Shown here piece by piece: positions 1-34,977 of a stretch of DNA of 34,977 bases. Both the position numbers and the translations under genes were made by a program. This stretch comes from a virus. The notes beneath the pieces are model-generated. The model searched no databases. It had not been told where the DNA came from and saw nothing but the letters and a program-made list of their open reading frames with translations. The DNA lies in IMG/VR virus record IMGVR_UViG_3300008107_000325, positions 1-34,977 of that record. The stretch is one strand, 5' to 3'. Within the stretch, counting starts at the first letter, position 1. The number at the start of each line of letters is the position of its first letter.

Positions 1-1
1 T

Positions 2-793
2 CCAGAAGGTGACAATTTATACTTTACAAACGAAAGAGTAAATGCTGCTGCAACAGGATTATTTGTTCACGCAAATCATACAAACTTAACTGCACAATTT
101 TTAAATAATCAAATAGTATTAAGTGCTTCAGGTGGTGGAGGTGGAGGTGGAGCAAGTTTATTGGTATCAGCAAGTGCACCTTTATCTCCAACAGAAGGAG
201 ATGGATGGTTTGAATCAGATACTGGAACATTCTATGTATTTGATGGAACATACTGGGTAGAAGTAAGTACCAATGTATCGATCAATGCTGAATCTGCTCA
301 AGATGCAATAGCACCATTATTAAATCATGGATTTCACGAAAACATTACTGCAACATACAACGATGCTTCTAATAAAATTATTCTTTCTGCATCAGCAGGT
401 GGCGGGGTAGGAAATGTAATATCGGTCAATGGACAAGAAGGAGTCATTGTATTAACAACTTCTAACATAGCAGAAGGAACAAATAGATATTTTACAAATC
501 AAAGAGCAATAGACGCTGCAAGTGCAGTATATTTATCTGATGCTACAGCAAGTACAAAATATTTAGAACAAACAAATGCTGCCTCTACATACGTAACACA
601 ATCAAATGCAAATACTTTATATGCACCTAAAAACTCTCCAGCCTTTACAGGAATACCAGTTGCACCAACTGCAGCAACTAACATAAATACAACTCAAATT
701 GCAACAACAGCATATGTAAAAAATCAAGCATACTTAACAACAAGCATACTTAACAACAACAAACGCTTCATCAACATATTTAAGCCAAATTGA
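2..793 (+). CDS. Tail fibre protein, 5' truncated and frameshifted at its 3' end
   Basis: The frame is open from base 2, so the gene starts upstream of the window; a TTG at 161 is only an internal codon. Visible modules are a YFTNERV repeat, a Gly linker (about bases 132-152), a W-module (WFESDTGTFYVFDGTYWVEV), a second YFTNQRA repeat, and a phage fibre repeat of the type PAFTGIPVAPTAA...TTQIATTAYV. These are typical of distal fibre shafts that carry adhesins outward from the virion. The frame then ends in an unrelated tail, INIFKPN, just after a 16-bp tandem duplication. Removing one copy joins this frame to the one read from 759 to 1361, so the two are almost certainly one gene. Family assignment is solid; the exact role (side or central fibre) is not known. 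Confidence 0.8.
   Translation, partial: PEGDNLYFTNERVNAAATGLFVHANHTNLTAQFLNNQIVLSASGGGGGGGASLLVSASAPLSPTEGDGWFESDTGTFYVFDGTYWVEVSTNVSINAESAQDAIAPLLNHGFHENITATYNDASNKIILSASAGGGVGNVISVNGQEGVIVLTTSNIAEGTNRYFTNQRAIDAASAVYLSDATASTKYLEQTNAASTYVTQSNANTLYAPKNSPAFTGIPVAPTAATNINTTQIATTAYVKNQAYLTTSILNNNKRFINIFKPN
725..758 (+). repeat. Perfect 16-bp tandem duplication that breaks the fibre gene
   Basis: The unit AGCATACTTAACAACA occurs at 727-742 and again at 743-758, with two extra matching bases upstream. Sixteen is not a multiple of three, so the second copy moves translation from frame 2 to frame 3. Read in the downstream frame, the second copy gives QAYLTTTNASS, a smooth continuation of the fibre repeat; read in the upstream frame it leads to a stop at 791-793. 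Slippage over such a repeat could switch the gene on or off, or the duplication could be an assembly or strain artefact. Confidence 0.9.
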
Positions 794-1361
794 TGCAGAT
801 AATATTTACCAAACAAAGGCAGACGGAATAACTGGTGTAAATGCTTCTGCAGCATTTTATGCAAAAACAGGTGGCCCAATATCTGGAAACATGTCAGTTA
901 GTGGAAGTGCAAATGTTACTGGGAATGTAACGATTGGTGGAAACCTTACAGTATCTGGTTCATCAACAATTATTAATGCTGAAACAATTCAACTAGCAGA
1001 TAACACAATAGTTTTAAATTCAAACGTTACTGGAGTACCTACAGAAAATGCGGGTATAGAAATTGAAAGAGGAGATCTTAACAATGTCTCTATTAGATGG
1101 AATGAAAGTAATGATTATTGGGAATATACAACTGATGGAACAATATATCGTGCTTTAGGTGGAGGAGCGGTTCAGTATGCTCCAGGAGACCCATCTCTTA
1201 CAGATCCTAATATTCTTACAGGAACAGTATGGGTAGAATCAGATGTCACTGGCTCAGCCATAAACGTTAATGACTACCTAACCAAAGTTGATGCATCAGC
1301 AACATACCTTACTCAGGTAGGTGCTAGTTCACATAACTTCACCAATAACGAAAGTGTATAA
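759..1361 (+). CDS. Downstream part of the same tail fibre gene (shifted frame)
   Basis: This frame continues the fibre directly after the tandem duplication; the first ATG is at 891 but the homology begins at about 741. It encodes a beta-repeat shaft (GNVTIGGNLTVSGSSTI), then the module NTIVLNSNVTGVPTENAG followed by IEIERG, NVSIRWNES and YWEYTTDG, well known from long tail fibres of T4-like and cyanophage type, and then a W-module fragment (GTVWVESD). It ends prematurely in SSHNFTNNESV. The sequence after the stop, in another frame, still encodes the expected end of a W-module, so a second frame break lies at about 1320-1345. Without a start of its own and with no RBS visible at 891, it is probably expressed only when the upstream frame is restored. 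Confidence 0.7.
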   Translation, partial: TNASSTYLSQIDADNIYQTKADGITGVNASAAFYAKTGGPISGNMSVSGSANVTGNVTIGGNLTVSGSSTIINAETIQLADNTIVLNSNVTGVPTENAGIEIERGDLNNVSIRWNESNDYWEYTTDGTIYRALGGGAVQYAPGDPSLTDPNILTGTVWVESDVTGSAINVNDYLTKVDASATYLTQVGASSHNFTNNESV

Positions 1362-1431
1362 TGGAACTACATGGATAATTGCTTCAGGTGCTGATGCAGG
1401 ACTCCATCCATTCTTTACGGCGGGGATATAA
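1342..1431 (+). pseudogene. Remnant C-terminus of a W-module fibre protein
   Basis: In this frame bases 1342-1431 read PITKVYNGTTWIIASGADAG followed by LHPFFTAGI and a stop. The intact gene at 2745-3104 ends PITKVYNGTTWIVASGAASE, then SGFHPFFGA. The match is too close for chance, so this is the original end of the fibre gene now out of frame with the part upstream; a TAG at 1318-1320 blocks this frame upstream. Its TAA overlaps the ATG of the next gene, the same TAATG coupling seen throughout the array. A small indel between about 1320 and 1345 would explain it. Confidence 0.7.
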
Positions 1432-1763
1432 TGGCAAATAATTACAAATCACCAATTCAAGTTAAGCCTAGTGCTAACACTCTTACTACTCTTTATACAG
1501 TACCTGCTTCAACACAAGCAATTTTTTCTGCAATTAACATTTGCAATACAGCATCTACAGATGCTACATTTAGAATTGCATTTAGACCAGACGGAGAAGC
1601 AATAGATCCAAAACACTATATAATTTTTGATGCAACAATTGCTGGAAATGATACCTACATGATTAATCAAGGTATGTCTATGGATACAACAGATGTATTA
1701 TCAGTTTATGCTTCCTCAGCAAGCGTTTCCTTTACAGGTTTCTATGCTGAGGTGACTGCATAG
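1431..1763 (+). CDS. Small beta-rich structural protein, 110-residue family, copy 1
   Basis: The 110-residue product has alternating beta-strand-like segments without membrane or signal sequence. Landmarks are LTTLYTVPASTQAIFSAINI near the N-terminus, DATFRIAF, IAGNDTYMINQGMSM, and VLSVYASSASVSFTGF at the end. Close relatives in this window start at 3105, 4968 and 20861; the C-terminal 100 residues of the protein at 8664 are another member and 6476-6638 is a ruined one. Each intact copy follows a W-module or fibre protein, and most precede a Gly-rich protein. I infer a small virion or adhesin-associated domain that links or caps the fibre; no established function is known to me. The start codon overlaps the upstream stop, implying coupled translation. 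Confidence 0.75.
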   Translation: MANNYKSPIQVKPSANTLTTLYTVPASTQAIFSAINICNTASTDATFRIAFRPDGEAIDPKHYIIFDATIAGNDTYMINQGMSMDTTDVLSVYASSASVSFTGFYAEVTA

Positions 1764-2743
1764 TGGGAGTAAGTAATTTAAGATCTGTATCTTTAACACA
1801 AAATGCATTTTCTAGAAGCGAACTACTTACATTAATACCATCTACTCCAGAGCCTGCATTATTTAACTATTTAAATAGTGGACTGAACCAAGGCTTAACA
1901 AAAAATCAACTATTAAGTGCCTCAAGATATTTAGAATATATTCAAGGACAAGGATGGTCTACATATTCATCAGGTGGAATATATTATGCATATAAAAGAT
2001 ATTTAGGAAGTGAAAATAATATAAGTTTTAATTTATTTGCAGGAAATTCAATTAAAGTTTTAATTGTTGCTGGAGGTGGAGGTGGTGGAGGATCATATCG
2101 TGCTGGTGGAGGTGGTGCAGGAGGTTTAATATATAGCGATTCAGTTAGCATAACACCTGGTCAAACTTATAACTTTGTTGTTGGTGGAGGTGGAGCACCA
2201 GGAAACGCAAATACAAGTGGTGGAATTGTTAATGGATCACCTGGAGGAAATTCTTCTGCTTTTGGATTAACAGCAATAGGTGGAGGAGGCGGTGGATCAT
2301 CAGATAGTTCTCAAGCAGGTGGAGTTGGTGGATCTGGAGGTGGAGGTTGGTATAACGGAACTTTTGGAAATGGAACTACTGGTCAAGGAAATAGAGGTGG
2401 AGTTCCATCAACATCTGCTCCCTATGGTTCTGGTGGTGGAGGTGCTGGTGCTGTAGGGGGAAATGCTCAAGGCGGTCAGCGTGGAGGAGATGGATTGCAA
2501 TATAATCTAACAGGAACAAATACCTATTATGCTGGCGGAGGTTCGTCTTCAGATTTTGCAACAAACAGTGGTATTGCTGGCGGACTTGGAGGTGGAGGAA
2601 CTGGTTATAATGGTGGATCAAATACAGTAAATGCTAATGGACAAACAAATACAGGTGGAGGTGGAGGTGCTGGCGGAAACGGTGGTAGTGGAATAATTAT
2701 AGTTAATTTTACTTTTACAATACCAGTATCATTCGGAGCATAA
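1763..2743 (+). CDS. Glycine-rich tail adhesin-like protein, cassette 1
   Basis: A GTG start at 1763 overlaps the previous stop by one base. The first ~95 residues are ordinary (helical segment LLTLIPSTPEPALFNYLNSG, then YYAYKRYLG), and a hydrophobic strand VLIVAGGGGGGG opens a long Gly-rich part with GGGG runs separated by short variable loops. It ends NGGSGIIIVNFTFTIPVSFGA. This matches the glycine-rich domain found at the tips of many phage tails. In Salmonella phage S16 gp38, Gly-rich segments pack as polyglycine-II helices that display receptor-binding loops; a similar fold is inferred here. Related proteins in this window start at 3437 and 5303. Confidence 0.75.
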   Translation: MGVSNLRSVSLTQNAFSRSELLTLIPSTPEPALFNYLNSGLNQGLTKNQLLSASRYLEYIQGQGWSTYSSGGIYYAYKRYLGSENNISFNLFAGNSIKVLIVAGGGGGGGSYRAGGGGAGGLIYSDSVSITPGQTYNFVVGGGGAPGNANTSGGIVNGSPGGNSSAFGLTAIGGGGGGSSDSSQAGGVGGSGGGGWYNGTFGNGTTGQGNRGGVPSTSAPYGSGGGGAGAVGGNAQGGQRGGDGLQYNLTGTNTYYAGGGSSSDFATNSGIAGGLGGGGTGYNGGSNTVNANGQTNTGGGGGAGGNGGSGIIIVNFTFTIPVSFGA

Positions 2744-2744
2744 T

Positions 2745-3104
2745 ATGACAATTAGAGTAGCAAGAGTATGGAATGGAACAGGTTGGGATGAAATATCATC
2801 CGTAATATCTGGTGCTAGAGTTTTTTATCAAAACAATGCCCCATCATCTCCATTACTAGGAGATATTTGGACAGATGCAGATGGTCCAGATACCAACATA
2901 AATACTAATGACTTTGTTTTAAAAGCAGATACTGAATATATAAAATATGGATCTTCTACCCCGACAAATCCAGATACTGGAACTGTTTGGATTGACTCAA
3001 CAAATGTTATTAAACCAATAACCAAAGTGTATAATGGAACTACGTGGATTGTAGCATCTGGTGCAGCAAGTGAATCAGGTTTTCATCCATTTTTTGGAGC
3101 ATAA
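2745..3104 (+). CDS. W-module fibre protein, cassette 2
   Basis: A 119-residue protein made of repeated short modules centred on tryptophan: VARVWNGTGWDEISS, SPLLGDIWTDADGPD, PDTGTVWIDSTN and ITKVYNGTTWIVASG. Such 'GxxW' modules are common in phage fibre and virion-attachment proteins, where they probably form small beta folds. It ends in the hydrophobic tail GFHPFFGA, a C-terminal pattern shared by other W-module proteins here. The start ATG lies one base after the previous TAA, and its own stop abuts the next ATG. It is the first gene of the second [W-module]-[110-residue]-[Gly-rich] cassette. Confidence 0.7.
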   Translation: MTIRVARVWNGTGWDEISSVISGARVFYQNNAPSSPLLGDIWTDADGPDTNINTNDFVLKADTEYIKYGSSTPTNPDTGTVWIDSTNVIKPITKVYNGTTWIVASGAASESGFHPFFGA

Positions 3105-3437
3105 ATGGCAAACACATATAAATCACCAGCACAATTGGTGCCATCGGCACAAACGCTAACTACTCTTTATACAGTTCCTGCTTCAACACAAACTGTAACT
3201 TCAAATATTCACGTGTGTAACTTTGGTGGAACTTCAGCATCAGTTAGAATTGCAGTAAGACCAGAAGGTGCTTCAATATCAAGTCAACATTATTTATTTT
3301 ATGGACTAATGATATCTCCATTTGATACAGTTCAACTAGGAGATGGAATTACTATGGATGCCGCCGATGTAATGTCAGTATGGGCATCAACAGCAAGCGT
3401 AAGTTTTAATTTATCATATGCGGAGGTAACAGAGTAA
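3105..3437 (+). CDS. Small beta-rich structural protein, 110-residue family, copy 2
   Basis: At 110 residues it aligns end to end with the product of 1431-1763: TLTTLYTVPASTQTVTSNIH, ASVRIAVRPEG, FDTVQLGDGITMDAADVMSV, and ASTASVSFNLSYAEVTE. The conserved core is the YTVPA strand, the N-S-x-x-C-N region, and the V(Y/W)ASxASVSF strand near the C-terminus; loops differ, as expected for an exposed virion domain. Translation is coupled to both neighbours. Function is inferred from position only. Confidence 0.75.
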   Translation: MANTYKSPAQLVPSAQTLTTLYTVPASTQTVTSNIHVCNFGGTSASVRIAVRPEGASISSQHYLFYGLMISPFDTVQLGDGITMDAADVMSVWASTASVSFNLSYAEVTE

Positions 3438-4330
3438 TGCCAATTAGTTCATTAAACTCAACAAATAAAAACATTAGTGGATCATTTATTAATGCTAGTG
3501 GAGGATTAGAGACAACAATAGCAGTTGGATCAAGTAATTATCGTGTTCACACATTTTATGCAACATCTACATTTAATGTTTTACAATTAGGAGAATCTCC
3601 AAACAATACAATCGAATACTTGTGTGTTGCAGGTGGTGGAGGTGCAGGTTCACCAAACAGCGGTACATCAGCAGGTGGTGGAGGTGCTGGTGGAATGAGA
3701 AGCGGATCTTTTACACCATTATCAGGAAGTCATACAATTACAGTTGGTGGTGGAGGTGCTCCAGGTTCACCAGGAAATAGGGGAAGTAACGGACAGAATT
3801 CAGTAATAGATATTCCTAATATTACATCTTTAGGTGGAGGCGGAGGAGGATCTTCATACGGCAATGATAGTGGTTTGAATGGAGGATCTGGCGGTGGCGG
3901 TGGAGAAAGAAATGGCGTGGGTTCTTCAATATATCGTGGCTTAGGAACAGCAGGTCAAGGAAATGATGGAGGTCATTCAACTTCACATACATCACCAGTT
4001 TATGGTGGTGGAGGTGGAGGTGGTGCTGGAACTGCTGGATTTACTGGTACTGGAAGTTTTGGTGGAAACGGTGGAGCAGGTGCACTATCTTTAATAAATG
4101 GCACATCAACACATTATGCAGGTGGTGGAGGTTCTGGATCTCATCAGTCTGCAGGAAGTGCTGGTGTTGGAGGAATTGGTGGTGGAGGTTCTGGTGGATA
4201 TGGTACAGGAAGTACTACTCCAGGATCTAGTAATACAGGTGGTGGTGGAGGTGCTGCTGGACAAGGTGGAGCACAAAACTCATCTCCTGGCGGTAGTGGA
4301 ATAGTAATTTTAAGATACAGGATTTCATAA
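3437..4330 (+). CDS. Glycine-rich tail adhesin-like protein, cassette 2
   Basis: The 297-residue protein has a short N-terminal part (about 60 residues, including the strand YRVHTFYATSTFNVL shared with the 5303 gene), then TIEYLCVAGGGGAG and a continuous Gly-rich region with GGGG tracts at regular spacing, interrupted by Ser, Thr, Asn and His loops. The closing strand is GGSGIVILRYRIS, the same terminal motif as in 5303-6298. It lacks a signal peptide or membrane segment. Its ATG overlaps the upstream stop. A polyglycine-II adhesin tip is the favoured interpretation; a structural spacer is the alternative. Confidence 0.75.
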   Translation: MPISSLNSTNKNISGSFINASGGLETTIAVGSSNYRVHTFYATSTFNVLQLGESPNNTIEYLCVAGGGGAGSPNSGTSAGGGGAGGMRSGSFTPLSGSHTITVGGGGAPGSPGNRGSNGQNSVIDIPNITSLGGGGGGSSYGNDSGLNGGSGGGGGERNGVGSSIYRGLGTAGQGNDGGHSTSHTSPVYGGGGGGGAGTAGFTGTGSFGGNGGAGALSLINGTSTHYAGGGGSGSHQSAGSAGVGGIGGGGSGGYGTGSTTPGSSNTGGGGGAAGQGGAQNSSPGGSGIVILRYRIS

Positions 4331-4357
4331 ACTATAATATAAAAGGAGGTAATAAAT

Positions 4358-4726
4358 ATGGCACATTTTGCAGAGATAACAGAAGGAAATGTTGTTTCTA
4401 GAGTAATTGTTGTTGATAACAATGATTGCAAAGATGCCGAAGGTAATGAATCAGAAGCAGTAGGTGCTGCATTTTGTAACACACTTTTAGGCGGTATTTG
4501 GAAACAAACATCTTACAATGGTAATATTCGTAAAAACTATGCAGGTATTGGATATACATATGATGAAGGTAGAGATGCCTTTATACCCCCAAAACCTTTT
4601 AGTAAATGGGTATTAAACGAAGATACATGTAATTGGGAAGCACCTGTTTCATATCCAGAGGGCGAAGATCGCTATACATGGAATGACAATAAAGGAGAAT
4701 GGGAACTAGTAGTAGTTTCTGAATAA
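4358..4726 (+). CDS. Conserved small phage protein with MAHFAEI start
   Basis: The 122-residue protein is preceded by the strongest ribosome site of this array (AAAAGGAGGT, 4341-4350) and by a TATAAT-like box (4333-4338), so it may be expressed apart from its neighbours. It begins MAHFAEITEGNVVSRVIVVD, then LLGGIWKQTSYNGNIRKNYA and YDEGRDAFIPPKPFSKWVLN, and ends in a Trp-rich acidic tail (WEAPVSYPEG, YTWNDNKGEWELV). Small proteins of this pattern recur near tail-fibre genes of marine and freshwater phages; their function is unknown. The C-terminal W-x-W pattern is faintly echoed by the two small proteins at 23238 and 23453. It interrupts the cassette array between copies 2 and 3. Confidence 0.7.
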   Translation: MAHFAEITEGNVVSRVIVVDNNDCKDAEGNESEAVGAAFCNTLLGGIWKQTSYNGNIRKNYAGIGYTYDEGRDAFIPPKPFSKWVLNEDTCNWEAPVSYPEGEDRYTWNDNKGEWELVVVSE

Positions 4727-4968
4727 TGGCAAAACCAACTTATGTATATGATGGAACAAATTGGGTTTCGATAGCAGGTAGTAGTGAATATCCTGTTAGA
4801 TACTCTGCTACATCACCAACTAATGCTTCACAAGGAACTTTATGGATAGATACAACTGATCCAGCAAGTCCAATAATGAAAGTATATGATGGTAACATGT
4901 GGCTTGAAATATCAGGAGCAGGAGGCGGTGGAGGCTTAAAAACTAAGTTTCTACTAATGGGAGCATAA
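4726..4968 (+). CDS. W-module fibre protein, cassette 3
   Basis: Eighty residues carry two W-modules, TYVYDGTNWVSIAG and GTLWIDTTD...MKVYDGNMWLEISG, followed by a Gly linker (GAGGGGG) and the hydrophobic end LKTKFLLMGA. It is the shortest intact version of the first gene of the cassette; compared with 2745-3104 it lacks one module. The Gly linker resembles the one in the fibre at the start of the window. Start and stop both form TAATG junctions with neighbours. Confidence 0.7.
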   Translation: MAKPTYVYDGTNWVSIAGSSEYPVRYSATSPTNASQGTLWIDTTDPASPIMKVYDGNMWLEISGAGGGGGLKTKFLLMGA

Positions 4969-5303
4969 TGGCAGCAACAGAGACAATTAAAACACCTTCA
5001 TTTGTTAATCCAACATCAAATACTTTATCAACACTTTATACCGTTCCAGCAGGAACTCAAGCAGTTATTTCTACAATAAATGTTTGTAATACAGCATCAA
5101 GTGATGCAACATATAGAATTGCAGTTACATCTGGAGGATCTCCAGTATTAGGAAATTATTTAGTTTATGATGCAACTATTGCGGGTAATGAATCAATTTC
5201 ATTTACCCAAGGTATAACCATGGATGAAGGTGACATTTTGGCGGTATATACAAATAGTGCATCATTATCATTCAATGCTTTTAAAATGGAGATTGTTCCA
5301 TAA
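4968..5303 (+). CDS. Small beta-rich structural protein, 110-residue family, copy 3
   Basis: 111 residues, colinear with the copies at 1431 and 3105: TLSTLYTVPAGTQAVISTIN, NTASSDATYRIAV, YLVYDATIAGNESISFTQGI, MDEGDILAVYTNSASLSF, and the end NAFKMEIVP. It is closest to copy 1 in the stretch VYDATIAGN. It is second gene of the third cassette, translationally coupled on both sides. No catalytic or metal-binding pattern is visible; a virion role is inferred from its repeated genomic position. Confidence 0.75.
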   Translation: MAATETIKTPSFVNPTSNTLSTLYTVPAGTQAVISTINVCNTASSDATYRIAVTSGGSPVLGNYLVYDATIAGNESISFTQGITMDEGDILAVYTNSASLSFNAFKMEIVP

Positions 5304-6298
5304 TGGCAATTAATAGTAGTAATAATAATAAGACAACTGGAAAATCTTTAACATACTCAGAAATACAAACTTTAATTGCTAATGGAATGACTAGTGATAA
5401 TATATCTTATCAAATTTCTCAAGGAAAAAATTATAATCAAGTTTTACAAACAGTATTAACTGGGCCATCAAGATATTTTACTGCAACTGGTGGAACAGTT
5501 ACAACATCTGGAAATTATCGAATTCATACCTTTACAAATAGTGGAACATTTTCTGTTTCAAATGCTAATTTTGGTGATACAAATTCTTTTAACGGAGTTA
5601 TTGAATACCTATTAGTTGCTGGCGGAGGTGGCGGTGCTGGTAATGGTGGAGGTGGTGGTGGAGGTGCTGGAGGTTTTATAACAGATACAATTACACTAAC
5701 ATCTCAAAATTACTTAGTTACAGTTGGAGCAGGTGGCCCTGGAACAAGCAATGATAATTTAAAGGGAGTTAATGGTGATAACTCAGTTTTTGGTGCAATC
5801 ACAGCAATAGGTGGTGGTGGAGGTGGAGATTATCAAGGAAGTGGTGGAAATGGTGGATCTGGTGGTGGAGCAGGAAGAGATTCTGGAGGAGCAGCAGGTG
5901 GTAGTCCAACTTCTAATCAAGGAAATGTTGGTGGTAGTGGACCAGGTTCTAGTTATGCTTCTGGTGGCGGTGGAGGAGGTGCTGGTGGCTCTGGAGGAAA
6001 TGGTAGCGGAACTGGTGGTGGACCAAGTGATGCTGGAGATGGAGGAAATGGTGGGATTGGACTTCAATCTTCAATAAACGGAACAGGAACTTATTATGCT
6101 GGTGGTGGTGGAGGTGCATCTTACGGTAGTCGGTCTGGTGGAACTGGAGGTTTAGGTGGTGGAGGAAATGGTGGAACAAATAACGTAACACCTATTAACG
6201 GTTCATCAAATACTGGTGGCGGTGGCGGAGGAAGGCATAGTGGATTTGGATCTAATGGTGGTAGTGGGATATTAATTGTGAGGTATCTAATTTCATAA
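5303..6298 (+). CDS. Glycine-rich tail adhesin-like protein, cassette 3
   Basis: A 331-residue protein with a helical N-terminal ~50 residues (LTYSEIQTLIANGMTSDNIS), a strand YRIHTFTNSGTFSV shared with 3437-4330, then VIEYLLVAGGGGGAGNGGGG and a very long Gly tract broken by short polar loops. The closing GGSGILIVRYLIS repeats the ending of the 3437 gene. The coding strand is dominated by GGT/GGA codons, which gives G-rich, C-poor DNA. Function as for the other Gly-rich proteins: a probable tail-tip adhesin built from polyglycine-II helices, inferred by analogy with phage S16 gp38. Confidence 0.75.
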   Translation: MAINSSNNNKTTGKSLTYSEIQTLIANGMTSDNISYQISQGKNYNQVLQTVLTGPSRYFTATGGTVTTSGNYRIHTFTNSGTFSVSNANFGDTNSFNGVIEYLLVAGGGGGAGNGGGGGGGAGGFITDTITLTSQNYLVTVGAGGPGTSNDNLKGVNGDNSVFGAITAIGGGGGGDYQGSGGNGGSGGGAGRDSGGAAGGSPTSNQGNVGGSGPGSSYASGGGGGGAGGSGGNGSGTGGGPSDAGDGGNGGIGLQSSINGTGTYYAGGGGGASYGSRSGGTGGLGGGGNGGTNNVTPINGSSNTGGGGGGRHSGFGSNGGSGILIVRYLIS

Positions 6299-6468
6299 TG
6301 CCAACACAATTTCCCTTAAGCCCAACAGTTGGAGATCAATACGATTTAAATGGAACTTTATATCAATGGAATGGAGAAGCGTGGATAGTTGTTTCTAACA
6401 TTTCATCTGGTGGAGGTGGAGGAGGAACTGCAACCAACATAGCAACAACATGGTGGTTCGGGGTATAA
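6298..6468 (+). CDS. Short W-module protein, cassette 4 (56 residues)
   Basis: ATG at 6298 overlaps the previous stop. The product starts MPTQFPLSPTVGDQYDLNGT and continues LYQWNGEAWIVVSN, then a Gly linker (SGGGGGGT) and the end TTWWFGV. The order is the same as in 4726-4968: one W-module, Gly linker, hydrophobic C-terminus ending in Gly-Val. It is the first gene of a fourth, incomplete cassette. The gene behind it is broken and no Gly-rich gene follows, so it may be a relic that is still translated through coupling. Confidence 0.65.
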   Translation: MPTQFPLSPTVGDQYDLNGTLYQWNGEAWIVVSNISSGGGGGGTATNIATTWWFGV

Positions 6469-6475
6469 TAATAAT

Positions 6476-6638
6476 ATGGCAAACTTAACTAGATTGCTAT
6501 TTAGCGGGTTCCTTAAGACTTTTATCAGGCAATCCATATGAAACCTTTAGGGTAGCAATGAACGCTAACGACAGAATTTATGCAAGAAGTACAACTGCAT
6601 CAGTTTCCTTTTTAACACAGGGAATTTTGCAAGATTAA
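6476..6638 (+). pseudogene. Decayed member of the 110-residue family
   Basis: An ATG at 6476 gives MANLTRLLFSG, like the start of the 20861 protein (MANLFKAL), but that frame stops at about 6541. In another frame the downstream part reads SGNPYETFRVAMNANDRIYA, then RSTTASVSFLTQGILQD and a stop at 6636-6638. This corresponds to the C-terminal half of the family (IAGND...VYASSASVSFTGF). The middle is missing and the frame changes, so an internal deletion has ruined the gene. It sits exactly where the second gene of cassette 4 should be. Confidence 0.65.
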
Positions 6639-6671
6639 CAAGGAGGTAGCGTGTTTTTGTAATTATAAACA

Positions 6672-6680
6672 TGCTATAAT
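6672..6680 (+). promoter_or_regulatory. Extended -10 promoter (TGCTATAAT), leaderless configuration
   Basis: TGC followed by a perfect TATAAT (6675-6680) lies in the only longer gap of the first array. No good -35 is present at 16-18 bp (T-rich sequence at 6652-6659), as is usual for extended -10 promoters. Transcription should start about 7 bases downstream, that is at or next to the A of the ATG at 6687, so the mRNA would have no leader. Leaderless messages are common in actinobacteria. Confidence 0.65.
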
Positions 6681-6686
6681 AAAATT

Positions 6687-6965
6687 ATGCCAGGCTATGC
6701 TCATCAAACAAATGCTTCTCAGGTTATCGTAGATGAATATTCATTTGATGATTTGGTTGATAAAAAATTCTACGGAATAAAATTCAATCCAAAAACTGGC
6801 AAAGCAGTAGTAGATGTAGTAGGATCAGGTGAAGTAATCTCTCTTCCAACTAAAGGTATTATTAGTGATGAAGATTATAAAACTTGGATAAGTTCTACAA
6901 GACATTTACAATTCTACTGGAAGGAAGACGGAGATAAAGACCGTCTTATAGTGGAGGTTCAATAA
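6687..6965 (+). CDS. Small hypothetical protein at head of the second fibre block
   Basis: A 92-residue soluble protein with mixed charge: SQVIVDEYSFDDLVDKKFYG, then IKFNPKTGKAVVDVVGSGEV, ending HLQFYWKEDGDKDRLIVEVQ. No recognised domain, signal or membrane segment. It has no Shine-Dalgarno sequence directly upstream because the predicted transcript starts at its ATG. It ends one base before the start of the next fibre gene, so it probably leads the operon for the fibre block 6967-9509. A virion-associated role is inferred from position alone. Confidence 0.6.
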   Translation: MPGYAHQTNASQVIVDEYSFDDLVDKKFYGIKFNPKTGKAVVDVVGSGEVISLPTKGIISDEDYKTWISSTRHLQFYWKEDGDKDRLIVEVQ

Positions 6966-6966
6966 G

Positions 6967-7401
6967 ATGCCACAGCCAATTGATTTAGGCAAATTAAGAT
7001 TTAGTTACAACGGTGTATTTGACAACGGCAAACTTTATGAAGTTAACGATGTTGTAAAATACGGCGGTAGTGCATATGTTTATATAAATAACAATTCAGC
7101 ATCAGGAAATAATCCAAGTAATCAAACATACTGGTCACAAATGGTTGACGGTATTCAATACGAAGATGATTGGTCAGCCTCTGCATCTTATCAAAAAAAT
7201 GACGTAGTAAAATACGGTCCACAAACTTTTATTGCATTATCAGATAATACAAATACAGTTCCAACTAACACAGCAACATGGGATACATTTACTGGTGGTA
7301 TTGAATATGTTGGAGTATGGGCTTCTGCAGCAACATATTTTCCAAAACAAGTTGTAAGACTTGGAAATGGACACCATTTACTGCAGGTTTTGAATACTTA
7401 G
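6967..7401 (+). CDS. Tail fibre gene, fragment 1 of 4
   Basis: This frame encodes tandem ~45-residue modules of the type YEVNDVVKYGGSAYVYINNN...W, then YEDDWSASASYQKNDVVKYG with PQTFIALSDNTNTVPTNTAT and WDTFTGG, then a third unit GIEYVGVWASAATYFPKQVV followed by RLG. Such D-V-V-x-x-G / F-I-A / W repeats resemble carbohydrate-binding fibre modules seen in cyanophage and pelagiphage tails. The third unit is cut off after RLGN; about 20 residues expected before its closing Trp are absent and the frame then ends in a spurious GHHLLQVLNT. The repeat continues in another frame from 7368. The ATG is one base after the preceding stop. Confidence 0.7.
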   Translation: MPQPIDLGKLRFSYNGVFDNGKLYEVNDVVKYGGSAYVYINNNSASGNNPSNQTYWSQMVDGIQYEDDWSASASYQKNDVVKYGPQTFIALSDNTNTVPTNTATWDTFTGGIEYVGVWASAATYFPKQVVRLGNGHHLLQVLNT

Positions 7402-7856
7402 GTTTATGGACAGCATTAACTCCTTACTTACCTGGAGACATAGTTAATGATGGAGTTTCTGCATTTTTAGCAGTAGGTGAGTTTACATCTGGAGCAGACT
7501 TTGCATTAGAAAAATTAGATACATCTAAATGGGAATTGTTTGTACAAGGTGCAGATTATCTTCCATCACAATTAGGTCAAGCAGGAAAAATTTTAACAAC
7601 AGATGGAAACAATCCACTGTGGGTTAGAGATGTTGAATTAGGCGAAACAGTAGTATTAGAAAAACTTTTTGTAGGACCAGAAGCACAATCATTTAATGCT
7701 AGTGCAGCATTAACTTCTCCAATTGCAGTATTTGCATTAGACTCAGGAGAAGATGCATATGCACAAGTAGCATTTCAAAACGTATCAGCAAGTTCTTCAA
7801 CAGATTTAATTGTTTACGCAGATAGCGGAGACGATACATCTGATTCTTCCAGATAA
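7368..7856 (+). CDS. Tail fibre gene, fragment 2 of 4 (frame shifted)
   Basis: From the codon at 7368 the sequence reads WTPFTAGFEYLGLWTALTPY, the end of the interrupted module and the start of the next, then LPGDIVNDGVSAFLAVGEF, KWELFVQGADYLPS, GQAGKILTTDGNNPLWV and a second region with SFNASAALTSPIAVFALDSG and STDLIVYADSGDD. The last part resembles the 'YADSGDN' segment of cyanophage fibre proteins. The frame stops at 7854-7856 soon after GDDTSDS. An ATG exists at 7317 in this frame but lies in sequence belonging to fragment 1, so it is unlikely to be a true start. Independent expression is doubtful. Confidence 0.6.
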   Translation, partial: WTPFTAGFEYLGLWTALTPYLPGDIVNDGVSAFLAVGEFTSGADFALEKLDTSKWELFVQGADYLPSQLGQAGKILTTDGNNPLWVRDVELGETVVLEKLFVGPEAQSFNASAALTSPIAVFALDSGEDAYAQVAFQNVSASSSTDLIVYADSGDDTSDSSR

Positions 7857-8373
7857 TCGTGTACATATTGAAATTGCAACAGAATCTACAAATCCATCAA
7901 ATGGTGCGTTAACAGTACTTGGTGGTGCTGGTGTACAAGGTAATCTAAACGTATTAGGTAATATGGGAATTCAAGGTAATATTAATCTTCAAGGTAACAT
8001 TACAATTGGTGGTGGACAATTTGTAACTGAAAACTTGTCATCATCTGACCCAATTCTTTTCGTTGGTAACGCAAACCCAGCAAACGACTACGATCTAGGA
8101 TTTATGACAGAACAAAAACTTCCAAGTGCAAGTGCAAGAGCACTTTTTGGTATGGAAAGAATGACAGCAAGTGCAGTATTGTTAGAAACAAAACAATATG
8201 GTGGCACTTTTGTTGAAGTAGTTGCTGGTGTCAATGTTCCAGTAGGTGCTCCAGCAAACGTATGTAATGTAACTTTAGATACAATTCATGCGTTAAAAGT
8301 TGGAGACTATGTAGAAATAGCAGGATTAACAGATACAAATCTAAATGGAATACAACTTATTAAAAGATCATAA
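7846..8373 (+). CDS. Tail fibre gene, fragment 3 of 4 (frame shifted)
   Basis: In a third frame the sequence continues DNRVHIEIATESTNPSNGAL followed by TVLGGAGVQGNLNVLGNMG and IQGNINLQGNITIGGGQF, a beta-repeat shaft like that at 891-960, then the fibre module ENLSSSDPILFVGNANPAN and YDLGFMTEQK. The end has a TVLGVN-like region and DTIHALKVGDYVEIAGLTDT, homologous to DHNLSSGDYITINGVDATF in the 21552 protein. It stops at GIQLIKRS, and the next part of the domain is missing. Read together with its flanks it is the centre of one long fibre gene. An upstream TTG (7810) exists in this frame but lies in fragment 2 sequence. Confidence 0.6.
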   Translation, partial: LPDNRVHIEIATESTNPSNGALTVLGGAGVQGNLNVLGNMGIQGNINLQGNITIGGGQFVTENLSSSDPILFVGNANPANDYDLGFMTEQKLPSASARALFGMERMTASAVLLETKQYGGTFVEVVAGVNVPVGAPANVCNVTLDTIHALKVGDYVEIAGLTDTNLNGIQLIKRS

Positions 8374-8662
8374 TAACAATCAGTGGTATTTACTAACTGG
8401 ACTTGAAGATAAGCCATTAAATGATATAGATATGGATGATATTACTTGCGATGTATTGAACGTAGGTTCATTAAGAGCAAAATATGGGGTAAACGTATTC
8501 TCTACCGAAGCAGAAAGAGATGAAATAATACCTGATCCAAGTCATGGTACAATGGTTTATGTGCAAACAAAAAAGGCACAACAATATTACAGTAGTCAAG
8601 AAAGATGGGAAAGTATCGAGTTCGATAGTTTCGTATCACCACTTCTACTGATGGGAGTATAA
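8363..8662 (+). CDS. Tail fibre gene, fragment 4 of 4 (C-terminus)
   Basis: A fourth frame carries KDHNNNQWYLLTGLEDKPLN, DITCDVLNVGSLRAKYGVNV, then the module FSTEAERDEIIPDPSHGTMV with YVQTKKAQQYYSSQERWESI, which is the same C-terminal fibre module as FATTAARDAAIPSPVAGTIA...LYIWDGAQWDIV in the 21552 gene. It ends FDSFVSPLLLMGV, the hydrophobic Gly-Val ending of the W-module family. An ATG at 8345 lies in this frame but inside fragment 3. The normal C-terminus and tight spacing to the next gene (one base) indicate that the four fragments form one broken or frame-variable gene. Confidence 0.6.
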   Translation, partial: KDHNNNQWYLLTGLEDKPLNDIDMDDITCDVLNVGSLRAKYGVNVFSTEAERDEIIPDPSHGTMVYVQTKKAQQYYSSQERWESIEFDSFVSPLLLMGV

Positions 8663-8663
8663 A

Positions 8664-9509
8664 ATGGCAATTTCCAATTATAAGGTCTTAGGACAAGTTA
8701 CCTCTGGATTATATGAAAGACTTCCAGTTAAAACAAGAGGTTTGACAACAAACCAAGCATACTTTGAAACAACAACACCTCACGGTTTAACAGTAGGAGA
8801 TCGTGTAGAAGTTTGGTCAACAGATCAATCAATCATGAATCGCCGCCGTGTAGTTGCAAAACTTGGCAAAAACGATGACACTAACCCAACAACATACTTT
8901 ACAGTTCCACTAACAAATGCAAATATTACAGATGCAGCACAAACAGCAGCATATGTTTACTCATATGAAAATGCTCAAGGAAAAAGAGTTTTAAATAAAC
9001 AAAAAACAGGTGGCATTGTTACTTTAATTACAGATGGTAATCACAATGCAGCAGCAGGAGACTTAATAACAGTTGACATCAACGATGCACAATATGATGG
9101 AGATTGGGTAATCTTTGATTCAGTATCTTCAAGTGCTTTTAGATACATTGCTCTTGGAGCAGATCAATCATCAGCATCAGTTATTACAGGAACAGCACCT
9201 GGTGCAGTAGCAATTCAAAAAGCCAACACAGTATTTACAGTTGGAACATCAGAACAAGCGATTATTTCAACACTAGCAGTTTCTAACACACTAACACACT
9301 CATGCTACTTCTATGCATATATAGTAAAAAGCGGAGATTCAAAAACATCTCCTCCAGATAAATCAATAATTGCAAATAGAGTTTCGTTAGATCCAGGTGA
9401 AACCTACAGCATGACCATGGGCTACACATTAGATCAAGGTGACGCACTAGTTGTTAGGGCTTCCCATGCTGGTATCTACTTTACTGCATTCGGAACGTTA
9501 CTGAAGTAA
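8664..9509 (+). CDS. Fibre-associated protein ending in a 110-residue-family domain
   Basis: 281 residues with two clear parts. Residues ~25-175 contain THGLTVGDRVEVWSTD and GNHNAAAGDLITVDINDAQY followed by DGDWVIFDSVSSSAFRYIA, two copies of the small beta domain also found in the 21552 protein. Residues ~185-281 (ANTVFTVGTSEQAIISTLAV ... GETYSMTMGYTLDQGDALVV ... ASHAGIYFTAFGTLLK) match the 110-residue family of 1431, 3105 and 4968. The family that is free-standing elsewhere is thus fused here. It follows the fibre fragments by one base and precedes a Gly-rich gene, so this block has the same three-part order as the cassettes. Confidence 0.7.
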   Translation: MAISNYKVLGQVTSGLYERLPVKTRGLTTNQAYFETTTPHGLTVGDRVEVWSTDQSIMNRRRVVAKLGKNDDTNPTTYFTVPLTNANITDAAQTAAYVYSYENAQGKRVLNKQKTGGIVTLITDGNHNAAAGDLITVDINDAQYDGDWVIFDSVSSSAFRYIALGADQSSASVITGTAPGAVAIQKANTVFTVGTSEQAIISTLAVSNTLTHSCYFYAYIVKSGDSKTSPPDKSIIANRVSLDPGETYSMTMGYTLDQGDALVVRASHAGIYFTAFGTLLK

Positions 9510-9524
9510 GGGGGGTACTTATAA

Positions 9525-10625
9525 GTGACCCTAACCAGAACAAAAAATACTAACAGGTTAGCAACATTATTTAATACAGCATTTACATCATATGAATCTA
9601 TTGATTTAGATCGTGCTGGTCATTATAAAACAATATTTGACAAAGGATCAGGAAATGGTCAACACTATACACAGCCAGGAACAAATTTTGGAGAATGGGT
9701 TTTAATACCAGAACAAACTTTTACTGGTGAAGTAAAAATGTGGGGTGCAGGTGGTGGATCACATAATGATTCTGGTGCTTCAGGTGGTGGAGGTCACGCA
9801 AGATCATTAGTTACATTTTATAAAGACAAGCCTTATACACTTTGGGTAGGACAAGGTGGAAGTTATGCCTATCACAATCATGATAGCAATGGAAATAGAA
9901 CCAACCCATGGGAATCTGGTGGATTTGGTGGTGGTGGAAACGGCGGACACAATGCTGGCGGTGGTGGTGGAATGTCTGCAATATTTTATAACACTCATGG
10001 ACTAGAAGGAATGAGTGGTTCACAATTTAGCCACGGAATAGCATCAACTTTTGAAGGACCAAATCAGTCTAATGCTATATTAGTAGCAGGTGGAGGTGGT
10101 GGACAAGGACATCACGGAACATCAAATCATGGACAAGGTGCAGGCGGTGGTGGACAACATGGACATCATGGACATGCACAAAATCACGCACATCAATATG
10201 ACGCAGCACACGCTTGGCGTGATGGATCATATGGTTCTGGTGGATATAGAATGCATGGTGGACATGGTGGAGCATCTTCTTATACAGGTGGTGGAGGTGG
10301 AGGATACTGGGGTGGTGCTGGAGGAACACATAGAGGAACTGGCTCTCATCATAACGGTGGTGGAGGTGGAGCAGGTCACGCATTAGATTTATACTCAACT
10401 CCAGAACATTGGAATTATTGGATTAAAGAAAAATATCCAAATATTGTTAGAAATTCAACATTAGAAATTGCTCCAGGAAATCATCAAAATCATAATCCAG
10501 CACCAGCAGCATCAACCGATGTTGACGCAAATAGTTCGCAAGGATGGGGAACAGGTAGTGGCAGAACTGGAAGTTCTCATGGTGGCGGTAATGGTAGAAT
10601 GATTATAAGGACAGTGGCCACATAA
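9525..10625 (+). CDS. Gly/His-rich tail adhesin-like protein, type A, copy 1
   Basis: GTG start at 9525 behind a purine-rich AAGGGGGGT stretch. The 366-residue product has an N-terminal ~65-residue part (LATLFNTAFTSYESIDLDRA, GEWVLIPEQTFTGEVKMWGA) and then the phage glycine-rich domain: GAGGGSHND, VTFYKDKPYTLWVGQGG, SNAILVAGGGGGQGHHG, followed by a His-dense stretch GGQHGHHGHAQNHAHQYDAA. The C-terminus returns to Gly-Ser and closes with GNGRMIIRTVAT. The WGAGGG and YTxxVGQGG strands frame the Gly-helix lattice in this family. His clusters could bind metal ions or tune packing; that is inference. Its best paralogue is 11796-12956. Confidence 0.75.
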   Translation: MTLTRTKNTNRLATLFNTAFTSYESIDLDRAGHYKTIFDKGSGNGQHYTQPGTNFGEWVLIPEQTFTGEVKMWGAGGGSHNDSGASGGGGHARSLVTFYKDKPYTLWVGQGGSYAYHNHDSNGNRTNPWESGGFGGGGNGGHNAGGGGGMSAIFYNTHGLEGMSGSQFSHGIASTFEGPNQSNAILVAGGGGGQGHHGTSNHGQGAGGGGQHGHHGHAQNHAHQYDAAHAWRDGSYGSGGYRMHGGHGGASSYTGGGGGGYWGGAGGTHRGTGSHHNGGGGGAGHALDLYSTPEHWNYWIKEKYPNIVRNSTLEIAPGNHQNHNPAPAASTDVDANSSQGWGTGSGRTGSSHGGGNGRMIIRTVAT

Positions 10626-11809
10626 TGACTAATTCAAGTTCAAAAAGAAAAATTGATACAGACGTATCATTAGATAATTATGCTTATTATTATTTAAAAA
10701 CTCCAAGTGGTGCTTTAAGTAAAGATCAAATTGTAGATAATACAAATAGTTATGAACATTCATATACCGCAATTAAGGGAGAAATGTTTAATGTTGGCGG
10801 TGGAAGTATATTTAGTACTGAAACTGAATATCAATTAGATTACGGCTCACATGTTTTATATCCAAAAAATGATTTTACTGCATGGGTTTCCTTATGGGGT
10901 GCAGGTGGCGGTGGAGCAGACCCATCAGGTGGAAATTATGGTGGTGGAGGAGGATTTACAAGAGGTCTAGTAAAATTTAAAGCAAACACTCCATACACAA
11001 TAGTTGTTGGAGAAGGTGGACATTGTGATAATGCATCAACACATGGTGGTGGTGGAAGAGGTCACTCATCAGGTGGTTCTGGTGGCGGTCTTACAGGTCT
11101 ATTTATGAACGTAGATCATAATGGCAGAGGAGATTGGGGTCACACAGACAATACTCCAGTTAGAAGAGATCAGGCATTGTTAGTTGCAGGTGGTGGTGGA
11201 GGAAAAGGCCATCATGGATCTGCACATCATGGTAGCGGTGGCGGTGGCGGTGGCTGGTATGGAAGAAGTGCACATAACGTTTCTGGAGCAACTCAATTTA
11301 ATGGTGGATCTGGTGGATATAATAACGGAGGTCGTGGTGGGTCTGGTCACGGATTTCATGGAGGACACTCTGGATCAAACACTTCTTGGCTAGGTGGAGG
11401 TGGAGGTGGTTGGTATGGCGGTGGTGGCGGAGGTCATACATCAAATCATCATAATGGCGGATCTGGTGGATCAGGTCATCATGCTATGCCTTCAGAAGGT
11501 GGATCTTTTCCAAATAGCGAATTATCAAAATACTTAGTTACAGCACATACACTATCTTCAGCATCTTATCATAATTTTAGATCAGATAAACCAGCAAATT
11601 GGCTAAACGACTATGCTCACAACAAAGCAAGAAATGGAAATCATGTTGGAAGAGGTGCCGCTGGAAATGATATGACACACGGCTCAAGACATGGAAAAGT
11701 TGTAATAAATTTTGCTCCAGGGTATTTAAAGAATGCTTATAATACAATAGAACAGAATCCAATGCCATTATCATTTAATCAAGGAAACACTAGATATGAC
11801 AGGAATTAA
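10625..11809 (+). CDS. Gly/His-rich tail adhesin-like protein, type B, copy 1
   Basis: 394 residues. The N-terminal ~95 residues differ from type A (YAYYYLKTPSGALSKDQIVD, GEMFNVGGGSIF, DYGSHVLYPKNDFTAWVSLW) and lead into GAGGGGADPSGG, KFKANTPYTIVVGEGG, STHGGGGRGHSSGGSGGGL and QALLVAGGGGGKGHHGSAHH. A WYGGGGGGHTSNHHNGG segment lies in a 101-nt stretch that is identical in the 12956 gene. The C-terminal ~60 residues are not Gly-rich and are the longest such tail of the array. Start overlaps the upstream stop (TAATG); the next gene's ATG lies inside its last 14 bases. Confidence 0.75.
   Translation: MTNSSSKRKIDTDVSLDNYAYYYLKTPSGALSKDQIVDNTNSYEHSYTAIKGEMFNVGGGSIFSTETEYQLDYGSHVLYPKNDFTAWVSLWGAGGGGADPSGGNYGGGGGFTRGLVKFKANTPYTIVVGEGGHCDNASTHGGGGRGHSSGGSGGGLTGLFMNVDHNGRGDWGHTDNTPVRRDQALLVAGGGGGKGHHGSAHHGSGGGGGGWYGRSAHNVSGATQFNGGSGGYNNGGRGGSGHGFHGGHSGSNTSWLGGGGGGWYGGGGGGHTSNHHNGGSGGSGHHAMPSEGGSFPNSELSKYLVTAHTLSSASYHNFRSDKPANWLNDYAHNKARNGNHVGRGAAGNDMTHGSRHGKVVINFAPGYLKNAYNTIEQNPMPLSFNQGNTRYDRN
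11357..11457 (+). repeat. 101-nt perfect direct repeat, copy 1
   Basis: Identical, base for base, to 13658-13758. It covers HGGHSGSNTSWLGGGGGGWY followed by GGGGGGHTSNHHN in the two type B proteins. The flanking coding sequences differ at many third positions, so the perfect block stands out. The offset (2301 nt) is a multiple of three and both copies are in the same reading frame. Confidence 0.9.
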
Positions 11810-12956
11810 AGAAAATCAGCCAATAGCACATATTTTTAATGAAGCCTTAGCAGAGCATAAAGATGTCTATTGGAAAGATAAAAATCAAGGAAAAATATTT
11901 GCAGAGGGCTTTGGTCAAACAACACATCAGTTTGATCACAATGAACCAGGACATTTTGATTTTGGAAGAAAATATGGAATATGGACAATAATTCCTTATA
12001 GATCTTTTTATGGAACAGCAAAAGTGTGGGGTGCAGGTGGGGGTGCTAGAGGTTATGATACTGGAGACGCAGTTGCTGGTTCAGGAGGATACTCTAGTGC
12101 TACAGTTAAATTTTTAAAAGATATTCCTTATACAGTTTTAGTTGGTCAATCACCAGGTCACATTACACATAGACATAGTGGTGCTGACGTTCGTGACAAT
12201 TATGGACAATCTGGATCTTTTGGTAACGGTGGAGGTGGAGCAACTCACGGTGGTCCAGGAGGTGGCCTATCTGGTATATTTTTTAATACATTTGGAAATC
12301 ATGGTGGTCCAGGTCATGGGCATGGTGCTAACCATACTTCATTCAGATCAATTGGAAGACAAAATGCTTTAATTATTGCTGGCGGTGGCGGAGGCTCAGG
12401 ACATCATAGTACTGGTCATCATGGAACTGGAGCAGCAGGTGGTGGAACAAATGGAACTAGTGGACACAATGCTGGTGGTGGCTCACAAACAGGTGGTGGT
12501 GGAAACTGGGGACACGGATCACAAGCAGGCTACTCACTACACGGTGGACACGCAGGAGACGGAGGAAACTCTGGAGGCGGCGGAGGTGGATGGTTTGGTG
12601 GTGCTGGTGGAACACATCATAGTAATCATCATAATGGTGGCGGTGGAGGTTCAGGACATTTGCTAGATTTACATTCAACAGGTGGGTATCCAAATAATTG
12701 GATTAAAACAAAGTATCCAGATTTAGTAACAGATGGATATTCAGTTAATGGTAAAACAACGCATCAAAATCATAATATTAACCCTGGATACCATGCAGAC
12801 TCAGATTGGATGGGTGCAGGTCAAGGTGGAGGATCTCAAGGTCAATCAAGTGGAGAACAAATTTTTGGAAGAACTGGATTAGGTGGAGGATGGGATCATT
12901 CGGGGTATCCTGGAAGAGTAGTAATTTCTGCAAATAGATGGGTAGGTACTGACTAA
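11796..12956 (+). CDS. Gly/His-rich tail adhesin-like protein, type A, copy 2
   Basis: 386 residues, beginning inside the end of the previous gene. N-terminal signature: IAHIFNEALAEHKDVYWKDK and YGIWTIIPYRSFYGTAKVWG, parallel to LATLFNTAFTSYESIDL and GEWVLIPEQTFTGEVKMWG of the 9525 protein. Gly-rich body with NALIIAGGGGGSGHHSTGHH, GGWFGGAGGTHHSNHHNGGG and the shared tail element DLHSTGGYPNNWIKTKYPDL (compare DLYSTPEHWNYWIKEKYPNI in 9525). The paired N- and C-terminal matches show that the two genes arose by duplication and then diverged in loops. The last strand is GRVVISANRWVGTD. Confidence 0.75.
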   Translation: MTGIKENQPIAHIFNEALAEHKDVYWKDKNQGKIFAEGFGQTTHQFDHNEPGHFDFGRKYGIWTIIPYRSFYGTAKVWGAGGGARGYDTGDAVAGSGGYSSATVKFLKDIPYTVLVGQSPGHITHRHSGADVRDNYGQSGSFGNGGGGATHGGPGGGLSGIFFNTFGNHGGPGHGHGANHTSFRSIGRQNALIIAGGGGGSGHHSTGHHGTGAAGGGTNGTSGHNAGGGSQTGGGGNWGHGSQAGYSLHGGHAGDGGNSGGGGGGWFGGAGGTHHSNHHNGGGGGSGHLLDLHSTGGYPNNWIKTKYPDLVTDGYSVNGKTTHQNHNINPGYHADSDWMGAGQGGGSQGQSSGEQIFGRTGLGGGWDHSGYPGRVVISANRWVGTD

Positions 12957-14104
12957 TGACTAATATTAGATCTAAAAATGAAAAACAAGTTACTTATGAA
13001 TTAACAAGACCAAATGGATCATTGTTTACATACACTGCTACTCCATCAACACATTTTTCAGATTCAAAAACAAAAAGAAAAGGTGAAATCTTTAATGTTG
13101 GTGGTGGATCTTTTTATAGAGACTATAATTCAAGCGGTGAATGGTGGTTTGATTTTGGATCACATGTATTAAAACCACAAAATGACTTTTTAGCATGGGT
13201 TCAAATGTGGGGTGCTGGTGGTGCAGGACAACATAGAAGTGGAGACAATGCTGCTGGTGGTGGAGGATTTACACAAGCACTAGTTCAATTTAAAGCACAA
13301 ACTCCATACACAATTGTCGTTGGTCAAGGAGGAAATTTTGATAACGTAGCAACACACGGTGGTGGTGGAAGAGGGCATTCGTCAGGTGGTTCTGGCGGAG
13401 GTCTTTCAGGTTTATTTATGGGCTCTACTCATTTTGGTAAAAGTTCATGGGCACATACCACTACACCAGTAACACAATCACAAGCATTGTTGGTTGCAGG
13501 AGGTGGAGGTGGAAAAGGTTATCATACTCAATCACATCACGGAGCAGGTGGTGGAGGTGGTGGTTGGGATGGAAGAAGTGGTCACAACTCTGGTGGAGGT
13601 GGACAAACAGGTGGTGGCGGTGGTGGATACAACGGTGGACAAGGTGGACAGGCTTTACATGGAGGACACTCTGGATCAAACACTTCTTGGCTAGGTGGAG
13701 GTGGAGGTGGTTGGTATGGCGGTGGTGGCGGAGGTCATACATCAAATCATCATAATGGTGGTGGAGGTGGATCAGGACATTATGCTTATCCATCAAACAT
13801 TGCCACACAAGCAAATAACGATAAGGCACAATATATAATTACAGGTCATACCTTAAGAGCACCTGGTGATCATGGAACTCAAACACCAATGCCAGCAAAT
13901 GATAGAAATCCACTAGCACAAGGTGACGGTGGGTTAGCAGGATTAGGTGGAAGAGGATCAGAAGTTGGTCAAAGCGATAAAGAAGGTCAGAAACATGGAA
14001 AAGTTGTAATAACTTTAGCACATGAAATAATGAATAAATCAGAATATGTTTTTCCAACTCACACAGCACCTGGAGATAATAACGCCTGGTCTCAATCATA
14101 TTAG
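12956..14104 (+). CDS. Gly/His-rich tail adhesin-like protein, type B, copy 2
   Basis: 382 residues. It shares with the 10625 protein the N-terminal motif KGEIFNVGGGSFY, the strand FGSHVLKPQNDFLAWVQMWG, QFKAQTPYTIVVGQGGNFDN, ATHGGGGRGHSSGGSGGGLS and QALLVAGGGGGKGYHTQSHH, and the exact 101-nt repeat near its middle. Near the C-terminus EGQKHGKVVITLAHE matches SRHGKVVINFAPG of the 10625 protein. Loops between these anchors differ in length and composition. TAATG coupling upstream; a TAG stop followed by AGGAGT serves as ribosome site for the next gene. Confidence 0.75.
   Translation: MTNIRSKNEKQVTYELTRPNGSLFTYTATPSTHFSDSKTKRKGEIFNVGGGSFYRDYNSSGEWWFDFGSHVLKPQNDFLAWVQMWGAGGAGQHRSGDNAAGGGGFTQALVQFKAQTPYTIVVGQGGNFDNVATHGGGGRGHSSGGSGGGLSGLFMGSTHFGKSSWAHTTTPVTQSQALLVAGGGGGKGYHTQSHHGAGGGGGGWDGRSGHNSGGGGQTGGGGGGYNGGQGGQALHGGHSGSNTSWLGGGGGGWYGGGGGGHTSNHHNGGGGGSGHYAYPSNIATQANNDKAQYIITGHTLRAPGDHGTQTPMPANDRNPLAQGDGGLAGLGGRGSEVGQSDKEGQKHGKVVITLAHEIMNKSEYVFPTHTAPGDNNAWSQSY
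13658..13758 (+). repeat. 101-nt perfect direct repeat, copy 2
   Basis: Second copy of the block at 11357-11457, in the same frame of the paralogous type B gene. Recombination between the copies would fuse the N-terminal part of the 10625 gene to the C-terminal part of the 12956 gene in frame and remove 2301 bp, including the whole type A gene between them. Confidence 0.9.
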
Positions 14105-14112
14105 GAGTAAAA

Positions 14113-15123
14113 ATGATTAATTTTTCAATCACAAATCCTAACGGCCACGTTTTAAATAAAACAATATCTAACAATGATTTATTATTAAGTTTTGGTGGTG
14201 GTAATTTTGATATATCATACGGAGATAACGAAGATCTTGGATATGGATCTTTTACATTTATAGCAGATGAAGATTTTATAGCATGGGTTGAGTTATGGGG
14301 TGCTGACGGTGCAGCATATGGTGTAGATAAAATGAAAGATGCTTCAGGAATCGGTGGGTATACAAAATCATTAGTTAATTTTAAAAAAGATATACACTAT
14401 ACAATAACTGCTGGACAAGCAGGATACTTTAGAAATAAAAATACTCACGGTGGTGGAGGATCTGGATATATGATGGGTGGACAAGGTGGAGGACTAAGTG
14501 GTTTATTTATAAATACAGAATATTATGGAAAAAATGAATGGACAGATGATAACTGTCCAGTAATAAGAGAAAATGTTTTATTGATTGCAGGAGGTGGTGG
14601 AGGTAAAGGTGGTGGAAATGATGTTAAAAAATCAAAGGCTGGAAACGGTGGTGGTTGGGTAGGAACAGGAGCAAACAATTCATCTCCATCTACTCAAGAT
14701 ATTGAAAATAGTTCTTTAATTGGATCAAATGGCTTAAATTCTGGAAACAATGGTGGAGGTGGTGGAGGCTGGGTAGGTGGAAAATCAAATACAGATTTTA
14801 GAGTAAAAGATGTAGGAGGAAGTGGTGGATCTGGACACATAGTTCATAAAGAAGAATATGGAGAACAGCCAAACAATAATTTGAACGATCATATAATTGC
14901 GGGTATAACAAAATTTGGAGACTTTAGTAGACAAGACATATATAAGAAAGCAATAGATAAATCAAAATTTAGCATTGTAAGTGGATCTAGAGATGCTGTA
15001 AAAAATATGTATAAAAATATTTATATGCCCCAGCATGGAAGATTTATAATTCAACTATCTAATGAAGATTTTGATGATACCTACTACTTGCGTGAAATTA
15101 ATCCACATGATATACTAGGTTAA
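14113..15123 (+). CDS. Glycine-rich protein, divergent type B'
   Basis: 336 residues with RBS AGGAG at 14104-14108. It keeps the type B plan: a short head (NGHVLNKTISNNDLLLSFGG), GYGSFTFIADEDFIAWVELW, GADGA, NFKKDIHYTITAGQAGYFRN, THGGGGSGYMMGGQGGGLSG, NVLLIAGGGGGKGGG, and a final GRFIIQLSNEDF strand. Unlike its four upstream relatives it has few His, shorter Gly tracts and more Lys/Asp/Asn, with a longer ordinary C-terminal part (about residues 255-336). It may be an older copy or a capping subunit. It is the last Gly-rich gene before the halogenase trio. Confidence 0.7.
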   Translation: MINFSITNPNGHVLNKTISNNDLLLSFGGGNFDISYGDNEDLGYGSFTFIADEDFIAWVELWGADGAAYGVDKMKDASGIGGYTKSLVNFKKDIHYTITAGQAGYFRNKNTHGGGGSGYMMGGQGGGLSGLFINTEYYGKNEWTDDNCPVIRENVLLIAGGGGGKGGGNDVKKSKAGNGGGWVGTGANNSSPSTQDIENSSLIGSNGLNSGNNGGGGGGWVGGKSNTDFRVKDVGGSGGSGHIVHKEEYGEQPNNNLNDHIIAGITKFGDFSRQDIYKKAIDKSKFSIVSGSRDAVKNMYKNIYMPQHGRFIIQLSNEDFDDTYYLREINPHDILG

Positions 15124-15143
15124 CACATAAGAAAAGAGATTTC

Positions 15144-16784
15144 ATGAAGGTAAAAAAGATAGTTATAGTTGGTGGCGGATCTGCTGGATGGATGACAGCG
15201 GCTACCCTTATAAGAAAATTTCCAAATCACAACATTAGCCTTATTGAGCCCTCAGATATTAAAACAGTAGGGGTAGGCGAAAGCACACTAGGTGGAATTC
15301 GTAGATGGACTAGATTTATCGGATTAGATGAAAAAGATTTTTTTCCAGCAACAGACGCTTCATTAAAACTAAGTATTAAATTTACAGATTTTTATAAAAA
15401 AGACGATGGAGGATTTCATTATCCATTTGGAAAGCCATTACTTGATGGACCAGGAACTCCATCATTTAATCACTGGCATTTTAAAAAATTCTTTTATCCA
15501 GAAACAACAAAAGAAGATTTTGTTAGATGCTTGTTTCCAGCAGCAGCATTATTTGAAAACAATAGATTTAATTTAAATTATTTTAAAGACTTTGACAACT
15601 TTAACCCTGGAAATGATGTTGCTTATCATTTTGATGCAGACAAGTTTGGGTATTGGCTAAAAGAAAATTACTGTAAGCCAAAAGGTGTAATGCACATAGA
15701 AGGAAAAGTTGTAGATATAAAAACTAATGAGGATGGCATTGACTATCTAACATTAGACAATGGAAATAATATTACTGCAGATCTATTTGTAGACTGCACA
15801 GGATTCAAGAGCCTACTACTTGCTGGTGCACTAGAGGAACCATTTGACTCTATGGCAGAAATGCTACCAAACAATAGAGCCTGGGCAACAAGAATTCCTT
15901 ATAGAAACAAAGATAAAGAATTAGAAGGCTTTACTAACTCAACAGCAATTGAAAACGGATGGTGTTGGAACATACCTTCATGGGAAAGATTGGGTGCTGG
16001 CTATGTTTATTCAGATAAATTTGCTACACCAGAAGAAGCATTAGAGCAATTTAAAAATTACTTGATGTCTGACAAAATGGTTATACCAAGAACAAAAGAA
16101 GAAATTGATTCCTTAGAATTTAGAGATATTAAATTCCGTGTAGGAATACATAATAGAACATTTGTTAAAAACGTAGTAGCAATAGGACTATCAGCAGGAT
16201 TTATTGAACCATTAGAAAGCAACGGCTTGTATACTGTTCACGAATTCTTGTTTAAACTTATTGACACTCTTGATCGTGGAAACGAAATATCTGAATTTGA
16301 TAGAGATATGTATAACGCAAGTACTCAAGTTATGTTTAGAGGATTTGCAAAGTTTGTTGCCTTACACTACGCATTAAGCCACAGAGACGATACTGAATAC
16401 TGGAAGGCTATAAACAGAAAGCATTTTGCTGATAAAGCAGACGAAATGACAAGCCCATACATAGATAAGTCATCTTCATTTTATGATATGTCAATTAGAT
16501 ACCTAGATGGATGGGGTCATCCTATAGGAAATGCTGGAATTACATATATAGCAACAGGTATGAACGTAAACATGGTTAATGAGCAAAGAGCAATTCAGGT
16601 TCAATATGAAGAGCCAGATCTTAGCATATTAGAAAAAACTAACGAATATTGCAGGTTGTGGGAAGAAAGAAAGGCTAAATGGCAAAGAAATGCCATGAAT
16701 TCTCCATTATTATCAGAATACCTATATCACACCTTCTATAAAAAAGATGAAGATACCAATAAAGAAGATATGATACAATTTTAA
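15144..16784 (+). CDS. Flavin-dependent tryptophan halogenase-like protein
   Basis: 546 residues, close to the usual length of the PrnA/RebH family, which uses FADH2, O2 and halide to form hypohalous acid and halogenate tryptophan or other aromatic rings. Diagnostic motifs are all present: FAD-binding GGGSAGW (10-16), VGVGEST (42-48), the active-site Lys in DASLKLSIKF (Lys75, likely equivalent of PrnA Lys79), WCWNIP (273-278; the WxWxIP hallmark), and EPLESNGL (Glu358, Ser359; cf. PrnA Glu346/Ser347). The flavin reductase it would need is not in the window. Related genes occur in the tail-fibre regions of some cyanophages. The substrate is unknown: free Trp, a virion protein or a cell-surface group are all possible. 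Two genes follow at 12 and 8 bp spacing. Confidence 0.85.
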   Translation: MKVKKIVIVGGGSAGWMTAATLIRKFPNHNISLIEPSDIKTVGVGESTLGGIRRWTRFIGLDEKDFFPATDASLKLSIKFTDFYKKDDGGFHYPFGKPLLDGPGTPSFNHWHFKKFFYPETTKEDFVRCLFPAAALFENNRFNLNYFKDFDNFNPGNDVAYHFDADKFGYWLKENYCKPKGVMHIEGKVVDIKTNEDGIDYLTLDNGNNITADLFVDCTGFKSLLLAGALEEPFDSMAEMLPNNRAWATRIPYRNKDKELEGFTNSTAIENGWCWNIPSWERLGAGYVYSDKFATPEEALEQFKNYLMSDKMVIPRTKEEIDSLEFRDIKFRVGIHNRTFVKNVVAIGLSAGFIEPLESNGLYTVHEFLFKLIDTLDRGNEISEFDRDMYNASTQVMFRGFAKFVALHYALSHRDDTEYWKAINRKHFADKADEMTSPYIDKSSSFYDMSIRYLDGWGHPIGNAGITYIATGMNVNMVNEQRAIQVQYEEPDLSILEKTNEYCRLWEERKAKWQRNAMNSPLLSEYLYHTFYKKDEDTNKEDMIQF

Positions 16785-16796
16785 AAGGGAGTTAAC

Positions 16797-17309
16797 ATGA
16801 CTATTGAATTTAATCCAGGTGTAGAAAATACAGAAACACCTATTTATGCAACAGAAACTCAAATTGATCCACAATTAAGACATTTTGCAAAAGTTTATAA
16901 ATTAACAAATCAAGTAGTTAACTTTACAACATACAAAGAAGGAACAGATCTAAACGGTGGAATTCTTCCACAAGATTCAGATCACTTCTATTGGCTAGAA
17001 TTTACACAAACAATTAGAAACTTACAAAACTCTTCATTGGGCATTCCAACACAGTTAGAAATTAAAGCATATGTTAACGGAGAACCAATTGGAAATATGG
17101 ACGACTTTCAAGTAGGAGTTGTGTGGGAGCCTTCAATTAACAAATTCCTTCCTAAGGTTGAATTTGGAGATCTTTCAAGAGATATGTTCTACTTTGATCA
17201 TACAACATGGCAATGGAAAGTTCCTTTGTATGAAGGTGGCAAGGTTCAAGTTTGGAACCCAATGACACGAAATTACGAAGAATACACATTTTCACAACAA
17301 GTAGAATAA
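16797..17309 (+). CDS. Hypothetical protein in the halogenase trio
   Basis: 170 residues, good RBS (AAAAGGGAG, 16783-16791). No membrane segment or Cys. The N-terminal half is polar (QIDPQLRHFAKVYKLTNQVV); the C-terminal half is rich in aromatic residues: HFYWLEFTQTIRNL, VGVVWEPSINKF, FYFDHTTWQWKVPLYEGGKV and QVWNPMTRNYEEYTF. No family is recognised. Its position directly behind the halogenase suggests a partner or substrate, but that is only inference from spacing; a small virion protein is the alternative. Confidence 0.6.
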   Translation: MTIEFNPGVENTETPIYATETQIDPQLRHFAKVYKLTNQVVNFTTYKEGTDLNGGILPQDSDHFYWLEFTQTIRNLQNSSLGIPTQLEIKAYVNGEPIGNMDDFQVGVVWEPSINKFLPKVEFGDLSRDMFYFDHTTWQWKVPLYEGGKVQVWNPMTRNYEEYTFSQQVE

Positions 17310-17317
17310 AAAAAATA

Positions 17318-18040
17318 ATGCAAAAAATTGAATTTCAGCCTATGGCTAAAGGCTTAGAGTCATTTTTACCAGCACCAATTCCATCAAGAAATACAATTCC
17401 TAATTGGTATAAGAATGCACCATTATATGTTAATAATGAAAAAGATTTTGGCATGCATCCAAATCCAGTTGCCAGTGTAAGCAATAGCACACTTAAGGGT
17501 TGTGTTCCATTTTTAGATGCTTTAACTACAGGCTACATGGCAGTTTTATCATCAGACGTTGAATTTAAAAAGGTCAATGGAGAAATAACAGTTAGATGGT
17601 TACAGCCAATAATTAAAATAGTTGAAGGACACAATATAGATCAGACCTTTATGTTACCAACAGAACATAAAGAAGAAAAATATGCCTCTAAATGGTTATT
17701 TGACTGGCATATAAAAACACCACCTGGATATAGTTGTCTTTATACTCATCCATTAAATAGACATGATTTACCATTTAGAACTTTTACAGGGGTAGTAGAT
17801 ACTGATACATTTCCAGACTCAGTTCATTTTCCATTTCAAATATTAAACTTTGAAGGAGAGAGAACAATAGTTCCAGCAGGAACCCCGATATGTCAGATCT
17901 TTCCTTTTAAAAGAGATTCTTGGGAATCAGATATTTTAGAATTTGAGGAAGGCAAAAAACAAAAGGCGGTATTTAAAATTCTAAGTTTTATCAATAGGTC
18001 ATATAAACGTCAATTCTGGCATAAAAAGTCCTATAATTAG
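17318..18040 (+). CDS. Conserved phage protein, DUF6065-like
   Basis: The start is placed at the ATG at 17318, eight bases after the previous stop; longer readings in this frame would run back into the upstream gene. The 240-residue product has the pattern GLESFLPAPIPSRNTIPNWY near the N-terminus, a middle part with HIKTPPGYSCLYTHPLNRHD, FRTFTGVVDTDTFPDSVHFP, and then VPAGTPICQIFPFKRDSWES. These features remind me of a family of uncharacterised proteins in phages and bacteria (DUF6065 type; named from memory). The 'PAGTPICQIFPF' strand resembles a double-stranded beta-helix element. Biochemical role unknown; the operon context links it to the halogenase. Confidence 0.6.
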   Translation: MQKIEFQPMAKGLESFLPAPIPSRNTIPNWYKNAPLYVNNEKDFGMHPNPVASVSNSTLKGCVPFLDALTTGYMAVLSSDVEFKKVNGEITVRWLQPIIKIVEGHNIDQTFMLPTEHKEEKYASKWLFDWHIKTPPGYSCLYTHPLNRHDLPFRTFTGVVDTDTFPDSVHFPFQILNFEGERTIVPAGTPICQIFPFKRDSWESDILEFEEGKKQKAVFKILSFINRSYKRQFWHKKSYN

Positions 18041-18048
18041 ATTGTAAA

Positions 18049-18057
18049 TGGTATAAT
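18049..18057 (+). promoter_or_regulatory. Extended -10 promoter (TGGTATAAT) with standard header
   Basis: TGG plus TATAAT (18052-18057), no clear -35. The start codon at 18076 follows after exactly 18 bases that contain AAAGGTGAT. The same arrangement recurs at 19338 and 20277, so it is a repeated transcription and translation header rather than a chance match. Confidence 0.6.
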
Positions 18058-18075
18058 TAACAAAGGTGATAATAA

Positions 18076-18423
18076 ATGGCATTTCCCGCTACATATAACT
18101 TTAACTACTATAGAGGAGATACTTACTCCTTTTCAATTACCCCAAAAAATGCAAATGGGACATCCTTTGATCTAACTGGATACTCAGCAGTATTTAACAT
18201 AGCAACTGCTAGAGGAGTTTCTGGAGTCTTTGTCTCAACAGCAACAGCAACAGTCAACACCAACTCTGGAACAGTTGATTGTGCAATAAGTCCAACAGTT
18301 GGAAATGACTTAGGATTAACCGTATATCACTATGATGTGCAAATAACAAAAAATAACAAAACATATACTTTGGTAACAGGAACCATTAATGTGACTCAGG
18401 ACATCACTGGTGCAGGTGCATAA
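18076..18423 (+). CDS. Small fibre-module protein, duplicated pair, first gene copy 1
   Basis: 115 residues, beta-rich, with Shine-Dalgarno AAAGGTGAT. Anchors: NFNYYRGDTYSFSITPKNAN, FDLTGYSAVFNIATARG, VYHYDVQITKNNKTYTLVTG and INVTQD. The same anchors occur in 19365-19703 (YYKGDTFELLVQPKDSSG, LNLTGYSGLFTISTARG, YVYDIQVSSGS, NINVTQDISG). The Y(Y)xGD start and INVTQD end resemble small baseplate or fibre-attachment domains of siphophages (BppU N-terminal style); this is a tentative parallel. The stop overlaps the next ATG (TAATG). Confidence 0.65.
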   Translation: MAFPATYNFNYYRGDTYSFSITPKNANGTSFDLTGYSAVFNIATARGVSGVFVSTATATVNTNSGTVDCAISPTVGNDLGLTVYHYDVQITKNNKTYTLVTGTINVTQDITGAGA

Positions 18424-19340
18424 TGCCTGATGTAATTTTAGAAAACGAAGCAGTAACAATATTTGGACCACCAGATGTAATAACAATGTCAATTGAACGT
18501 GGGCCTCAAGGAATTAAAGGGGATCGTGGCAACGTTATATACAACGGAGCAACTGCACCATTATCTAACCCTGGTGCCTTTACAACACTTCCTCCAGTAT
18601 TAGGAGACCTTTATGTTCAAACAGGCGAGGGTAGTGCTGAATATGGAACTTTTTATATATATCAATTAGTAAGTGGAAGTCCTACATGGGTAATTAATAT
18701 TAGATTTGATGATTTAGTAGATCAATTTTTTATAGACAATCCAAATTATTTATTAGACTATGTAACTGACTTTGATGCAGAATCAACATATTTAAAAATT
18801 GTAGATGCCTCATCAAACTATCTATCAAAATCATCTGCTTCATCTACTTACTTAACTCAGTTAGATGCAACTTCTACATACCTTCCAATATTGGCAGCAG
18901 AAAGCCAATATCTACAAAAACAAGAGGCTTCAGCAACATTCTTGCTAGCAACAACAGCATCTATTGCCTATGTTGAATTAGTTGTAGGAAACTCTGCTTC
19001 AGCGGGGTATGTTAAAAAGAAACAACCTATTACAAGCATAAGTGCTACAACATATACAATAAATCCTAATAATATTGCTGGTGTTTTGCTATTTACAAGT
19101 TCAAGCAACGTTAGCGTTACTGTCCCACTAGATGCTTCTCCATTTACAAATACAGATTTAGATATTGGTCATAAAATAGATGCTATTCAAATGGGAGATG
19201 GACAAGTTACATTTACTGGAGCATCTGGAGTAAGCGTTGTTGGAAATCCTGGAAATAGAACCAATGGACAATATTCTCAGGTTTCTCTTATAAAAGTCGG
19301 ATCAAATTCATGGGTGCTTTATGGAAATACTGCAGCGTGA
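18423..19340 (+). CDS. Tail fibre protein with short collagen-like element, copy 1
   Basis: 305 residues. The N-terminus (VTIFGPPDVITMSIERGPQG) runs into a short G-x-y stretch (GPQGIKGDRGN), followed by a domain with APLSNPGAFTTLPPVLGDLY and YGTFYIYQLVSGSPTWVINI. A shaft of YL repeats comes next (DAESTYLKIVDASSNYLSKS, SASSTYLTQLDATSTYLPIL), typical of trimeric coiled or beta fibres, and the C-terminal ~110 residues form a head (TYTINPNNIAGVLLFTSSS ... SQVSLIKVGSNSWVLYGNTA), a common phage fibre end domain. The first ~115 residues match the 19706 protein; shaft and head differ. Confidence 0.75.
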   Translation: MPDVILENEAVTIFGPPDVITMSIERGPQGIKGDRGNVIYNGATAPLSNPGAFTTLPPVLGDLYVQTGEGSAEYGTFYIYQLVSGSPTWVINIRFDDLVDQFFIDNPNYLLDYVTDFDAESTYLKIVDASSNYLSKSSASSTYLTQLDATSTYLPILAAESQYLQKQEASATFLLATTASIAYVELVVGNSASAGYVKKKQPITSISATTYTINPNNIAGVLLFTSSSNVSVTVPLDASPFTNTDLDIGHKIDAIQMGDGQVTFTGASGVSVVGNPGNRTNGQYSQVSLIKVGSNSWVLYGNTAA

Positions 19341-19346
19341 TACAAT
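19338..19346 (+). promoter_or_regulatory. Extended -10 promoter (TGATACAAT) with standard header
   Basis: The TGA of this element is the stop codon of the previous gene; TACAAT is at 19341-19346. Eighteen bases then lead to the ATG at 19365, with AAAAGGGTGAT as ribosome site, the same geometry as at 18049 and 20277. Confidence 0.55.
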
Positions 19347-19364
19347 TAAAAGGGTGATTAAATA

Positions 19365-19703
19365 ATGCCATTTCCAGTTAGTTACGATATAAGTTATTAC
19401 AAGGGTGACACCTTTGAACTTCTCGTTCAACCAAAAGATTCTTCAGGAACTGCCTTAAACCTTACAGGTTACTCAGGACTATTTACAATATCAACAGCAA
19501 GAGGAGACTCTGGAATTGTTGTTGGAAACGGATCTGCTTCAATAGTTAGTGGATCAAATGTATTTTGCACAATTCCATCTACAACAGGATCAGCATTCTT
19601 GGCAAGTTCTTATGTTTACGATATCCAGGTATCAAGTGGATCAATAGTATATACACTTCTTACTGGAAATATTAATGTTACACAAGATATTAGCGGGAGT
19701 TAA
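19365..19703 (+). CDS. Small fibre-module protein, duplicated pair, first gene copy 2
   Basis: 112 residues, clear paralogue of 18076-18423 over its whole length, including the YY.GDT start, the LTGYSGLFTISTARGDSGI core and the INVTQDISG end. Loops have drifted (VVGNGSASIVSGSNVFCTI against the Thr/Asn-rich loop of copy 1). Preceded by its own header; the second gene of the pair starts three bases after its stop. Confidence 0.65.
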   Translation: MPFPVSYDISYYKGDTFELLVQPKDSSGTALNLTGYSGLFTISTARGDSGIVVGNGSASIVSGSNVFCTIPSTTGSAFLASSYVYDIQVSSGSIVYTLLTGNINVTQDISGS

Positions 19704-19705
19704 TA

Positions 19706-20284
19706 ATGGCAATTAATCTTGTTGTTCAGGATGACAATTTAACAGTATACGGACCACCTCAAACAATAGAACTAGCGTTAGATATTGGACCAAAAGGTGA
19801 TAAAGGAAGCAAGATATATACTGGCCCAGGAGATCCAAATGTTAACTCTGGTCTATTTATAAATGATCCAGCATCTATATCAGATATATTTATTAGAAAT
19901 GATCTAGGAGCAGATTACGGAGTTCTATATCAATACGTATCGGTTCCTGGTGGAAATGAATGGCAAACAGTATTAAGGTTTCAACCAATAACCTATAATG
20001 AAATACTATCTACAACATTTACATCTGGATCGGCATCATTTTTGATACCGTTAACATCTTTATATGAAAATGCTCCAGCAAACTTAACTTCAGATGATAT
20101 AGCGGTTCAGTTAACACCAAACCACTCTTCTCCAGCAGCACTAACAGTAACAGGAAAATCCATACTTACAGCAGGATCTAGCAGATCACTACAAGTTTCA
20201 TTAATGGGAAAGTCATTACATCCAACACTTTCAGATCTATCTGGATCAGTATCTATAACTGTAAATCTATCAATAGTGGTATAA
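19706..20284 (+). CDS. Tail fibre protein with short collagen-like element, copy 2
   Basis: 192 residues. The N-terminal ~115 residues match the 18423 protein: NLTVYGPPQTIELALDIGPK, GDKGSKIYTGPGDPNVNSG, SDIFIRNDLGADYGVLYQYV and WQTVLRF. The C-terminal ~75 residues are unrelated to copy 1 (TFTSGSASFLIPLTSLYENA ... SRSLQVSLMGKS ... SVSITVNLSIVV) and resemble a small lectin-like or beta-sandwich head. A conserved attachment half joined to a different head is the usual pattern of fibre diversification by domain swapping. Confidence 0.7.
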   Translation: MAINLVVQDDNLTVYGPPQTIELALDIGPKGDKGSKIYTGPGDPNVNSGLFINDPASISDIFIRNDLGADYGVLYQYVSVPGGNEWQTVLRFQPITYNEILSTTFTSGSASFLIPLTSLYENAPANLTSDDIAVQLTPNHSSPAALTVTGKSILTAGSSRSLQVSLMGKSLHPTLSDLSGSVSITVNLSIVV

Positions 20285-20285
20285 T
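20277..20285 (+). promoter_or_regulatory. Extended -10 promoter (TGGTATAAT) with standard header
   Basis: TGG followed by TATAAT at 20280-20285, overlapping the end and stop of the previous gene. The start codon at 20304 lies 18 bases downstream, with AAAAGGTGAT between. No -35 similarity beyond chance. Confidence 0.55.
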
Positions 20286-20303
20286 TTTAAAAGGTGATAC
20301 AAG

Positions 20304-20852
20304 TTGGCTAATCAAGGTCAGTTATTAAGTCAAATTTCTGGATATGAAGAAACAGAGTTTGATACTTTAATACCTCAAATTAACACTACAGCAGATATAG
20401 TTGAGGCATTTAAACAATACCACTATGGATATGCAGATTTTAATGGAACCGTTAATCCATCACCAAATAGTATTCACTCACATTTATTGAATATTGATAC
20501 TAGACTTACCACTCAAGAAAACACTCCAACAGGTGGAGGTATAGTTCAAAACGATATTCCTCACTTAGTTATACGAACTGATAATTCAAAAACTACAGTT
20601 CCTGAAGGATATATATGGCTAGATCATAATGGAGAAACTCAAAATTTACAAAGTGCAGGGGTAGTAACTCTTTCATCAAATGAGCCATCAGCACCAACAC
20701 ACGGACAAGTTTGGGTAGATAGAGACTACGATTTAACTTCATTTAATGCTTCTTTATACGCAACTCAATCAGCATTTGATATACTAGAGAATACAGTAAC
20801 ACAACTTTCCATAAGGCTAGACGGCGTAGAAGCCCTAGCACTTGGACTATAG
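20304..20852 (+). CDS. Tail fibre protein with W-modules
   Basis: TTG start, chosen because it keeps the 18-base header spacing and gives the product a natural MANQGQLL beginning. The 182-residue protein has an N-terminal helical part (YEETEFDTLIPQINTTADIV, EAFKQYHYGYADF), the fibre element SIHSHLLNIDTRLTTQEN, two W-modules (VPEGYIWLDHNGETQNLQSA and PTHGQVWVDRDYD), and a C-terminal helix with heptad character (LENTVTQLSIRLDGVEALAL), likely a trimerisation segment. It stands before a member of the 110-residue family, as W-module genes do elsewhere here. Confidence 0.65.
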   Translation: MANQGQLLSQISGYEETEFDTLIPQINTTADIVEAFKQYHYGYADFNGTVNPSPNSIHSHLLNIDTRLTTQENTPTGGGIVQNDIPHLVIRTDNSKTTVPEGYIWLDHNGETQNLQSAGVVTLSSNEPSAPTHGQVWVDRDYDLTSFNASLYATQSAFDILENTVTQLSIRLDGVEALALGL

Positions 20853-20860
20853 GAGAAAAA

Positions 20861-21166
20861 ATGGCAAATCTATTCAAAGCATTATCTAGAGCAGCAGCAA
20901 CAACAAGTGCTAGTTCAGTTTACGTTGTTCCAGCAGCAACAACAACTTTAATTAATAATGTTGTAGTTGCAAATACTGCAAGTGCAGCAGCAACATATAG
21001 CATTTTATTTAACGATGTTGCAATTGCATTAAATGCTTCTGTTCCAGCAAATGACTCTGTTATTTTAGATATGAAACAAGTTCTTGCTACAGGTCAAAGT
21101 GTTAAAACATACGCTTCAGCAACAACAGTAAACTTTCACATATCTGGCCTAGAGATAACAGCATAA
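20861..21166 (+). CDS. Small beta-rich structural protein, 110-residue family, divergent copy
   Basis: 101 residues with SD AGGAG (20851-20855). It keeps the family frame: YVVPAATTTLINNVVVANTA, SAAATYSILFNDVAIAL, VPANDSVILDMKQVLATGQS and VKTYASATTVNFHISGLEIT. It is shorter and richer in Ala than the copies at 1431, 3105 and 4968. Instead of a Gly-rich gene, a holin-like gene with its own promoter follows. Confidence 0.65.
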   Translation: MANLFKALSRAAATTSASSVYVVPAATTTLINNVVVANTASAAATYSILFNDVAIALNASVPANDSVILDMKQVLATGQSVKTYASATTVNFHISGLEITA

Positions 21167-21169
21167 GGG

Positions 21170-21198
21170 TTGACACCACCACTTAAAGGGTGTACAAT
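21170..21198 (+). promoter_or_regulatory. Consensus promoter TTGACA-17-TACAAT for the holin-like gene
   Basis: TTGACA at 21170-21175, 17-base spacer, TACAAT at 21193-21198. This is one of the few promoters here with a full -35. The spacer contains a short inverted repeat, ACACC (21173-21177) and GGTGT (21189-21193), which could be a regulator site; five-base arms are weak evidence. Confidence 0.75.
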
Positions 21199-21228
21199 TG
21201 TATCCATGTTCTTAAAGGAGGACAATTA

Positions 21229-21474
21229 ATGGAATCATTACTAAATAAAAAAGTATTAGAGTCAGCACTCAATGCTTTTGTAATTGCACTTGTAACACAA
21301 TTTACTGCTTCAGGTGCAGATATCACTGCCCTAACTGGTGACGCATTAGGAACTATCCTAAACTCAGCAGTTTCAGCAGCAGCATGGGTAGTAATTCGTG
21401 CAGTTAATCCAAAAGATGCTAAATTTGGATTTGGTGCAAAACCAGAAGTGGCATCAAAAGCCAAAAAGAAATAA
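21229..21474 (+). CDS. Holin-like small membrane protein
   Basis: The ATG at 21229 follows AAAGGAGG (21214-21221) at a good distance. The 81-residue product has a first hydrophobic segment (ALNAFVIALVTQFTASG, residues ~13-30), a short polar turn, a second apolar segment (ILNSAVSAAAWVVIRAV, ~43-59) and a strongly basic C-terminus (KPEVASKAKKK). Size, two possible membrane helices and charged tail fit phage holins, which permeabilise the inner membrane to time lysis. It forms a single-gene unit between a consensus promoter and a strong terminator. The likely wall enzyme is coded apart, on the minus strand at 25050-25559. An alternative is a small membrane-bound virion protein. Confidence 0.65.
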   Translation: MESLLNKKVLESALNAFVIALVTQFTASGADITALTGDALGTILNSAVSAAAWVVIRAVNPKDAKFGFGAKPEVASKAKKK

Positions 21475-21489
21475 TTAATACTGAAAATA

Positions 21490-21521
21490 GGGGGGGTCTA
21501 TAAAAGATCTCCCCTTTTTTT
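21490..21521 (+). terminator. Intrinsic terminator after the holin-like gene
   Basis: A G-run (21490-21496) plus TCT pairs with AGATCTCCCC (21505-21514), leaving a short ATAAA loop and one bulged T, and is followed by seven T (21515-21521). This is the clearest rho-independent terminator in the window. Confidence 0.85.
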
Positions 21522-21526
21522 GTTCA

Positions 21527-21535
21527 TGATATAAT
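21527..21535 (+). promoter_or_regulatory. Extended -10 promoter (TGATATAAT) after the terminator
   Basis: TGA plus TATAAT at 21530-21535, starting six bases after the terminator T-run, without a recognisable -35. The start codon at 21552 is 16 bases downstream, with AAAAGAGGAT as ribosome site. It restarts transcription for the tail genes 21552-23902. Confidence 0.65.
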
Positions 21536-21551
21536 TTTAAAAGAGGATAGT

Positions 21552-22166
21552 ATGCCAATAAAAATAGTTTCCAACAAATCTTTAACTGCTAATGAAGCAG
21601 AAATAACTACTACAGCAGATCACAACCTTTCTAGTGGGGACTACATAACTATTAACGGCGTTGACGCTACCTTTGATGGTAGTTTTACAGTTTTAGACGT
21701 TCCATCCTCTTCAATATTTACTTACGCAAAAGTTGCAGACAACGTTATTTCTACACCATCTTCAGGAAGCGTTATTTATGCTGAGATAGATGTAAATCCA
21801 AGACCAGCATATATGTATGACAAACAAACAGATTCTTGGCATCAGATATCTGGGGTAGTTGATACAAATAGAAACTATGTATGGACAGGATATCATTTAT
21901 ATGAAGCCCCAGCAAGTTTTGATGATGTATTAAATACAAAAAACATAATTGCCAATGGCACAGCAAGCGTAAATGGTAGTGCTCAATTTAATGGAAACTT
22001 AAGAATTAACGGTGGAATAAATGTATTTGCAACAACAGCCGCAAGAGATGCAGCAATTCCAAGTCCAGTTGCTGGAACAATTGCATATGTAACATCAGTA
22101 CCACAAAGACTATATATATGGGATGGAGCACAATGGGACATTGTTGTGACTTCAAACCCAGCATAA
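21552..22166 (+). CDS. Tail fibre protein
   Basis: 204 residues. The N-terminal ~80 residues form a small beta domain (IVSNKSLTANEAEITTTADH, NLSSGDYITINGVDATFDGS, FTVLDVPSSSIFTYA) that is also found in fragment 3 of the broken fibre and, twice, in the 8664 protein. Then a Trp-containing link (YDKQTDSWHQISG), a shaft (IIANGTASVNGSAQFNGNLR) and the C-terminal module FATTAARDAAIPSPVAGTIA with LYIWDGAQWDIVV, matching fragment 4 (8363-8662). It appears to be an intact, condensed version of the gene that is in pieces at 6967-8662. Confidence 0.7.
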   Translation: MPIKIVSNKSLTANEAEITTTADHNLSSGDYITINGVDATFDGSFTVLDVPSSSIFTYAKVADNVISTPSSGSVIYAEIDVNPRPAYMYDKQTDSWHQISGVVDTNRNYVWTGYHLYEAPASFDDVLNTKNIIANGTASVNGSAQFNGNLRINGGINVFATTAARDAAIPSPVAGTIAYVTSVPQRLYIWDGAQWDIVVTSNPA

Positions 22167-22175
22167 GGAATAGCA

Positions 22176-22961
22176 ATGGCCAAACCAAGTAGAATAAATA
22201 ATAAACCATTAAGTAAAAAAAAGACAATATCTAATTCTGTTACAAGAAAAGGTTTTCAAGAAAAAGATATAGTTAGATCATTTTCTGATAACTTTGATTT
22301 CTTTGGACCCTGGAGAAACATACAGGGCGATTGGCAATCAAATGCATCTCAAGCCTATACTCCAACATCTGCAACAAGTTATCCAATATCAATTAATTAT
22401 GACATTGTAGACGCAGACATCACTGCTCAAATATCAACATTTGGTAGCGGTGCTGGCTTAGCATTTTGGGTTTCTGGTCCTGGAGATTGGTGGGGTGCAA
22501 TTCCTTACTATACTTCAAACTCTGAACAATACGTTAGTTCATATTATAATTGCAACTGTAGGCAAATGGGATGTTGGGGACACTATTGCCATGCCACACA
22601 TGGATGTCATGACGTATGTGGAGAAACATGTGATCAATGTCCAAACTATTCAACTGGAACAAGATATAGATTTTACGTAAGAGTTATCAAGGCAGTTGGT
22701 GGAACAGTTAGCACAGTTCAAGATGTTGAAGTTAGAACAACTTTGAATGATTCAAATGATAACTTTGCAGGTATTAGAGTAGTTACCAATCAAGCAAATA
22801 TAAAAGTTTATGGAATTCAAGATGGTGGAGCCTATCATTCTACTATTTTAGATAGGAACGAACCATCAGCAAACAAAGGTCCAAACACAGGCATAATCTA
22901 TGCACCTGGTGGAACTGCAACATCCAATGTTTTAGACTCTTACATCGCCTCAGCAAATTAG
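22176..22961 (+). CDS. Tail protein with lectin-like fold and a Cys/His-dense insertion
   Basis: 261 residues with a basic N-terminus (RINNKPLSKKKTISNSVTRK). From residue ~35 the sequence looks like a concanavalin/LamG-type jellyroll (FSDNFDFFGPWRNIQGDWQS, YDIVDADITAQISTFGSGAG, LAFWVSGPGDWWGAIPYY; later RYRFYVRVIKAVGGTVSTVQ and VRTTLNDSNDNFAGIRVVTN). Between residues 126 and 155 an insertion carries eight Cys (126, 128, 133, 138, 144, 148, 152, 155) and several His, and nearly all other genes of the fibre region lack Cys clusters. It may be a zinc-bound or disulphide-knotted loop at the tip of the lectin. The C-terminus ends in a Gly/Ala-rich strand region. Carbohydrate binding is inferred, not shown. 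Confidence 0.65.
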   Translation: MAKPSRINNKPLSKKKTISNSVTRKGFQEKDIVRSFSDNFDFFGPWRNIQGDWQSNASQAYTPTSATSYPISINYDIVDADITAQISTFGSGAGLAFWVSGPGDWWGAIPYYTSNSEQYVSSYYNCNCRQMGCWGHYCHATHGCHDVCGETCDQCPNYSTGTRYRFYVRVIKAVGGTVSTVQDVEVRTTLNDSNDNFAGIRVVTNQANIKVYGIQDGGAYHSTILDRNEPSANKGPNTGIIYAPGGTATSNVLDSYIASAN

Positions 22962-22968
22962 GAAATAA

Positions 22969-23220
22969 ATGAGCATAAAATCTGCTTGGGAAATATGGAA
23001 AGATAAAAATTCAGCAAAGCCTTGGGATTACTTTAATCCAAATATAGTTCATATTAATGAAACTATGAAAAATGATAGGATGGATATTTGTAATTCTTGT
23101 GATAGATTTATTAAATCAACCACTCAATGTAAAGAGTGTGGGTGCATTATGAAAATAAAGACATCTCTGCCCCACGCTAGTTGCCCACTGGGAAAGTGGA
23201 ATCAAGTTGATGGTGTATAA
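22969..23220 (+). CDS. Small zinc-finger-like phage protein
   Basis: 83 residues with RBS AGGAAA. Six Cys are arranged as C41-x2-C44, C54-x2-C57-x-C59 and C72: ICNSCDRFIKSTTQCKECGC, then MKIKTSLPHASCPLGKW. The pattern RxxICxxC...CxxCGC...K...CPxGKW is frequent in small proteins of aquatic phages and fits a zinc ribbon. The role is unknown; a metal-bound adaptor or nucleic-acid binder is possible. It starts eight bases after the preceding lectin-like gene, and both are Cys-rich, which may be a coincidence or a functional link. Confidence 0.65.
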   Translation: MSIKSAWEIWKDKNSAKPWDYFNPNIVHINETMKNDRMDICNSCDRFIKSTTQCKECGCIMKIKTSLPHASCPLGKWNQVDGV

Positions 23221-23237
23221 TTATTTTGGAGGCCAAT

Positions 23238-23453
23238 ATGAATCTAGGCAATAATTTTCCAGGACCATTTTTATTTGCTCAAGTTGTTGATGGGCAGGTT
23301 AAAAATATGTTCGGTGCTAATGAAAGGCTTGGTGCTATATTATTAAGCAATCCAATAGTTTTAGATATAACAGGAAGAGATTTTAAAACAGAAGGCCCAA
23401 TGCCAGGATGGACATGGGACGGAACTAATTTTAATCCACCAGTGGAGGAATAA
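23238..23453 (+). CDS. Small tail-region protein, tandem paralogue 1
   Basis: Start at the ATG at 23238, seven-base spacing from TTTGGAGG. 71 residues: FPGPFLFAQVVDGQVKNMFG, NPIVLDITGRDFKTEGPMPG, then WTWDGTNFNPP. The neighbour at 23453 has the same plan (LAFVIDGEVVEILALPDR, VDVSNRDVLKEGPLEG, WIWDGVHW). The (V/I)DG-x-V start and GW-x-WDG-x-x-(F/W) end recall the 4358 protein, so all three may belong to one loose family of fibre-associated proteins with unknown role. The stop overlaps the next ATG. Confidence 0.6.
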   Translation: MNLGNNFPGPFLFAQVVDGQVKNMFGANERLGAILLSNPIVLDITGRDFKTEGPMPGWTWDGTNFNPPVEE

Positions 23454-23701
23454 TGACAGAACAATTTGTATCTCCTAGAATGTTAGCATTTGTTATAGAC
23501 GGAGAAGTTGTTGAAATACTAGCACTTCCAGATAGAGTTGCAGATGTTTTTTTACAAGATCATCAAAATGTAGATGTTTCAAATAGAGATGTTTTAAAAG
23601 AAGGTCCACTAGAAGGATGGATTTGGGACGGAGTTCATTGGCAAAATCCTAATGAAGGTCCTTTTTATCAAACAGTTTTTTATCCAAACTTGGAGAACTA
23701 A
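23453..23701 (+). CDS. Small tail-region protein, tandem paralogue 2
   Basis: 82 residues, coupled to the previous gene by TAATG. It shares VIDGEVVEI, the NRDVLKEGPLEGWIWDGVHW segment with its neighbour and adds a C-terminal extension (EGPFYQTVFYPNLEN). The divergence in the first half indicates an old duplication. It has no cysteines or membrane segment. Confidence 0.6.
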   Translation: MTEQFVSPRMLAFVIDGEVVEILALPDRVADVFLQDHQNVDVSNRDVLKEGPLEGWIWDGVHWQNPNEGPFYQTVFYPNLEN

Positions 23702-23902
23702 ATGCCAGTTAATGACAACTCACCCAAATTAGCAAGAGTGTATGACTCTAGTGCAAGCGTTTGGATACCATTGGCTGGAGTTCCTTCACCACATACTCAT
23801 GACATTACTAATTTAGGATTGGTCCAAATTAGCAATCCTCAAAATGGAGACATACTAGTTTATAGTTCTTCAGCAAGTGCATGGGTAAATCAACAACCAT
23901 AA
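23702..23902 (+). CDS. Short fibre W-module protein
   Basis: 66 residues. It begins with a W-module (KLARVYDSSASVWIPLAGVP, like VARVWNGTGWDEISS at 2745), followed by SPHTHDITNLGLVQISNPQN and GDILVYSSSASAWVNQQP; the HTHDI and GDILVYSSSASAW elements are frequent in the middle of phage fibres. It is probably a stand-alone remnant or a small accessory fibre subunit. Its ATG comes directly after the preceding stop; a promoter for the next gene starts at the stop codon. Confidence 0.55.
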   Translation: MPVNDNSPKLARVYDSSASVWIPLAGVPSPHTHDITNLGLVQISNPQNGDILVYSSSASAWVNQQP

Positions 23903-23931
23903 TTGACATCAGTGACATACACTGATATAAT
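23903..23931 (+). promoter_or_regulatory. Perfect consensus promoter with palindrome between -35 and -10
   Basis: TTGACA (23903-23908), 17-base spacer, TATAAT (23926-23931), with TGA in front of the -10. The spacer is nearly filled by the perfect inverted repeat ATCAGTG (23908-23914), ACATA, CACTGAT (23920-23926), whose arms touch both hexamers. A dimeric repressor bound there would block RNA polymerase; a hairpin function is unlikely because the site lies upstream of the predicted transcript start. It drives the glycosyltransferase gene at 23956. Confidence 0.85.
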
Positions 23932-23955
23932 TTAATAACTAAAAGAAAGAGAATA

Positions 23956-25053
23956 ATGACCGAATCAAAACCAACCATTTGTTTTTTAACTTACGATTGG
24001 GCTTTTGGTACCTCACCTTTACAACCTAATGGATGTGCTTGGTATAGATGTTATCTACCAATGAAAGAATTAGAAAAACTTGGCTGGACCACTGGAATGG
24101 GATTTCCAGGGTATAGCGATGAACATGGTTTTGGATTATTAATACCAGATCAAAAAGCAATACACGGATGGGAAATCGTAGTATTAAAATTAATGATGTT
24201 AGACAAATTTGTTGAACAAATTCCAAAAGCACAAGAAAGAGGTCAAAAGATAGTTATTGATATCGATGATCATCATGCTGGATTAGAACCCTCAAATATG
24301 GCTTATAAGTCAACAGACCCAGCAACTAACCCTAGAAATAACAGAGTGCATTATTTTAAAACTATGGAACTAGCAGATGCTCTAGTAACCTCTACTCCTT
24401 TCTTATATGATTACTACAAAAAAGAATATCCAAACAAACCCATATTTATGGTTAGAAATGGAATTGATCCACAATATTTTAGTTTCAGAAAGGATACTTC
24501 TGGAAACTGGCCAACCGCTGGATGGGTTGGTGCAACACCTTGGCGTTCAAACGATCTAGAAACATTAAACCCATTTGTTGGTGAATTTTTAGAAAATAAA
24601 AAATGGAGATTTCATCATGCAGGTCATATTTTAAACGCACCTACAGTAGAAGAACAATTAGGCATACCACATAACTTATATACTTCAGAGCCAATGCAGC
24701 CAATTCTAGATTATAAAAAAATGTTTAGAAAGTTAGATGTAGGAATAGTTCCATTGAATAAGGTAGAATTTAATCGTGCAAAATCATTTATTAAAGGATT
24801 AGAATATACAGCAGCAGGAGTACCGTGGATAGCCACAGATTTTGAAGAATATAACTATATAAATAAAGAATTTGGTATAGGAAGAGTGGCCTCAACACCA
24901 GAAGAATGGCTAGGTCATTTTGAAGAGTTGAGTAATCAAAAAACTAGAAACAAAGAGCGTCAAGAAAATATGCGTCTTGTTAGAGAATTCCATAGCATGG
25001 AAAAGCGTGGTCCTGATTGGGATCGTGTTTATAAAGAAATATTGGCTCTTTAA
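23956..25053 (+). CDS. GT-B glycosyltransferase, family 4-like
   Basis: 365 residues, with RBS AAAGAAAGAG. N-terminal Rossmann half: TICFLTYDWAFGTSPLQPNG, CAWYRCYLPMKELEKLGW, VIDIDDHHAGLEPSN, DALVTSTPFLYDYYKKEYP and the hinge MVRNGIDPQYF. C-terminal half: TAGWVGATPWRSNDLETLNP, then DVGIVPLNKVEFNRAKSFIK and GLEYTAAGVPWIATDFEEYN, the donor-sugar region in which the K-x-x-E segment (KGLEYTAAG) is typical of retaining GT4 enzymes. The acceptor is unknown: glycosylation of virion proteins, of the host surface (exclusion of other phages), or of a metabolite are options. It converges with the lytic gene at 25050 and their stop codons overlap. The palindromic promoter suggests separate control from the late genes. 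Confidence 0.8.
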   Translation: MTESKPTICFLTYDWAFGTSPLQPNGCAWYRCYLPMKELEKLGWTTGMGFPGYSDEHGFGLLIPDQKAIHGWEIVVLKLMMLDKFVEQIPKAQERGQKIVIDIDDHHAGLEPSNMAYKSTDPATNPRNNRVHYFKTMELADALVTSTPFLYDYYKKEYPNKPIFMVRNGIDPQYFSFRKDTSGNWPTAGWVGATPWRSNDLETLNPFVGEFLENKKWRFHHAGHILNAPTVEEQLGIPHNLYTSEPMQPILDYKKMFRKLDVGIVPLNKVEFNRAKSFIKGLEYTAAGVPWIATDFEEYNYINKEFGIGRVASTPEEWLGHFEELSNQKTRNKERQENMRLVREFHSMEKRGPDWDRVYKEILAL

Positions 25054-25559
25054 TACCAACCACGCTGGCTTCTAAAGTGCCAAGCGTTGCATCCATCACC
25101 ATAAATTAATTTAACATATACAACCATTGCATCAATTTGATCATATGGATTTTTAGTCTTTTCAGAATCTATCAATCCCCAGGTGCTATTTAAGAATTGA
25201 CCTATTCCAAATGCTGTAGATTTAGGATTTTGAGCAAGAGGATTCCAATCGCTTTCTTTATCAATAATCTTAAAATAACATGATTCTTCTTGATCTGGAA
25301 CTATGTCTTTCAAATACTCTTGATATGCAGCAATAGCCTTGTCTGATTTAGGATCTTCGAATCTAGCCTTAGAACGTGCTGCAGTAGTGCTAGAAGCCTC
25401 TCTAGCGGCCTTTACAGCCCCTAAAACACTTGAAGTGGTCTGTCCTTCTGGGACGACCACTAACGGTTCTGCGGGGTATTGAATATACGATCTATCCAGT
25501 CGATTAATATACGTTCCAACAATAATAAATACCATTAATGCTAATAATACTTTCTTCAT
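25050..25559 (-). CDS. Membrane-anchored lytic transglycosylase-like wall enzyme
   Basis: 169 residues with RBS AAGGAGGT just upstream. An N-terminal hydrophobic segment after KK (VLLALMVFIIVGTYI, residues 4-18) is a signal or anchor. A Ser/Ala/Thr-rich and charged linker follows (to ~90), then a compact SLT/lysozyme-like domain: FKIIDKESDWNPLAQNPKST with likely catalytic Glu102, AFGIGQFLNSTWGLI, NPYDQIDAMVVYVKLIYGDG and CNAWHFRSQRGWY. The ESxWNPxA...G.GQF...NPxxQI...YGxxCxAWxxxxxxGWY pattern is like that of actinobacterial wall enzymes. Probable endolysin or virion lysin of the phage. Stop codon overlaps that of the plus-strand glycosyltransferase. Confidence 0.75.
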   Translation of the reverse strand: MKKVLLALMVFIIVGTYINRLDRSYIQYPAEPLVVVPEGQTTSSVLGAVKAAREASSTTAARSKARFEDPKSDKAIAAYQEYLKDIVPDQEESCYFKIIDKESDWNPLAQNPKSTAFGIGQFLNSTWGLIDSEKTKNPYDQIDAMVVYVKLIYGDGCNAWHFRSQRGWY

Positions 25560-25599
25560 AAGTTACCTCCTTGAAGAAGCCATTTTTAGTTACCATACT

Positions 25600-25628
25600 A
25601 GTATAACCCTTAAAATCCCAAAAATCAA
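25600..25628 (-). promoter_or_regulatory. Minus-strand promoter TTGATT-17-TATACT for the lytic gene
   Basis: On the minus strand, TTGATT (25628-25623), a 17-base spacer and TATACT (25605-25600) precede the gene; the start codon is ~40 bases further, behind AAGGAGGT. The gap 25560-25656 holds this promoter and no other visible element. Confidence 0.65.
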
Positions 25629-25656
25629 GTATTTTTAAAAAATGTTATAAGTGAGA

Positions 25657-25890
25657 TTATTTAATATTTCTTATATCTTTAAATGTGTTGATAGCGTCTT
25701 TTATTCTTTTTTGAGTATTTAAGCCTAAATCAAAACTACTATCACATGATATGCAATGAATAATAGGGTCATTATCTTTATTTATTTTTACAATTACAAT
25801 ATCTGACTCATCAAAAGGGCATGTGATTTTTTGCACAAAACCTTTCTTGGCCAACTTGTTGTATAAATGTATATCTTGGAACGTAACCAT
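25657..25890 (-). CDS. Small Cys-containing protein of unknown function
   Basis: 77 residues, RBS GAGGAG. C24-P-F-D-E and H45-C46-I-S-C49 could form a three-Cys/one-His metal site in a mini-ribbon fold: KITCPFDESDIVIVKINKDN and IIHCISCDSSFDLG. The C-terminus is a Lys-rich helix (TQKRIKDAINTFKDIRN). Small zinc-ribbon proteins of this type in phages often bind nucleic acid or RNA polymerase, but no specific family is recognised. It is co-directional with the lytic gene and divergent from the ribonucleotide reductase; its start codon abuts the promoter of the latter. Confidence 0.6.
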   Translation of the reverse strand: MVTFQDIHLYNKLAKKGFVQKITCPFDESDIVIVKINKDNDPIIHCISCDSSFDLGLNTQKRIKDAINTFKDIRNIK

Positions 25891-25918
25891 TGACTCTCCT
25901 CATAAACTCGTGTACAAT
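25890..25918 (+). promoter_or_regulatory. Promoter TTGACT-17-TACAAT for the ribonucleotide reductase gene
   Basis: TTGACT (25890-25895), a 17-base spacer, TACAAT (25913-25918). The first base of the -35 is also the first base of the start codon of the divergent minus-strand gene, so expression of the two genes may interfere. Same -10 (TACAAT) and -35 class as the holin-like gene. Confidence 0.75.
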
Positions 25919-25962
25919 ACTATTATCTCATAAAATCAAAAAACTAGGAGTTGTATTTATTT

Positions 25963-27903
25963 ATGTCATTTATTAACGAAAACGGATCCATAACAGATCC
26001 ATATAAAAACTTTATTCATATCTCAAGATATGCAAGGTGGATAGAAGAAAAAAATAGAAGAGAAACCTGGGTAGAAACGGTTGATCGATATATAAACTTT
26101 ATGAAGGACCACTTGGTATTAAACTATGGCTATAGCCCAAATGCTAAGATTTTTGACGAAGTAAAAGATGCAATTTTAAATCACAGAATTATGCCTTCAA
26201 TGAGAGCATTGATGACTGCAGGTCCAGCATTAGAGCGTGATCATATTGCAGCCTATAACTGTTCTTTCATTGCAGTAGATAGTCTACGTGCATTTGATGA
26301 AGCAATGTATGTATTGATGAACGGAACAGGAGTTGGATTTAGTGTTGAATCAAAATATGTTGATTCCCTTCCAGTCATAGCAGAATCATTTAATCAAACT
26401 GCAACAACTATTGTCGTAGAAGACTCTAAGTTAGGATGGGCAAAAGCGTTTAAAGAATTAATTGCTTTATTGTCACAAGGTCAAGTTCCTCAATGGGATA
26501 TGTCAAAGGTTCGCCCATCAGGTGCAAGATTAAAAACTTTTGGTGGACGTGCTTCTGGCCCAGGACCTCTTAGTGCATTATTTACATTTACAACAGATAC
26601 TTTTAAAAATGCAGCAGGTCGCAGATTAAAGCCAATTGAGGCACATGACTTAATGTGTAAAGTTGGAGAGGTAGTTGTAGTAGGAGGAGTACGCCGCAGT
26701 GCTCTAATCAGTCTTTCTAATCTTGATGATTTTGAAATGGCAAAAGCAAAGAGTGGATCTTGGTGGGAAACTCAACCTCAAAGATCTTTAGCAAACAATT
26801 CTGCCGTATACAACGCAAAACCAAATACTGCACAATTCTTACGTGAATGGAGAAACCTATACGAATCAAAGTCTGGCGAAAGAGGAATCTACAACATTGA
26901 CTCAGTTCGTAAACACGTAGAATCTTTTGGAAGAAGAGATGCATCACTTGTCTCTGGAACAAATCCATGTGGAGAAATCATCTTGCGTCCAAATGAATTT
27001 TGTAATTTAACAGAGGTAGTCATTTCTGCAGAAGATACAAGAGAAGACTTAATGGAAAAGGTTAAACTTGCTACAATACTTGGAACATGGCAATCAACAT
27101 TGACTAACTTTAAGTATCTTCGTAAAACATGGAAAGATAATTGTGAAGAAGAAAGATTACTAGGAGTTTCCTTAACTGGAATTTATGGTAACAAGATTAC
27201 TTCAACAGCAGGAAAAGCATTAGAGCAGTTGTTGACTGACATGAGATTAGAATCAGTTAGAGTTAATGATCACGAAGCAAAGAAATTAAACATTAACCCT
27301 TCTGTATCAATTACTTGTGTTAAGCCTTCTGGCACTGTAAGTCAACTGGTCGGGGTGTCTAGCGGAATTCATCCGTGGTATTCAGAATACTACGTTAGAA
27401 GTGTTCGTGGTTCAAACAATGATCCTTTAACACAATTCTTAAAAGATTCAGGAGTTCCAAATGAACCAGATGTAATGAAGCCTGATGAAACAACAGTGTT
27501 TTATTTTCCTCAAAAGGCTCCAAAGAATGCAACTGTAACAAAAGATTTAACAGCCATAGATCATCTAGAGATGTGGAAGATTTATAGAACTCATTGGACT
27601 GAGCATAACCCTAGCGTTACGATCAATGTTCACGAAGATGAATGGCTAAGAGTAGGTGCTTGGGTATTTGATAACTTTGATTCAATTGGTGGTGTGTCTT
27701 TCTTACCAGCAAGTGAGCATACTTATAAGCAGGCTCCATATCAAGAAATTTCTAAAGATGAATATGAAGAATGGGTAAAGAAATCTCCTTCTAATATTCA
27801 ATGGGAAATGCTTTCAATATATGAAAAAGAAGATGGAACCACTGGAACACAGGAACTTTCTTGCGTTGCTGGGGTATGCGAAATAGTAGATATTACTAAG
27901 TAG
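25963..27903 (+). CDS. nrdJ: Adenosylcobalamin-dependent (class II) ribonucleotide reductase
   Basis: 646 residues from the ATG at 25963; a TTG at 25951 in frame is possible but sits directly on the AGGAG, so the ATG is preferred. The enzyme converts ribonucleotides to deoxyribonucleotides for phage DNA synthesis, using B12 and no oxygen. It matches the monomeric Lactobacillus leichmannii RTPR type: Cys100 (AAYNCSF), NPCGE with radical Cys336 and Glu338, FCNL with Cys347 (spacing of 11 as between Cys408 and Cys419 of RTPR), and the C-terminal redox pair Cys634-x4-Cys639 (same spacing as Cys731/Cys736). Further landmarks are ISRYARW, GVGFSVES, GGVRRSAL, KPSGTVSQLVGVSSGIHPWY and TINVHEDEW. No intein or intron interrupts it. 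It is about 90 residues shorter than RTPR. Confidence 0.9.
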   Translation: MSFINENGSITDPYKNFIHISRYARWIEEKNRRETWVETVDRYINFMKDHLVLNYGYSPNAKIFDEVKDAILNHRIMPSMRALMTAGPALERDHIAAYNCSFIAVDSLRAFDEAMYVLMNGTGVGFSVESKYVDSLPVIAESFNQTATTIVVEDSKLGWAKAFKELIALLSQGQVPQWDMSKVRPSGARLKTFGGRASGPGPLSALFTFTTDTFKNAAGRRLKPIEAHDLMCKVGEVVVVGGVRRSALISLSNLDDFEMAKAKSGSWWETQPQRSLANNSAVYNAKPNTAQFLREWRNLYESKSGERGIYNIDSVRKHVESFGRRDASLVSGTNPCGEIILRPNEFCNLTEVVISAEDTREDLMEKVKLATILGTWQSTLTNFKYLRKTWKDNCEEERLLGVSLTGIYGNKITSTAGKALEQLLTDMRLESVRVNDHEAKKLNINPSVSITCVKPSGTVSQLVGVSSGIHPWYSEYYVRSVRGSNNDPLTQFLKDSGVPNEPDVMKPDETTVFYFPQKAPKNATVTKDLTAIDHLEMWKIYRTHWTEHNPSVTINVHEDEWLRVGAWVFDNFDSIGGVSFLPASEHTYKQAPYQEISKDEYEEWVKKSPSNIQWEMLSIYEKEDGTTGTQELSCVAGVCEIVDITK

Positions 27904-27908
27904 CAACA

Positions 27909-27917
27909 TGCTAAAAT
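27909..27917 (+). promoter_or_regulatory. Possible extended -10 (TGCTAAAAT) before the large tail gene
   Basis: TGC followed by TAAAAT (27912-27917) in the short gap after the reductase gene; the start codon is at 27932 behind GAGGT. One mismatch to TATAAT and no -35, so support is modest. Confidence 0.4.
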
Positions 27918-27931
27918 AGATTAGAGGTATC

Positions 27932-30900
27932 ATGACCCATAAAATTTCTAATCTATATGCATCTAAAATTTTTGCTGAGCATCCAATATCCATGTGGGCA
28001 CTAGATGACAAATCATACAACCCATCATTATTGACCCAATCTCAAAAATCACTAGACTACCTTGTTCCAGACTATGCAGATTGGGGTACTGCTTCTGCAA
28101 TAACAGTAACATCAGCCGAACTGCCAGAAGAGTCTTTTAGGCTTCTATCAAGAAATGATATTGAAGAAGATCTGGTAACCCTCACTGGACCACTAGTAAG
28201 TGCAAGTGCTTTTGATTCAACAAAAAGTACAGTATGCTTTAATATTTTTGTATATGCATTGCAAACATTAGTAGATTACTTTGAAATAGGACTTCTGTAT
28301 AATACATCCGCCTCATCTACATTTTATGACAGCACTCAAGTAAACGGAATAGCAATAACAGCGTGGCAAAAATTACAGTTTACTTCAGACTTTCCAGATC
28401 AATTTTTGTCTGTTCAGCCAATTATAAAAATAAAGTATATAGACGGTGCAGTGCTCGAACAGTATTCAGTTTTGTTTAATGCTTGGTCTTTGGGCCAATG
28501 GTCAGAAGAATTTAATTGGGAATCAACTGGAACCATACCAGAAACACTGACAGACAGTTCTTTAATATCACTACTACCAAACACAAGTTATAAAGTTGTT
28601 GAGGCAGACGCATATGGATTTAATGAAGAAGATAAAGGATATTACTTAGTAGATAATAACAAACCTTTGTCAATTAATACCAGCATGCCAATGGTTTACG
28701 GTGCTGGCAACATTACTCATATAGAACCTCCAATTACAAGTGGCATGCCAAGTCTTGTAATACCAGGAAAAGGATTTTTAAATGAATCAGGAAGATATCA
28801 GAATAGGACTTTAGAATTTTGGTTTAGATTATATTCTGACCTACATCAAGAATTTAGAATAATTGGACCAATATCTTCAAATGATGGATTATATGTAGAT
28901 CAAGAATATCTAACTTTAAAAATAGGAAAAGATAAAAAGTCTTACTTTGTTGGTAAATGGTTTAGGCCTATGCTATTAGATGTTAGATATGGAAAAGACA
29001 CAGCAAGTATTCTTTTAAACGGAGAAGAAGTTTTGTCTATGGATATTGATCAAGATTATATTTCTTTCCCAGCATCTAATGAAGACTGGATAGGATTTTT
29101 TGGACACGAAGATATTCACCCTTTTGATCTTGACTGTATAGCAATTTATCCCTATTTAGTTCCAGGAGAAGTTGCAAAAAGAAGATTTGTTTATGGTCAA
29201 GGAGTAGTAGGTAGTGAAATTATAGTTAACAACTTTGATGGAAACTCTTTATATATAGACTTCCCATTTGCAAACTATAGTTCAACAATGAGTTATCCAG
29301 AAAATAATAACTGGAATGGTGGGTACTTTAACAATCTAAACGCTACATCTAAATATATAGGATCCTTAGATTACAATCTTCCAGAAATACTTCACTATCA
29401 AGACATAGGAAACCTAGACATATATTCAGACAACTTCTTACTTCAAAGTGGCAGTGTGCCATTCTTTAATTTATCACCAAGTGCTAGTTACTCAAACATA
29501 AATTCTTCTATACATTTTAGTACCTTAGCACAACTATCTTCTCCAACAAAGTCAGTATTTGCTATGTTTAAATCAACCAATGCACTTATAAATAGCAAGA
29601 AAACCTTGATGTATTTTAAGAATTCTTTTAACTCAGATATATTTGAAATTGCTATAAATGGATCTAGCGTTCAATACTTGTTTAACGATGTTCTTCAGCA
29701 CTCTGCAAGCGTTTCCGCATCAACCTATTTTATGGTTGGCTTAGACATGGACAGTGTATCTTCAGAACTGCAAACAACACTAGGAAACTTTTTTTCAAAT
29801 CCTCAAAACATATCTTTAGATATAGGTGGCAATGGAGCAAATACCTTTACTGGAAACATATACAATGTAACTTTTAATAATAGATTCTTTACAGACAAAG
29901 ATTGTTCAACATGGTTTAATCAAAATGGATTTATAAATAAAGATATCTCTAATGATGAGGCTACTCTTCAATATATAGGATGCTACAGTTTGACAACCAT
30001 AAGATCAAACCCAGCAACATACTTAGACGTGGCAACTGCGGGGTATTGGGAAGACTCCATACCATTATCCTACTTTGGTAAATATATTCAAGATAGAAGT
30101 GGAAATAGTTATTACGACTTAGACATGATTCAATTTAATATAGACTACTCTTCAAACCCAATTATTAATATTCCACAACATAACAACTTTACACTTCCAA
30201 ATCATGCCTTAAAGTCTTACCTAACAATACAAAATTATCAACAAGTAGGAAAGATCCCATACACATCATACTCAAGCACAGTTAACACTACAAACTATAG
30301 GGTAGTTGACTTTGATAACACCATAGATGTTGTTTCTACCAAGTATGAAATTGTAGACGGAACAGCCATATTCCCACCTAAGGAACTAGTAGATTTTGAA
30401 GAGTACTACGTCACCTTACACTTAGAGGTTAAATCAAAGGGTGTTAAGACATATCCTACAAATATTGCAAAAATGTCCTTAGCATCTATTGCCCATAACG
30501 AAACAGAATTTTTTGGTATAGGAACAAAGACTGGAAATACAATATATCCAATAGTTAAATATGGAGATGTATATTCATACAAGTCAAAGAATCCATTTAG
30601 AATATATAGAGAATCTACTCCATACCTATATTTGACAGGAGACTCTGGAATATCATGCTTGGCTAATAGTGACGCAGCAGTAACAAAGGGCTTCTCAATT
30701 CCAATTAACTCTCAAAGATCTTCACAGTATATTCTCGGGGGTATTCAATTATGGCTAATGTACAATCAAAATGAAACTATGAACTATTCAAAGAAGATAG
30801 CAAAATTAGTTACACCAGATAAGAAGTTAGATATATATTTAATTCCAGAATCAGGAGGAAGTGCAAAGAGGGCATTTTTGAAAGCCTTTGACTCAGAGAC

Positions 30901-31399
30901 TGGATATGAAGATATAACAATTGATTTTTATCAAAATGGAATACAAATTCAAAATCCAGTTATTAAGCCACTAATGTGGACATCCTTAGTTCTTTCCTTT
31001 GGGTCATCAATACCTTTAAATGGAATATCTGGACAATTAGAACTTTATAACGGAATGGTATACAACAACATTGCCTTCTATAAGAGATCATCACTGGTGC
31101 TTGGTCAAAGCATTAGTGAAAGAACTTGGCAGCAAGTAAAGACAACAGAGGGTGTTATTAATAACCAAATAGAACAAATAGATTTACAATGGGAAGATTG
31201 GTATAACACATTCTGGTTGGACTTACTAGAGAAAAGAACAACTTTAACTTATATTATTGACGGAGAAAGAATCTTTGGTGCTTATTTAGGTATTTCAAAT
31301 TCAATTATTTCAGATTCTTCGATAGTAGAGTTAGAAGCAGAAGGACTAGATGTATTTTCTGACGTTGAATGGGATCAATTTGTTGGCAGACCAGTTTAA
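27932..31399 (+). CDS. Very large minor tail protein with lectin-like domains
   Basis: 1155 residues, the largest gene of the window. It starts with ASKIFAEHPISMWALDDKSY, a head found in giant tail proteins of actinophages. Several LamG/concanavalin-like jellyrolls are visible: about 285-430 (NRTLEFWFRLYSDLHQEFRI, LLDVRYGKDTASILLNGEEV, then DCIAIYPYLVPG), about 525-665 (SPTKSVFAMFKSTNALINSK ... FTGNIYNVTFNNRFFTDKD) and about 925-1060 (GGIQLWLMYNQNETMNYSKK ... MWTSLVLSFGSSIPLNGISG). The C-terminal ~90 residues form a helical plus beta tail. LamG folds usually bind glycans, so a baseplate or tail-tip protein that contacts the host wall is inferred. No signal peptide or enzyme motif is seen. It precedes the head genes directly. 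Confidence 0.7.
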   Translation: MTHKISNLYASKIFAEHPISMWALDDKSYNPSLLTQSQKSLDYLVPDYADWGTASAITVTSAELPEESFRLLSRNDIEEDLVTLTGPLVSASAFDSTKSTVCFNIFVYALQTLVDYFEIGLLYNTSASSTFYDSTQVNGIAITAWQKLQFTSDFPDQFLSVQPIIKIKYIDGAVLEQYSVLFNAWSLGQWSEEFNWESTGTIPETLTDSSLISLLPNTSYKVVEADAYGFNEEDKGYYLVDNNKPLSINTSMPMVYGAGNITHIEPPITSGMPSLVIPGKGFLNESGRYQNRTLEFWFRLYSDLHQEFRIIGPISSNDGLYVDQEYLTLKIGKDKKSYFVGKWFRPMLLDVRYGKDTASILLNGEEVLSMDIDQDYISFPASNEDWIGFFGHEDIHPFDLDCIAIYPYLVPGEVAKRRFVYGQGVVGSEIIVNNFDGNSLYIDFPFANYSSTMSYPENNNWNGGYFNNLNATSKYIGSLDYNLPEILHYQDIGNLDIYSDNFLLQSGSVPFFNLSPSASYSNINSSIHFSTLAQLSSPTKSVFAMFKSTNALINSKKTLMYFKNSFNSDIFEIAINGSSVQYLFNDVLQHSASVSASTYFMVGLDMDSVSSELQTTLGNFFSNPQNISLDIGGNGANTFTGNIYNVTFNNRFFTDKDCSTWFNQNGFINKDISNDEATLQYIGCYSLTTIRSNPATYLDVATAGYWEDSIPLSYFGKYIQDRSGNSYYDLDMIQFNIDYSSNPIINIPQHNNFTLPNHALKSYLTIQNYQQVGKIPYTSYSSTVNTTNYRVVDFDNTIDVVSTKYEIVDGTAIFPPKELVDFEEYYVTLHLEVKSKGVKTYPTNIAKMSLASIAHNETEFFGIGTKTGNTIYPIVKYGDVYSYKSKNPFRIYRESTPYLYLTGDSGISCLANSDAAVTKGFSIPINSQRSSQYILGGIQLWLMYNQNETMNYSKKIAKLVTPDKKLDIYLIPESGGSAKRAFLKAFDSETGYEDITIDFYQNGIQIQNPVIKPLMWTSLVLSFGSSIPLNGISGQLELYNGMVYNNIAFYKRSSLVLGQSISERTWQQVKTTEGVINNQIEQIDLQWEDWYNTFWLDLLEKRTTLTYIIDGERIFGAYLGISNSIISDSSIVELEAEGLDVFSDVEWDQFVGRPV

Positions 31400-31410
31400 T
31401 ATGGTATACT
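31383..31410 (+). promoter_or_regulatory. Promoter TTGGCA-16-TATACT, leaderless configuration
   Basis: TTGGCA (31383-31388), 16-base spacer, TGG plus TATACT (31402-31410) overlapping the end of the large tail gene. The start codon at 31418 lies 7 bases after the -10, so transcription would begin at or next to the ATG; no ribosome site precedes it. It would drive the head genes. Confidence 0.65.
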
Positions 31411-31417
31411 TGTTGAC

Positions 31418-31783
31418 ATGAATCAAAAGAAACTTAAAAATAATGGTAAGCCTAGAATATCTATAGTAGAAAAAAAGTCAGACTGGGGTATTTATGTTTG
31501 GATGTGTGACTTTGATAACAAGCCCTACGGAGATGGAAATGGCAATATCATGAATATTCCAGGTAGGCCATACGACTTAGAGAAGATGGCAAAAATAAGA
31601 AAAGCAGCAGAACACTATGGAGCACCAGCAGGCAAGGTTATGTTTATGGCTGGGGTTAATAGAGTTACAGACGAAGAACACTCAGAACAGATAGACAGAA
31701 TGAAATCAGGACTTATCCCAAGTGAAACAGATATAGGTGCTTGGATGGCAGCAGAAAAGGGATTTAAGAAACATGGAAGATAA
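31418..31783 (+). CDS. Small hypothetical protein upstream of portal
   Basis: 121 residues, soluble, Lys-rich N-terminus (QKKLKNNGKPRISIVEKKSD), then WGIYVWMCDFDNKPYGDGNG, IPGRPYDLEKMAKIRKAAEH and VNRVTDEEHSEQIDRMKSGL. The C-terminus overlaps the start of the portal gene by 11 bases. Proteins with this position and pattern occur next to portals of actinophages, as far as I recall, without known function. A role in head assembly is possible but not shown. Confidence 0.6.
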   Translation: MNQKKLKNNGKPRISIVEKKSDWGIYVWMCDFDNKPYGDGNGNIMNIPGRPYDLEKMAKIRKAAEHYGAPAGKVMFMAGVNRVTDEEHSEQIDRMKSGLIPSETDIGAWMAAEKGFKKHGR

Positions 31784-33326
31784 CGAAGCAATAGCAAGAA
31801 TAGATCAATTAGATAAAGCAGAAAAAAAAGACAGAGTAGACTCTTTTGGAACCAGCGTTGAAATAGTAAAGTCATATGACGGAATGAGTCATAACTTTAA
31901 ACGTAAAGCAGCAAGAATGCTAAACAAGGCATTCACTGGTGTAGATGATGCAAAATCAAAACAACTATTTCCAGAGCAAGACATGGTTACAGCATATGGT
32001 CTTTTTGACGTAGTTATTCCACCTTATAACCTAGACGAGTTAGCATATTTTTATGAAAACTCATTTGCAAACCACGCTGCCATCGCAGCAAAAGTGTCTA
32101 ACATAGTTGGCCTTGGTTATGGATTTGAAATTACAGACGGAACAATGGCAAGACTTGAAGAAGCAGAGTCAGAAGAGTCATTGATGAGGGCACAAAGAAA
32201 AATTCAAAGAATTAAGTCTCAAGTAACTGACTGGTTAGAAAGTTTAAATGATGAAGATACATTTACACATGTATTAGAAAAAGTATACACAGATGTTGAA
32301 ACAGTTGGAAACGGATACATAGAAATAGGACGTAAAGTAAATGGTGAAATTGGATACATTGGTCATATACCAGCAACCACAATTCGTGTACGCCGTATGC
32401 GTGATGGATATATTCAAATAGTAAATCAAAAGGTTGTTTACTTTAGAAACTTTCAAGGTAAAACAGCAAACCCTGTAACAAGCGATAATAGACCAAACGA
32501 ACTAATTCATATTAAAAAGTATTCTCCAAAGAACTCATACTATGGAGTTCCAGATACAGTTTCAGCAGCAACCTCAATGGTTGGAAACGAATTAGCAGCA
32601 AAATATAACGTTGATTATTTTGAAAATAAAGCAGTTCCTAGATACATTGCTACCTTAAAAGGTGCAAAACTTAGTTCAGATGCAGAAGATAAGTTCTTTA
32701 GATTTATGCAATCAGGACTCAAAGGTCAAAACCACAGAACTCTTTATATACCACTTCCTGGAGATGGACCAGATAATAAGGTAGAGTTTAAGTTAGATCC
32801 TATTGAAAACGGAATTCAAGATGGATCGTTTGACAGGTATCGTAAGGCAAATCGTGACGATATCTTGATGGCTCACCAAGTTCCATATTCAAAAGTAGGT
32901 GGGGGTGCTGGGGTATCAATTGCCTCCGCATTGGTAGCAGACAGAACATTTAAAGAGCAAGTTGCTAGACCTTCTCAAAGAAATCTAGAAAAGACTATTA
33001 ACAAGATTGTAAAAGAAAAGACTGATGTAGTAGTCCTCAAGTTTAACGAACTAACCCTGACAGATGAACAAACACAAAGTCAGATTGATGAAAGATACCT
33101 AAGAATGCAGGTATTGGTTCCAAATGAAGTTCGTGAAAGACTTGGCTATCCAGTTAGACCTGGAGGGTCAGATCCAATAGTTATGGGTGCTCAAGCAAGA
33201 GCAGAGCAAACAGCCCAGGCTACTGGAAATAGAAATAGAGATCAAGAAAGAACAAACAACGCATCAGACTCACCATCAACCAACTCTGGCAGAAATGCAC
33301 AGGGCGAGGGTAGATCTCAACAATAG
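31773..33326 (+). CDS. Phage portal protein
   Basis: 517 residues from the ATG at 31773; the reading frame is open further upstream, but that part overlaps the previous gene. The portal forms the dodecameric ring for DNA entry and exit at one capsid vertex. Visible anchors: FYENSFANHAAIAAKVSNIV (wing), VTDWLESLNDEDTFTHVLEK, TVGNGYIEIGRKVNGEIGYI, THVLEK..., YYGVPDTVSAATSMVGNELA and AKYNVDYFENKAVPRYIATL (central part), YRKANRDDILMAHQVPYSKV (clip/crown side) and VPNEVRERLGYPVRPGG. This is the arrangement of the PBSX/HK97-type portals. The last ~60 residues are Gln/Asn/Ser-rich and probably disordered. Confidence 0.85.
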   Translation: MEDNEAIARIDQLDKAEKKDRVDSFGTSVEIVKSYDGMSHNFKRKAARMLNKAFTGVDDAKSKQLFPEQDMVTAYGLFDVVIPPYNLDELAYFYENSFANHAAIAAKVSNIVGLGYGFEITDGTMARLEEAESEESLMRAQRKIQRIKSQVTDWLESLNDEDTFTHVLEKVYTDVETVGNGYIEIGRKVNGEIGYIGHIPATTIRVRRMRDGYIQIVNQKVVYFRNFQGKTANPVTSDNRPNELIHIKKYSPKNSYYGVPDTVSAATSMVGNELAAKYNVDYFENKAVPRYIATLKGAKLSSDAEDKFFRFMQSGLKGQNHRTLYIPLPGDGPDNKVEFKLDPIENGIQDGSFDRYRKANRDDILMAHQVPYSKVGGGAGVSIASALVADRTFKEQVARPSQRNLEKTINKIVKEKTDVVVLKFNELTLTDEQTQSQIDERYLRMQVLVPNEVRERLGYPVRPGGSDPIVMGAQARAEQTAQATGNRNRDQERTNNASDSPSTNSGRNAQGEGRSQQ

Positions 33327-33357
33327 TTGTAAAGTTCCTATAAACACTGATTATAAT
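33327..33357 (+). promoter_or_regulatory. Possible promoter before the protease/scaffold gene
   Basis: TTGTAA (33327-33332) and a perfect TATAAT (33352-33357) with an unusually long 19-base spacer lie in the gap after the portal gene. The start codon at 33367 follows with GAGGTAGT between. It may be a weak internal promoter. Confidence 0.4.
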
Positions 33358-33366
33358 AGAGGTAGT

Positions 33367-34737
33367 ATGACTAATTTGCATAAAGCATTTTGGCACTCAG
33401 AGGACAACAGTATCAAGTTGTCAATGCCAATTGCTAAAGTCGATAAAGAGAAACGAATCGTTTCTGGTTTTGCAACCCTTGACAACGTTGACAAACAAGA
33501 GGATATAGTTCCTACTGACGTTAGCGTAAAAGCCTTTGAAAGATTCCGTGGCAACCTACGTGAAATGCACATGCCTATTGCAGTCGGCAGGGTAGTGTCA
33601 TTTAAATCAGAACAGTTTTATAATAAAGAAGAAGATAAATTTTATAATGGAGTTTTCGTAAATGCATATATTTCTAAAGGTGCTCAGGATACTTGGGAAA
33701 AGGTTCTTGATGGTACTCTTTCTGGCTTTTCTATTGGTGGCAATATCAAAGATTCTGAACAAGTCTACGATGCCAAGATGGACAAGTCAATTCGTGTTAT
33801 TAAAGACTATGACCTCCATGAACTCTCATTAGTAGACAATCCAGCCAATCAATTTGCAAACATTGTATCAATTGAGAAAATGGCTGACGGTCAAAATAAA
33901 ATTGATGGTATTATTAGTAAGGTAGACCTTGAGAATGTTTATTGGTGTGAGTCAGACTCACTCATTAGATTATCTCAAGATGAATCTTCCTCATGTCCGT
34001 CTTGCGACAAAGGCATGAGCAATATTGGTTTCGTTGAATCAAACGATAACGAAAAGAATTCTGTGATTAAAGGCTTATTAGTATCGCAGAAAAATAGACT
34101 TGATGAAAAAGTAATCAAGTCTGACAATCCTATTAAGGAGGGGAATGAAATGGCAAATGAAAATGTAGAAGTTGCAAAGGCTGAAGAAGTTAAAGCAACA
34201 GAAGAAAACATTGTAAAGTCTGAGGGAACTGAAGAAGCAGCACCTGCAGAAGAAGCAGCACCTGCTGAAGAAGCAGCACCTGCTGAAGAAGCAGCACCTG
34301 CTGAAGAAACAGCACCTGCTGAAGAAGCAGCACCTGCTGAAGAAGCAGCACCTGCTGAAGAAGTAACCCCAGCAGAAGATGCCGCCACTCCTGCCGAAGA
34401 AGCACCTGCTGACTTGGCAAAGGCTGTAGACACAGTACAAGAATCTATTGACGAGGTTCAAAATACAGTCGCTTCAGCACTTGGAGACTTGGTAGCAACA
34501 GTAAAGTCACTAAATGACAAAATGTTAGAACTACAAAAAAGCATTGCATCCGCACAAGATGAAATTAAATCTGTAAAAGGCAATGTAGAAGAGTTTGGAA
34601 AGCGTGTTGACTCACTAGAAGATGACACTGCTGTCCGTAAATCTGGCGACCTAGGCGGGGTCGTTCAAGAAGAAAAAATAACAAAAAAAGCAATGTGGGG
34701 CGGGCGTTTCCTCAATACCGCTGACCTATATCGCTAA
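33367..34737 (+). CDS. Prohead protease fused to scaffold (full-length product)
   Basis: The start is placed at the ATG at 33367, with GAGG upstream; the frame is open earlier but overlaps the portal gene. The 456-residue protein begins with an XkdF/HK97-like prohead protease: VSGFATLDNVDKQEDIVPTD, likely catalytic His68 (REMHMP) and Ser122 (LSGFSIGG), and LHELSLVDNPANQFANIVSI. Residues ~190-216 hold a Cys motif (YWCESD ... SSSCPSCDKGM; Cys194, 210, 213) that may bind zinc. From residue 262 on, the protein is a scaffold-like part: an acidic AAPAEE repeat tract and a C-terminal coiled coil (~385-440, VQESIDEVQNTVASALGDLV and LQKSIASAQDEIKSVKG). Protease-scaffold fusions guide capsid assembly and then digest themselves. 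It directly precedes the capsid gene. Confidence 0.8.
   Translation: MTNLHKAFWHSEDNSIKLSMPIAKVDKEKRIVSGFATLDNVDKQEDIVPTDVSVKAFERFRGNLREMHMPIAVGRVVSFKSEQFYNKEEDKFYNGVFVNAYISKGAQDTWEKVLDGTLSGFSIGGNIKDSEQVYDAKMDKSIRVIKDYDLHELSLVDNPANQFANIVSIEKMADGQNKIDGIISKVDLENVYWCESDSLIRLSQDESSSCPSCDKGMSNIGFVESNDNEKNSVIKGLLVSQKNRLDEKVIKSDNPIKEGNEMANENVEVAKAEEVKATEENIVKSEGTEEAAPAEEAAPAEEAAPAEEAAPAEETAPAEEAAPAEEAAPAEEVTPAEDAATPAEEAPADLAKAVDTVQESIDEVQNTVASALGDLVATVKSLNDKMLELQKSIASAQDEIKSVKGNVEEFGKRVDSLEDDTAVRKSGDLGGVVQEEKITKKAMWGGRFLNTADLYR
34150..34737 (+). CDS. Nested scaffold protein from an internal in-frame start
   Basis: Inside the protease gene, AAGGAGGGG (34135-34143) lies six bases before an in-frame ATG at 34150 (Met262). 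This ribosome site is better than that of the parent gene. The 195-residue product would start MANENVEVAKAEEVKA, run through the acidic repeat, and end with the coiled coil: the composition of a capsid scaffold. The layout is that of phage lambda C/Nu3, where scaffold is made from an internal start in the protease gene and exceeds the protease in amount. Confidence 0.75.
   Translation: MANENVEVAKAEEVKATEENIVKSEGTEEAAPAEEAAPAEEAAPAEEAAPAEETAPAEEAAPAEEAAPAEEVTPAEDAATPAEEAPADLAKAVDTVQESIDEVQNTVASALGDLVATVKSLNDKMLELQKSIASAQDEIKSVKGNVEEFGKRVDSLEDDTAVRKSGDLGGVVQEEKITKKAMWGGRFLNTADLYR
34231..34374 (+). repeat. Eight 18-bp codon repeats (EEAAPA) in the scaffold
   Basis: Eight units of GAAGAAGCAGCACCTGCT or close variants, encoding EEAAPA (one EETAPA, one EEVTPA). 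Units 2-7 differ by very few bases, which suggests recent growth by slippage. The tract is acidic, Pro-containing and likely extended. Unit number is expected to vary between related phages and may be miscounted in short-read assemblies. Confidence 0.9.
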
Positions 34738-34758
34738 TTCACTGGGAGGTGAAATATT

Positions 34759-34977
34759 ATGGCAGAAAATGACATTTTAAATAAGGCTGCAAGTACAGGA
34801 TCAATCGTTTCTGGAGGAATTGGTGGTGTAACACAACCAGTTGCTGGAGACCTTGGTGTATACGGTGCTACTACAAATGATGGTGGTATCTTATCTCCTG
34901 AACAATCACGCCAATTTATCGAATATATTTTCGAACAACAAGTACTAGCACGTGACGGACGCAGAGTAACAATGCGT
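34759..34977 (+). CDS. Major capsid protein, N-terminal part (truncated by window end)
   Basis: ATG at 34759 behind GGGAGGTGA. The visible 73 residues begin MAENDILNKAASTGSIVSGG, with a Gly-rich stretch, then GGILSPEQSRQFIEYIFEQQ and VLARDGRRVTMR. The 'LSPEQxRxFIxYxFxxxVLAxxxRxVxM' pattern is typical of the N-arm and first helix of HK97-fold capsid proteins in actinophages. Position directly after the protease/scaffold gene supports this. Codons CGT/CGC and GGT are more frequent than in the fibre genes, as expected for a highly expressed gene; this is by eye only. Confidence 0.8.
   Translation, partial: MAENDILNKAASTGSIVSGGIGGVTQPVAGDLGVYGATTNDGGILSPEQSRQFIEYIFEQQVLARDGRRVTMR

Follow-up and report, generated by a model that had tools for sequence, protein, structure and literature searches.

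One of the described systems closest to the locus analysed here is gp37-gp38 of S16 and the T2-type phages, in which the fibre trimer is tipped by a separate glycine-rich adhesin, as is proposed for the cassette, with hypervariable receptor-binding loops. Whether gp38 is compatible with a given fibre depends on its N-terminal part, which has to match (PMC12892980). In Pam3, gp24 (PDB 7YPX, 7YFW) is a one-protein fibre having an alpha-helical N-terminus for the baseplate, and its partner gp25, a Tfa-like chaperone, contains an alpha-helical domain, unlike the predicted jelly-roll adaptor of the cassette (PMC9608196). Further, a solved tail tip is available for Bxb1, a phage of an actinobacterium, and the term "brush" domain has been used for mycobacterial siphophages (PMC13243795).

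In our study, a stretch of viral DNA of 34,977 nucleotides (IMG/VR record IMGVR_UViG_3300008107_000325), called the window below, was analysed. We consider with a probability of roughly 0.6 that its repeated cassette is a snap-on joint for the tail-fibre tip, made up of a C-terminal plug, a jelly-roll adaptor and an exchangeable tip. An upstream fibre or a short W-module protein would bear a hydrophobic C-terminal peptide, the plug; the next gene would encode a small jelly-roll adaptor, the putative plug binder; and the third gene would encode the tip, in the window a polyglycine-type adhesin that has variable loops and a base formed by a beta sandwich, and whose flexible N-terminus would hold the adaptor. 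Plug, adaptor and tip would dock on one another, probably in a trimeric state, and a virion may carry several such tips and bind its receptors with them. Within this proposal the plug and adaptor stay constant while the tip is exchanged, and phages could therefore swap or multiply their tips. S16 gp38 has its own attachment region, whereas in the window a separate jelly-roll protein and a C-terminal peptide are proposed, in several copies per genome. The cassette is related in logic to S16 gp37-gp38 and is not a member of that system. A limited search of the open-access literature found no described C-terminal motif or adaptor of such kind.

The features are listed below, the plugs or plug-like tails of the window being HPFFTAGI, HPFFGA, FLLMGA, WWFGV, LLLMGV and EALALGL. 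L006 is the contig IMGVR 3300008108_000315, which is 98.7-100% identical to the window across positions 1-8335 (BLAST).

1345-1428, plus strand: C-terminal W-module of a fibre with the plug HPFFTAGI (1405-1428); the fibre is one 907-aa open reading frame in L006 and is broken in the window by the loss of 95 bp at 1330 and a 16-bp duplication at 725
1431-1763, plus strand: adaptor A1, 110 aa, phrog_1276, predicted jelly-roll beta sandwich (fold from the model of a homologue)
1763-2743, plus strand: Gly-rich tip G1, 326 aa, GTG start, PF21722
2745-3104, plus strand: W-module plug carrier W2, 119 aa, C-terminus HPFFGA (3084-3101)
3105-3437, plus strand: adaptor A2, 110 aa
3437-4330, plus strand: Gly-rich tip G2, 297 aa, modelled with AlphaFold2 (N-terminus of low confidence)
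4358-4726, plus strand: 122-aa phrog_7759 protein of unknown function, with relatives near adaptors in contig L088 and in Melnitz-3
4726-4968, plus strand: W-module plug carrier W3, 80 aa, C-terminus FLLMGA (4948-4965)
4968-5303, plus strand: adaptor A3, 111 aa
5303-6298, plus strand: Gly-rich tip G3, 331 aa
6298-6468, plus strand: W-module plug carrier W4, 56 aa, C-terminus WWFGV (6451-6465)
6476-6638, plus strand: adaptor A4, which a 149-bp deletion at 6495 interrupts in the window; L006 (12046-12357) has the intact gene of 103 aa; no Gly-rich gene next
6967-8662, plus strand: second fibre with the plug LLLMGV (8642-8659) at its end; L006 has it as one open frame of at least 548 aa, which deletions of 70 bp and 206 bp disrupt in the window
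8664-9509, plus strand: adaptor A5, 281 aa, with an N-terminal arm (MAISNYKVLGQV), an insert and the adaptor body from about residue 168
9525-15123, plus strand: five Gly-rich genes in a row (9525-10625, 10625-11809, 11796-12956, 12956-14104, 14113-15123)
20304-20852, plus strand: 182-aa protein, C-terminus EALALGL (20829-20849), a plug-like tail of a second class
20861-21166, plus strand: adaptor A6, 101 aa, Streptomyces-phage type (46.5% to Spernnie)

A sequence-only reading of the window had described three complete cassettes of a W-module gene, a 110-residue gene and a Gly-rich gene, and these are real. The three 110-residue-type genes are homologous and each is flanked by short W-module and Gly_rich_2 genes; the products of A1 and A3 have 55% and 42% identity to that of A2, which finds them in the 35-kb record with E 4e-36 and 3e-23, respectively. 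In all three cassettes the Gly-rich start overlaps the adaptor stop by 1 nt (-1), and the W-module genes W2 and W3 lie at gaps of 0 and -1 from the next adaptor. Separate W-module genes head the second and third cassettes (W2 and W3), whereas the first "W", which that reading gave as a fibre end, is the C-terminus of the 907-aa fibre seen in L006. Between units 2 and 3 stands the unrelated 122-aa gene, preceded by a gap of 27 nt. Two more members of the family, overlooked in that reading, are present in the window, the C-terminal part of A5 and the whole of A6.

A fourth copy had been taken for decayed, which was rejected since L006 has the intact 103-aa gene at the same place. In comparison to L006, the window carries a 16-bp tandem duplication at 725 and is short of 95 bp at 1330, 149 bp at 6495, 70 bp at 7364 and 206 bp at 7842; each of these five differences disrupts a reading frame. 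As the intact 149-bp stretch was found in one other viral contig (L006) and the junction of the window in none, this break is likely to be an assembly error rather than a real variant, and the decayed look of the fourth copy is very probably an artefact.

Across roughly 90 further viral contigs, and in 18 of the 19 public-record phages surveyed, the gene directly upstream of the adaptor as a rule has a short hydrophobic peptide at its C-terminus. This plug occurs as class I (FLLMGA, LMLGGM or HPFFTAGI), class II (IMGVW or IMGAY) and class III (LAIALG). With motif patterns drawn up post hoc from the same data, the class I plug was found in 71 of the 92 distinct genes that immediately precede a class I adaptor vs 21 of the 809 remaining genes in these loci, several of these 21 being other plug-bearing fibre or W-type genes, and class II (IMGxx) in 32/47 upstream genes of its class vs 3/407 controls. 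The class III pattern [AS]IALG, widened from a narrower first version, was present in 77/77 loci, which are closely related, and in 0/211 controls. Among the public-record phages, phiPsal1 has a recognisable plug upstream, five Streptomyces phages have the IMGVW form, HTVC010P, HTVC026P, CRP-9, S-TIM5, RHph_I1_18, Melnitz-3, GN1 and S-SM2 have an IALG-type plug upstream, and HMO-2011, S-SRM01, S-CAM1 and P-SSM2 have looser forms. The loose motif is absent from 21/92 class I upstream genes, of which four are plainly related variants; in several motif-less cases a tip or a phrog_7759-like gene stands before a second adaptor. Some plug-bearing genes are followed by a glycosyltransferase-like gene, not by an adaptor.

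The earlier notion of an exact three-part unit is not sustained by these comparisons; judged from sequence, the conserved and adjacent parts are the adaptor and a C-terminal peptide borne by upstream proteins of many kinds, while the W-module may be missing and the tip is variable. The three families had been expected to occur as neighbours in other phages. This is usually so for the adaptor and the upstream peptide, and less so for the Gly-rich gene, which is next to only 58 of 93 distinct adaptors.

The suggestion that the parts are inherited together has withstood the comparison of sister phages, among which the order of the units differs. Plug and adaptor covary with r=0.84, a value reached in 0/2000 within-genome shuffles; the adaptor covaries with the N-terminus of the Gly-rich protein with r=0.49 (0/2000 shuffles) and with the rest of that protein with r=0.47 (10/2000). 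Moreover, single open reading frames in three contigs fuse the adaptor to a Gly-rich domain (L048 and L055) or to RCC1-like repeats (L074). The earlier observation is partly confirmed by these sequence comparisons and its interpretation partly supported.

A1-A3 match the first 110 positions of the phrog_1276 profile (E 7e-11, 8e-9 and 3e-9), and adaptors of the other classes match it at E 1e-7 to 1e-10. Adaptors of all classes match phrog_1276 or phrog_26609, that of HTVC026P matching both, and the two families have the same gene context in phages of Streptomyces, Pelagibacter, Synechococcus, Rhizobium and Yersinia. They are the families of the window's adaptors and have no assigned function. 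Relatives in cellular genomes were found at only one locus, in a Bacteroides MAG. The model of an adaptor homologue (AlphaFold, pLDDT 92-97) predicts a jelly roll of eight strands; the matches of this fold include many stand-alone proteins of phages, a part of which are named virion structural protein. A search of the PDB for solved relatives of the adaptor gave none by sequence. In the AlphaFold2 monomer model of a plug and adaptor read-through (L054), the plug region has a pLDDT of ~50 and no strand, and it is not docked in the adaptor. For structure prediction, three rows from annotated phage records were left out of the alignment, and a fused plug-adaptor-tip alignment was discarded because its Gly-rich rows had aligned onto the adaptor region.

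The 110-residue protein may instead be an assembly chaperone for the fibre C-terminus, comparable to T4 gp38, Pam3 gp25 and Tfa, which leaves before maturation, the Gly-rich proteins then being separate fibres. We consider this unlikely, although a fibre gene followed by a gene for a small protein is the order typical of chaperones, Pam3 gp25, the chaperone of the fibre gp24, was undetected in virions (PMC9608196), and a short exposed peptide at the C-terminus could plausibly act as a checkpoint of folding. In the Pfam scan A1 and A2 had no match and those of A3 were all weak and unrelated (E above 0.1), and the adaptors are therefore not assigned to a tail-fibre-assembly family; Tfa or Caudo_TAP was matched by none of A1-A3, and their best PHROG match was phrog_1276, not an assembly family. 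Further, the natural fusions to Gly-rich and RCC1-like domains, the covariation of tips with the adaptor, the structural resemblance of the adaptor to a domain within tail-fibre-like proteins of P-SSM2 and S-CAM1, and the homologues in HTVC010P and S-TIM5, which are virion structural proteins by annotation only, all argue against a chaperone.

For the tips, G1, G2 and G3 match PF21722 (Gly_rich_2) with 72.9, 82.2 and 66.3 bits (E 5e-18 to 7e-23; curated cut-off 24.3 bits) and also match phrog_2295, and the three genes that were scanned from the Gly-rich run at 9525-15123 all match PF12810 (ALK/LTK glycine-rich domain). The G2 model (AlphaFold2, pLDDT 91) predicts, like Pam3 gp24, a TNF-like beta sandwich with a glycine-rich distal domain. 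Its best solved fold match in Foldseek is the Bxb1 tail tip (PDB 9D93, chains Qa/Qb; E 7e-6, with a TM-score of only 0.33-0.42), and the Pam3 fibre is also matched (E 4e-5; weak profile match with the tip, E 0.05). An N-terminal domain of its own, as gp38 has for attachment to gp37, is not seen in G2, the model having only about 18 low-confidence residues ahead of the beta sandwich. The tip profile gave no sequence match to the S16 structure, and S16 6F45 was absent among the 50 Foldseek matches listed for G2.

Still less probable than a chaperone is that plug and adaptor do bind structurally, the adaptor being a terminal cap or a receptor-binding lectin and the Gly-rich protein sitting elsewhere on the virion. 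Jelly rolls and related beta sandwiches are frequently sugar-binding, and the best PDB matches of the adaptor by fold are only generic viral jelly rolls. A4 and A6 have no evident tip adjoining, and the covariation of the adaptor with the Gly-rich protein is weaker than that with the plug. On the other hand, the adaptor is directly fused to the Gly-rich domain in two contigs, and the gene after the adaptor is Gly-rich in the 58 cases noted above, whereas only 38 of 561 other genes are Gly-rich. The other 35 adaptors are mostly followed by different fibre- or adhesin-like proteins. Moreover, one tip class shares the N-terminal peptide M[ASG][YF]IGxxP, which is present on further downstream genes too.

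That the conserved gene end simply results from in-frame translation of the next gene's ribosome-binding site (GGA GCA giving Gly-Ala), in a packed operon of unrelated structural genes, is highly improbable: a Shine-Dalgarno-like stretch does lie in the last plug codons of 42/50 close pairs (adaptor start at most 4 nt away), but where the start is at least 12 nt away this holds for 1/13, the Shine-Dalgarno is intergenic (starts 12-58 nt off), the Gly codon is GGT or GGC in 7/13 and the peptide nonetheless reads LMGA or LGGM, so that the near/far codon comparison led us to reject this cause, which would also leave unexplained the hydrophobic run ahead of Gly, the class III IALG kept though most next starts are 7-15 nt away, and the genes retaining the peptide without an adjoining adaptor gene. 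Since the plug residues persist without Shine-Dalgarno codons when the start is far, the plug is, on this codon evidence, under selection as a protein.

The cassette set, read as a snap-on joint, looks like a coupling by which host-binding tips could be exchanged, one that is widespread but has not been described before. More tentatively, and with slightly less than even odds, it may be a general coupling of tailed phages with three classes of matched C-terminal plug, phrog_1276-type jelly-roll adaptor and N-terminal tip tag (e.g. the plug LAIALG, the adaptor MANTFK... and the tag M[AS]YIGxxP), by which unrelated tips would be swapped on unrelated fibres in phages that infect Actinobacteria, Cyanobacteria and Proteobacteria; one or a few adaptors would then serve the several tips of a genome. 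If the proposal is true, a peptide of some four to eight residues at the C-terminus would flag fibre proteins and would point to the adaptor gene and the receptor-binding tip gene in hundreds of phages, among them marine, freshwater and Streptomyces phages, where such genes now carry no more than the label hypothetical or structural. The proposal would also explain why different tip folds (Gly-rich, RCC1-like and others) stand behind one small gene type, and it would give a simple rule for locating host-range modules.

The three adhesin cassettes claimed by the sequence-only reading were found in the window, a virus record of 34,977 bases. The 110-residue proteins at 1431, 3105 and 4968, termed adaptors here, are homologous to one another (E 4e-36 and 3e-23, far above chance), their genes are not low-complexity, and the DNA of the Gly-rich genes is repetitive. 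Each 110-residue gene is preceded by sequence with a W-module and followed at -1 nt by a gene for a Gly-rich protein (PF21722). The original observation is mainly right, with details corrected below. The source is likely a phage of an actinobacterium, since the portal protein shows 54% identity to its counterparts in Streptomyces phages, Beuffert and Faust among them; the protein after the portal gene (33187-34737) carries a run of APAEEA repeats. A tryptophan-halogenase-like gene (15144-16784; PF04820, E 5e-101) lies immediately 3' of the adhesin series. A second repeated pair was also noticed (18076-18423/18423-19340 and 19365-19703/19706-20284), in which each of two similar small proteins precedes a fibre-like protein; the first small protein (18076-18423) has a weak BppU_N likeness, slightly under the curated cut-off.

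A fourth cassette copy had been described as decayed. Its 110-residue gene is unbroken in L006 (3300008108_000315), a contig of another record with 98.7-100% identity across window positions 1-8335. Relative to L006, the window has five frame-breaking differences, all inside 8 kb:

725, 16-bp duplication, frame-breaking
1330, 95-bp deletion, frame-breaking
6495, 149-bp deletion, frame-breaking
7364, 70-bp deletion, frame-breaking
7842, 206-bp deletion, frame-breaking

In L006 the upstream fibre is a single 907-aa gene whose C-terminus is formed by the W-module and HPFFTAGI. An uninterrupted frame of 548 aa or more, running to the locus end, encodes the second fibre there. Among the other viral contigs, the unbroken 149-bp stretch was found in L006 alone and the window's own junction at this deletion in none. 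The duplication and the four deletions are probably assembly errors, less probably a real variant, and the apparent decay of the fourth copy is probably such an error.

Relatives of the 110-residue family were gathered from viral contigs and their neighbours were compared. The gene directly upstream of adaptors related to those of the cassettes (class I) varies in kind and in length (about 50-1500 aa); its C-terminus is a short hydrophobic peptide, the plug (FLLMGA, HPFLLMGG, LMLGGM, HPFFTAGI and similar). One loose pattern, fitted after the data were seen, was present in 71/92 distinct upstream genes and in 21/809 of the remaining genes at these loci (Fisher P about 1e-66, genes taken as independent and those more than 80% alike at their end removed beforehand). 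As this pattern was written post hoc, other family members were examined. In class II, relatives of the copy at 20861, IMGAY-like ends (a pattern likewise fitted to the data) were present in 32/47 distinct upstream genes versus 3/407 controls, and in class III, relatives of a protein of Pelagibacter phage HTVC026P, an [AS]IALG end was found in 77/77 loci, all closely related contigs, versus 0/211 controls. Across 19 public phage records, the ending of the upstream gene is IMGVW in five Streptomyces phages (Caelum, Joe, Spernnie, Omar and Aaronocolus), IALG in HTVC010P, HTVC026P, Roseobacter CRP-9, cyanophage S-TIM5, Rhizobium RHph_I1_18, Methylophilales Melnitz-3, Yersinia GN1 and S-SM2, LMLMGG in Pontimonas phiPsal1, and a looser hydrophobic peptide in HMO-2011, S-SRM01, S-CAM1 and P-SSM2; in DSL-LC04 this gene has no plug ending. 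Adaptors of all three classes match phrog_1276, some of class III match phrog_26609 instead and that of HTVC026P matches both; the family is present in 167 records of Streptomyces phages alone.

Plug genes with LMLGGM-like ends were also seen before glycosyltransferase-like genes (named from sequence) rather than an adaptor, in L028 (1166-2444), L051 (2-680), L077 (1557-2469) and L094 (1731-2637), loci having an adaptor a few kb away; a single adaptor may serve several fibres. Relatives of the 122-aa phrog_7759 protein (window 4358-4726) adjoin or lie near adaptors in locus L088 (about 4641) and Melnitz-3 (locus L101, 2940-3311). One Melnitz-3 protein (3349-3984) bears both an N-terminal tip tag, MAYIGAEP, and a C-terminal plug, LAIALG, a layout as would be found in a chain extender.

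The plug could alternatively be a by-product of translation signals, for GGA GCA encodes Gly-Ala and is simultaneously a Shine-Dalgarno sequence. A Shine-Dalgarno-like stretch was found in 42/50 upstream ends with the adaptor start at most 4 nt away, versus 1/13 with the start at least 12 nt away, where GGA is often changed to GGT or GGC with the same amino acids. Since the amino acids persist in these far-start pairs, the sequences indicate that the peptide is kept for the protein's sake, its codons doubling as a translation signal in tight pairs.

Co-inheritance was measured across ten sister contigs, which carry between one and five cassettes apiece, against 2000 shuffles of cassettes within genomes. 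Adaptor similarity between genomes predicted that of the plug (r 0.84; reached by 0/2000 shuffles), of the Gly-rich N-terminus (r 0.49; 0/2000) and of the remainder of that protein (r 0.47; 10/2000), the plug-adaptor tie being the strongest by this comparison. The order of the three adaptor types varies between phages; it is A1-A2-A3 in the window and, for instance, A2-A1-A3 in contig L010. A Gly-rich gene comes next after 58/93 distinct adaptors, usually at -1 nt, such genes forming 38/561 of the other genes; the remaining adaptors precede other proteins, mostly of 100-1500 aa and many fibre-like. The short N-terminal motifs of these downstream tips go by class: that of class I, M[AGS][IV], is weak, and that of class III, M[ASG][YF]IGxxP, is strong and also present on genes further downstream. 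The interpretation as a three-family unit inherited together is partly right: plug and adaptor make up the conserved unit, with an exchangeable tip, and the exact three families do not. Five consecutive Gly-rich genes, several also His-rich, follow adaptor A5 in the window (9525-15123), and the three scanned all matched the ALK/LTK glycine-rich domain PF12810.

For plug and adaptor read through as one chain from natural DNA (locus L054, 79 rows), AlphaFold2 predicted the adaptor as an eight-stranded sandwich (pLDDT 92-97) with the plug disordered. Sequence search found no solved relative of the adaptor, and fold matches in the PDB were generic jelly rolls only (E 2e-3 or worse). In BFVD the fold is shared by many stand-alone phage proteins, some named virion structural protein, and by domains of tail-fibre-like proteins of P-SSM2 and S-CAM1. 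For the tip at 3437-4330, the predicted model has residues 1-18 at low confidence, then a beta sandwich and a Gly-rich body; its Foldseek matches include the tail tip of Bxb1 at E 7e-6 and the Pam3 fibre at E 4e-5.

Adjacency, co-inheritance, fusions and selection on the plug are established at sequence level, and the folds are predicted. Their best reading is a plug-adaptor-tip joint whose contacts, oligomeric state and function we infer: the C-terminal plug of the fibre would bind the jelly-roll adaptor, which in turn would hold the tip via its N-terminus. The main rival is that the adaptor is a chaperone, the role of Pam3 gp25 (PMC9608196). Against this, single ORFs join the adaptor to a Gly-rich domain (377 aa, L048), to further domains and a Gly-rich domain (L055) or to RCC1-like repeats (L074), these domains being named by eye, and in L014 and at window 8664-9509 an insert separates the N-terminal arm of the adaptor (YKVLGQ) from its body; these ORFs point to the adaptor as a component of the completed tip. 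The S16/T2 gp37-gp38 system (PMC12892980) works alike to the proposed joint, but its attachment region sits within gp38, and membership of the cassette was rejected as no such region was found within the tip. A search of open-access papers found no description of this plug-adaptor form. The proposed plug-adaptor-tip joint would belong to a known kind, the multi-protein fibre with a separate adhesin, in a form new to the literature searched.
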